A stretch of 64,000 nt of DNA from Endomychus coccineus (lineage: Eukaryota; Arthropoda; Insecta; Coleoptera; Endomychidae), in NCBI GenBank assembly GCA_958510875.1, contig OY294068.1, positions 197,370,315 through 197,434,314 on the forward strand. Direction: 5' to 3'. The notes beneath the pieces are model-generated. The model did no database searches. It was given only the letters and a program-made list of their open reading frames with translations, and was not told where the DNA came from. A program made the translations under genes and the position numbers. Below, one piece after another: positions 1 to 64,000 of this stretch (position 1 is its first letter; each line of letters opens with the position of its first letter).

Positions 1-3000
1 GTTTTAGGCATTTCGAATGCACCAAGAGGGTTTTCTGGGTCGCTGATTACGAATCCGAAGCCACATTTACTTGCAATCCATCGTAGGGGTGGTCAAATCG
101 ACAAAATTGGCTAATTTCGCACCCCTAATATGTTATTTTGCAATTTACGTGTTTTAGGCATTTCGAATGCACCAAGGAGGTTTTCTGGGTCGCTGATTAC
201 GAATCCGTAGCCACATTTACTTGCAATCCATCGTAGGGGTGGTCAAATCGACAAAATTGGCTAATTTCGCACCCCTAATATGTTATTTTGCAATTTACGT
301 GTTTTAGGCATTTCGAATGCACCAAGGAGGTTTTCTGGGTCGCTGATTACGAATCCGTAGCCACATTTACTTGCAATCCATCGTAGGGGTGGTCGTATCG
401 ACAAAATTGGCTAATTTCGCACCCCTGATATGTTATTTTGCAATTTACGTGTTTTAGGCATTTCGAATGCACCAAGAAGGTTTTCTGGGTCGCTGATTAC
501 GAATCCGTAGCCACATTTACTTGCAATCCATCGTAGGGGTGGTCAAATCGACAAAATTGGCTAATTTCGCACCCCTAATATGTTATTCTGCAATTTACGT
601 GTTTTAGGCATTTCGAATGCACCAAGAGGGTTTTCTGGGTCGCTGATTACGAATCCATAGCCACATTTACTTGCAATTCATCGTAGGGGTGGTCAAATCG
701 AAAAAATTGGCTAATTTCGCACCCCTAATATGTTATTTTGCAATTTACGTGTTTTAGGCATTTCGAATGCACCAAGAGGGTTTTCTGGGTCGCTGATTAC
801 GAATCCGTACCCACATTTAGTTGCAATCCATCGTACGGGTGGTCAAATCGACAAAATTGGCTAATTTCGCACCCCTAATATGTTATTTTGCAATTTACGT
901 GTTTTAGGCATTTCGAATGCACCAAGAGGGTTTTCTGGGTCGCTGATTACGAATCCGTAGCCACATTTACTTGCAATCCATCGTAGGGGTGGTCAAATAG
1001 ACAAAATTGGCTAATTTCGCACCCCTAATATGTTATTTTGCAATTTACGTGTTTTAGGCATTTCGAATGCACCAAGAGGGTTTTCTGGGTCGCTGATTAC
1101 GAATCCGTAGCCACATTTACTTGCAATCCATCGTAGGGGTGGTCAAATCGACAAAATTGGCTAATTTCGCACCCCTAATATGTTATTTTGCAATTTACGT
1201 GTTTTAGGCATTTCGAATGCACCAAGGAGGTTTTCTGGGTCGCTGATTACGAATCCGTAGCCACATTTACTTGCAATCCATCGTAGGGGTGGTCAAATCG
1301 ACAAAATTGGCTAATTTCGCACCCCTAATATGTTATTTTGCAATTTACGTGTTTTAGGCATTTCGAATGCACCAAGGAGGTTTTCTGGGTCGCTGATTAC
1401 GAATCCATAGCCACATTTACTTGCAATCCATCGTAGGGGTGGTCAAATCGACAAAATTGGCTAATTTCGCACCCCTAATATGTTATTTTGCAATGTACGT
1501 GTTTTAGGCATTTCGAATGCACCAAGAAGGTTTTCTGGGTCGCTGATTACGAATCCGTAGCCACATTTACTTGCAATCCATCGTAGGGGTGGTCAAATAG
1601 ACAAAATTGGCTAATTTCGCACCCCTAATATGTTATTTTGCAATTTGCGTGTTTTAGGCATTTCGAATGCACCAAGAGGGTTTTCTGGGTCGCTGATTAC
1701 GAATCCGTAGCCACATTTACTTGCAATCCATCGTAGGGGTGGTCAAATCGACAAAATTGGCTAATTTCGCACCCCTAATATGTTATTTTGCAATTTACGT
1801 GTTTTAGGCATTTCGAATGCACCAAGGAGGTTTTCTGGGTCGCTGATTACGAATCCGTAGCCACATTTACTTGCAATCCATCGTAGGGGTGGTCAAATCG
1901 ACAAAATTGGCTAATTTCGCACCCCTAATATGTTATTTTGCAATTTACATGTTTTAGGCATTTCGAATGCACCAAGGAGGTTTTCTGGGTCGCTGATTAC
2001 GAATCCGTAGCCACATTTACTTGCAATCCATCGTAGGGGTGGTCGTATCGACAAAATTGGCTAATTTCGCACCCCTAATATGTTATTTTGCAATTTACGT
2101 GTTTTAGGCATTTCGAATGCACCAAGGTTTTCTGGGTCGCTGATTACGAATCCGTAGCCACATTTACTTGCAATCCATCGTAGGGGTGGTCAAATCGACA
2201 AAATTGGCTAATTTCGCACCCCTAATATGTTATTTTGCAATTTACGTGTTTTAGGCATTTCGAATGCACCAAGAGGGTTTTCTGGGTCGCTGATTACGAA
2301 TCCATAGCCACATTTACTTGCAATTCATCGTAGGGGTGGTCAAATCGAAAAAATTGGCTAATTTCGCACCCCTAATATGTTATTTTGCAATTTACGTGTT
2401 TTAGGCATTTCGAATGCACCAAGAGGGTTTTCTGGGTCGCTGATTACGAATCCGTACCCACATTTAGTTGCAATCCATCGTACGGGTGGTCAAATCGACA
2501 AAATTGGCTAATTTCGCACCCCTAATATGTTATTTTGCAATTTACGTGTTTTAGGCATTTCGAATGCACCAAGAGGGTTTTCTGGGTCGCTGATTACGAA
2601 TCCGTAGCCACATTTACTTGCAATCCATCGTAGGGGTGGTCAAATAGACAAAATTGGCTAATTTCGCACCCCTAATATGTTATTTTGCAATTTACGTGTT
2701 TTAGGCATTTCGAATGCACCAAGAGGGTTTTCTGGGTCGCTGATTACGAATCCGTAGCCACATTTACTTGCAATCCATCGTAGGGGTGGTCAAATCGACA
2801 AAATTGGCTAATTTCGCACCCCTAATATGTTATTTTGCAATTTACGTGTTTTAGGCATTTCGAATGCACCAAGGAGGTTTTCTGGGTCGCTGATTACGAA
2901 TCCGTAGCCACATTTACTTGCAATCCATCGTAGGGGTGGTCAAATCGACAAAATTGGCTAATTTCGCACCCCTAATATGTTATTTTGCAATTTACGTGTT

Positions 3001-4664
3001 TTAGGCATTTCGAATGCACCAAGGAGGTTTTCTGGGTCGCTGATTACGAATCCATAGCCACATTTACTTGCAATCCATCGTAGGGGTGGTCAAATCGACA
3101 AAATTGGCTAATTTCGCACCCCTAATATGTTATTTTGCAATGTACGTGTTTTAGGCATTTCGAATGCACCAAGAAGGTTTTCTGGGTCGCTGATTACGAA
3201 TCCGTAGCCACATTTACTTGCAATCCATCGTAGGGGTGGTCAAATAGACAAAATTGGCTAATTTCGCACCCCTAATATGTTATTTTGCAATTTGCGTGTT
3301 TTAGGCATTTCGAATGCACCAAGAGGGTTTTCTGGGTCGCTGATTACGAATCCGTAGCCACATTTACTTGCAATCCATCGTAGGGGTGGTCAAATCGACA
3401 AAATTGGCTAATTTCGCACCCCTAATATGTTATTTTGCAATTTACGTGTTTTAGGCATTTCGAATGCACCAAGGAGGTTTTCTGGGTCGCTGATTACGAA
3501 TCCGTAGCCACATTTAGTTGCAATCCATCGTACGGGTGGTCAAATCGACAAAATTGGCTAATTTCGCACCCCTAATATGTTATTTTGCAATTTACGTGTT
3601 TTAGGCATTTCGAATGCACCAAGAGGGTTTTCTGGGTCGCTGATTACGAATCCGTAGCCACATTTACTTGCAATCCATCGTAGGGGTGGTAAAATCGCCG
3701 AAATTAACCAATTTTGCACCCCTAATGTTATTTTGCAATTTACGTGTTTTAGGCATTTCGAATGCACCAAGGAGGTTTTCTGGGTCGCTGATTACGAATC
3801 CGTAGCCACATTTACTTGCAATCCATCGTAGGGGTGGTCAAATCGACAAAATTGGCTAATTTCGCACCCCTAATATGTTATTTTGCAATTTACATGTTTT
3901 AGGCATTTCGAATGCACCAAGGAGGTTTTCTGGGTCGCTGATTACGAATCCGTAGCCACATTTACTTGCAATCCATCGTAGGGGTGGTCGTATCGACAAA
4001 ATTGGCTAATTTCGCACCCCTAATATGTTATTTTGCAATTTACGTGTTTTAGGCATTTCGAATGCACCAAGGTTTTCTGGGTCGCTGATTACGAATCCGT
4101 AGCCACATTTACTTGCAATCCATCGTAGGGGTGGTCAAATCGACAAAATTGGCTAATTTCGCACCCCTAATATGTTATTTTGCAATTTACGTGTTTTAGG
4201 CATTTCGAATGCACCAAGAGGGTTTTCTGGGTCGCTGATTACGAATCCATAGCCACATTTACTTGCAATTCATCGTAGGGGTGGTCAAATCGAAAAAATT
4301 GGCTAATTTCGCACCCCTAATATGTTATTTTGCAATTTACGTGTTTTAGGCATTTCGAATGCACCAAGAGGGTTTTCTGGGTCGCTGATTACGAATCCGT
4401 ACCCACATTTAGTTGCAATCCATCGTACGGGTGGTCAAATCGACAAAATTGGCTAATTTCGCACCCCTAATATGTTATTTTGCAATTTACGTGTTTTAGG
4501 CATTTCGAATGCACCAAGAGGGTTTTCTGGGTCGCTGATTACGAATCCGTAGCCACATTTACTTGCAATCCATCGTAGGGGTGGTAAAATCGCCGAAATT
4601 AACCAATTTTGCACCCCTAATGTTATTTTGCAATTTACGTGTTTTTGGCATTTCGAATGCACCA
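1..4664 (+). repeat. 150 bp satellite array with an 11-monomer higher-order repeat
   Basis: About 31 head-to-tail copies of a 150 bp monomer that starts GTTTTAGGCATTTCGAATGC. Diagnostic variants recur in the same order: the pair 'AATTCATCG / TCGAAAAAATTGG' followed by 'GTACCCACATTTAG' is at 601-900, again from 2248 and again from 4193. The first interval is 1647 bp, which is 11 monomers minus a 3 bp deletion in the monomer at 2101. The second is 1945 bp, which is 13 monomers minus 5 bp. The array runs off the left edge, so its true size is unknown. No coding function is suggested; short open frames in it are by-products of the repeat. Confidence 0.97.
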
Positions 4665-4960
4665 ATGCACTCCGAAGTAATTTTAAAATGCAAAAACAGT
4701 AAAAATTTAGAAGCGTGTCAAATTAGCCATTTTGGTAAATTTCCCACCCCTACAATGATATTCGAGTAAATCTGACGTCGGAATCGTATTCAGCGACCCA
4801 AAAAACCGCCTTCGTGCATTCGAAATGCCTAAAACACGTAAATTGCAAAATAACATATAAGGGGTGCAAAATTGGCCAATTTTGTCGATTTTACTCCCCC
4901 TTCGATGGATTGCAAGTAAATCTGGCTACGGATTCGTAATCAGCGACCCAAAAAACGCAA
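4665..4960 (-). repeat. two inverted, diverged satellite monomers at the array edge
   Basis: The orientation flips at about 4665. A strongly diverged monomer (about 4690-4815) and a better-kept one (4816-4957, with CATTCGAAATGCCTAAAAC and GATTCGTAATCAGCGACCC) are reverse complements of the monomers to the left. Inverted and decayed units are typical of the edge of a satellite array, where homogenisation is weak. Confidence 0.9.
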
Positions 4961-5803
4961 TGCCAAAATATCTTTTTTTGTAGAAGATGCAATTCAACCT
5001 CCCAAGAGGTTTAAAGGTGTTTTTTTTTAATTATAGCTAAAATCCCGGTTCATACCTGGACTAAAAGAAGGTATTTTGATGACAACAATTAAGGAAACAA
5101 ATTTGGTAAATAATACACGTATCATCGAAAATAAATTTATTAATATTTTTTTTTTCAATAAATACTTATATAAACCTGTGTTAAATAATCACAAAATAAC
5201 GGAACGTTGCCAATTTTTCTACAATAATACAGAGAACGATACATAAAACATAACACTTATCTACTGAAAACAAACAAAAAATCGAATTTGAAAATGCTGT
5301 GATCTATTTATATTGAATTGTTATTATGAAAGTGTAAAAAAATCACATATCCTCTTATTTACAACAGAATATCTATACATATTTACATTTTATAATATCT
5401 TATTGGTTTACGGATAGATAATATTATCGCAAATATAAATCCAACAATTTTAAGGAGAAATAATTTAACATTATCACTGTTTTGAATGTTAGTCTAATAA
5501 ATATTTCATTATTTCAGATAGTGATAATTTTTCTATTTTCGTACATTGAATTTTATGATTTATATTTATTTGTGAAATTTGTAAAACAATTTTTTTTTTC
5601 TTTCAATCTTCTATCGATCACCGTAAGTCAGTCGTAGTTTGTTAACATTTTGTTTTACACCTCGTTAGATCCATTATCCTACCATTCCACGCCCACTTGG
5701 TGCAGATCTCAAGAATGTTAGTCCGAATTTTCAATTCAACGTGAAAGCAAATCCGGAAATAAATAAAACACAACTTCGTTTAATTACCCAAAATGAAACA
5801 GGT
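4961..5803 (-). other. 3' UTR and downstream flank of the DHX57-type gene
   Basis: AT-rich, with no open frame of note. On the minus strand an AATAAA signal lies at 5141-5136, about 660 nt after the stop codon at 5804, so the transcript probably ends near 5110, about 150 bp from the satellite. No other structure is seen. Confidence 0.6.
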
Positions 5804-8800
5804 CTACAGAGAAATCAATTCCAATATTGTCGAAATAATCCTACTACCCTTGTCGTAATGCAATAAATTCAGAAGGGGGTCCCTGATTTTTTCTTCTAAT
5901 AAGGCGAACAGTTCATCTTTCATCATTTTTATCATTTCGGCAATCTAAGAAGAAAAAGTTGTGTCATCAATACAACCATACTGAAAATACGTCATTCAAA
6001 ATTTTTTCTTCATTGGAAAAAATATCAGAAATATTTACCTTGTGTTCTTCAACTTGAAACATCATCCAACCGTTTTCCAATGAGATAAAAGTACAGCCAT
6101 TGTGAACTTTGATATCTAGATCGAAACCCGAAAATAGTACCATAGAAATAACAGGAACCATACAGCAATCCCTGAAGAATATCTTACTTGTTCTCACTTT
6201 TTCTTGATAAACTAAATACGGACTTGGATAGTTGCTTTTCGTATAATTGACAGAGCTTGGATGCATGAAAACCTGAAAAAACAATTATTTATAATTAATT
6301 AGTTCTGTTATTGATTCAAGTTTGCAGGAATAATAGACCTAAAAATTCCTAGGACGCACATTTTTATATTGAAATTATCTTCCTATAAAGATAGATTTTG
6401 TAGTGACCATAACAATTTTTTTCAAATAAATTGTAATATTTTGATGCAATAAATTCGATGCTAAAAAAGTTTCATTTTAATGCGCCAATAACTATTCATA
6501 ATAATGGTTTGAAAAATATTTAAATATGCAAAACAATAATTTTAATAACTATTAAAAATAATGCACTCAATTCCCACCCAAAATAAATTTATTGTTAAGA
6601 TGTTCATTCATATTCTGAATTTCTTTGAGTTTTACCAGTAATTTTTAAATTAATTTTAATTTTAAAATAAAATTATTGATATTATTAATTACCGAACCTA
6701 ATTTTTAATGTCACAATTATTTTCAATTTATTTATTTTAATTTAAAATCTAATTTGAAAAATAAAATAAATGTCGCAAAATTGTAATAATGCACTCAATT
6801 CCCACCCAAAAGAAATTTATTGTTAAGATTTTGTCATTCATATTCTGAAGTTCTTTGCGTTTTACCAGTAATTTTTCAACTAATTTTAATTTTAAAATAA
6901 AGTTATTGATATTATTAATTACCGAACCTAATTTTTAATGTGATGATTATCTTCAATTTATTTATTTTAATTTAAAATCTAATTTGGAAAATAAAATTAA
7001 TGTCGCAAAATTGTAATAATGCACTCAATTCCACCCAAAAGAAATTTATTGTTAAGATTTTGTCATTCATATTCTGAATTTCTTTGAGTTTTACCTGTAA
7101 TTTTTAAATTAATTTTAATTTTAAAATAAAACTATTGGTATTATTAATTAGCGAACCTAATTTTTTATGTCATAATTATCTTCATTTTATTTATTTTAAT
7201 TTATTTTAATTTAAAATCTGATTTGAAAAATAAAATAAATGTCGCAATGTAATAATGCACTCAATTCCCACCCAAAAGAAATTTATTGTTAAGATTTTGT
7301 CATTCATATTCTGAATTTCCTTGCGTTATACCTGTAATTTTTAAATAAATTTTGATTTTAAAATAAAATTATTGGTATTATTAATTACCGAACGTGATTT
7401 TTAATGTCATAATTATCTTCAATTTATTTATTTTAATTTAAAATCTAATTTGAAAAATAAAATAAATGTCGCAAAATTGTAATAATGCACTCAATTCCCA
7501 CCCAAAAGAAATTTATTGTTAAGATTTTGTCATTCATATTCTGAAGTTCTTTGCGTTTTACCAGTAATTTTTTAACTAATTTTAATTTTAAAATAAAGTT
7601 ATTGATATTATTAATTACCGAACCTAATTTTTAATGTGATGATTATCTTCAATTTATTTATTTTAATTTAAAATCTAATTTGGAAAATAAAATTAATGTC
7701 GCAAAATTGTAATAATGCACTCAATTCCCACCCAAAAGAAATTTATTGTTAAGATTTTGTCATTCATATTCTGAATTTCTTTGAGTAATTTTTAAATTAA
7801 TTTTAATTTTAAAATAAAATTATTGGTATTATTAATTAGAGAACCTAATTTTTTATGTCATAATTATCTTCATTTTATTTATTTTAATTTATTTTAATTT
7901 AAAATCTGATTTGAAAAATAAAATAAATGTCGCAATGTAATAATGCACTCAATTCCCACCCAAAAGAAATTTATTGTCAAGATTTTGTCATTCATATTCT
8001 GAATTTCCTTGCGTTATACCTGTAATTTTTAAATAAATTTTGATTTTAAAATAAAATTATTGGTATTATTAATTACCGAACGTGATTTTTAATGTCATAA
8101 TTATCTTCAATTTATTTATTTTAACTTAAAATCTAATTTGAAAAATAAAATAATGTCGCAAAATTGTACATATATTTCTAAAATATCTCAGAATAATTTT
8201 CCATATTTATTTTAGTTAAATATTTTACAACTTATAAATTCGAATATTATTCTTAAAAACTACTGAAACCGTACATAATGTTGCAAGAAGTTGAAAAAAC
8301 TGACTCACCATTTCCTGAACAGTCGCAAAACGTAAGTCCTTGGGCTGAATATTTTTCGGCACAGCTCCAGCGGAACTCATTATGAAAGACTTCGAAGGCG
8401 TTAATATCTTAATTACATTAGGATAAAGAGCTGCACAAAGAACTGACGATAAGAGTCGATAATTTTCGCCGTTTTTGTTACACTGAAACAGAGTTTATTT
8501 ATTCATTTATTCACCATATGAAAAGCATATAAAAAAATTTCACAGCACATAAAAAGTTAATATCGATGGTAATTTTAGAGATCTAGCTACATTAGCTTAC
8601 CTCTGTACCAGTCAGGTTCAATATTTCATCTTGACCCGTTCTTCTTCGCCCCTGCAAATTAGTCGGGACAAAACCAATATCAACTAGAAACTCCAATAGT
8701 TGGTATTTAATATCAGCTATTGTGACCAACGTTCTGAATGACAAATAATTTTCATTCGCGAAATTTCTCCCAGCCAATGAACTCTTTTTATAAAGCTGCA

Positions 8801-11800
8801 ACCATTTCTGAAAAATATTTGGTTAATTTACAAGATTTGAATGAATAATAAATTTTGAATAAAACAATTGAATTTCATAAATAATAGCATATTCTTTTAT
8901 TTTATGAATTATAAGCATTTGTTGAATATGTTCTGTAATTATGAATATTTAATGATTTAAATAACTAATTTAATGTTCGACAAGTATGGAAATATTTATA
9001 AAAATATGTTCTGGAATGAAGAGAAATTATTTTAAATGATAAGTCATTTCAAAAATTATCTAAATAATTAATACTGAAAAGCCCAAAACATTCTCATTTC
9101 GTTAATTTAGCAAATTTTATCATTCATATTTTTTATATATTTGAAAAGTTTCTAACTGTAACAACTTCTGGAATAGAATTAATAATAAGATAAAAACACT
9201 AAAAATCATTCAAATTAATTAAAGAAAATGAAGACAAATTGTTTTAGATAATAAATAATTTCAAGTATTATCTAAATAATAAATACTGAAATACCCAAAA
9301 CATTCTTATTTCGTTAATTTCGCCATTTTTTGGTATTTACATTTTTTAAATATTTGAAAAGTTCGTAACTGTTACAACTTCTGGAATATACTTAATAATA
9401 ACATAAAAACCCTAAAAATAATTCAAATTAATTAAAGACAAATAAAAGAAATTGTTTTAGATAATAAGTCATTTCAAGAAATATTCCCATTTCGTTAATT
9501 TAGCAAATTTTATTATTTACGTTTTTTAAGTATTTGAAAAGTTTGTAACTGTAACAACTTCTGGAATAGACATAATGATAACAAAAAAACTAAAAGCAAT
9601 TTAAATTAATTTTACCTTGTAAGCTATAAGAACCGTTATTTGGTCACTAAACCCAGTCGCGAAATTCATTTTCTTCGCATTAGCCAGTTCCTTCTTCCCG
9701 AATGGCGTCAAGAACGGATTCTTGAAACTCAAACAAGCGGCCATCGTCAAAGCGGCATCGACACAGGAGAAAATGGCGCCGTATAGTATCAATTTTCCGA
9801 TTCTCACGTCGACCGGAAGTGCGGCCAAATGGAGTCCTAGAGGCGTGAGATCGACGTTTTTGTCTAGAGCACCTACGCTTTGTAATCGGCTGATGGACGA
9901 GTCGATATGATCGACAATCGGTGGTTCGATGAACGCGCCTAGGTAACATCAAAATAGTATTTCAGTAAGGTTAAAAGAACAATTTGAAAAAAGTAGCGTC
10001 GTTGAAAACCCTGCGAATAGGATTAAATGTCGTTTCTTTTTATTTCTACTTTAAAAATGCAATACAAAAACTATTATTATCCATTAGATTTCAGATTTCA
10101 AATCACAAAATTTTTGGAAACAAAAAGAAACAACTTAGATAATTTCTAAATAAATAAGATCAATTAATTATATCAAAGATTATTATTATTTTTTAACATT
10201 TATGTCCCTATCAAGTCTCCGCATGTGTATCCAAGTTTGGGTAAAACACGATTTTTGGCAAAATTGCTGAAATTTTTCTAGAAAAATAATTGATTTGTAA
10301 ATATTTGGTTATTGGTTATTCTTTTGAAATAGTTGAATTTTGGCAAAATTAAAACTCCAGACTCTGTAATTCAATTATCATAAGCTCCAGGAAATGGGAA
10401 AAAAATTGAAGCTGTTGATAGCAAAAAATCATTGTTGTCCTTTCATGAAAATATGTGAATATAAAAGAAAAGCCGGCGGAATTTAATTGTGCAATTTTTA
10501 AAATTCATAACTTCTAAAGGGGGCCCCCTATTGAGACTCACCCAATACTTCTTTCACGTCTCGATCTTCGAACGTCGGCAGCACTTTAATATTCAACACC
10601 ATTTGTTCCAAAGGGATCCTGTGGATTTCGGGAATAGGTTCATTGAGCATATGGTGTTGAAATCTATGGTTGGTATACAGATGAATGCAAACACCGGACA
10701 TGACACGACCTGCTCTGCCTTTACGTTGTAACGCGTTCGCTTTCGTCACCCATACCGTTTCCAAACTCTCCATGTTTCTATTGGGGTCGAAACGTTTCTC
10801 TTTCATTTTGCCCACCTCTATCACGAACACGCAATCGTCGATGGTGATCGACGTTTCGGCCAGATTCGTCGATAGAATGATTTTCCTCACTCCCCGTTTC
10901 GGTTTCCTATCAGCAAAAAAGATATTAAATAAATATTTCAGGGAAATAAATGGAATTTAACCCCTTACCTGAAAATAGCGCTTTGCTCTTCGCTGGAGAG
11001 AGACGAATGCAACGGAAGAAGTAAATATTTCTTGTTCCTGACACCGAAATCTGGATGATCTCGAAGTTGGTCGTATAAACTTGTAATTTCGGCGATTCCG
11101 GGAAGAAATATTAAAATGGTACCTTCTTTGGGATGGTCATGATCACCTTCCACCATCCAAGATAGGACGTATTCGATGAGGTCGTTGTTGATTCTTTCGT
11201 TGTCCATTAGGAACAGATTTTTGCAAGTCGTTTTCGAAAAATCTGATTAGGAAAAATACATCAATTTAATTCATAAATACCCGAAATAAGTATCAATTAC
11301 ATGATATATTTATAGTGCGGTCAAATGGGTATTGGACCAGTAAATCCTTGGGAAATGGATCGATTTTGATGGAATAAAGTGCATTCTCTTCAAAATGTCA
11401 TCAGAAAAAAAGTTGATCACAAATAAAGTTGAGCAAATTGTTTATATTGTTTATAAGCAATAAATAAACAATTCAATTCGCTTATTTTTGACCGTTTTGA
11501 TCGGATAAAGACTTTTTGTTATAAACAAAAATTGTTTATATTGTTTATAATAAATAAATAAACAATTTAATTACCTCAGCTTGGAGATAAATAACATAAA
11601 TATTTCTAAAAGATGTAAAATTTGACCGTTTTTGATCGAATAAAGACTATTTTTTATTATAAACAATTTATTTATCAACAAAATAGATTAAGTCGACCAA
11701 AACTGCGACTTTAGGGTCGTTTTCGGATAATTTTGGTATTCTGAGTTCGAGTTTATCGTCAAGATCTTCGAATGTATACCCACAAATTTGCTAATTTGTT

Positions 11801-14655
11801 ATAAAAAAACTATATTTATTATTAAATATATGAATTTGACTAAAATGTCGAGTTTATAGTCGTTGTCGGATAATTTTGCCCTCTTGAGTACAATTTTATT
11901 GCTATTATGTTCTTTAAATGCATTCTCGTGGAAATTTTCGAAAGCAAATTAGAAAAAAATAATAAAAATGTTGATATTTTAGTATGACAAAGTATCAATA
12001 AATATATATATAGAATTGAACATATTAATTTTTTTAAGGAGATATGGAAGGGAAAACAATTATTTAAAAATAGTGGCATGCCATTTATTACATTAAAGCT
12101 TACATTTCATCAATTTTGTCAAAAAAATCAAGTTATGAGTGTGCATTTTATATAAAAATTAATAAAAACGTCACATTACCTTTTTCTTTATTTGTTAATA
12201 AATAATTTGTTTATAACAATTTAAAGTTCATAATAGCAATAAAATCGTATTCAGGAGATCAAAATTATCCGAAAGCAACTTTAAACATTTTGGTCAAAGT
12301 AATAATAAATCTAATTTGTTTATAACAAATTAGCAGATTTATGGGAATACATTCGACGATATTGACGATATAATCGAACTCAGAATAACAAAATTATCCG
12401 AAAACTACCCTAAATTAGGAGTTTTGGTCGAATTCATCTATTTTGTTAATAAATAAATTGTTTATAATAAAAAATAGTCTTTATCCGATCAAAGACGGTC
12501 AAATATTAAATTTTTTAGAAATTTTTATGTTATCTCCAAACTGAGCTGATTAAATTGTTTATTTATTGTTCATAAACAATGTAAACAATTTGCGCAACTT
12601 TATTTGTGGTCTACTTTTTTCTGATGTCATTCTGTCCCATTAAAATCGATCCATTTCCCAAGGATTTACGGGTTTGACCTATTTTTATACCCATTTGACT
12701 GCATTATTATAATTTTTCGGTCGGCCACCAAAATCTGCTGAGAATAACTGAAACGCATGTGACGTCACGATTCTACTTTTTGTATGATAAAATAAATAAG
12801 GGTTTCGCGATCCGTGGTTTAATTATTACAGTCGCCCTTGCATGGTCTACGTGGCTAGTGAAAAATCTTAGTACCACATGTACCTTAATCTTAACGGGTC
12901 TTCCGATTATAGAAAATCTAACAAAATGTTCTAGGTCGTCCTTTAACTGCAATTCAAGAATTTTCAGGTTACGATTCTTTCAGATATATTAAGGCATTTC
13001 CGACAATCAACATTGAAGGTGCAAAAATTTATATTAATGCACAAAACTTGCATGAAAATGATATTCGCAATAAAAATATGTAGAATTTGGATGCATTTAT
13101 TTGCGTCAATCGATTCGAACCATTTTCTTCGACGGTTAATTTCTTTTGGACATAAATAAAAGTGTTGTTGAGACTATTTTTCAATTAATTTTTGCATAGG
13201 GGTACAATTCAAATGCAGCCTTTGTGTACCTCTTTTTTTTTCCCTTTGGCGGAGTCAGCTTGAAATATATGCTTGGAAACAGTGGACCAAAAAAAAAGAA
13301 GCAAATAATTTGCAATCTGTCAAGATTGCATGAGAACCGTAGATCCTAAAAAATTTCAGCCAAAAAATCTGAATATTAGAATGTTAAAGCTCCAAAACGA
13401 TTTTTTTAAGTTTCAATACGACCATTTTTCACCGAAATAAAGCATGTCAAAAATCACGGAAAAATTTGGAATTTTTTTTGCTTCTTTAATTTTTTTGAGT
13501 AGTGTATTATCTGCCTACATTGATGGGTAAAGCCAAGTCAACATATTTGTTCTTTACTATCGAAACCAGATAAATTTTCGTAGACCCCCGCTTACAACTG
13601 GTGAACCTGTCAGTTTTCAACAATCAACAAAGCATTCTTGATAGGTAAACTAAGCATCTCATTGGTTAATTTTGAAAATACTTAGCGTCGGTTTTGAAGG
13701 CCCATAAAAGGCATCTGAAGACAAGCCAAATCAGTTAGCCATCAACATCTGAAGAGTCAAGGTACTCAAGCTAATCATAAAATTTCCATAACCTTAGATT
13801 ATTGGATGAACATCGGTGAACCCAAGTGTTCCCGTAGCTTCGTAAGGTTGAAAGTAACCGAAGCAAATAAGTAATTTATACAAGTCAAGTAGTATTCCCA
13901 GTCTTCGAACAAAGTTTTTAAAAGTTATTATAACCATAATTCACAAGTAGCATCGTATAATAGTTAGTCTTCGACAACGTTCCAATACATCATTTAAGGT
14001 TTTATATCTTTTGAAAAAGAATAAGACAAGTTAACAATTATCAACAGTTCCTGATTTCTAAAGAAGTAACCACATTGTTTACCTGTGATTTGTGTATAGC
14101 ATAGAAATTGTGTACCTACGGGTAAAGTGAATTATCAAATTAATAAGAAAATCAAGCCAAGTGAACATTGCCTACATTTTTAAAAACATATTCTTGGATA
14201 TAAACTAAACGTAAGTTTATTTATTATTTCTCCATTGTATTATTATCTGTCTGTAAATCTGAAAGAAAGATTGTAGATTATAACTTTGTAAACAAATATT
14301 AATAGTAAATAATTTTGAGGTTAGATCATAGATCTATTTGAACATAAAATTATTAAAATTGATACTCGAGATAAAAAATAGAGTCATAGAAATTTAAATA
14401 TGAAAGTTTTTAACATTCAAAGAACATTGTGTTTAATTCCATAGATATAAAATAAAAAGGTAAAAGTTCATTATTCAAATCAAAACAAACATAAGATTTA
14501 AAATACAAATAAAAGCTAGCCGGTAGAATTCAAAACATTGAAACATTCAAATCAATATTCAAATTAATTCAAATCATAATTAAAGAATAAAACTCAGTAA
14601 AGAGTTTTTATATCAATTGGCGCCCAACGTGGGGCAAAATAAATTGTTTTCATAT

Positions 14656-14739
<84 letters not shown>

Positions 14740-17700
14740 TTTTGTTGATATTCTTGAACCATTTGTAATATTTGTATGTTTTCTTGGTATATTGGTTCGT
14801 ATATATACTGATAATGAAATAAAAATTCTGTTTTGACGTTTCGACAACGTTTATTGCCTTTATCAAAAATTGTTAATTGAATTAGTGTTTCCATGTAATT
14901 TAGAAAAGAATAGATGATTTTGATTAATGAAATGCGTCTGCAGCCGACTTGTGTTTTAAGATCCAATTAAAACTGCAGAAAACATTGGATCGGTTGTGAG
15001 TGAAAGAGTAATGTATGGCTAACTACAATTTGAAATAGATTGAATTTGATTAAATACAAGACATTCCAATATTGTACAATTATAAATATCTATGAATTAT
15101 TGAATGAATTAGTTACTCTATGATAAGTATTTCTATCATAACTATTCAAGTTTAAGATAATTCTATGGAATTTAACCTCAAAATTGTTACTCTATAGTGT
15201 CATAGTTAAATAATACTTCATCTTTTTTAGGTTGAATTTTAAATAGACAATGGAAAGTGGTACTTCAAATTAATAAAATTTTGTTAAGTTTGAATTAGAT
15301 TATTGTACAGTTTCGAAAGATTGGAATCTATTTTGTCATTTACACAATTGTTCTTTTTAATTTGAATAGATTCTAATATCAAACGTTTGTTGTCGTTTGT
15401 TTCAATATTTAAAATTTTTGTATTGTTGTAGTCGAAAGTATGGTTAGTGTCTTTCACATGTTTATTGAGCGCAGTTGATGAATTTTTGGTATATTTGTGG
15501 CCATTTAATCTTTTTTCGAGGTATTGTGAAGATTGGCCAATATATACCTTTTCGCAATCTTTGCAAGGGATGGAATAAACAGTATGGGTTATTTTTTTGA
15601 AAGGTACGCTGCTTTTTAATTTTGTAAAGAGACTTTTCTGATTTAAATAACTCTTATGACATATATGTAGGTCATAAGGTTTCACTATATTACAAATTTT
15701 CTCTGAAAGTCCACTGATATATGGTAGTGATATGTAATGCCTATCATTAGTTTTCTCATTATTGGTATTGATTCCACCAAATGAGTTATAAAATTTATGA
15801 ATTTTGTCTTTAGTTATCGAATTTACTAAATCAATGGGATAACCATTTCTTATTAAAGTTTCTTTTGTTTTTGTAATAGATATAGTTCTCAGTTCAGGAG
15901 AACTTAGTCGAATAGCTCTATCTATTAGATTTATAATAACATTTTTCTTATATTTTTTAGGTATATTAGAATTGAAATTAGTATACCTTCCTGACCAAGT
16001 AGGTTTGGTATACCATTTTGTTAGAATTTTGTTATCATTTGATTTTCTTACTAAAGTTAAATCTAAAAAATTTATTTCGTTATGATTTTCTAATTCAATC
16101 GTAAATTGTAACTTATGGTGAAAGGAATTGAAAGAATTCAAAAATTCATTACATTTGTTTTCAGGGATTGCAGCAATACAATCATCAACATATCTTTTGA
16201 AGAAGGCTATATTATAATTTAGTTGAGATACTACTTTTTCTTCAAGGAATTCCATTACTATTTGGGCTATGATACTTGATATTGGAGAGCCCATTGCACA
16301 ACCATCTAATTGTTTATAACAATCATCTTTATATTGTAAAAAATTAGCGGTGAATGTATATTCTATAGCTGTTAAGAACTCATTCATAGGTAAATTTGTA
16401 TATAGTTTTATTTCATCCCATTTATTTTGAATTATTTGTTTAGCTAATTCTAAAGGGATATTTGTATATAAAGATGTGACATCTAGTGATACTAAGATAT
16501 AGTTTTTAGGTATTGTAATTTTGTTAATGAATTCCTTGAAATCCCAAGAATCTTTGATGTAAAACTCATTTTTGTAAGCTATGTTTTTTAGTATGTTGGA
16601 TAAGTATTTAGCCATTTCATAAAAAGGTGATTGAATGCTGCATACTACAGGTCGCATCGGTATATTAGGTTTATGAATTTTGGGTAAACCATATATTTTT
16701 GGAGGATGAGCATTATGTATCGTTAATTGTCTATGAATGTATTTTGAAATATATTTCTTTTCAAACCATTTTTTTACTAAGTTATTATTTTTAGTTTGGT
16801 AAATATTAGTTGGGTTGTTATTTAGTTTCTTATATACTTCAGGATCATTCAACATTGTAGACATTTTATCCTCATATTCATTTGTGTCCATGATAACAGT
16901 TTTATTACCTTTATCTGCTTTTAAGATAGTAATTTGTGGGTTAGATTTGATGAATTGTTTGGTTTCTTTGAAATTTTTGATTGATTTGTTATTTTTATTA
17001 TTAAATTTATTATTTTTAACTGTTTGTTTGAAATTAGTTATTGTGTTTATACATTTTGATCTTATCTCATTTGCTATTTGAGTAGGTTTTTTAGCAATTT
17101 CAGTTTCAAGTGAAGAAATTATGTTATTGATAGGTATTTGTCTTTCGTTATATAGAGTATTACTAAATTTCTCACCGAGAGCTAAAGTGTCTATTACATT
17201 TTTTGGAACATTTGTTTGAGATAAATTCATTAGCCAATTATTATCAACTATGAGATCTCTTTTGTTATTGTTATTTAATTTATTTATTTTCTCAATATTT
17301 CTATGTTTAATTTTATTAAAGTTTTTTTCAAATTTTTGAGTTTCTAATTCTAAATACGTATTGTAGATTTGGGTAGGTAGGATATTTTTCATTGTAGATT
17401 TGGTTCTGCTTATGTTATTTTCAGTTTGTTTTACATTTTTACAAGTGTCAGATATTAAGAGGTTTAATACTTTTAATTGAAACGTTTCTTTGAATTGAAG
17501 ATAAGTATTATCTAAGTACTCACTATTGAAAATGATGTGATCATCATTGATTTTTAAAAATTTTGGTATTATTCTTAAACTTTTTAGTCGTAATAAGTAT
17601 ATTTTCCTATATAGGTTTTTTATTTTTCAAGAATACACTACTCTCAACATCAATATACATACATCGTAATAATCATGGCTTTTTATAAGAAAATTGAAGA

Positions 17701-20609
17701 AGATTATGGATTCTACACCGTCCAATTATTGAAAACGTTCTCAAAAATGATGAATACCTTTGCCAATCAAAAAAATAGGAAAATATACTTATTACGACTA
17801 AAAAGTTTAAGAATAATACCAAAATTTTTAAAAATCAATGATGATCACATCATTTTCAATAGTGAGTACTTAGATAATACTTATCTTCAATTCAAAGAAA
17901 CGTTTCAATTAAAAGTATTAAACCTCTTAATATCTGACACTTGTAAAAATGTAAAACAAACTGAAAATAACATAAGCAGAACCAAATCTACAATGAAAAA
18001 TATCCTACCTACCCAAATCTACAATACGTATTTAGAATTAGAAACTCAAAAATTTGAAAAAAACTTTAATAAAATTAAACATAGAAATATTGAGAAAATA
18101 AATAAATTAAATAACAATAACAAAAGAGATCTCATAGTTGATAATAATTGGCTAATGAATTTATCTCAAACAAATGTTCCAAAAAATGTAATAGACACTT
18201 TAGCTCTCGGTGAGAAATTTAGTAATACTCTATATAACGAAAGACAAATACCTATCAATAACATAATTTCTTCACTTGAAACTGAAATTGCTAAAAAACC
18301 TACTCAAATAGCAAATGAGATAAGATCAAAATGTATAAACACAATAACTAATTTCAAACAAACAGTTAAAAATAATAAATTTAATAATAAAAATAACAAA
18401 TCAATCAAAAATTTCAAAGAAACCAAACAATTCATCAAATCTAACCCACAAATTACTATCTTAAAAGCAGATAAAGGTAATAAAACTGTTATCATGGACA
18501 CAAATGAATATGAGGATAAAATGTCTACAATGTTGAATGATCCTGAAGTATATAAGAAACTAAATAACAACCCAACTAATATTTACCAAACTAAAAATAA
18601 TAACTTAGTAAAAAAATGGTTTGAAAAGAAATATATTTCAAAATACATTCATAGACAATTAACGATACATAATGCTCATCCTCCAAAAATATATGGTTTA
18701 CCCAAAATTCATAAACCTAATATACCGATGCGACCTGTAGTATGCAGCATTCAATCACCTTTTTATGAAATGGCTAAATACTTATCCAACATACTAAAAA
18801 ACATAGCTTACAAAAATGAGTTTTACATCAAAGATTCTTGGGATTTCAAGGAATTCATTAACAAAATTACAATACCTAAAAACTATATCTTAGTATCACT
18901 AGATGTCACATCTTTATATACAAATATCCCTTTAGAATTAGCTAAACAAATAATTCAAAATAAATGGGATGAAATAAAACTATATACAAATTTACCTATG
19001 AATGAGTTCTTAACAGCTATAGAATATACATTCACCGCTAATTTTTTACAATATAAAGATGATTGTTATAAACAATTAGATGGTTGTGCAATGGGCTCTC
19101 CAATATCAAGTATCATAGCCCAAATAGTAATGGAATTCCTTGAAGAAAAAGTAGTATCTCAACTAAATTATAATATAGCCTTCTTCAAAAGATATGTTGA
19201 TGATTGTATTGCTGCAATCCCTGAAAACAAATGTAATGAATTTTTGAATTCTTTCAATTCCTTTCACCATAAGTTACAATTTACGATTGAATTAGAAAAT
19301 CATAACGAAATAAATTTTTTAGATTTAACTTTAGTAAGAAAATCAAATGATAACAAAATTCTAACAAAATGGTATACCAAACCTACTTGGTCAGGAAGGT
19401 ATACTAATTTCAATTCTAATATACCTAAAAAATATAAGAAAAATGTTATTATAAATCTAATAGATAGAGCTATTCGACTAAGTTCTCCTGAACTGAGAAC
19501 TATATCTATTACAAAAACAAAAGAAACTTTAATAAGAAATGGTTATCCCATTGATTTAGTAAATTCGATAACTAAAGACAAAATTCATAAATTTTATAAC
19601 TCATTTGGTGGAATCAATACCAATAATGAGAAAACTAATGATAGGCATTACATATCACTACCATATATCAGTGGACTTTCAGAGAAAATTTGTAATATAG
19701 TGAAACCTTATGACCTACATATATGTCATAAGAGTTATTTAAATCAGAAAAGTCTCTTTACAAAATTAAAAAGCAGCGTACCTTTCAAAAAAATAACCCA
19801 TACTGTTTATTCCATCCCTTGCAAAGATTGCGAAAAGGTATATATTGGCCAATCTTCACAATACCTCGAAAAAAGATTAAATGGCCACAAATATACCAAA
19901 AATTCATCAACTGCGCTCAATAAACATGTGAAAGACACTAACCATACTTTCGACTACAACAATACAAAAATTTTAAATATTGAAACAAACGACAACAAAC
20001 GTTTGATATTAGAATCTATTCAAATTAAAAAGAACAATTGTGTAAATGACAAAATAGATTCCAATCTTTCGAAACTGTACAATAATCTAATTCAAACTTA
20101 ACAAAATTTTATTAATTTGAAGTACCACTTTCCATTGTCTATTTAAAATTCAACCTAAAAAAGATGAAGTATTATTTAACTATGACACTATAGAGTAACA
20201 ATTTTGAGGTTAAATTCCATAGAATTATCTTAAACTTGAATAGTTATGATAGAAATACTTATCATAGAGTAACTAATTCATTCAATAATTCATAGATATT
20301 TATAATTGTACAATATTGGAATGTCTTGTATTTAATCAAATTCAATCTATTTCAAATTGTAGTTAGCCATACATTACTCTTTCACTCACAACCGATCCAA
20401 TGTTTTCTGCAGTTTTAATTGGATCTTAAAACACAAGTCGGCTGCAGACGCATTTCATTAATCAAAATCATCTATTCTTTTCTAAATTACATGGAAACAC
20501 TAATTCAATTAACAATTTTTGATAAAGGCAATAAACGTTGTCGAAACGTCAAAACAGAATTTTTATTTCATTATCAGTATATATACGAACCAATATACCA
20601 AGAAAACAT

Positions 20610-20699
<90 letters not shown>

Positions 20700-23600
20700 A
20701 ATGTAATGTGATGTTATTGTTATAGTCCTTGTTAAACTAGTCTAAGATGTCAAGGTATCTGTGCCAAACAATATGTTTAATATATTAACGCAACATTAAA
20801 CATATTGCATTGTGGGTCAGCTCCGAGATCTAAACATATACTTATAATAACATTACTAAATAGAAATAAGGTCGCATTCTATAATTTGGGGATTTTAGGT
20901 AATCTCGTATAGGGATGGAAGATACATATACTACATTGTGATGGATTCATGTTTCGTCCACGGTTATGAAACGGCGCAAAAAGTCTTTCTTAACGCGCTT
21001 GAACATCGCCAAACACTCCTTTGAAGTTGTCACACGGTCGCGCTTGTTGTCAACAGAGCAAATGCGGCACTCATCTGGCCGATAGCTTTAGTTTGCGAAA
21101 AATGATCAATAATATTATCAAAAAATTTATCATTTTGTGTTTTACTAAATCTTTTTCAATAGATATCAAACTAACATTGTATAAACGATTTTGGCCCATT
21201 GTATTTCGCATGTAAGTTTTAATTCGTTGGAGAGAAGAAAATGATCCTCCACCGATGCCGACGTGACAGGAATGGTGACTGTCAAACAAAGTAGTTTATA
21301 AAACTGAGGTAAAACTTGTTGCAAATCATTGTCTATCATATATTTTATCATATCGGCGTGAATGTCGTACTGGCCTAAAATATCTTTATCCGAGTATATA
21401 ACGCATAATTCATTGTGCAGTGCTAATTTATCAAAAAATTTATATTTTAGAACTAAGTTATACAAAAAACTTCAATTCATGTAAATCGGAAAATCGAATC
21501 TCAATTTGACCTTTAATAGTATCTAAAATTTCATAAAAAAAAGTTGTTTATAATGTAGTTTCTTGTCTACCAAATTATATCTTTTCCTCCTTCAACAATA
21601 TTCTGTTTACCCGTTAATTTAAACTTAATACTCTATGTAATATGTTCCTGCAATTTTTCATGTCTGTCTATACCACAAGCTGAATTTTTCAAATCATCAT
21701 AGCCCAAGTGCCCCCAACATGAAGTTGTATCAGATGGAAATAGCAAGCAATACCAGCAATATAATTTATTGTGTACCTCAGATCCCGTTAACCTTAAATA
21801 TTTTTTACAATTATCAGTATCAAATCATCGATTTTGAAACATACCTGTCATCACTAATCTTATCAGCAACTAAATCACTACTCAGTTTAACGTTTAATAA
21901 CCAAAGAACTCTTTGTTAATAACTCACCGAACGACCGAACAGATAAATTATAACTTAACCTTACATCGCTTCACGAAACAAAAACAACAATTGCCAGAGC
22001 AATTTTGCAGCCGCGGCAAGTAATCGTATTTTATACGACCGCCGGGCAACGAGGTCTATACCTCGTTGCGCCGGGAGCGTACGAGAAGCTAGCCTCCATA
22101 GGCTGTTGCCATATTCGCTGTTTTCCCCTATTTGTGAATTGAACTGGTTGGAAAAACGGCAACTGTGTTGACCACACGTATTTAGCGTTTGAGATAGAGA
22201 ATCTAGCCTCTGGCCACTGTTGCCAGATAAAAAATAACTACTGAGAACGGGGAATTAATTGTAAAATTTAAAGAATTATCAGAGAAACAGGAAATAAAAT
22301 GAAGAATGATCATTAAGATAAATTGGTGAGGAGGCTGAGCCTCCTTAGTCTCCTTCGAGGAGCCGCCACTGAAATCTTTACCAATAATAGTCACTCTGTT
22401 CAATTTTCCACGCTTGCAAAGCAGATATATAAATAAAATAAAAACTTGAGCAAATCGCGTTGAAAATTCCAAAGGTACATACTCTGATATCTGGCCATCA
22501 TCTGTCTGAAATTCAAGTTCTCGTCCCTCAGTCCGTCTTTGGGTCGAGCGCCGTTCAAACAAACGTCGCTAATTTCTAAATGAGTGTCGAAAAAGTCAGA
22601 ATCTTTTTTTATCTTCCTGGCGAATTCCGAGCCTTCCTCCAAGACGTAGCTACTCGCTTCCAAAATATCCTCAAGAAAGTACTGTTCCACTGGGAACGTT
22701 CGACCTGGCACTTTAATAACGGGCACGTTCCCAAAATAATTCGAGAACAGTTCGATGTTCATTGTAGCGCTCATCAATATGACCTTCAGATCAGGTCGGA
22801 CAGCCAGCAAATCTCGGAGAATCAACAATAAGAAGTCGCTAGAATAATAAAAAATTCCAGCTCCAATTCAGTATTTTTTGAGGTTATTTGTTTTTAATAA
22901 CTTTAATAAAAATTGAAGTGAAGGAATAAGAAGAATATATTTACCTCTCCTCACTTCTTTCATGGACTTCATCAACAACCACATGGGTTACTAGAGACAG
23001 CGTGGGATCGCTTTCCAATCGCCGCAGCAGTATCCCAGTAGTGCAAAAAGTAAGTCTCGTCCTCGAAGACATCTTGCTCTCTAACCTAATCTGATAACCA
23101 ACCACATTACCCACTTCTTCCACCCTTTCCTCGGCCACTCTTTCCGCCACACCAATCGCAGATATCCTTCTGGGTTGTGTGCAAACGATGTCAACGTGCT
23201 TCTTCACTTTCTTGTACTGCATCATCCAATCTTCTAGAATATACTGGGGAACTTGAGTGCTCTTGCCGCATCCTGTCTCGCCGTGAATCACGGTAACTTG
23301 AGACCGTTCGATGGTGCTCAGAATCTCTTTCATGTAGGTGTAGACTGGTAGTACTCGACGGCTGCTCAAGTGTCGAAGATAGTCAGCGTTTTGGAATTTG
23401 AGTGGGAAATTCAACACCAATTTCGCATCCTCCGCCAAAACTTCTTCGTAACTCAACGTTTTCTTGTTGTTACGATTCGTTCGGCCTTTCACATAATGAG
23501 TGCCGGATTTGAGCATATGCGGCTTGTTAGTTCTTTTCTCAAACAACTTAACATTCGGTTTGATGAAATCTACTTCTTCTTTCAACACTTCTTCTATTTC

Positions 23601-24938
23601 ATCGGCATTTTTCAATATTTCTGTGATGGTATACACACATGGAACGCCGTCTTCTGCTAGAATTTTTGCTTCTTTCAAGAGCCTCTTACAGATGTGCAGA
23701 TTGACTAAAGGAGGTAATATAGCATTTGTTTTCAAGAAAATTATCGGAGCTTCAAACGGATATTTCGTCCCTGGGGGAAACCTAATTTCCAAATCGAAAG
23801 AAAAATCTTCCAAATGTGCGTTATTGTTAACAGCCACAACTGGGATTTCATGAGAAAATCGACATTTATCACCATATTTACAATGCCCTCTAACTAAATT
23901 TCTACATAACTGTTTGTTATTATTATATGTTGGTTTTTTCTTAATATCTTTGTGTTTATGATGAAAGATATTGATTAAATAATCTAATTTCAAAGTCAAT
24001 ATCCATACATTGCCTTTGACTTTTTCATGAAACAATGTCTCATAAATCGATTCTAGGGAACTTTTTTCATCTAACCTGAGTTCTAGTAGCTCATTCTCTG
24101 ATGGAATATTATCTTTGTTTGAGAATTTTTTGTCCAAATCAAAATCGAAATATTTGCTGTAGAGTAAAGCCAGAGAATTTTCTACATTGCCTAAACAATA
24201 ATCAAAAGCTTCCATACAATGGTTTGTATGGAATCCATAACTGAAAATAACAATTATCATAAGCCATTAAACCAAATTCGAATAAAATTCACCTTTCAAG
24301 CCTAAATAAAGCAAACTGTTTGAGTCTTTCATTTTCTTCAGTTTGGTTGTCCACTTTGTTTGAAAAGTCATATCCCCCTTTCACAACTAAACTGCCCTGT
24401 CCCATCCAAAATTTCCTACCAAGGTTTGATTTTACATCTTCATAATCTGCAGCAGTGCTAAGTTTGAACTCCTGAAAATTATGTTATTATGTATTTAATA
24501 AATTCCTTGATATTTTAGAGACTAATGATGGGTCATGAATATTCAGATTATGCATTTTCATAAGCCATTTTACATGGAATGTTCACAATAAATTCCAATA
24601 TGTAGACTTTAACTGGTTATCATATCTACTAGTGATAATTATATGAAACTTTCTCTGCATTAGATTTTTTAGCAAAATTAAATTTTCACAAGATTAGTGT
24701 ATTTACCGGCCCATGAATGTACAACAATGTTTCCAATATGTTTTCCTGTAAATTTTCAGTTAATCTCAGAAACTGCAACTCTTCTTTTACTATATTCTTG
24801 GGTGCACTTGATTCAATATTCCTGAAATGAATGTGTTACATTGCTTCCTTACTCTCAATTGCAGACATACCCTATTTTAACCTTGGGTATTTCACGAAGC
24901 AAAATATCCGCCGCATTAATTGCACTTTCACCATTCAT
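5804..24938 (-). CDS. DHX57: DHX57-type ATP-dependent RNA helicase (UBA, RWD, CCCH zinc finger, DExH core)
   Basis: Exons in coding order: 24938-24871, 24821-24707, 24471-24293, 24240-22945, 22838-22483, 11242-10969, 10906-10542, 9938-9616, 8807-8601, 8482-8309, 6272-6039, 5944-5804. All phases join, giving 1243 aa ending in TAG. Domains: a UBA-like segment near residues 112-155; an RWD domain interrupted by a CCCH finger ([19 protein letters not shown], about 233-251), the DHX57 arrangement; Walker [10 protein letters not shown] (about 441); motif II as DEVH (about 544); SAT; motif [11 protein letters not shown]; motif [10 protein letters not shown]; then the helicase-associated and OB-fold region to the C terminus. 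Family members unwind RNA 3'-5' using ATP; the precise cellular role of DHX57 is little known. The start at 24938 is the first ATG of an open exon. Intron 5 (11243-22482) is swollen by transposons, yet both flanking exons are intact. Confidence 0.94.
6558..8166. repeat. seven-copy ~230 bp tandem repeat in DHX57 intron 10
   Basis: The word GCACTCAATTCC recurs at 6563, 6791, 7021, 7257, 7487, 7717 and 7945 (periods 228-236). Units 2-4 and 5-7 share private variants (for example CTGAAGTTCTTTGCG, the doubled TTATTTTAATT, and CCTTGCGTTATACC), so a 696 bp trimer was duplicated as a block. Very AT-rich and non-coding. Confidence 0.93.
9028..9600. repeat. about three tandem ~210 bp units in DHX57 intron 8
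   Basis: The phrase TTGAAAAGTTNNTAACTGTNAC recurs at about 9141, 9353 and 9533 with matching flanks (TTTCGTTAATTT, TTTTAGATAATAA). The third unit is shortened. It is a separate array from the one in intron 10. Confidence 0.75.
9939..10541 (-). other. DHX57 intron 7, no feature seen
   Basis: AT-rich intron between the helicase C-terminal-domain exon and the next exon; nothing recognisable beyond its splice sites. Confidence 0.6.
11315..12703. mobile_element. foldback element, family A (copy 1), long inverted repeats
   Basis: Starts GTGCGGTCAAATGGGTATTG and ends with the inverted form, ...CCCATTTGACTGCA. The arms (about 11315-11920 and 12220-12703) match in order over hundreds of bases, including TGGATCGATTTTGATGG, TTGTTTATATTGTTTATAAG and AATTATCCGAAA words. 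About 300 bp of non-palindromic centre separates them. No coding capacity, so it is a non-autonomous DNA transposon by inference. It lies in DHX57 intron 5. The flanks are AT-rich and no clean target duplication could be fixed. Confidence 0.85.
12704..13502. other. unassigned stretch of DHX57 intron 5
   Basis: No coding, tandem-repeat or inverted-repeat structure recognised. It has runs such as poly-A at 13290-13298. Its origin is unknown. Confidence 0.5.
13503..14635 (+). mobile_element. LTR and tRNA-Lys primer-binding site of a truncated LTR retrotransposon
   Basis: TGGCGCCCAACGTGGGGC at 14618-14635 has the form of a primer-binding site complementary to the 3' end of a lysine tRNA. It sits two bases after ...TATCA, a normal LTR end. 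Upstream are a polyadenylation signal (AATAAA, 14586-14591) and a TATA-like CATAAAAGG near 13702. A TG start near 13503 would give an LTR of about 1.1 kb, the size and primer type of Osvaldo-like Ty3 elements. No gag or pol follows: the internal region is replaced by (TA)n and the Penelope copies. The left boundary is inferred, because no second LTR is present. Confidence 0.65.
14657..14738. repeat. (TA)n microsatellite, left side of the Penelope palindrome
   Basis: About 40 uninterrupted TA units directly outside the left Penelope arm, with about 30 bp of unique sequence between. Confidence 0.95.
14768..17610 (-). mobile_element. Penelope-like element, minus-strand copy, 5'-truncated
   Basis: Left arm of a large palindrome: 2843 bp, reverse complement of 17775-20617. 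The frame is open from 17610 to the stop at 15284, but the first ~33 codons present in the plus copy are missing, so this copy is truncated at the palindrome centre. The first ATG left is at 17392. It has the same RT and GIY-YIG motifs as the plus copy. The 3' end carries a degenerate hammerhead-like motif (minus strand, 14866-14838). Confidence 0.95.
15284..17610 (-). pseudogene. Penelope RT-endonuclease reading frame lacking its N terminus
   Basis: Open and apparently identical in protein to the plus copy over at least 702 residues (from ATG 17392). Contains [19 protein letters not shown], the catalytic RYVDDC and a C-terminal GIY-YIG segment ([18 protein letters not shown]). The N terminus is lost at the palindrome junction, so it is called broken despite having no internal stop. 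Confidence 0.85.
17675..20101 (+). CDS. Penelope-like reverse transcriptase with GIY-YIG endonuclease (808 aa)
   Basis: Intact 808-residue frame. A basic N-terminal region (1-340) leads into a Penelope-type [42 protein letters not shown] and the active-site RYVDDC at about residues 508-513. A linker follows, then a C-terminal GIY-YIG endonuclease with [14 protein letters not shown] near 710-725. The family copies its RNA into nicked DNA with these two activities. The ATG at 17675 lies in the palindrome spacer, so only this copy has the full N terminus. The lack of stops and the match to its partner suggest recent insertion. It lies antisense to DHX57, inside intron 5. Confidence 0.95.
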   Translation: MAFYKKIEEDYGFYTVQLLKTFSKMMNTFANQKNRKIYLLRLKSLRIIPKFLKINDDHIIFNSEYLDNTYLQFKETFQLKVLNLLISDTCKNVKQTENNISRTKSTMKNILPTQIYNTYLELETQKFEKNFNKIKHRNIEKINKLNNNNKRDLIVDNNWLMNLSQTNVPKNVIDTLALGEKFSNTLYNERQIPINNIISSLETEIAKKPTQIANEIRSKCINTITNFKQTVKNNKFNNKNNKSIKNFKETKQFIKSNPQITILKADKGNKTVIMDTNEYEDKMSTMLNDPEVYKKLNNNPTNIYQTKNNNLVKKWFEKKYISKYIHRQLTIHNAHPPKIYGLPKIHKPNIPMRPVVCSIQSPFYEMAKYLSNILKNIAYKNEFYIKDSWDFKEFINKITIPKNYILVSLDVTSLYTNIPLELAKQIIQNKWDEIKLYTNLPMNEFLTAIEYTFTANFLQYKDDCYKQLDGCAMGSPISSIIAQIVMEFLEEKVVSQLNYNIAFFKRYVDDCIAAIPENKCNEFLNSFNSFHHKLQFTIELENHNEINFLDLTLVRKSNDNKILTKWYTKPTWSGRYTNFNSNIPKKYKKNVIINLIDRAIRLSSPELRTISITKTKETLIRNGYPIDLVNSITKDKIHKFYNSFGGINTNNEKTNDRHYISLPYISGLSEKICNIVKPYDLHICHKSYLNQKSLFTKLKSSVPFKKITHTVYSIPCKDCEKVYIGQSSQYLEKRLNGHKYTKNSSTALNKHVKDTNHTFDYNNTKILNIETNDNKRLILESIQIKKNNCVNDKIDSNLSKLYNNLIQT
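17775..20617 (+). mobile_element. Penelope-like element, plus-strand copy (right palindrome arm)
   Basis: The arm begins ATAGGAAAATATACTTATTA and ends CCAAGAAAACATACAAATAT, just before the right (TA)n tract. It equals the left arm in length (2843 bp) with no difference noticed in the stretches compared. A 164 bp spacer (17611-17774) separates the arms. About 500 bp of non-coding 3' sequence follows the ORF, containing TTGATAA...GAAAC (20519-20547), a degenerate hammerhead-like core whose GGCAA/TTGTC can pair as stem II. Confidence 0.95.
20614..20696. repeat. (TA)n microsatellite, right side of the Penelope palindrome
   Basis: About 40 TA units directly after the right arm, mirroring the left side. 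The ~30 bp separating arm and (TA)n on the left is absent here. Confidence 0.95.
20700..20945 (-). repeat. ~240 bp dispersed repeat, copy 1
   Basis: Reverse complement of 53046-53300, with near-continuous matching: TATACGAGATTACCTAAAATC, GAATGCGACCTTATTTCTA, ATGTTTAGATCTCGGAGCTG, GGCACAGATACCTTGA. The identity of the repeat is unknown; it could be an LTR or transposon end fragment. Confidence 0.85.
20946..22371 (-). mobile_element. degraded hAT-superfamily transposon
   Basis: On the minus strand the element begins CAGTGGCGGCTCCTCGAAGG at 22371, a typical hAT terminus, followed by the subterminal palindrome GGAGGCTCAGCCTCC. The transposase C-terminal dimerisation region is recognisable at 21465-21071 (TIPVTSAS..., then [19 protein letters not shown]) but is split between two frames near 21245, with most of the protein missing. 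A GC-rich hairpin lies at 22041-22075. The other terminus was not found. It lies in DHX57 intron 5, same strand as the gene. Confidence 0.8.
22041..22075. repeat. GC-rich perfect hairpin inside the hAT remnant
   Basis: GCAACGAGGT-CTAT-ACCTCGTTGC is a 10 bp perfect stem with a 4 nt loop, flanked by near-complementary CCGG/CCGG. It stands out in AT-rich surroundings and probably belongs to the hAT subterminal region. Confidence 0.8.
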
Positions 24939-25517
24939 TCTGATTATTTTTCGCTAACTAAAAATTTACTGAAAACACTTGTGAAAAGGGGTATAACCTT
25001 AAAATTTGACAGATGTGAGTACTGAGTAGTTCTTTCGTACCGTCACGTCATGTTGCGCAATATTATGGAACATAAAGTGAAGTGTCTATAGAATCGTGAT
25101 TAAAACACAGTACATTCACAGAACAAAACAAGAATTTTCAATTTTCTTTTAAATAGAGTGATATTTAACAAAGTAAAATTTCTTGTTTTTATCTGTAAAA
25201 ATGGAATATCACAAAATAACGGACAGCTCCATTCAAATTCCACAGAATATCTATAGAATAACACTATATTGTGATTATGATGTTTCTAGTGATTATCTGG
25301 TTATGACTTCTGTGCATATTTTATAATGTTTATTTGTTGTTCTCATAAACATAACGTCTTCTCTAGAGATTAGATGAGATATTGTATTATCTATGGTTCG
25401 GATTTGATATAGATATTGGAAATAAATTAATTATTGTTATTTGCAGATTATTTGATTTAAGAGCGAGTTGAATTTTATTAGGGTTTGAATTAGAACATCT
25501 TAAACAGTACAAACGAA
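24939..25517. promoter_or_regulatory. shared promoter region between DHX57 and VPS39
   Basis: The two start codons (24938 minus, 25518 plus) face away from each other across 579 bp, so both promoters must lie here. No TATA box was assigned. TTTGCAG at about 25440-25446 could be the 3' splice site of a VPS39 leader intron. A 41-codon open frame (25201-25326, ATGGAATATCAC...TAA) would be an upstream ORF if this part is in the VPS39 leader. Confidence 0.55.
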
Positions 25518-28500
25518 ATGCACGAAGCATATGAGACATCGTCTTTAATCAATTTGTCCAACCAGATAGAGTCTGTAGCAGCTTATGGTAAATTGATCTT
25601 ATTTTATGAACAACTGTTAATTTTTTTTCCTGTAGATGACAATCTACTGCTTGGTACGAGACAGGGGTTCTTGTTCATGTACAATGTAAACAAAGAGGAA
25701 GATGATAAATATAATGTTCAGCTTATGAGGTTCAATAAGGCATTCAGTAAAAAGCCTGTAACTCAATTGGAAGTGATTCCAGATTATCACCTTTTAGTTA
25801 GTTTGACTGGTAAACACTTAATTCCTCAATAAACTAATTGAGAATTTAAGTGGACGATGTGTTTCAGATAGTATTGTACAAATACATGATATTACAACAA
25901 TTAATTTCACTACAATTCATCAGCTGCAGCGAACCAGAGGAGCAACATATTTTGCTTTAAATATCAAGGTAAAGGACACATTTATTGACCTATATGCATA
26001 AATACTTTATATGTTATATTTGAAAAGTAGGAAATCTTTTTTATTTTAAATTGAATGAAGACTACTTGTTTCTTCAGCATGAAAAGTCTCTAACTGGAGA
26101 AGGTGCAGTCCTTGTACGGATGGCAGTAGTTGTTAAAAGAAAACTACAACTGTATTATCTTAAAAATAATGAGTTTAAAACCTTAATCGAGGAAATCAGT
26201 TTGAGTGAAACACCGAGAGCTCTAATTTGGTCTCAAGAGAGTATCTGTGTGGGATTCCGAGGAGAATATGCCTTATTAGATTTGAATGATAATGGAAAGC
26301 AAACTGAACTGTTTCCAACAAGTGGAAGCAGATCGAGTGAACCATGCATGGCAAGAGTATCCGATAGGGCATTTGCTCTATGTCGGGAATCACAAACAGT
26401 ATTAGTGAATGTCAAAGGAGAAACGGAAGTCACTACAGCTTTACGATGGTCTGATGTACCACTCGCTCTGGCATGGGATGAACCTTACGCTCTGTCTGCT
26501 TTATCCGAAGGTATCGAGGTGGCAACTCCAGATGCATCGGGAACTGTGCAAATGTTCAATAATTTAGGTGAATATTAATATAGTAAGGTCCTCGGTAGAT
26601 TTTACATTATATTATATTTTAGGAAAAATCAGGTTTTTGGTTCCTTGTCGACAAGGATTCGTATATGCAGCTTCGGTCAGTCAAGTTTGGGCAATAACTT
26701 CGGTCGATATTGCCAAACAGAGAAGGTTACTATTAGAAGCCAAACAGTTCCAATTGGCTCTGAAATTAACGGTGAGTGAATTTCTGCAGTATCTGATTTA
26801 ATTTCGATCAGTAACATTGAAATGCATATTCTCAGTGTGTCAAATATGCTGGTTCTGTGTCATCAGACATTTCTGTAACATCTGGGGTTCCCCAGGGATC
26901 CCATATAGGTCCACTACTCTTTATTATTTATTGATGATATATCAGAAGTAATACAACACAGCTGCTATTTGCTATTTGAGGATGATGCTCTTGAATATTT
27001 ATGTTTTTTGTAAATTGGCATGTCCGTAAATAAATAAATAAATAAATATCTTCAAGGCGATCTCAGACGAATCCGAAGAGGATAAAAACGACAAAGTTCA
27101 TCAGATCCAAACGTTGCTTGCTTACGATCTCTTCGCGAACAAACACTTTCAACAGAGCATGAAGGAATTCGCCAAACTAAAAACTGATCCGTACGACGTG
27201 ATACGCCTCTTTCCGGAACTGCTTCCGCAACAATCCGGCGAAGCGCCTCCTCAAGATTTACCAACTCTGGTCGGTAAAGATCTCGAAACTGGCATCTTGG
27301 CTCTTATCGATTATCTCACAGACATCAGACATCCGTTGAAGAGGGAGGTGTCGAATAGTAGCGAATCGAAAGGGAAATCCGCTTTGCAATTGTTGCAAAT
27401 TATCGACACCACTTTACTGAAATGCTACTTGCAAACCAACGATGCGTTGGTGGCGCCTCTCTTGAGACTCAATCGTTGTCATTTGGCCGAAGCCGAAAAG
27501 GTTTTACGCAAAATGGGACGACACAACGAGCTGGTCATACTTTATAACACCAAAGGTCAGCATCGGAAGGCTCTCGAACTGTTGAAATCGGAAAACGCGA
27601 TCGACCGAACTGTGAAATATTTGCAGCATCTCGCGCCGGAACACGTGGGACTGATCCTCGAGTTCTCCGACTGGGTGCTAACGGCCTCGCCGGACGAAGG
27701 ATTGAGAATTTTCATCGAAGAATCGTCCGACGTGGAACCGCCACCGAGACCTCGCGTTCTCGATTTTCTCCTGAGGTCGCATTCGTCTTCCGTCATACCG
27801 TACCTGGAGCACGTGGTGAACGTTTGGAACGATACGAATCCGTTGTTTCACAACGCGTTGATTCATCAGTACAAGGAACAGGTGTTGGCGAGTAACGCGG
27901 ACAGTTCGAGTACGAGAAGATTGTTGATTGATTTTCTGGAGAAGAGTCAAAATTATACGCCCGAATCGGTACTGGCTAATTTTCCGCTTGAAGGATTGTT
28001 GGAGGAGCGAGCGCTGATTTTGGGTCGATTGGGAAGGCACGATCAAGCTCTCTCTATCTACGTTCGTGTGTTAGGGGATGTCGATAAAGCTCTGAAGTAT
28101 TGCGCCAAAGTTTACGAACAGAAAGCTCCAAGAAGTAAAGGGGTAAGTAATTTATGATCACTCCAGTAGTTTTGTCGGCCACAGCGGGTCAATAGTTAAA
28201 GTTTTTCTTAGCCTTGTGAAAACAAAAATTGATTTTACGTCAATTAGTTTTCTTACAACTTCAAATTTCTTACTCGAGAAGGTCTTTCTCCTTAAAACAT
28301 CAAAGATTGGCTAGATACGGGGAAAATTCACCGTCTTATTCGGTGGTAAATTGGTCAAAATGGTTTCGAATGGGGCAGGAATTCTTGAAGGATGACGCTC
28401 GATTCGAACGGTGCTTATATGTAAACTAGAAAAAATGAACTTTAGGGGTACAGGATGAAATCTAATAGGAAGCTATTTAAAAGAATTAATGAAAGTATTA

Positions 28501-31174
28501 GCTCTGAACAAATTTTGAGATGTGGCGTTCCCCAGGGAACATCCTCGGTCCACTTCTGTTTATCCTATATATAAATGACATTCTTAAGGAGCTAAATGAG
28601 GGGGAGATAATAGCCTTTGCGGATGATACGGCGTTAGTTATACGAGGGGAAACATGGTCTAGTGTATTCCAGGTGACAGAAGATTATATGATTCACAAGA
28701 AATCACTTGACACTAAACGTAGATACCGGGATATCAAAAATTATCTTGGTCAAGGGTGGTTGTGGAATCTAAAACGTGGGTCTTACTTTACGTTTGAAAT
28801 AATTATGTCATAATTAATTTGAAGTTTCTAAAAGTGCGAAATTTCGCAATTTTATACGAATATTGTAACACTCAGAAGTCTTTAGCGCTTTGGACTCCGG
28901 GATTTTCACGTGGCCTATCGAAATTAGAAGGTTCGAATTATCTTAAAAGCATAATTGCATGAACGCCAGACGTCCTATGTAATTAGCTACGAACGAAATC
29001 ATTTTGACATATGCCTCGAGGAGCTCGCTGCGCGTAAGTTAGAGTTTATACATTTTACCTCGGTCTTGTTAATTTGGGGCCGTTTCTTGCCCCGTGCGAC
29101 CGGCGCCAGTTGTAATACAGTGTTTTTGGCTATGGGCCGCTAGCTTTTACCCGCTTCGTGTATATTTTAGTCGCGAGAAAATTCCCTTTGGTACGTCGCA
29201 CGTTAGACGCGCGTAGCTGAGATCTGAGAATAGCTCAAACTGTTATAATTAAATTTTCCTATTTAATGGACATTTATCGAAAAAAGAAGGGCCGGCGGAC
29301 ACGGTCCGATACTAAATCTGACTACATGGAGTGAAAACGGCACGCGAAAAGTCGTCGTAAAGCCGTATTAGGTACAACCAGTTTGCGCGTGCTACGGGCT
29401 TCTCACGTGAACGTCATTCGATTTACGGAAAATTAACTATTTCAAAACAGTTTTTGACCCGGATTGTGGCTATCACGACCTCTGAAAAGGTTCAAAGTTC
29501 ACATAATTATTTCATAATTTGTAGTTCATTATTGTTTTACAACTGAAATAAATATGTATGAAATTAGTAGGTTATTGATGATGTCAGTGTGACAGTGACA
29601 TAATTATTTCAAACGTAAAGTAAGACACGCGTTTTAGATTCCACAACCACCCTTGACCGATATAATTTTTGATATCCCGGTATAACATATTTCTAACATA
29701 TGGAAGTTACGCTAATAGCTCTCTAGAAAAATGTACTGTCCAAATACATAATATATGCTGCTCTATGATAAATTGCGACTACACTATATTGAAGAGAGTA
29801 AAATCTTGCAGATACTTAGGCCTAATCATTGACGATAAATTGAAGTGGATTGAGTATATCACACAAATCAATAAAAAACTAGGTATTTTATTTATTTGTT
29901 TTATAAATTACGCTCCCTCCGTATTAAATAAACGTCAACTTTTAATGATTTATTATGCACTATTCTGGACAGTCTCGACATATGGCATCATAGCTAGGGG
30001 AGGAACCTACAATAAAGCACTAAAATCTATAAATAATATACAAAAAATGATAATAAAGATATATAAATAACCAAAGTAGTACCATTTGATCAATTATTTA
30101 TGGAAAAAACGGACAGGTCCATTAAAATAATAGACAATATTTTGGATGTAGCATAATTTTGATGTGAGTTTGAAATTTTTAACAGTTTTTGCAATACGTC
30201 GAAAGAATTCTGTAGAAGCAGAAATAGCTGTTAACATATTTTTTGGGAGTTGGGTTGACGTTGTGTATAACACGTCCAGATACGTTGAATCATTTCTGTC
30301 CAGCATTTGTCGTCCTTTTGTCTTAGCATACCTTAATTTTATTTAAATGTGCTGTTATTCATTGACTTTGAATATGCCGATAGACAAAGTTTCTGTTCTC
30401 AGATTGAACAGTGACAACACGTCTATCACTTCCGGACAGCTGTTTCGCTCTCTCATGACCCAGACAATGAAGTCACTAATCAACCATCTCCGGCAGAAAT
30501 ATAAATATCACAACGACGGCATCGAATAACACACAGTTCATTCTGGAGAACCAAAACTTTGCCTATCGAATGATTTAAACACGAAATGTGTTTATATTCA
30601 CTTTGCTGTATGTATGTCACTGACCGCATAATTTGTAGGTTTACGTCTCTCTGTTGAAACTCATCTTAGATCCGGAATCTTGGGCGCCTTTGGGTGGTGT
30701 TGCGTCACCGAAAACCGCCCAGCCCAATCTAGAATTAGCGCTAAAGATTCTGGAGGAACATGCGTCTCACGTTGATCCCTTAGAGGCGCTTCAATCCTTG
30801 CCGGATACGGTACCGGTGGCTAGGATTCGATCGTTTCTTCTAGTCGCTTTACAGAAGTCGCTACGGGAACGTCGTAGGGCGCAGTTGTTGAGAGGATTGC
30901 TTTATGCTGAACACTTGCAAAGTCAAGAATTACGATTTAGATTGCAAGCTCAGAAGGTGCTGATTACCGAATTGAACGTCTGTCCAGTTTGCAAAAAGAG
31001 ATTCGGCAATCAAAGGTAAGTTATTATTGTCAATAGCGCCTTTTGCGGGTGTGGAGTTTGTTTGTTTGGATTATGAGTGAAGAATATTTCACATGGTATT
31101 TTTTTTGTAGTGCCTTGGTGCGATATCCGAATGGTGACGTTGTGCATTATTCATGTCAAGAAAAGAAGTTCTAA
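25518..31174 (+). CDS. VPS39: VPS39/Vam6-type subunit of the HOPS tethering complex
   Basis: Exons: 25518-25587, 25636-25809, 25868-25968, 26078-26567, 26623-26771, 27057-28142, 30639-31015, 31111-31174. Phases join to 836 aa, against roughly 880 in vertebrates. The N-terminal half is a citron-homology (CNH) domain, with the family start MHEAYE and a VVVKRKLQLYYLKNNEF strand. The middle is a clathrin-heavy-chain-repeat alpha-solenoid, including LLQIIDTTLLKCYLQTN. The C terminus is the VPS39 zinc-finger-like domain (CPVCKKRFGNQ ... VRYPNGDVVHY). VPS39 binds Rab7 membranes and VPS11, and HOPS tethers late endosomes, lysosomes and autophagosomes for fusion. Intron 1 is only 48 nt and lies in frame, so unspliced RNA would insert 16 residues. 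Introns 5 and 6 carry LINE fragments. Confidence 0.95.
26840..27000 (+). mobile_element. LINE reverse-transcriptase fragment in VPS39 intron 5
   Basis: Conceptual translation gives SGVPQGSHIGPLLFIIY, then DDISEV after a frame break: the RT core of jockey/CR1-type non-LTR retrotransposons. It is a short, broken remnant. Confidence 0.8.
28440..28725 (+). mobile_element. non-LTR retrotransposon RT fragment, 5' part
   Basis: Encodes CGVPQGNILGPLLFILYIND and then FADDTALV, the RT catalytic motif. The fragment stops at an inserted inverted-repeat transposon and continues at 29683. It lies in VPS39 intron 6, same strand. Confidence 0.88.
28726..29680. mobile_element. 955 bp non-autonomous DNA transposon with 85 bp inverted repeats
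   Basis: Terminal inverted repeats at 28726-28810 and 29596-29680 begin CCGGGATATCAAAAATTAT and differ at only a few positions. The element is flanked by TA on both sides (28724-28725, 29681-29682), the target duplication of Tc1/mariner-type elements. No transposase inside. It splits a LINE reading frame. Confidence 0.92.
29681..30070 (+). mobile_element. non-LTR retrotransposon RT fragment, 3' part
   Basis: Continues the frame of 28440-28725. Encodes the conserved post-RT segment with SCRYLGLIIDDKLKW, INKKLG and a terminal NIQKMIIKIYK. Dropping the 955 bp insertion and one TA joins the two frames without a shift. Confidence 0.88.
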
Positions 31175-31806
31175 CTGCTGTGATTGAATACATTTTTTAT
31201 TATAAAAACCCTTCATTATGATATAGTCATTATTTTATAAGCATACTATGTATATACTTCCACAAATATATCTATTGGATAATTATTGTATTAATTATTA
31301 CAAACAAGTATACCAAGTTATATACACATTATGATTGGTTTGAGAACATAATGGGCCTCTTGATCAGAATTTAAAAATAGAAATATGTAAGAAAATAGCA
31401 AAATCCCATCTCAATTTTTGGCTAGTTAGTAGATATATTGCCTATAAATGCGACATAGACGAGTATTTTTAAAACTCGCTAGAAAATACAAGGTAAAGTC
31501 ACATTGTATGGATGGTAGTATATTCAAAATATTTCAATATTTATTCATTAATTTCAGATTTACTCAAATTAACATTTTTAAAAGTACCCTAAAATCAATC
31601 GTCTTGCGATCTGATGAGGGTGAATGATTCGAGTTTGCCCTGCAGACGCCATGATGTCTCCATAATATGGACAATGAATATTCAGAGAGCTATCAAATAA
31701 TGATTAGCGTCTATTAGACAAGCGTGATACTTCCCACCCAAAAAGTTGCTCCTAATGACGAGCGAATTAGCTGTTGATATATCGAATTCAATGTTCAACT
31801 TTCGTC

Positions 31807-31888
31807 TGTGATTCTGGCCGAGGCGTTTAAGACCCCGCTAGCATATTTTGCTTCCCGATGGCGTAGGTTCGAAACTCCTAGCGGCAAT
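31807..31888 (+). repeat. tRNA-like sequence, possible SINE head
   Basis: TGGCCGAGGCGTTTAAG resembles the A box of leucine/serine tRNAs, and GGTTCGAAACTCC (31866-31878) is a good B box about 45 bp downstream. The anticodon arm does not fold properly, so a tRNA pseudogene or tRNA-derived SINE is more likely than a working tRNA. Confidence 0.4.
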
Positions 31889-32231
31889 GTTATCACCATA
31901 GTGATATAGTTATCTATGGTTATCTCACTGATTAGTTGGTATACTTTTAACGGGTTAGTTTTTCATATATCTGGTTATACCACGGACGTATACGACCGTA
32001 GGTTATCTTCTTCTGCTTAATAATATTTTGGCCTTTACGCTTTGATAATTGGCCAGCACAATTTCTTCCAAATTACTTTCCTAATCCCAATTACAAGTAG
32101 AGACATATTAATAAGGACATCACAGGGATTTTAGACTTTTCTCGCTTCGGGGCAACGGCGAAGCATTACACAACCCGAAGTGTTGCCTCGGAATAGACCC
32201 AGGAAGGGATAGGTATATCTGAAAGAGAGGG

Positions 32232-32438
32232 TTACAGATTTATATTGTTATAGTTTAAAAATGAAAGGATTAATTTAGAAGCTTCTAATGTTAAATTTTG
32301 CAGAATTTGTTGTATTTGGAAAGGTGCATTAAAACCAATTTTCCTCAATTCTTTATACAAATCAACTAGATTGGTAGGTAATTTGAAATGTGGTTGATCT
32401 ATGTTCCTTCTTTGTACACATTTAATTTTTCTTGCCAT
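32232..32438 (-). CDS. hypothetical 68-residue ORF
   Basis: MARKIKCVQRRNIDQPHF... runs 68 codons to TAA. It has a basic N terminus and an amphipathic C-terminal half, and its residue mix is more protein-like than most chance frames here. No family recognised, and no splice partners found. It may be chance or a transposon scrap. Confidence 0.2.
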   Translation of the reverse strand: MARKIKCVQRRNIDQPHFKLPTNLVDLYKELRKIGFNAPFQIQQILQNLTLEASKLILSFLNYNNINL

Positions 32439-32689
32439 AGAATACTTGTATTAATAAAGTGCTTGTACATTCGAGTGGGGGGGTAACGCTTGCCTAATAG
32501 CTTATCGTCAAATAGTATATCTATGATTGTGTACATAGAAAATATTATTCACAATGAATTTGTGAGTTGAATATTTCGTTTTTGAAATAGATTGCTCTAC
32601 ATATTTCTAATTAGATATACTATGCTGCTCTATAATATGTGAGAACTGATAAACTATAAAAGAGTTCACATTGTGGATACACTATAACA

Positions 32690-32808
32690 CTATCAATAAG
32701 AAATAATTACACTTATCCCCTAAAAGTGCTACCAAGAACTTGGTAGCCTAAAGGTGCTGGTCCTCAGTACTTTTAGTTGATAAGGGTGATTATTTCTGAT
32801 TTATAGTG
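32690..32808. mobile_element. short inverted-repeat (MITE-like) element
   Basis: CACTATA...AGAAATAATTACACTTATC is followed by the inverted form ATAAGGGTGATTATTTCTG...TATAGTG, with TAAAAGTGCT / AGTACTTTTA and an ACCAAGAACTTGGT core. The word AAGAAATAATCACCCT recurs at about 37928, inside the ACP7 gene, suggesting a family. Confidence 0.65.
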
Positions 32809-33128
32809 GTGTGTATAATTTATCTATGTTCGAATACAGTGGAAGGTTCATAAAACTTTGAATATGACGGAAATCTCCTTAGAACATACAGGTTCATATT
32901 ATCTATGGAAATCCTACTGTACTCTAAGATTGTAACCGATTATTATTTGTTGTTAGTCAACTAACAAATTTAGGGGTTATCTTTCTGTACTTCACCTTCA
33001 TGACATCCTAATCCTACTTTACCGCTCATAATTTTATATAGGCTTTTCCGGTACCGTTCGTTCATGTGCATCCTAAATTACTTTTACGTACATTATAAAT
33101 GTAAAGACAGGTATTGTGAAGTATAATA

Positions 33129-35350
33129 ATGAGATGGATAATAACATTTGTGTTCAGCTTTAGAATTTTTTTGTTCGCGAAAGCTAACGTCCTAAGTAAT
33201 GAAAATCTACAAGATATGTTTATTTATGATGATTGCATCGAAGGTTATTCTTTACAAGTGAACATAGGAAAAATTTATTGAAAAATACTATTTTAGGTTC
33301 ATTTCTGGACATTCAAAATCAAGAAGATGTATTGAAACAATTCAACAGAGCATCTGGTGAGTCGATTAGAACAACATATGTTCTATTTGTGCAAGAATCG
33401 TGATTAAAACAAATTTTAATATTCTCACATCTTAGATTATTATCAAGAAAATATTATAGAAACTGCCAAAGTTGTTGAAGAAAAGAGTGATTTGACAAAA
33501 CTCAGTGAGTTGGCCAGTTTCAACAAGATTGAAAATGTTTTTGAATTAATTAAAGAAAGTGTGAGTTACAAGTTATTGGTAATTGCAATTATTCCTAAAT
33601 ATTGTAACATTTCAGGGGCCATCACATCAAAAAATGTTTACGGTGTTATTAATTTTGGGAGATGAAAGATACCAAAGTGATGGATCTAGAATAAAAGAAG
33701 CTCAACAAAATGCTGCAAAATTGGCTCTCGCACAAACTAATTATAATCATCCACCTATAAAAATGAAAAAACCTAAAGATATTACTTTGACACCAACAGT
33801 GTTGTTGAATAACATTTGTTTGCAGAAAGGATTCAAAGTGCAGTATTTCTTGCTTGGAAAGAATGATTTGGAGGTTATACATCATATTTTCATAGAATCG
33901 GTAATACATAAATCATTTTCAGAGCCTACTGAATTCCAAAAATCAAGTTGTGGTCGATCATGAATCGAGGAGCTATCTTAAGATATTGAACGATTCTATT
34001 TCCCTCGCTAACCGAAGTAGTGTTTTGAAAACTGGGGAGTATGATAACATTTCAGGACCTTTTACGGTGAAGGTGGAAGTTGAAGGTAAATATTATTATG
34101 GAAGTGGTCGGTCAATTCAAGCTGCCAAACACGAAGCTGCTTTGAAAGCAGTCGAAGATCTGAGATCATATACTATCGGTGACTACTGCAGTACAGATGG
34201 TAAGTAGACATAATTAACACCTTCCAGAAATTGCACCAAATTGATTCTAGGTTACGATGCAGAATGTAAACAAATGAAAAACAGTTTAAAGTCACCGATC
34301 AGTTTGGTGCACGAGGCTGCCAGTGTACGAAATATCGATGTGGAATTTACGGAAATTCAATCGAGTGGGCCATCGCACAAACCGATTTTTTTGTTTCGTT
34401 GCACTTTAGGTTCGTTCACGACGGAAGGTGAAGGTAGCTCCAAGAAAAAAGCAAAGAATGATGCGGCACTAAAGATGCTGAACAACTTATCGAAACTGCC
34501 AGATATCCCACTTGATGTTAAAATGGAGAAAATTCAAGCAAAACACACTAAAAAGAACAAGAAGAAAAAAAAGAAAGTAATCAAGAACAGTTTCGATAAA
34601 ATCGCAAAGGTGTTTGATGATGCAATAAGTTTTTTTTCGGACAAGTTTACCGGCTCTCGAGAAAATGGAAGGGTAAGAAAGTTGTATTATCTTTGTCCAA
34701 TTTAATTTTTTTTTTGTTTTGTTTGCTTCATTTATTTCAAGGCTGATTCCTCTTATGACGACTCTAGTGATTATAGTGACAACTCAAAATCGGTGAATAA
34801 AAAATCCTCAAGAAGCTCTGATATGCTTCCTTCTGCAAAAGAGGAATTACTGAAAATTGGGAATATGTTACATTTTGAGGTGAATCTGCAAAATTTGAAC
34901 AAACATGAACATTTGTTTTATTCTATAGTGCAATTGGGACTGAAGCCTTCCAGGGTAAATATAAGCAACCAATAAAAACTAATATATCTCGAAAATCATA
35001 TTTACAAATTTTCCACATAAGTTCACTTCCCAATTGAATAAAATAGTTACTTAGTTCAATATTACTTACTTATTTTTATTACAAACAAATCAATTTTAGA
35101 TATGCTTAGGTGCTGGTATTGATGGTATGATGGCTCATGAAAAGAGCTCTTCGAATGCTTTGAAATTCCTATTTAGAAGTGGCTTTCTTGAAAAGTTATC
35201 TGTGGAAAATAACATCGAGAGGTGTGTATATCGATTTCTTACAGTTTTAGGTAACATTTATTCATCTTTAGTTTATTTTTGTATATGCTTACTTTCAGAT
35301 TTCCTTATGAAAAATTTATATGGCTGCAAGAAGATGCTGAGAGTGTATAA
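33129..35350 (+). CDS. stau-like: Staufen-family dsRNA-binding protein, StaufenC-like (tentative)
   Basis: Exons: 33129-33243, 33297-33356, 33436-33560, 33616-33873, 33923-34199, 34251-34672, 34742-34954, 35100-35221, 35299-35350. Phases join to 547 aa, or 518 from the in-frame ATG at 33216. Four dsRNA-binding folds appear in Staufen order: dsRBD1 (about 80-142, GPSHQKMFTV and QQNAAKLAL), dsRBD2 (about 158-275, GPFTVKVEVEG), dsRBD3 (about 290-357, GPSHKPIFLF and KKKAKNDAALKML, the best RNA-contact helix), a lysine-rich run where dsRBD4 would be, and a dsRBD5-like C-terminal domain (about 448-530, SIVQLGLKPSR, ICLGAGID). Staufen proteins bind double-stranded RNA; beetles have an extra divergent paralogue, StaufenC, needed for processing dsRNA in RNAi. 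The divergence and missing dsRBD4 suggest that paralogue, but this is inference. Two donors are weak (GTTATT, GTTATA). Confidence 0.82.
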
Positions 35351-35915
35351 AAATACTTACTGAAAAATGTGAGAGGTTCTACAAAACAACATTTGATGTG
35401 ATACATGAGGCATTTGCACTCGAATATCTCGTAACCTTACCTGATGATTGATATATTACTTTTATAATTGATAGAATCTAATAAATTTTTATAACAATTC
35501 CAGTATTTTATTTATCTTATGTTTTTAGTTGAATACTTATACAATATTTTTCTTTTGGCTTGTTAAAGCATAAGGTTCAAATCTCAATAAAACAAGTTGT
35601 CTTAATTTGTGTATGATAATATATCAGCTGTTCGAACAACCACAGGAATTTACATAGAAAATTAAACTTTTCATAGAGAACGATATTTTATTTGAGTTTC
35701 AACATAGAGAAATCACCAAATGCCCAAATTTGAGATTATTTTGAGGAGATATTCTATGAGCTGTCAAAATCGTGACTAGGTTATAATTTTGTTATTGTTT
35801 AATAATCGACAATAATTTGCGTACGCAATGTTTATATATCCTTTATCAGTCCTAGTGACAGTATTAATAGATTGTGTTTTAGTTTAAATACTACGCACAA
35901 ACATATTTTAGTGAA
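35351..35915. other. 3' end of the Staufen-like gene and ACP7 upstream region
   Basis: AATAAA at 35480-35485 is a likely polyadenylation signal for the Staufen-like gene, about 130 nt after its stop. The rest, up to the ACP7 ATG at 35916, must hold the ACP7 promoter. No motif assigned. Confidence 0.55.
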
Positions 35916-38900
35916 ATGTCTAAGATGTTGGAGGCGTTTTGTGCTATTCTAATCTTATTCACAAATGTATATGCAGATGTGTTTTTTTATCAGCCGGAAC
36001 AAATACACATTGCATACGGGCAAACAATCAGAGATATCGTTGTCACATGGTCCACTTTTAACGAAACTAAAGAGTCTTTTGTTGAATACGGTATTGGTGG
36101 GCTCATACTTAAAGCCAAAGGCTCATCGAGAGAGTTTGTTGATGGAGGGAGTGCAAAACATACTCAATATATACATAAAGTTCTGCTGAAAAATTTAACT
36201 CCAGGAAGTAAATATGGTAGGTTTTTGTAATGTATAAGTATTATAGAATTCTTATGTAGTACTGCCACACAAGGCAGTTATTCATTTGCCTTAATCTATT
36301 AGATTGAGTAGTTTATAAATTATATTGAAGTCATGTGTGTTGAAAATAAAGTGAAGGTCAGATTTTATAGATTCTAACATGAAGTTATATCCCTAATTTT
36401 TTATTAGAGGGTAGTTGAATCAAATTGGGTTGGGAAGTTTCCAATATAGCGGCATTGTTGAATTAAATCTTCTTTTATATGAACTAAGAATTAATTATAG
36501 GATCCATTGTAATCTTCTGATATTTTTGGAAATGTTATTGTTTTGATTTCGAAAGTGCAATCAATAGTTTTATTAATCTTTGCAATGTAATGCACAATTT
36601 ACACATGATTTTGAAAGAATAGAAGGGTTTAATTAATTTATTAATATAATGTAATATATCTTACAACATAAAGCAAAATATCTACATAAAAAAGACACTT
36701 ACAACTCACACCTGGATTAAATAAATATAATACATTAAAAAGAAACTTAAATGACAATATTTGATTTAAGAATTACTAAGTTTTCGTTGAATGTGATGTA
36801 GAGAATTTATATATTCAAATTTCATTATGTACTCGAACTTTTGAACTAATCTAACAATCTAAGTAAAAACTAATGTCACTTCTTTAAAGTCTTACATAAG
36901 TTAGGCTTGATCATTTGATTATCTCATTGTATTTTATTCTCATACGAAAACCAAATGAATGGAATCGAATGGAATTCTAATATGAAATGGTGTTTTAGAG
37001 TACCATTGCGGAAGTAATCAGGGATGGTCGAATATGTTTTGGTTTAACACACCTCCTGCCGATAAAAATTGGCAACCCCACTTAGCGATTTTCGGTGATA
37101 TGGGAAACGAAAATGCGCAGTCGTTGACGAGATTGCAAGAAGAAACGCAGAGGGGAATGTACGATGCCATCTTGCACGTTGGTGATTTCGCTTACGACAT
37201 GAACTCTGTAAGTAGCTATGATGTTCGTCTTTTTAAATATCGACCCGCTAAGATCGAATAATTACATCGTAGGAAAATGCCGAAATTGGAGATGAGTTCA
37301 TGAGACAAATCGAACCTATTGCTGCTTACCTACCTTACATGACCTGTCCAGGAAATCATGAAGAAGCTTAGTAAGTAGGAGAAGCAATCAATATTTTATA
37401 CTGCGGTAACAGATATCAAACTTGCTCGTATCGATTAAAAATCGTTGACAATCTTGAATAGTTTTAGTTAGAATTGTTCAAGCACGTGACATCCTCAGTA
37501 TGAGTTATTAACTGTGACTACAACTAATGTAAAAATGTATTATATTTGTGAATGAATACTTGAGCAGGTAGTTTTGTTGACCTTGAGTACAGAAGACCTT
37601 TAAATGAGTTACACCATGTTGCCAGATGTACAATTATTCCCATTATATTCACAGTTGCCACATTCTCAAGTTTATGGAAACTATATCAAATAGATATTGC
37701 CCACAAGCCGGGTTTATTTTATAGTGATTGATAACGTTTATTAGGGAATATGGTATACACATAATATATTTTTGAAAAAATAAATATAATCGTGAATTTT
37801 TGTGCTATTAAATCATGAAGAAAAACAAGGGTTATGTCAGGTTCAATGCTCTGTCCGCCGTCTGCGTTAGGTTTATACTTTAGGATAGACCCTAGTTAGG
37901 TTGTGTTTTTTAAAATTCTATAGATAAGAAATAATCACCCTGAATCCGCCGGATTATATCTATTTGTTTGAATGGGTTTTCTGTATATGTTATTACCATC
38001 TTTTATAATGTTAATATCAAGAAAAGGAAGCTGCTTATCTGTTTCTATTGTGAAAGTGAATTACATTGGCTATTAAGCGTGTTCAAAAAGCCATGTAAAT
38101 TAAAATCACGAAAATCTCGTCAAAATGTGTATTCTAAACCATTCTCGCGATTACAAAAAACGATTTTGAACATGCTTAATAGCAAAAGTAACAAAAAAAA
38201 ATGCTCACCTACCAGAACGTACGCTAAAAAAATACAATTGAGTTCTTTTTTTGCAAGAAAAAGGTATACATTACGTTAAACATCATCAACTTCCGGTGCC
38301 AATTGGCCAATTTCCGGGCGATTATGAATTATTTCGTTATCTTTGAATTTGGTAGATTGATAGCTGAAAAAACCAATTGAGTTTATTTTTTGCAAGAAAA
38401 TGGTCTAAATAATGGTGAATTCCATCAACTTCCCGTTCCAGCCAACTTCCGGTCGATTATGAATGACCTTGTCATCTTTGGATTCGGTATAATGATTGCT
38501 AGCCCAAAAAAATCAATTGTGTTCATTTTTTGCAACAAAAAGGTATACATTATGATAAATCATCAACTTCCGGTGCCAATTGGCCAATTTCCGGGCGATT
38601 ATGAATGATCTCGTTATCTTTGAATTTGGTATAGAGATTGTTAGCTCGAAAAAACCAATTGGATCCATTTTTTGCAAGAAAAAGGTCTAAATTTTGGTAA
38701 TTTCCATCAATTTCGGGTTCTAATTGGCCAGCTTCCGGGCGATCATGAATGATCCTGTCATCTTTGGACTCGGTATAGTGATTGCTAGCTCAAAAAAACC
38801 AATTGAGTCCATTTTTTGCAAGAAAAAGGTATACATTATGTTAAATATCATCAACTTCCGGTGTCAATTGGCCAATTTCCAGGCGATTATGAATGATCTC

Positions 38901-40543
38901 GTTATCTTTGAATGTGGTATTGATAGCTCAAAAAAACCAATTGAGTTTATTTTTTGCAAGAAAATGGTCTAAATTATGGTGAATTCCATGAACTTCCGGG
39001 CGATTATGAATGACCTTGTCATCTTTGTATTCGGTATAGTGATTGCTAGCTCAAAAAAAACAATCAACTTCGGGTGCCAATTGGCCAATTTACAGGTGAT
39101 GATGAATAATTATGTTATTTTTGACGTCGGAATCGTAATTAGAGACCCCAAAAACCCCCCGAGTCGGCATTTCTGTCTCAAAATAACAATTTTTTTGGGA
39201 TCTGGAAAATTTGTTAATTTAAATTGTTTATAAACGGTCAATTTGTTAATAAAACAATTGTTGTGCCAATTTTCCATGGTGAGACTGGGTCACCAATGAT
39301 TCTTAGGACATCAAAAACATTTTGCAACAAGTTTCGGACGAAGATCAACTGTACAAAGAAATTCCGAAATAAAATCTTTAAATTACTGTACTATTTGGGA
39401 TAAATGAGAACCTAGGCTAAGGATATGGACTTGTACAAATGCGATTGACGTTCGATTTGTTTCTATTTCTATTTCAGCAACTTTAGCAACTACAGAGAAC
39501 GCTTCACCATGCCAGGCGGAGTGAATTCGTTTATGTACAGTATCGATATCGGCCCTCTACACGTCATATCCATATCGACGGAAGTCTATTATTTCTTGAA
39601 CTACGGCATAAAACCGTTAGTTTTCCAATACGAATGGTTGGAAAACGACCTGATCAAGGCGAATCTACCGGAGAACAGGGAAAAACATCCGTGGATAGTG
39701 GTGATGGGACACAGGCCCATGTATTGCAGTAACACGGACGGCGACGATTGCACCAATCACGAAACGATGACGAGGGTGGGCCTGCCCTTTTTCCATATTT
39801 TCGGGCTGGAGGAGTTACTGTACAACTACGGCGTCGATCTGGAGATCTGGGCTCACGAACATTCCTACGAGAGATTGTGGCCCATTTACAATTATACGGT
39901 TAGTAACATTTACTTTAAAAGCGAGTTTCAAAAAAAATTTGCATGATATATCGTGGATCGCCGCGCAAGCCAGAGAGCCGGCTATAAGCTCACCTTTTTT
40001 TCTATATCCAACTAGACATACGTAAAAATTTGAAATTTCGAACCCTGTGTAGGATTTTTTTGTGAATGTTTTGCCCACCCTGTTTGGTTTTCTTGGGAGT
40101 TGAGTTGAGACTCCGATATATAATTGATAGTTTGTTATGCATTCTAATTTTGATAATTGAGGAAAGTTCAATGATGACACTCACCCCTGGACTTATTTGC
40201 AATATTTTACTAGATGTACAACGGGAGTTACGAGGCCCCGTACGTGAATCCGAAGGCCCCGGTTCACATTGTAACGGGATCGGCCGGATGCAAAGAAAAC
40301 ACGGACAACTTCGTCAAGAATAGGCCCGAATGGTCGGCGTTCGCCAGCAGCGACTACGGTTATACCAGACTCAAAGCTTACAACAGTACGCATCTCTATA
40401 TCGAACAGGTTTCTGACGACAAGAATGGGGCCGTTATCGACTCGTTCTGGTTGGTGAAACACACCCACGGGCAGTATCCCCACTCGAAAATGGACTGGGC
40501 CAAATTGGACACCTTCAGGCTAAGTCATTTGTCGTCTGGTTGA
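35916..40543 (+). CDS. ACP7: purple acid phosphatase, ACP7 type (secreted metallophosphatase)
   Basis: Exons: 35916-36216, 36999-37207, 37273-37370, 39478-39898, 40214-40543; 452 aa. Residues 1-20 form a signal peptide ending VYA. An N-terminal fibronectin-like domain precedes the metallophosphatase core. All five metal-binding blocks are present: GDMG (D134), GDFAYD (D163, Y166), GNHE (N198, H199), GHRP (H281) and AHEHSYER (H329, H331). Y166 would give the charge-transfer colour of the family. Such enzymes hydrolyse phosphate monoesters at acid pH with an Fe-metal centre, in the secretory pathway, lysosome or outside the cell. N-glycosylation sequons occur (for example NYT before exon 5, NGS in exon 5). 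AATAAA lies at 40564-40569, 21 nt after the stop. A second version of exon 5 lies at 43144-43473. Confidence 0.93.
36217..36998 (+). other. ACP7 intron 1, no feature seen
   Basis: AT-rich intron sequence with no recognised repeat or coding content. Confidence 0.6.
38275..39190. repeat. ~140 bp tandem array (dimeric) in ACP7 intron 3
   Basis: Units begin near 38286, 38427, 38564, 38705, 38847, 38988 (short) and 39063, and alternate between two types: one with GGTATACATTATG before CATCAACTTCCGG, the other with GGTCTAAATTATGG before CCATCAACTTC. The higher-order unit is thus a dimer of about 280 bp. The last unit ends GACGTCGGAATCGTAATTAG, close to GACGTCGGAATCGTATTCAG at 4772 in the inverted satellite, which links the two repeats. 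Confidence 0.9.
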
Positions 40544-42911
40544 CCAGCGGTCGTTGGCGGAAAAATAAATTAATTCTATAATTATAATAATCCGTAGGGA
40601 ATTATATTATCAAGGCTATAATTTTGGGAAAATATAAACACTTGACCGTCTGAAACGAAAAAATGGAAATTTCTTTTATCTCTAGAATACACGTTTTTAG
40701 ATATATATTGTTGAAATAGCACGGGTAACTTCTATAACCAATTTATTATCTAAAATCGTTATAAACATAAACTAGCAATATTCTCTAGCAATAAAATTTA
40801 AACGTGCAAAAATCAGAATCAAATAATTGAGAATTAACGTCCTCCGATTGCGACGTGAAATAAAATTATTTTACCACTAAATTTGTGACGAATTTTCTAT
40901 TTACATTTTCTCAAATATATCGAATATATTATACCAATTAATAACCATAGCAATATTCATAAGTAGGCAGCATATGGTTGGAGCTTTATTGGGATTTACA
41001 GAGTATCTGTTACATATCCAGAGATCAGTCAAAACAAAACACCAAATTATAATTAATAAAATAAAATACTGTTATTAGTAATGGAATATCAACTATTTTT
41101 TTGCATTTTATTTAAATGCTTACACTAAGAATGTTGTACTGTGAAATATAATTTTTTCTTACGTTTTAATAATGATTTTTATTTGGAAGAAATTGATTTT
41201 TATGCAAAATTTTCCATAATATTCATTTTTTCAGTATCATAGACAACAGGCATTTTTTGTCTTTATTTTATAACATAATTCATACATTCTCGCAGAAAAT
41301 AAGTGTCCTAATTTAAAAAGAAGGAAATTCATGTTTTATCAAAGAATTATTTTAAAATTGAATGAATATGTGTCTGAAGATTGCATAAATATTAAAGGTA
41401 AATTAAATATATAATAAGATAGGAAATTAGAGTTGTTGTATATTTTTTCTGCGAAATATTTCAAATATTATTTGATGTTTAATTAATTTTGTTTTGTTCA
41501 TTTTAGAAATTCTTATTTTGTTTGTAGGATGATGTAAATATTTCAGTTAAAAATTATATTTTTCGACCTACATGGGGTACAAGGTTAAAAACTTGTTAAA
41601 AAAAATTACTTGATCTTCAAAATCGTTCTAATGCCAAAATTTACGATACACACATATCTTTAAATACTAATAAATATTTTGACTGATTTTTGATGAGCGA
41701 TGTTATTTAAACCTAACGAAAAAAATCTCATACTCTAAACTAAAAGAATTAGGCAAATTCAAAGCTCAATAGTGCTCAAAATGCAGTTGATACGTTACCT
41801 GATTGTTGCGATCTATTTTGTGATATGTAATTTTATTATTTATCTAATCTTACTATATTGTTTTGTAAAAATGAGGGCGTGGATTGAATTGACAATTTAT
41901 AAATATTATATATTACTTTTCTATACCTATAAAATAGAGAAATCACCAAAGATGACCATTTGTTTTATTTCTTTCCTGCTTTAATCTTCTTCAACTTCTC
42001 CATTGATGAAAATTCGCGAAAGAAAAGAACATAAATATTTCAACTGTTTAGGATGTTTAGTAAACCCAGGAATCGAATTATCTTCGAGAACTATATGCAT
42101 CGTTACAAGCTCTGTCGCAACTCGAAGCCATTAAAAGGAAATTATCTGATCGATTTTTCGTCAGAAATGCAACAATATGTGGTGCCTTGAATAAGGACGA
42201 TTTCCTAAAACGAGAAGAATTACCCACTATCTCAGACGTGAATATTATTAAACGTTGCATATCTTGGGCATCGTAGGTGATACATGTCTGCCCCAAATAT
42301 TTATCGAATTTTGAAAAGAATAATTCGTCAAGCGCATGCGAGTTAGTCAGTAAATCAGTATGAAAGTGTTGAAATTCACTGTGTGTATCACATACGATTC
42401 ATGAAGTGCAGCAATCATAATAAAACGAAATGACAAGTGAAGGTGATGAAAAATGAAACACTTACTACTGAATAGGACCGCTAGTAAAAAAAATTGAATT
42501 TGTAATTATATGTAAAGAAGACATTACACAATTAACATCTCACGTTAAATTGTTCAATGTTCAATATTGAAACTAGGGTTCAGATATTGGACACATTCTG
42601 TGGGAACCTACTTGAATTCTTCAATTGCTTTATTATATTACCAGTTACTAATATTTTGTTGGATCCATAACACACATCCTTATGAGCTGCCTATTTTTCC
42701 ATGGTAAAAATTCAAGTTCACGAGTTGTACATACTTATTTCAGCTTCGTCAAGTCGATAAGTTATATAAGTGGAATTCCAGGCGGTATTAAAGTATTGAA
42801 ACACTATGATGTGTGTATCACATAAGATCTATAATGTGTGTGAGATAACTTTATATTGTATGTGTATCATATGTGATGCACATATCCTTGCAATTATGTT
42901 CAAATACATCC
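40214..42911 (+). repeat. tandem segmental duplication, copy 1 (ACP7 last exon plus downstream)
   Basis: Covers ACP7 exon 5, its 3' UTR and about 2.4 kb downstream. Matches 43144-45763 in order with small indels, for example TAGCACGGGTA, GTAGGCAGCATATGGT, CGACCTACATGGGGTACAAGG and ATCACATACGATTCAT. It ends near ...TTCAAATACATC in both copies. Confidence 0.92.
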
Positions 42912-43143
42912 AGAAAGAATAAATTCCAAAGATTTTTGCAAAGAACGGTTTATTTATATTTAATGAAACTGTACTTAATTTTAATATTTATTATTAATTA
43001 TACTAAGGATTCGGAGCTGTTCAATTTACCTGAAGTGATTATCTAAGGACCATTGATTGATATTTTAGCAAAATTACCGGTTATTCACAAATCACTACAA
43101 AGGTATATTAAACAAATAACCTCATTTTGTTTTATTTTATTAG

Positions 43144-43473
43144 ATGTTCAATGGTAGTTACGAAGCCCCATACATGAATCCTAAGGCCCCGATCCACATT
43201 GTAACGGGATCGGCCGGATGCAAGGAAGGCAGAGCGTCATTCAGCACAAATAGGCCCAAATGGTCGGCGTTCGCCAGCAGCGACTACGGTTATACCAGAC
43301 TCAAGGCTTACAACAGTACGCATCTCTATATCGAACAGGTTTCGGACGACAAGAATGGGGCCGTTATCGACTCGTTCTGGCTGGTGAAACACACCCACGG
43401 GCAGTATCCCCACTCGAAAATGGACTGGGCCAAATTGGACACCTTCAGACTGAGTCATTCGTCGTCTGGTTGA
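43144..43473 (+). CDS. ACP7: ACP7 alternative last exon (duplicated exon 5)
   Basis: A 330 nt exon preceded by TTTTATTTTATTAG, in the same phase as exon 5, ending in TGA and followed by AATAAA at 43493-43498. Spliced from exon 4 it would give another 452-residue enzyme. Its last ~70 residues nearly equal exon 5, but the first ~45 differ, most clearly GRASFSTNRPK here against NTDNFVKNRPE in exon 5. With no upstream exons of its own it is either a mutually exclusive last exon or the remnant of a partial gene duplication. Confidence 0.75.
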   Translation: MFNGSYEAPYMNPKAPIHIVTGSAGCKEGRASFSTNRPKWSAFASSDYGYTRLKAYNSTHLYIEQVSDDKNGAVIDSFWLVKHTHGQYPHSKMDWAKLDTFRLSHSSSG

Positions 43474-45763
43474 CCCAAAGTCGTTGCCGGAAAATAAATT
43501 AATTCTACAAGTAAATATTCGTAGGGAATTATATTATCAATGCTATAATTTTGGGAAAATATAAATACTTGGCCGTCTGAAACGAAAAAATGGAAATTTC
43601 TTATATCTCTAGAATACACGTTTTTAGATAGATATTGTTGAAATAGCACGGGTACCTTCTATAACCAATTCATTATCTAAAATCGTTATAAACATAAACT
43701 AGCAATATTCTCTAGCAATAAAATTTAAACGTGCAAAAATCAAAATCAAATTAATTGAGAATTAATGTCTACCGATTGCGACGTGGAATAAAATTATTTT
43801 ATCGCTAAACTTGATGATGAATTTTCTGTTTACATTTTCTCAAATATATCGAATATATTATACCAATTAATAACCATAGCAATATTCATAAGTAGGCAGC
43901 ATATGGTGGGAGCTTTATTGTGATTTACAGAGTATCTGTTACATATCCAGAGATCAGCCAAACAAAAAATCAAATTATAATTAATAAAATACAATACTTT
44001 TATTAGCAATGGAATATCAACAATTTTTTTGCGTTTTATTTAAATGGTTACACTAAGAATGTTGTACTGTGAAATACAATTTAGTTTTTTACGTTGTAAT
44101 GATGATTTTTATTTAGAAAAAATTTAATTTTTATGCAAAATTTATACATATTAATTTTTTCAGTATCATAGACAACAGGCATTTTTTGTCTTTATTTTAT
44201 AACATAATTCATACATTCTCGAAGAAAATATGTGTCTTAATTTAAAAAGAAGGAAATCGATTTTTTATCAAAGAATTATTTTAAAATTGAATGAATATGT
44301 GTCTGAAGATTGCATAAATATTAAATATCATATAATAAAATAGGAAATTTGAGTTCTTGTATATTTGTTCAGCGAAATATTTCAGATTATTTGGTGATAT
44401 TTAATTAATTTTGTTTTGTTCATTTTAGAAATTCTTATTTTGTTTGTAGGAGGATGTAAATATTTCAGTTAAAAATTATATTTTTCGACCTACATGGGGT
44501 ACAAGGTTAAATAAAAGCTTGTTAAAAAAAATAACTTGATCTTCAAAATCGTTCAATTCCAAAATTTACGACACAAATATCTTTAAATACTAATAAATAA
44601 TTTGACTGATTCTTGGAGAGTGATGTTATTTAAACCTAACGAAAAAAAACTCCTACTTTCGACAATAGGAATTAAACAAATTCAAAGCTGATAGTGCTCA
44701 AAATGTAGTTGATACGTTACCTGATTGTTGCGATCTATTTTGTGATATGTAATTTTATTATTTATCTAATCTTACTATATTGTTTTGTAAAAATGAGGAC
44801 GTGGATTGGATTGACAATTTATAAATATTATATATTACTTTTCTATACCTATAATATAAAGAAATCACCAAAGATGACCATTTGTTTCATTTCTTTCCTT
44901 CTTTAATCTTCTTCAACTTCTCCATTGATGAAAAATCGCGAAAGAAAAGAACGTAAATATTTCAAGTTTTGGATGTTTAGTAACCCCAGGAATCGAATCA
45001 TTTTCGAGAACTGTATGCATCTTTACAAGCTATGTCTAAAGTCTAAGCCATTAAAAGGAAATTATCTGATGGATTTTTCGTAAGGAATGCAACAAAATAT
45101 GTGGTGACCTGAATACGGACGATTTAGTTAAACGAGAAGGAGTACCTAACATCTCAAACGTGATCACGAATATTATTAAGCCTTGCATATCCTGTGCATC
45201 ATAGGTGATACATAATGTCTGCTCCAAATGTTTATCGAGTTCCGAAAAAAGAATAATTCGTCAAGCGCATGGGTTAGTCAGTGAATCAGTGTGAAAGGGT
45301 TGAAATTCACTGTGTGTATCACATACGATTCATAAAGTGCAGCAATCTTAATAAAACGAAATGACAAGTGAAGGTGATGAAAACTTAAATACGTACTGCT
45401 GAACAGAACCGTTAGTTAGAAAAAGAAGTGAATTTGTAATTATACGCAGACATTACACAATTTAACGTCTCCCGTTAAACTGTTCAATATTGAAACTAGG
45501 GTTCAGACATTGGGCACATTCTGTGGGAACCTACTTAAATTCTTCAATTGTTTTATGATCTTACTAGTCGCTAATATTTTTGTTGAATCCATAACATATC
45601 TTTTATATGATGGTAAAAGTTTCAGTTCATGAGTTGTACATTATTTCAGCTTCGTCAAGTCGATAATGTAAATGCAATTCCAGGCTGCATTGAAGGATTG
45701 AAATACAATGTTGTATGTATCATATGTGATACACATAGCCTTGCAATTTTGTTCAAATACATC
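43144..45763 (+). repeat. tandem segmental duplication, copy 2
   Basis: Second copy of the block described at 40214-42911. A hydrophobic ~65-residue frame occurs in both copies (41781-41984 and 44709-44906), but the first ATG of copy 2 is followed directly by TAG, so it is probably not a gene. Confidence 0.92.
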
Positions 45764-46110
45764 GCGATGATATATACTGCGATGACCTTGCCGCTTGGAG
45801 TCGTCAAACCGACTGCACTATCATCACCGTTGCGGCAACAACATTGAATTCGGTATACAACTGTTAATGCGCTCGCAACTTGTCTAATCCTTGTATCCGC
45901 TGACGCGTTATTAAAGTAACAGGCAGTAGAACATACACTTTGAGTCTGTATTTTATCAATAGGAAGTAATTAATGAAAATTCAGGAACACTTACAAAAAT
46001 AATTGCTCGCATTGCACACTTCCTGTAAAAAAACGTCAAGCAACGATATTCAAAATTTATTTACAACAGTCGTTACAAATTACTGTATCATATCAAAATA
46101 AAATCATAAA

Positions 46111-49100
46111 TCATTTGTTAAAATCCTTTAAATGTTGATGTGAAAGTGCACATAATGTTTTTAATTTATTTATTGTCGCCGGTTGGCAGGCCTTTGTCAG
46201 ATTGTGACTAAGATCGAACGGATCTTGTATGCAAAACTCCGACAGAGCTCTGAAATGTTCCGGATCTTCTTCATTATTTATCTTGTCTACGTAACTCTTC
46301 ATCTCTACCGGTAATAAACCACCACTCAAATCGTCGTAAAATTGATGTTTACGTATAGTTTCTCCCAATAATGGACACACCACCTATAGAAATAATAGCA
46401 TTATGCTACAAGTCAACGAGGGAGGAATAATTACACTCGTACTAGTAGTCCAGTCAATGGCAGCTTTGATTCGTAAATTCTCTCTTAAATCACCGATTTT
46501 GATCTAAAATTGCTCATTCGATTCGTAATCACCTATAGTCAAAGGCCGACCACATCCCAAATGGGGGAAAATATTTATACGGCTAATAAACAATAAATAA
46601 CAATAAATAAACGACGATTCTAGCACAATATTTAAAAAAAAATGGCTAATTTGGACTGATTTTGGATGGTAATGTTAATATTCATTCAATTGAACGGCAG
46701 AAACAATATTTATAACAATTTGTTAGTCGATTTCGGATAATTTAGACTTGATAAGCACGAATCCTTGGTCAATATGTTCGTCAATTGTTTATAAAACATT
46801 ATATTGTTAATTAACAAATTAACAAATAAAAAAAAGTTGACACGAGGTTGTGTTTAAAGTTAATTTCGGATAATTTAGACTTGACGAGAAAGTCTCTATA
46901 TGTTCGTCAGTAGTTTATAAAACATCAGATTGTTAACTAACAATTTTTTAATTAACAAGTTAACATACAAACAAAATTGGCGCCAAATTTGAATCATAAT
47001 TGTTTATTGATCGACCTCTTTCCTCCCCTTTTGACTACGGACCTGATTGTTTTCTCGCCGAACAATTGACGGTCATATAGCCCAAAGATTCTTGCTCATC
47101 AAGGCTAAATTATCTGAAATTGACTTTAAACTCAACCTCGCGTCAACCTTTTTTGTTTGTTAATTTGTTAATTAACAATATGTTTTATAAACAATTGACG
47201 AACATATTGACCAAAGATTCTTGCTCATAAAGACTAAATTATCCGAAATCGACTGTAAACTCAAAGTTCGCGCCAATTTTTTTCAATAAATATTGATTCT
47301 GCCGTCCAATTGAATGAATATACAGGGTGTCCCAATATTGCTGGGACACAGAGCTACCACGTATTCTAGAGGTCAAAATAAGTCGATTGAGCCCAATTTA
47401 CCTGTATACCAAAATGTACCGTTTGTCCGTGAGAAGAGTTCAAAGTTTACTAAAAAAAATACATTTTTGTATGTTGTTCCGAAGTGCTTTATACAAATTT
47501 AATGAAATTTGGTAAATGTGTATTCTAGATGATTAGCTTACTTTTAGTAATCAAAAAAACCCAAAGAAAATTGTAGAGGGGTTGGAACCACCCTCACCCC
47601 TTGGCATTTTTTCCCCCATTTTTGTAGGGGTGGGAATACGGTTTTAAGACTTTTTTATCTGGAAGGCCTACTCATTATCTTCATTTTCTTACTCTTGTAA
47701 AAACTCCGTATTTTGCGTAGTTTTCAAGAAAAAAAATGTTTTCGCAAACACTGATAACCGATTTTCGGGTATAGGTTTAATAAAATTATTAGACACAAAT
47801 TACACAATACATTTACACAAGACAAACAATAATTTTTATAACAAGTGTTCAATGTGACCTCCACCTTCATTAATACAGAGGTCAATTCGACGTAAAAAAT
47901 TGAAATGCACTCTTCTTAAAACATCGTCATTTTCTCGTAGCGCATTTACAGCATTTTGAATTCTATTCCACAGTTGTTCGATGTTATTTATTTGAACCTC
48001 GTACACTTGTCTTTTTAATTCTCCCCAGATGAAGGGTTTAAATCTGGAGACCGCGGAGGCCATTGAATGGGTGCTTCTTGTCCCCTACCTATCCACCTGC
48101 CACCAAATTGTTCACCAAGATATTCTCTTACCGCACGTGCAAAATGAGGTGGTGCACCATCATGCATGAAGAACGTATTTCTACGCAAGTTAAGAGGCAA
48201 GTCTTCTAATAATTCTGGCAAATTTTGTTGAAGGAAACGGAGGTAACTATCGCCATTCAGACGATCAGGTAATCGTAACGGTCCGACTATAAATTCGCCA
48301 ATAATTCCGACCCAGACATTAATTTTAAATTCACGTTGATAATGTCTACTTTTAATGGCATGTGGATTTTCATCTGCATAAACATGATCGTTGTGTAGGT
48401 TTGTCATACCGCGACGTGTAAAACAAGACTCATCAGTAAACAAGATCTTAGTATGGAATCCGTTGTCGACTACTCTGCGCTCCCGAATAGTTTGTAAAAA
48501 ACTTAAACGTAATTCGTAGTCAGGTGGCAACAATTCTTGCACTGGCTGGATGTGAAATGGCCGAATTAATTGATCTCTAATGATTCGACTTACAGTGCTT
48601 TTTGGAATTCCAGCTTCTCGTTGCAATCTTCTAGTACTGGTATTAGGATTGTTATCAATCATTTGAAGAACAGCTTCTTCCGCAATAGGTGTTCGAGCTT
48701 GTCGAGGTCTTCCAGCGTTAACTCTTACTGGGGTCAACCTCCCCGTTTCTCGAAGACGTCTTTCGATTCGGGCAAAAGTTTTATGGTTTGGAATTCTCCG
48801 GTTTGGATACCTCTCTTGATACACGCGAACACTTTCGCGGCAGTTACCTTGACAATATCCAAGAACTAATAACATGTCGGTCTGTTCATTAAAAGGAAAA
48901 TTCATAATTGTGGGACGTCAAAGGAACAGCAACAACAGCAATAACAATTAAACAAAAACAGTGATGACAATAAGAAATAATAAAAAAACAAGCAAAAGAG
49001 AACAAATAACTGACACATTTACTGTTAACAATAAACTATGTTTCCTGTCAAAATCATAACATTTGGTTTTGTCTTTGTGTCCGCGGCCAACTAAATTTTG

Positions 49101-52100
49101 TATTACAATTTTATTAAACCTATACCCGAAAATCGGTTATCAGTGTTTGCGAAAACATTTTTTTTCTTGAAAACTACGCAAAATACGGAGTTTTTACAAG
49201 AGTAAGAAAATGAAGATAATGAGTAGGCCTTCCAGATAAAAAAGTCTTAAAACCGTATTCCCACCCCTACAAAAATGGGGGAAAAAATGCCAAGGGGTGA
49301 GGGTGGTTCCAACCCCTCTACAATTTTCTTTGGGTTTTTTTGATTACTAAAAGTAAGCTAATCATCTAGAATACACATTTACCAAATTTCATTAAATTTG
49401 TATAAAGCACTTCGGAACAACATACAAAAATGTATTTTTTTTAGTAAACTTTGAACTCTTCTCACGGACAAACGGTACATTTTGGTATACAGGTAAATTG
49501 GGCTCAATCGACTTATTTTGACCTCTAGAATACGTGGTAGCTCTGTGTCCCAGCAATATTGGGACACCCTGTATATGCATTACCATCCAAAATCAGTTCA
49601 AATTAACCATTTGTATGATTTTTTTTTAAATATTGTACTGGAATCGCCGTTTATTTATTATTTATTGTTTATTAGCCGTATAAGCAATTTCCCCCAGTTG
49701 GGATGTGGTCGGCCTTCGTTTGTAGGTGATTACGAATCAAATGAGCCCTATTACATCAAAATCTGTGACTTACTACGAGAGAATTTATTTAGTTTGGTCG
49801 ATTTTGGGCTTCATTGTAATAATAAAATGTGTCACACGAAGCCATTATAGCGAACGTGAAGCAAAAGAAACAAAAGCCAGGAACAGTCGAAATGCCCGAT
49901 TCTGCGATTATAGTTAAACACTTACGTTTGTTTTATAATCGAAGTCGGCGTAGTATTTGAAAAAATTTATAAGAAGGCCCACGAGACCGCCCTGGTACGT
50001 TTGCACAAATCCCCGGGCTTTGTCCACCGGCAAGGTATACTTGATCGTATCCCAACCTAGAAAACGAAAAAAAAAGTAATGACGTGTACGTCCAACGTAG
50101 ATACCGTCGCATTACCATCGATAACGATGCTGGTCGTGGGATTCAGGGCTCGTACGGTTTTCACAGACAACAAGTAGGAACACGTTTGCAAGTAGAAAAT
50201 GGCCATCATCGCGAGTGCGTAGGTGGTAATGTGCTCGTTCAAGTTGCAAAAGGACGACCATTTTTTCAATACGAGGATTAGTTGTTGTGAAATGGGTTGT
50301 ATGTCGAAGCATAACCTACGAGAGAAATCTCATCATTCATTTGAGCACACCTTTCGGTAGATATCGAAGGATACTAACCTCAAAAATTTGGTATTTTCCA
50401 CGCTCAAACCGTGACGGAACGAAATGTCGCAATCCAGCTCGGTACCGCGATGTTTCAGTCGGATAATTGGGGTCCTCGCTGACGGTCTACTGGTGATGTC
50501 GTAGAAATGCTGGTTGCATTTTTTGAACAACTCGCGAGCCGTCTTGATGAGTTTGTGCTGATTTTGCACGTCCTGATATTTGACGCCGTCGTACATACCA
50601 CCGATATCTATGAAGACGTCCAAATCGCTGGTCTGCGTAAGGAAAATTACTTCATCAGGTGGAATACATGAAACGGGTGTTTATAGGATTTGGATTAGAT
50701 ATGATTTATTCATTTTTATTGCTATAGTTCATAGACAAGTGTTAATACACTTTACCGAACACATAGCAGAATGGCTAGTGAAGGAATTTGGCAACTTCCA
50801 ACCTCCACGAAGATTGTTTGCAAAAAGTTCTTTGGAACAAGTTGCAAACTTGAAGCCCTAGTTTCATTTGATGTTGTTCCACTGTTCACAAATTCTAGAG
50901 AAATGACTTTAAAATATTAATATCCCCGATACATACGGTACAGTATATTTGATCCTTACTCTTTATGAATGAAGCAAAATTATTTCACTTTCAACAAAAA
51001 TGTCTATAAAAAAACAAGCGGATTTGCAACGGGCGGGCAATCCATTCTCCCCTTTTCTGGGAAATATTATACTAAGCGAACTTACATACTCAAAATCAAA
51101 ATAAAATCAGTCTCCATAAGTTTGGCGCAGATATGTCTACAAAAATAAACGGGGTTTTCAAAGGAGAAACGCAAACTCTAGAAACAATTTTAGGTAACAA
51201 AAGAGATTGACACAAAAAAGTGCTTTTTTAATATGTAGACCTACGGAAAATCCAATTTTCATAAAAAATAAGTTACTAATTGTTTCATAAAGAACATTTC
51301 TAAATTTTAAAATATAATCAAGTCTAATAAGTCGATACAGGGTCTCCAAACTTTCCAGCCTTAGGACTACACTGTTTACTCCAGTTAGTTCCAAGGACCA
51401 AAATCCTTTTAGTTTTCTTGCCATTATCTATAATTTCTATTTCTATCTATCTTTATTGTTACGACCGCGACACTTGACGACACCTGGTGATAACACGCGG
51501 AAATAGGTAGTGGTAGGACCCTTTATCGATAACAAATAGCGCTAGTAGTACTTTCGAAAGCGCAGTAGCAATTAAGCATTCACGAATAATCTTCTTGTTT
51601 CGAGAAAGTTTCGGTATATTCCACCCACTCATAAATGAAAGTAATTGGAGTATAAAAACGCTAGCGGCGCGACCGCGAGTCAGTCCGCCTAGGGAAGGGG
51701 AACGGAGCGTGTTGTGAAATAAAGTAGTGCGTAACTCCTTAAGACGTGCTTGTGCGTGTTTAAAAGACACCTTCGTAACAGTATTTTGATATGTTTTTGT
51801 ATGTGATTTACTACGATGGAAAAGAAGCGAAAAGTAGACAGTGAATGCAGAACATTCAAAGATCAATGGGACTTTCAATATTTCGTAATTCAGTCCAGTA
51901 AGAAGCCACTATGTTTGATTTGCAATGAAACCAAAGCCGTTCTGAAAGAATATAACATTAAACGTCATTACGAAACGAAACATTTTCAAAATTAGTTTGC
52001 GGACAGAAATATTGAAGCTTTAAAGCGCGGATTGAAATCACAGCAATCTTTGTTTACATAACTCAATACTGAACAAGAGGCTGCAACTCGTGCCGGCTTT

Positions 52101-55100
52101 CGAGTGGCTCTTGAAATTGCGAAACGTGAAAAACCATTCACCGATGGAGAAATGTTCAAAGAATGCGTAATTGCAGTAACCGAAGAAATGTGCCCCCAAA
52201 AGGTATATTTATTTAAAACTGTCAGTATGTCAGCAAACATCGTGGCTCGGAGGGTAGAAGACATCGCAGAAAATATATCATCTTAACTGTCTCGACAAAA
52301 ATTGACATCTTGAGTGGTTTTCCCTGGCCTTGGATGAGTCAACGGATGTGCCAGATACTGCTGAGGTGTTGATTTTTATTCGAGGAGTAGATAAAAGGTA
52401 TGAAGAACTTCTTGATATCGATAGTATTCACGGCACGACTACTGGGGAAGATATTCTTAAGGGAGTTGAAAATGCCATTAATAAAAAGAACCTTCAATGG
52501 AAAAACTTGAAATCTATTACTACTGTTGGAGGCAAAAACATGAGTGGTAAACATAAAGGATTGGTTGCTCTTGTGTCAAAGGCTGTAGAAAATGATGTGG
52601 TTCGAAACCATTAGTCTTACATTGTATCATTCATCAACAGTCCTTGTGCGGGAAATGTTTAGATATGTCTGAAGTTGTAAAACCAGTCATATCAGTTGTT
52701 AATTTCATCAAATCCACTAGGCTGAATCACCGACAATTCCGCGAGAATGACTTACCATATCATACTGCCGTAAGCTGGCTTTGTTGCGGAAAAGTCCTTC
52801 GGCGCTTTTTTGAACTTCGCGCAGTGATCGAAATTTTTTTGAATGCCCTCTTACCGAATTACAAAATAGCGAATGGCTGTGGAAGTTAGCATTCTATGTC
52901 GATTTGACAAAACATATGAAGGAACTGAATTTGAAATTGCAAGTTATGATGTTAGTGTTCATTTCAATTATTTGTTAGTTATTAAGCTTTACCTAGCAAG
53001 TAAATAAAACCGAGTTATTATCATTCTGCGCCTTTTTATCCAACTTATCACAATGTAGTATAGGAATCTTCCATTTCTATACGAGATTACCTAAAATCCC
53101 TAAGTTATAGAATGCGACCTTATTTCTATTTAGTAATGTTATTAAGTATATGTTTAGATCTCGGAGCTGACCCACAAGCAATATGTTTATGTTGTGTTAA
53201 TATATTAAACATATTGTGTGGCACAGATACCTTGAATTCTTAGACTAGATAACTAGGACATAATAACAATAACATCACATTAAATTATAATATATATATA
53301 CTTATGTAGGACATACATTCATTCATAATAGATTGTACATTAGTATTTGTACTATTATTATGTAGAGCGAGACTTCAAGTCGTAATGGCGTCAAGCTCTA
53401 CCTTAAGTAAAGTAACTCTTTTCTAAGTGTTGTGTTTCAATCCACTATGCCTCCACCAGGACCACGGGTCAGGTTAGGGCGAACCGCCCAACATTAAAAC
53501 CTCTTCCCCACAGGACGACCGTTGACAACAATCTAACTTTACAACAACAACAACAATAACAACAAGAAGCCATTAGCTGTCGCGGGTCAGATTGATGACA
53601 CTGGCGGGCCGGATTTGGCCCGCGGGCGTAGTTTGGAGACCACTGGTCTATATAAAGTTTGCATTGTCGCGATAACTAGTTAATTATTGAATATTAATGA
53701 ACTTGCAATATGTTTAGGCGCGTTTATGAGAGCCTAAAATTTGCGTAACTATTTTTTTATAACATTTAGAGAAGTTTTCAAAATAAGGCATCGACTTTTC
53801 ACGAATTATGTTTTCACTTTCCATTTTTCATTAAATAGGGATAATTACACCTGCAAACACTTAATTATGTTTGATTTAACAATATTTTTGAAACAAATTT
53901 GACAGGTATTTGCAATAAACAATAATATCACACCCCATTACAATAATTCTATTTTTTTGTAATATTGAGCATTATTTGAAAGCAAAATGTTACTTGTGAC
54001 ACACAATTATAGAGAGAAATCGATGTAGAATCTGATTACGGAAAACTGTCGATTTAAAAAAAAACGCAACTTGATATTTTTCTGAAAAAAAAGGTACGCT
54101 GTGGAATAAAATCGTTTGCGAGTTACGTTGATTTTTTTTGTAGATCAGATATAACCGGGACAATAAACGACCAGCGACAAAGCGAACACTTACCTTGTTG
54201 CCCAGCCCTGAAATTCTGGATCCAAAGGGATACGCTTTGCAATCGCCGAAAATCGACGTTAACGCCTTCTCCATGTCCCTACAACAAGCGACGACGTCAC
54301 CACCGAAATTCAAAACGTCTTCGGCCTCGTTCAACAACACCAACGCTTCGTTGTTTAGGAATTTTTCGGACGCGAACAGCTTCTTGACGTTATCGTCCAA
54401 CGCGATCGCTGAAATGTGAATGTTTACATAGTCGATAATCGATTGTAACTCATTATACCCTTCTTTTTCTCGACTTTGCGTCCGTTGGTGGACAAGTGAC
54501 GGTTCAGCGACAGTTCGTCGCCGAATATGATTACGTTGCAGGTGATACACTCGTATTCACACACCTTTTCTCGTCTACTTTTGGCTATCAATTCGTGTCT
54601 GCAACAACGGTTGGATTAGGGTGTGAACATAAATTGATCAGGACTTTCTTCCTGCGTTATCAAAAATAATTCTTTAGGGAGTTAATGGGAACACTTGAGT
54701 CTCCAATTGGGACTCACAATTAAAGTTTATTGCTCAAAATAATCCCCCTGACAACAATGTTTGAAGTAATCGGAAACGATTTTCCAAGTTTCTTCTACGT
54801 TTCCTTCACATCTTTGGTTTTATTTAATCACGACAAGAAAATGTATCGTTAATATTGGTAAAGGAAAACAAGTCGATCGCACCCTTAAACTTTTTTCAGA
54901 GTTTTGGCAATCATCAGTTCAGATGTGTACTGAGTCCTTAGTTGCACCCCATTCTAACAAATTAGCAAATTTGTGGGTATACATTCGATATTGACGATAA
55001 AATCGAACTCTGAACACCAAAATTATCCGAAAACGACCCTAAAGTCGGAGTTTTGGTCGAATTCATCTATTTTCTTAATAAATAAATTGTTTATAACAAA

Positions 55101-58100
55101 TCTTTATCCGATCAAAAACTGTCAAATTTTGCATTTATTAGAAATTTTTTATACAATCTCAAAAATGAGCTAATTGAATTGTTTATTTATTGTTTATAAG
55201 CAATATAAACAATTTTCGCAACTTTATTTGTGGTCAACTTTTTTTCTGATGATATTTTGAAGAGAATGTCCCATCAAAATCGATCCATTTCCCAAGGATT
55301 TACGAGTCCAATACCCATTTGACTGCACTACTTAGAAAATTTGCTAGAACTTCGATCTAACTTACTTATTCGGACCTTTTACGAAATGATTGGACCAGGA
55401 TTGTTCGTCGAAAAACCTCAAATTGCAAATCTCACAATAATAAATATAATCCAGGGGAGGCATGTTCGCTTGTTGTAAGTGGTGCGGTTGGGCCAGATGG
55501 ACGTTTATTTCGTGCCTTTCGAAGCGATTCTTCATGCCTTTGCAAACGGTACAAATAATGGACGAGCCGCCGCTCGCTTTAAGTATTGGTATGTGATCCT
55601 TGAACCTGTGAGGAATCCATTGTAAGGGGTCGTTCGACTTCGGATTCATCACCGATTTTATTATATCGTGGGATCCTTCTTTGCCTAAAATCGTGGATAA
55701 TTTTATTAGGACAATTGAAAAGATAATAATTTACCGGTTAACCGGAAGTTGATATCGACTTACTTTAAAAGAAGACCCAAAACATTTAACTTTAGAAGTT
55801 GTAGAATTAAAATCAAATTCAGACAAATAAATAATTATAATAATAACAAATTTATTTTCGCCATTTAATACAATATAATAATAAATAATAATTACTTAAA
55901 TTAAATTATATAAAATAATATACAGTAATAAGAAAATAAATGATTTACCATTTAAGCCAAACTGGTTTGAACATGATGGGATATAGCATAAAGGCAAAAA
56001 CAAAAATCAAAGAGAAAAGAAAAAGAAAACATAGAAAGGACCAATTATCAAATAATAAAATTTAATACGATTTATGTTAATTAATTATATTTATTTAATA
56101 TGCCTATGAACATAATGTATGTAATCTAGCTTTTACAATTATCATCCATTTTTTAAATCTTGTGATTTAAAAAAAAATAAACTACAAGTAAGTAGATGGT
56201 AGATTTTTCTCAAGATAAGTAAGTGACACTTATACGTAAATTCATTGGAAATAGGTCACATTAACACATATGTTTACTATATTTTCGGCTTTACGTACGT
56301 TTCGGTCGTATGACCATCATCAGAAGACGTTTGAAAACTAATTCATCAACTACAACGCAGAATTTTTTCAACTAATTGTACTAAGTTCTAAGCCTCTTTA
56401 CCATATTAATTTTAATTAACAATGTCTACGTTGCAACAACGATCAGAATACCAACAACGATCAGAATACGATTAATTGAAATTGTAGCACATTAACCTTC
56501 AAATATATGAATATGAAATGAAAAACTACTACACAGTAATTTTTCTATAGTGGTTTACAAAAGATATTTGGTCTCAACGATATCTTCACTATAATTCAGT
56601 TGCACCAACAACTCATAAAAGAAGTGTCCATCATCATCTCTTTTGGGGAGGGGGCTTAGCCCCCTGATGCACTTAGGCCACTTAGTTGGGCCCATTGTGC
56701 GCCCCGTGGTCACAGCCTATTCTATTCTAGCAGGTTTGTGGTCCGCCAGAAACCCAGAATATTGCCAGTACTGGCTTCCATAAGTTCATCTGGGAGCAGT
56801 TTTGATTCTCCTAAGTGTCGGTGCCTGAGGGATGCTAATGCTGGGCATTCCTACCGGATGTGAGAGGCAGTTTCTTCCGCCTCTCTGCATTTCGTACATA
56901 TTGGGTCATCTGTGATGCCCATAGTGTGGAGATGTTTGTTAAGACGACAGTGTTACAAACATACTCACAGATCGCGCTGTAAAATTGTCACTGCCATAAA
57001 ACCGTCCAAAAAAATTAGCTCGTAATACATTGGAAAGAAATGGCTACCCGAAAAGGTTTTTTAACCTCATCAATAAAGAAAGAATAAACAAAATCTATAA
57101 CATCCAATATTACCATTACTCTAAACAAAATTTAGAAAAAAGAATGTAGGGCCATAAGTATAGCACTAAAAACAAAAACTTAGAAAATACTACTGCTCTT
57201 GCTAAACACTGTTTTGATTATAACCATCAGTTCAATTATACAAAAGCCTAAAATATTAGCTAAAGAAACAAATTATTATAAAAGACCTAGCCTGGAGTTG
57301 ATTCACATAAAAAAGTGCTAATTCTGTAGACAGTTGAACCGATGTACAATCATTGAGTCAAATTTATATAAATTTAATTAATTAGGCACTTTCAAATGTC
57401 TATGTATTTCTTAATAATGTTTAAAATTGTGTTTATGTAGAAAGCTGATACAATCATTATGCAGGGTGTTGAAATTTAAAAAAAATACGTTTTTTGTGAA
57501 TATCTCCAGAACCGTTTATCGTACAGAAAACAGCTTTTGTAAGCATTTTCTACTCGTAGTAAGGTATGTTTCGTGAGATAAATTTTTTTTTAGTCATAAT
57601 TGGTGAAGATATTGAAGGGCTAGTGAGTGTTTTTCTCCCCAACTTCTACGCCACTGGAAAAAGTACGGTTTTGAGACGCCCATTTGAACCACCAATGTTT
57701 TCTACACAAAAAGTTGATTTAAATCAACTTTCATGTTGAAAAACATGGTCAATTTTTTGGTTTTGTTACTTGTTCTAACGTTTAACTCAATTTTGTTTAA
57801 TTAGTAACAAAAAAATTGTATTTCAAAACATTGACAATGCTTTTCAACATAAAAGTTGATTTTTTTCGAAAACGGTCAACTTTAGAGCTTATGACCAAGT
57901 ACCTTTTTTGTGTAGAAAACATTGGCGGTTCAAATGGGCGTCTCAAAACCTTACTTTTTCCAGTGGCGTAGAAGTTGGGGAAAAAAACACCCACTACCCC
58001 TTCAAAATCTTCACCAATTATGACTAAAAAAAAATTTTTTTATTGCACAAAACATAGCCTACTATGAGTAGAGATTGCTTACTAAAGCTGTTTTCTGTAC

Positions 58101-59777
58101 GATGAACGGTTCCGGAGATATTCGCAAAAAGCAATTTTTTTTTCAATTTCAACAGCCTGTATCTCTTAAACGAATTGATTTAGAGAAAAATGTTATATGA
58201 AAGACCCCTATTATTTTTAGAAGTTCTATCGTTTGCCGAAGTTATGAACGAAAAAACTGAAACACCCTGTATATTTTTAACAGCAGTAACAGCAAACCAC
58301 ATATATCTTTCATATGAAGAATATTCCTATGTTCATTCTTACCTGAATTCGATGGAATTCCAACCTCCCCTTCAGACCTTGCATTGGCGAGTGCAGTCTT
58401 CGATTTTGATTTCTCTGGCGTTTTGGGTTTGGCGGTAATTTTGTTGACATTGTGCTCGATCGAAGACGGTGTGATTGGTAAAGCATCATCAAACCGTTCT
58501 TCATCTTTTAAAAGCTTCAGATTTCCATAGACCTGTAGTTGTGCATCTAACAGAAAATACTGGGTCTGTTTGGCCGAAGACATGTGTAAATGTATAACCT
58601 TCATCTTGTGTTGATGATTGGCAATGTGACTTACAAGATCGGTCTTCCTCACATACATTTTGCATAGTACACATTTCAATAATGCCATATCTTGGTCAGG
58701 TAAAAAGAAAACTTGATGGGATTGATGTGCCGGATCTTGCTTATACCAAGTTTCATGATAGCTTTTAAGGATACATACAGGCCCAGGTTCGGACGCAAAT
58801 TTCAAATGCCGCTGACCAAATACATGATTCGTAACACTATGCTTAGATATTCTAGCATGATAACCCAAGTCGCAAATGCATAGAAGACAAACTGCACGAT
58901 GGCTACCTCCTTTTTGAATAGTGTACTCTTTTATTTTGTCTATTCTTCTAACGGATGTCATTAAACTCTCAGGATATATCACCCTTTCGATGGCTTCGTC
59001 ATATTTTATTGTAAAATTAAACTTGAATGAATTTAAAGTTTGATTTTGGTTTGAATCAGCTGCATCAATATTACTATTAGGCAAGTCAGAAGAGGTATCT
59101 TCGTCCGCTCTCTTTTCTTCATCAAAAACACTACTTCCACTTCCAGACTCATAATTACTCGATGGACCATTCATATCGTTTGTGTCATTATTGCTTCCTT
59201 CCGCTCTTTGATGATTTATGTTCAAATCAAGATGCAGATCTGGAACTTCATTATGTTTCTTGACAACTTCTGTTACATACTGCAAACTTTGCAGGTTGTT
59301 ACAACTTTCAGCTGTATCCAAATTCTCAGCATTGTCCAATTTGGTGCTTTCTACAGTCCTGAAGTCTGTTTTCAATGACTCTACGAATAGTTTTTCAAAA
59401 TGTTCATGATTTTGCAAAATTGACCAGGTATCTTGGAAAGGCTTCACAACAATGTGTTTGTTGCACGATCCACACTTATATTGCCGTTCTTTCTTATTAT
59501 ATGACTTACCTACCTCTGATATTGCTGACTCTAACTGTTTCTTTAAATTCAATAACAAATATAAATGCTCTTCTTTCTCTGAATCACTACATGTTAAAAG
59601 CGATAATCTAGCTGTACTATTGAACCAATATGAAAATTGTTGAATTTGATCTTTCACATTAAGGCCCAAGTTGTTTACATTTAATGTCAAATAAGATTGG
59701 TCTTCTATGGAGTTTAAGGTTAAATTTTCATCCGAAACGAATAAATTTTCAGCTACGTGTTCACCCATTAGCACCAT
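46111..59777 (-). CDS. zinc-finger terminal uridylyltransferase / non-canonical poly(A) polymerase
   Basis: Exons in coding order: 59777-58343, 55684-55366, 54598-54459, 54408-54194, 50632-50379, 50315-50116, 50056-49926, 46383-46111. Phases join to 988 aa. The N-terminal two-thirds has several C2H2-like fingers (YKCGSCNKH, CLLCICDLG...H, LKCVLCKMYV...HIANH, IICTVCKGM...H, YYCEICNLRF...H, YECITCNVIIF...H). It then enters a Cid1/TUT nucleotidyltransferase: GSRISGLGNK, the two metal aspartates in SDLDVFIDIG and the third in GTELDCDISF. A PAP/Cid1-associated domain follows (YQGGLVGLLINFF ... FCIQDPFDLSHN). It should add uridines or adenines to RNA 3' ends; substrate and location cannot be read from sequence. 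It could be an insect TUT1 relative. AATAAA follows the stop by about 50 nt (46061-46056). Confidence 0.88.
47323..49571 (-). mobile_element. Tc1/mariner-superfamily transposon with 465 bp inverted repeats
   Basis: Ends CAGGGTGTCCCAATATTGC... and its inverse; TIRs 47323-47787 and 49107-49571 are both 465 bp and nearly identical. TA flanks both sides. It encodes one broken transposase on the minus strand. Confidence 0.95.
47836..48905 (-). pseudogene. mariner-type transposase with one frameshift
   Basis: An N-terminal helix-turn-helix region (MNFPFNEQTDMLLVLGYCQG) is followed by the DDE core: ILFTDESCF, FMHDGAPPHFARAV and WPPRSPDLNP. The frame then shifts: DLNP should be followed by a few residues and FIWGELKRQVY, but FIWGEL is in another frame (48063-47836). 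A short deletion near 48028 explains it. Length and motifs are otherwise complete, so this element was probably inactivated recently. Confidence 0.9.
50780..51150 (+). mobile_element. decayed Penelope-like RT fragment
   Basis: Broken frames encode SFDVVPLFTNSREMTLKY (Penelope RT motif, compare [12 protein letters not shown] in the intact copy), then FNKNVYKKTSGFATGGQSI, the degraded counterpart of the [14 protein letters not shown] region. Too diverged to be the same subfamily as the 15-20 kb copies. Confidence 0.7.
51457..51780 (+). mobile_element. solo LTR nested in the hAT
   Basis: 324 bp beginning TGTTACGACCGCGAC and ending CTTCGTAACA, so TGTTACG/CGTAACA terminal inverted repeats. It has a TATA-like GTATAAAAA near 51650 and AATAAA near 51718. 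No gag or pol and no second LTR. A clean target duplication was not found. Confidence 0.75.
51816..52889 (+). pseudogene. hAT transposase remnant (GTF2IRD2/ZBED-like)
   Basis: Starts MEKKRKVDSECRTFKDQW and has a BED-like finger (CLICNE...H...H). Later frames encode AFEMFKECVIAV-type sequence, DESTDVPDTAEVLIFIRGVD and CIIHQQSLCGKCL, as in GTF2IRD2-like hAT proteins. Several stops and frame breaks (first near 51994) make it non-functional. The C-terminal dimerisation domain is missing. Confidence 0.82.
53046..53300 (+). repeat. ~240 bp dispersed repeat, copy 2
   Basis: Reverse-complement match to 20700-20945. It sits between the broken hAT transposase and the hAT right end. The following 180 bp, up to the CCACCAGGACCACGGG region, may belong to it but has no partner in the window. 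Confidence 0.85.
54950..55331. mobile_element. foldback family A, single-arm copy
   Basis: Matches the right arm of 11315-12703 in order: GAATTCATCTATTTT, TTATTTATTGTTTATAAGC, CAACTTTATTTGTGGTC, AAAATCGATCCATTTCCC, and the terminus ACCCATTTGACTGCACTA at 55314-55331. The second arm is absent. Lies in intron 2 of the uridylyltransferase gene. Confidence 0.85.
55690..56275. other. AT-rich part of uridylyltransferase intron 1
   Basis: AT-rich stretch with many TAATAA words; no feature recognised. Confidence 0.5.
56280..56335 (-). ncRNA. hammerhead-ribozyme motif
   Basis: On the minus strand the core CTGATGA (56323-56317) is followed by TGGTCATACGACC, which folds as stem II (GGTC/GACC, ATAC loop), then GAAAC (56303-56299). 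Downstream GTACGTAAAGCCG can give a very short stem III and a stem I against upstream CGTCTT. This matches the minimal hammerheads known from Penelope-like elements, although the nearest Penelope scrap (57000) reads the other way. Activity is not proven. Confidence 0.65.
56640..56990 (-). mobile_element. LINE 3' end remnant
   Basis: Minus-strand translation gives HCRLNKHLHTMGI, then CTKCREAEETASHI and ECPALASLRHRHLG: the C..C..H..C region after the RNase H domain of jockey/R1-type LINEs. A non-coding tail with GGGGGCTAAGCCCCC follows. An in-frame stop shows decay. Confidence 0.75.
57000..57375 (+). mobile_element. decayed Penelope-like 3' coding remnant
   Basis: Broken frames encode RNTLERNGYPKRFFNLINKE (compare [20 protein letters not shown] in the intact copy), then LENTTALAKHCFDYNHQFNY, the GIY-YIG domain end. 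Intermediate sequence is deleted and stops are present. Different subfamily from the intact pair. Confidence 0.78.
57463..58165. mobile_element. ~700 bp inverted-repeat element (MITE-like)
   Basis: Begins CAGGGTGTTGAAATT and ends AATTTCAACAGCCTG. About 250 bp arms match when inverted (TATCTCCAGAACCGTTTATCG / CGATGAACGGTTCCGGAGATA, CCCCAACTTCTACGCCACTGG, TTCAAATGGGCGTCTCAAAAC). No coding capacity. A separate CACCCTGTATA at 58261-58271 is a similar end. Confidence 0.85.
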
Positions 59778-60347
59778 ATTTGAACTGTTAGATTATTTTA
59801 TACCAAACTTGCCATTTTTATACGAAAATCGACTGTTGTAGACGAAACAATGATAGAGATTTCAAAACAGTACAGAACAAAAATTTGTTATCGCTTTGTT
59901 GGCTTGCCTATCTTATCATAAACATAAGCCCTTTCCTTTTCCTCTTATCTTGTTGAAATAATGATAAAATTATTTGTCCATCTCCATCGTCCTGGTTCTG
60001 TATCTTGGAAAGCTATGACTCACAGAATAATAATTTCATAGAGTAACTAAAAGTAAAATGACGACTGTAGGGCAACAAAATAGTTATCATCTCCACCACT
60101 ACTTTCGTATAGAGCAGCGCTTCAGCCCATCTACTATTTATTATGAACATCCAAAATAAACGTCCTTCCAAAATGGGTATTGATTGCAATATTAAGTGAA
60201 ATTTGAACTTGGAGACAGCTGTTGCGATAAAAATGGACGTTAAATGGTAGAAAAGATTGAAATTCATGACTGATTAAACAATTATATCGTTTAGCCCTTT
60301 ACATGTGATGTGAAATTTTATCAATATTGTAAAATAAACTCTACCAT
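59778..60347. other. region upstream of the uridylyltransferase gene
   Basis: The promoter of the minus-strand gene (ATG at 59777) should lie here. No core motif was assigned, and no gene is seen. Confidence 0.5.
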
Positions 60348-60462
60348 GTTTATATCACTTTTATTTGTAACGTCAGTTACTCGAGTTTCAGACGGTATTC
60401 TAATACTGATGCCTAATTTTGCTGGAACTCTAGTTAAAGTTACAAATAAAAGTGATATCAAC
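60348..60462. repeat. long imperfect hairpin
   Basis: A 24 nt arm (60348-60371, ATATCACTTTTATTTGTAAC core) pairs with 60439-60462 with one mismatch. Weaker pairing continues inward (GAGTTTCAG / CTGGAACTC). Loop about 45 nt. It could be a MITE or a small-RNA precursor-like fold; nothing in the sequence decides. Confidence 0.75.
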
Positions 60463-60750
60463 AAAGTAGTGTGTAATTTAACAATCTTAAGTGATACTTT
60501 TATCAAATCGGTGGGTGCGCTAATAGAATAATTAAAGTCTTGTGGAGATACAATTATCCACATTAAAGTCAAAAACAAGAACTTGTGGGTTTTGAGGACT
60601 CCCTAATAGCTTTCAAATTACGAATTAAAACTAGGAATAAATAAACCTACAATTTGTTGTTACTTCTCTGAAGTTGATTGAGACAATTAAATGATGGCAA
60701 ATAAATATTTTTGCAAATAATTGAAAACATATTTATTATATGGGCAATGC

Positions 60751-61013
60751 TAAATTAAAGGATACGACCAGGGGGGGGGGGACTTGCCAGGGCAATTTTT
60801 TTCCGTTTCTACATCATATTTGATCTCGTTTACCGGCATATAGAGATTAAAATACCCTTTAAGAGGTTTTTTAATTTTTGGATTGTTTTTCAACTAAAAT
60901 GTCAAAAAACTGTTGGTAAACGAGTTCAAATACGATGTTGAAACGGAAAAAAATTGTCTCGGCAAGTACCGCAGAACCCCCCCCCCCCCCTCTTGGCCGT
61001 CTCCTATAATTTA
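60751..61013. mobile_element. inverted-repeat element with G and C homopolymer runs
   Basis: Left end TAAATTAAAGGATACGACCA followed by an 11 nt G run; right end is a 14 nt C run followed by TCTTGGCCGTCTCCTATAATTTA. The inner arms also pair (CCGTTTCTACATCATATTTGA / CAAATACGATGTTGAAACGG, CTCGTTTACC / GGTAAACGAG). Non-coding. Confidence 0.82.
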
Positions 61014-61785
61014 GAATTTTCCATATCTACTTCATCTATTACAAGTAATAACTTACCTTCTGGCTGGAGTCTCCTTATTCAAATTTATAGATACATTTTT
61101 TTTTCGGTTTTATAGAAGACGAATTCAATAAGAAATAAAGATCAATTATACTAAAAACAATATTTATTTTATATAACTTTTTCTTAAAAGCACACATTTT
61201 ATATGTAAAATATATTACGTAAACTCTAAAAATCATTACAAGTAATAATATGACTCCTCCCTTATCTTTGCCAAGCAAAGCTCTTAAATAAAATTATTGC
61301 AACATAAATTTAAATACAAGAACGAACACAGCAGTTAAGTTTGTCAACATTACTGATATAGTTTGAAGGTACATTAAAATTATTATATGTATAGGACAAA
61401 ATTGTACAATACTTTTTATAAATAAAACACTGGCTTTCACTGAGTGTTCCTTTCTTGTGCTCCAGTCAACTGTTTGTAAATCACATTGTTTATATATTAT
61501 ATTTATTACAGACTATACATTAAAATATTACTACAATGTGCAAACTACAAGAAAAAAATATATTATATTATGCTAATATAAAAAAAGGGGCGAAGACCGA
61601 ATAACTCAGTCTATTCAGGTAAAGCTTAGGGAAATGTATTATCGATAGAGTAGCACATTTTAGCTGAAAATGAAAGACAACAGTTAGATATTAATTAATA
61701 TTAAATTTTTAAAATAGAAAATTGCCTATTTTACTAATTTGTAATTATTTAAATTGCTTTATTTTCTAAATATCGATCGAAATAC
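61014..61785 (-). other. probable 3' UTR of beta-spectrin
   Basis: AT-rich, no gene. A minus-strand AATAAA lies at 61763-61758, 23 nt after the spectrin stop, and further AT-rich signals follow, so the transcript end is uncertain. Confidence 0.5.
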
Positions 61786-62301
61786 TCACGTTTTCTTGAG
61801 AGTAAAAAAGCTGCGGCGTTTCGAATCTTCTCTCTGAGCTGAAGCAGGTAATGTTTGAGAACGGGAAGGTCCCGACGACTCACTGTCCACGTGAGCTGTG
61901 ATGTGAGAAATCCAATTATTCATTTCAGAGTCATTAGAAGCGTGCAAAAGGAATTCGGCTCCACTTTCCAATCTGCGATAAATGATTAATCGGTTACAAG
62001 AACGCTTACGCGTAAATATTTAGCACTTACTTCAATCTAAACACGTGTTTCTTCTTCTTGTAATCGTTGGCCACGCTGACCGCCGCTTTCTGTAGTAAAA
62101 GAGGACTTTCCGCTTTGAACGTCTGATCTGGAGAGGTGTGAGCAGATTTCATATCTTTGTAGAAGGACAATTTGGTGCCTTGTAGTACCACGTAAACTTT
62201 ATCCCACGATCTGTTCGAGGCTTTAGTCGTTGTGTTTTCCCATTCGTGTTTTCGTACTAATGAACCCTCGAAATTGCCATCGTCGCCTGGACTACTGCGC
62301 T
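61786..62301 (-). CDS. beta-Spec: beta-spectrin, C-terminal PH domain exons (partial)
   Basis: Two exons, 62301-62031 and 61972-61786. They encode the C-terminal PH domain (VRKHEWENTTTKASNRSWDK ... VANDYKKKKHVFRLK, then GAEFLLHASNDSEMNNWIS) and a short tail ending KRRSFFTLKKT and TGA. Beta-spectrin crosslinks actin beneath the plasma membrane; its PH domain binds phosphoinositides. The remaining spectrin repeats and calponin-homology domains lie beyond 64000. The stop overlaps a perfect donor (AC|GTGAGT), so an alternative extra 3' exon is possible outside the visible evidence. The exon at 62301 starts after TTAG with two bases completing a codon. Confidence 0.92.
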
Positions 62302-63544
62302 CTAAGGTAGAAAGTTAGTTAGTGATTTAGCCTACGATGCAGTAGTTGTAAAGCTGCTGCATACATAACATGGATTCAAAAATACAGTACAATTATATTT
62401 AGCAGCTATCAAATATCTTATATTGTAACACAAGAATCTTAACGGACTAGTGAAAATGGAGAATTTTGGAGTGATCCTACGATAATCTATATTCAGATTG
62501 ACTCAAGTTATCTGGAATCCGATAGAGGTCAGGTTCTATCGAATCCTGACACCTGACAGTTGACATATGTCAAAGTCATTTGAATCGTCTACTCTACCAT
62601 GGTTATAGTTCTATGCACTCAAGGATTGTAATATAACGCTGCAAAATATGTATAATACCACTTCATGAAAGTACTCTTCGCATATAAATTCCGAAGGGTA
62701 TATTGCATTTACTCAAGCTTATTCTAAAATAGTTTCAAGTAAGCCCTAGAGCAAAAATAATCCGTGTCTGTCTGGATGAACATGGATACACCCTTTTCTG
62801 AAGGGGTGAAAATGAAAAAAAATCATTACTTCCAAAGTATACATTGATTGAATCGTTTCAAAACTTTTACAGTAAACTCAAGATAATTTAAAACTGCTTT
62901 CATCGAAATTTCAACAAAAAGAATTATCGAAATAAAGTTAAATTTACGCCGCACTTCAACAGTTTATATATAACGGCGTTGTCTACGTGCTCACTGGATT
63001 GACTCGAGTTCGATTCCCGGAAGTGGATTATTTATTTTTGCACATTTTCTTAAAAACATTATTAATTTGAATATTATTTAGTTGTGTAACGATAATGAAA
63101 TACATAATTTATTTCATTATCTTTACACAAATGCGAAGAGTATCTTATGGAATATGAAACAATTATATACAAATCAGACACCAAATCATATGATTTACTA
63201 AGAGTAACTTTGCCTATTCAAGAAGCAGCAACACATTTCTAGTTTCTTAGTGCGATAGAGGCCAATATGTTTTCAAATTTACTGAAATTCTTATGACAAA
63301 GGTCAATTTCTGCTGATTAATAGAAATACAGAAATTAGCTTAGTCAAGCATTCTTGAAGAAGCGTCGTTGTACCTAGTCGTGTTTAATTCAGTAAATTAG
63401 AGGAAATTAAGTTTCTCATAATTTTGAAAATAATAATGAATATTCTCAGGATAACTTTTAATGAAGTGCCTTGAACACGAAGTCTTATAAAGACAGTTCA
63501 TCTCAGGAAGTTTACATCAAGTTTCGAATTTATCATTATATGTA
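62302..63544 (-). other. beta-spectrin intron with a tRNA-like stretch
   Basis: No exon found. At 62973-63026 GGCGTTGTCTACGTGCTCACT and GTTCGATTCCCGG resemble the A and B boxes of a tRNA-derived SINE. The rest is AT-rich with nothing recognised. Confidence 0.45.
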
Positions 63545-63824
63545 GTCCAGGCATTTAAGTTTTGTCCGAATTTCGGCAAGTTCTAATTTTGGCCTATTTT
63601 GACGCGCTGAACACGATAGTGTAGTTTACATTTGGATTCATTCTGTGCTCGAAAAACTATGGCCATTTTTGGACCCAAATGACCATAGTTTTTCGAGCAC
63701 AGGGTTAATCCGAATTTAAACTACATCTTCGTCTTCAGCGCGTCAAAAGACAAGAATAGACCAAAAGCAGAACCTGCTGGAATTCGGACAAAAATCGTCG
63801 ATTTTCATCCTTAAATGCCTGGAC
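63545..63824. mobile_element. 280 bp palindromic MITE
   Basis: Starts GTCCAGGCATTTAAG and ends CTTAAATGCCTGGAC, flanked by TA on both sides (63543-63544, 63825-63826). Inner arms also pair (GTGCTCGAAAAACTATGG / CCATAGTTTTTCGAGCAC). It resembles a Tc1/mariner-derived MITE. Confidence 0.9.
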
Positions 63825-64000
63825 TATTAAACAAAATGAAAGTTTTTACTCGTATCAACTTTGCTTTATGCCAAACGAAGATACGAATTATACAATTGGC
63901 TACGAATGAAAGTAATATTAAACTTGGTTGAACAATATACTGCTTTCATTTTAAATTATAAGATAAGAAATAAGTAAATTTCGCACTACATCTATTTACA

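What the first reader, a model, noticed from the sequence alone, without database searches (positions are those of the whole stretch)
14768..20617. Near-perfect 5.8 kb Penelope palindrome inside a helicase intron
Two Penelope-like copies face each other head-to-head with equal 2843 bp arms, no difference seen in the stretches compared, only a 164 bp spacer, and (TA)n on both outer sides. Transcribed as part of DHX57 intron 5, the RNA would form a hairpin of almost 3 kb, a strong potential source of endogenous siRNA. The truncated copy ends exactly where the spacer begins, which fits a template-switch or fold-back event during insertion. An assembly artefact is the main alternative.
Basis: partly seen in the sequence, partly recalled or inferred. 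Interest (0 to 1): 0.85.

Follow-up and report, generated by a model that had tools for sequence, protein, structure and literature searches.

The report
Head-to-head Penelope retroelement palindrome
An intron of an animal gene, probably a beetle's, carries two identical copies of a Penelope-type jumping gene fused head to head: a large, young example of an arrangement this family is known to make, which may preserve a trace of how the element inserts itself.

Summary
14768-17610 and 17775-20617 are exact reverse complements (2843 nt, 0 mismatches). They are two Penelope-like (PLE) copies, head to head. The 164-nt "spacer" is the 5' end of the right copy: 64 nt of leader and the first 33 of 808 codons; the left copy is 5'-truncated. 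The only two long (TA)n tracts in the window cap the two 3' ends. The insert lies in an 11.2-kb predicted intron of DHX57. Head-to-head PLE repeats with a palindrome at the junction are published (PMC3846280), as is the proposal that Penelope long inverted repeats yield siRNA (PMC3136932). I favour priming from both sides of a cut in (TA)n, because the two copies have different 3' endpoints and a lizard PLE protein cuts and extends both strands in vitro (PMC11167929). Self-priming, two insertions and misassembly remain open. siRNA output is untested, and no other genomic copy could be examined because the genome search did not complete.

The parts
14658..14737 (.). left outer (TA)n tract, 80 nt, next to the 3' end of the left copy
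14738..14767 (-). 30 nt at the 3' end of the left copy that the right copy lacks
14768..17610 (-). left Penelope-like copy (left arm), truncated at its 5' side; encodes residues 35-808
   Evidence: arms; tblastn
17606..17615 (.). 10-bp palindrome CCTATATAGG at the head-to-head junction; its ATAGG half recurs at 17775-17779
17611..17774 (+). the 'spacer': 64 nt upstream of the start codon plus the first 33 codons of the right copy
17675..20101 (+). intact 808-codon ORF of the right copy, reverse transcriptase (YVDD) and GIY-YIG endonuclease
   Evidence: no Pfam or NCBIfam hit of its own
17775..20617 (+). right arm, part of the right Penelope-like copy
20614..20696 (.). right outer (TA)n tract, 83 nt, at the 3' end of the right copy
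11243..22482 (-). predicted DHX57 intron (11,240 bp, GT-AG) that holds the palindrome
   Evidence: tblastn and splice-site reading

Best explanation
A recent insertion of an endonuclease-bearing Penelope-like retroelement into a (TA)n stretch of a DHX57 intron, primed from both sides of the cut. The GIY-YIG endonuclease cuts both strands of the self-complementary (TA)n target; each TA-ended 3' strand starts reverse transcription near the 3' end of an element RNA, at AUAU sites about 30 nt apart; the two cDNAs grow toward each other; one reaches about the RNA 5' end (right copy), the other stops 164 nt short (left copy); the heads are joined through the short ATAGG/CCTAT homology. Shown: two identical copies, head-to-head order, one truncation, TA tracts at both 3' ends, different 3' endpoints, junction palindrome, intact ORF. 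Inferred: the double cut, the priming, the joining, and that the (TA)n was in the target rather than made as a tail. Also inferred: - strand intron RNA could fold into a 2843-bp hairpin with a 164-nt loop, a possible Dicer substrate.
For: Exact arms. The two 3' ends start at different points, ACAAATAT|TA on the right and 30 nt further on the left, each passing into TA. The two TA tracts at the ends are the only long ones in 64 kb. Junction palindrome with ATAGG recurring at the truncation point. In the literature, purified PAc (Anolis PLE) cleaves and extends both top and bottom strands, prefers AT-rich DNA, and starts internally on the RNA (PMC11167929, section 3 read whole).
Against: PAc's RNA start sites are reported not to be homologous to the cut DNA, which speaks against the annealing step proposed here. 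A later 30-nt deletion between AATAT repeats would also make the 3' ends differ. Junction palindromes are what PMC3846280 takes as the sign of self-priming. No target-site duplication can be read inside (TA)n. No other copy was seen, so neither the true 5' end nor the normal 3' end of the element is known.
Confidence: 0.45

Rival explanations
1. Self-priming (fold-back): the minus-strand copy of the element folds back at its 3' end through ATAGG and is itself copied, giving the second, 5'-truncated copy, as proposed for Adineta vaga Penelope elements.
For: Head-to-head order and a palindrome at the inverted junction are the features from which PMC3846280 infers self-priming on an antisense template (passages). 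A 10-bp palindrome sits on the junction here, and a 5-nt match lies at the truncation point.
Against: The copied-back arm should end like its template, yet the left (truncated) copy has 30 nt at its 3' end that the right copy lacks.
Confidence: 0.22
2. Assembly artefact: two separate Penelope-like insertions, or reads that double back on themselves, were joined into a palindrome that does not exist.
For: Long perfect inverted repeats are hard to assemble. PMC3846280 reports trouble assembling such Penelope structures, but argues that they cannot be dismissed as artefacts. No reads could be examined.
Against: The outer flanks differ and the palindrome stops at both element 3' ends, not at arbitrary read ends. 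The 164-nt interior has the right anatomy for a 5' end. DHX57 coding blocks on both sides are in order and on one strand.
Confidence: 0.15
3. Two successive insertions: one copy entered (TA)n, and later a second, 5'-truncated copy was primed at the remaining TA on the other side and ended at the head of the first.
For: The first insertion would leave TA next to its 5' end; different 3' endpoints are then expected.
Against: Needs two events at one spot within a time too short for any difference in 2843 nt, and the second must stop exactly at the head of the first.
Confidence: 0.13
4. DNA-level inverted duplication: one inserted copy was duplicated by repair or replication template switching, with no second reverse transcription.
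For: Short homology at the junction, and TA tracts as possible points of resolution.
Against: The duplication covers element sequence only, stopping at its 3' end, and the supposed copy carries 30 nt not in its source.
Confidence: 0.05

Closest known systems
Penelope families of the rotifer Adineta vaga (Pen2a, Pen2, Pen3; PMC3846280, passages, section 6 read whole)
   Same: Head-to-head inverted repeats with a palindrome at the junction; the paper calls head-to-head the most frequently observed arrangement. Insertion without a target-site duplication and with microhomology is described.
   Different: There the inverted partner is typically a short pLTR (about 200 bp), or parts of a permuted element; here it is a nearly complete 2843-nt copy, no pLTR was found, and both outer ends are (TA)n.
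Penelope of Drosophila virilis (PMC3136932, passages, Discussion read whole)
   Same: Endonuclease-bearing PLE; a D. virilis protein of the same family aligns at 33% over 776 positions (that it is Penelope itself is my inference). Its long inverted repeats are proposed there as the source of 21-nt siRNA.
   Different: siRNAs were measured there, and not here. The authors think these siRNAs probably play no role in germ-line silencing.
PAc, Poseidon from Anolis carolinensis (PMC11167929, section 3 read whole)
   Same: RT plus GIY-YIG protein; AT-rich target; both strands cut and extended; internal RNA start.
   Different: Tandem genomic order with pLTR and hammerhead ribozyme; its RNA start site lies in the first part of the ORF and is not homologous to the cut DNA.
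LINE-1 twin priming (recalled; only search listings seen)
   Same: Two priming events on the two sides of one target give inverted element pieces.
   Different: Twin priming as I recall it inverts part of one copy; here 2843 nt are present twice.
Drosophila hairpin loci giving endogenous siRNA (PMC5392987, listing and abstract start seen)
   Same: An inverted repeat whose RNA could be diced.
   Different: No small-RNA evidence here.

Membership tests
Penelope-like elements (PLE) | Reverse transcriptase of the PLE type | tested here: met
   171 relatives at E<=1e-3 among 7998 scored candidates; three relatives scanned: RVT_1 above the cut-off in two, just below it in one; YVDD conserved. The window protein itself has no Pfam or NCBIfam hit.
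Penelope-like elements (PLE) | C-terminal GIY-YIG endonuclease | tested here: met
   VYSIPC..YIG with R, H, E and N positions aligned to P0027, which scores GIY-YIG PF01541 at 29.1 bits. GIY-YIG was scored in one of the three relatives scanned.
Penelope-like elements (PLE) | pLTRs, direct terminal repeats (typical, not required for membership) | tested here: not met
   Longest exact match between the known 64-nt 5' leader, or the whole spacer, and the 516-nt 3' UTR is 9 nt. Only 64 nt of leader are known.
Penelope-like elements (PLE) | Hammerhead ribozyme (found in some PLEs) | tested here: not met
   No hammerhead match at E<=5 in 14000-21500.
Head-to-head Penelope inverted repeat (as in PMC3846280) | Head-to-head order with a palindrome at the junction | tested here: met
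   Orientation of the ORFs; CCTATATAGG at 17606-17615.
Two-ended target-primed insertion | Independent 3' start points on the two copies, both at the target sequence | tested here: inconclusive
   3' ends differ by 30 nt and both meet (TA)n, but a later deletion between AATAT repeats would look the same.
Endogenous siRNA hairpin locus | 21-nt reads of both polarities from the arms | not testable with these tools
   No small-RNA data; only the fold was computed.

The most novel reading that the evidence does not exclude
The palindrome is a genomic record of one PLE complex cutting both strands of a (TA)n target and reverse-transcribing RNA from each end, so that PLE head-to-head duplications come from two-ended priming rather than self-priming; and the product, lodged in an intron of a host gene, is a ready-made 2.8-kb dsRNA source against its own family.
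Probability: 0.2. Interest if true: 0.6.

Novelty: new member of a known kind. Interest (0 to 1): 0.4.

Why it matters
How Penelope-like elements insert is still unsettled (PMC11167929). A young, undamaged head-to-head product with both 3' junctions intact gives a concrete case for choosing between two-ended priming and self-priming. If transcribed, it would also test whether one inverted insertion can start siRNA production against a retroelement family. The structure itself is of a published type, so the discovery value is moderate.

Tried and rejected
pLTR remnant in the left copy's 3' extension: it shares a 10-mer with the 5' leader. Simple shuffles of the leader reached that in 3 of 2000, but dinucleotide shuffles of the extension in 74 of 5000 (268 of 5000 against the whole spacer), and 120 of 7230 other 64-mers of the window did as well; I dropped it as weak.

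Hammerhead ribozyme: no match. The three Rfam rows of that call (mir-190 twice, mir-297 once) lie far below their gathering scores and were set aside.

Target-site duplication: none can be read, because both ends lie in (TA)n. The left flank (13000-14640) has no second copy in the window. The right flank from 20700 is 91% like 53047-53286, and that copy has an 11-nt TA run at 53290-53300, at about the matching place. The sequence beyond that run does not match the left flank, so this is only a hint that the target carried TA.

Direct identification of the protein by Pfam, NCBIfam and PDB sequence failed (the two rows are weak chance matches to a proteasome subunit). Identity rests on relatives. 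A scan of viral contigs gave two pattern matches and no relative.

Full report
OBSERVATION. The two arms are as reported: 14768-17610 and 17775-20617, 2843 nt, fully complementary, 164 nt apart, with no mismatch in a base-by-base comparison. A perfect inverted repeat of this length is not chance. With a neutral rate of about 2.9e-9 per site per generation (recalled, not from a call), no difference in 2 x 2843 sites puts the duplication below roughly 180,000 generations at 95% (hand calculation), unless gene conversion has kept the arms alike.

WHAT THE ARMS ARE. The right copy has an 808-codon ORF at 17675-20101. The search found 171 relatives at E<=1e-3 among 7998 scored candidates (a capped set), of which 120 were listed; the best has 51% identity over 96% of the query. 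A D. virilis protein aligns at 33% over 776 positions. Of three relatives scanned, two score RVT_1 above the Pfam cut-off, one just below it, and one scores GIY-YIG. The window protein carries YVDD and the GIY-YIG pattern but has no Pfam or NCBIfam hit of its own. This is an endonuclease-bearing Penelope-like element (PLE).

THE SPACER IS PART OF THE ELEMENT. The start codon and the first 33 codons lie in the spacer. I aligned the 45 relatives of 795-860 aa among the first 62 listed. By eye, 42 of 45 carry residues across the same N-terminal stretch; P0023, P0038 and P0050 lack all or part of it. The nearest ones share a pattern like M.F...I...YG......KQKNR.IFLLR. So the right copy is complete at the protein level. 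The left copy matches residues 35-808 at 100% and is truncated at its 5' side. The two heads face each other.

THE JUNCTION. The left arm ends in CCTAT and the right copy begins with ATAGG, making CCTATATAGG, which occurs once in the window. ATAGG also opens the right arm at 17775. Perfect 10-bp palindromes are centred at 287 of 63,991 window positions, at 137 of 63,990 if pure TA is left out, and at 10 of 2998 in the element, so one exactly on the junction has a chance of about 0.2-0.5%.

THE OUTER ENDS. TA tracts of 80 and 83 nt cap the two 3' ends. They are the only runs of 8 or more TA units in 64 kb; the next longest alternating tract is 11 nt. The 3' ends differ: the right copy passes from ACAAATAT straight into TA, while the left goes on for 30 nt before its TA tract.

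THE PLACE. DHX57 is encoded on the - strand: RWD, CCCH zinc-finger and DEAD domains at 22944-24266; earlier blocks between 24292 and 24805; later blocks at 22840-22483, 11246-10965 and 10905-10672. The predicted intron runs from a GT at 22482 to an AG ending at 11243; joined by hand, the frame reads ...RYQ-NFSKTTCKN..., like the relatives shown. TA tracts and element (14658-20696) make up 6039 of its 11,240 bp. The best-scoring named DHX57 relative is from a beetle (Ignelater; Cryptolaemus is also listed, besides moths and bees), so the host is probably a beetle (inferred).

MECHANISM. Three facts constrain it: two identical copies, different 3' endpoints, and TA at both. In the two-ended model both strands of a TA target are cut and each primer starts on the RNA at an AUAU site, one about 30 nt inside the other. 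PMC11167929 (section 3 read whole) states that its PLE protein PAc, which it presents as the first active full-length PLE protein purified, cuts and extends both strands, unlike R2Bm and LINE-1, prefers AT-rich sites and starts internally. Against my annealing step, the same paper finds PAc's start sites not homologous to the cut DNA. Self-priming, which PMC3846280 infers from junction palindromes, explains the junction but not the differing 3' ends; a 30-nt deletion between AATAT repeats could reconcile them. My odds: two-ended priming 0.45, self-priming 0.22, misassembly 0.15, two insertions 0.13, DNA-level duplication 0.05.

CONSEQUENCE. The - strand RNA of the palindrome (5850 nt) folds with all 2843 arm pairs in register, MFE -4620 kcal/mol; one arm alone gives -571. 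This shows only that such an RNA would pair if made. For D. virilis Penelope, 21-nt siRNAs were measured and long inverted repeats proposed as their source; the authors add that these siRNAs probably play no role in germ-line silencing (PMC3136932, Discussion read whole).

NOVELTY. Nine library searches, each listing at most 25 papers, showed no title or abstract start that describes a nearly full-length head-to-head PLE with TA tracts at both ends. The library holds open-access papers only. I read only the passages and sections named here (PMC12910113: passages only). The kind of structure is known (PMC3846280). I class it as a new member of a known kind: unusually long, young and complete.

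LIMITS.

Noticed in passing
window 1-4665: Satellite-like tandem array, 150-bp unit, 31.2 copies, 96% matches.
   Followed up: no
window 56437-57382, + strand: Decayed Penelope-like relic: tblastn pieces in three frames; the window's own element matches pieces of it at 46-55%. Weak single pieces also at 37956-38060 and 50858-51037.
   Followed up: partly
window 20700-20942 and 53047-53286: Repeat family flanking the right TA tract, with a second copy in opposite orientation, 91% alike.
   Followed up: partly
window 14617-14635: Sequence that looks like a tRNA-Lys primer-binding site of an LTR retroelement (label recalled); one match in the window at up to 3 mismatches.
   Followed up: partly
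window 21166-21471, - strand: Open frame that resembles the C-terminal dimerisation region of hAT transposases (label recalled, not searched).
   Followed up: no
window 48015-48917, - strand: 300-aa open frame with DUF4817, HTH_24 and DDE_3 matches, a transposase-like gene.
   Followed up: no
window 27042-28157, + strand: Gene piece with Vps39_1 and clathrin-repeat domains, on the opposite strand to DHX57.
   Followed up: no
window 6557-8168 and 38223-38999: Two further tandem arrays, with 230-bp (7 copies) and 144/282-bp units.
   Followed up: no
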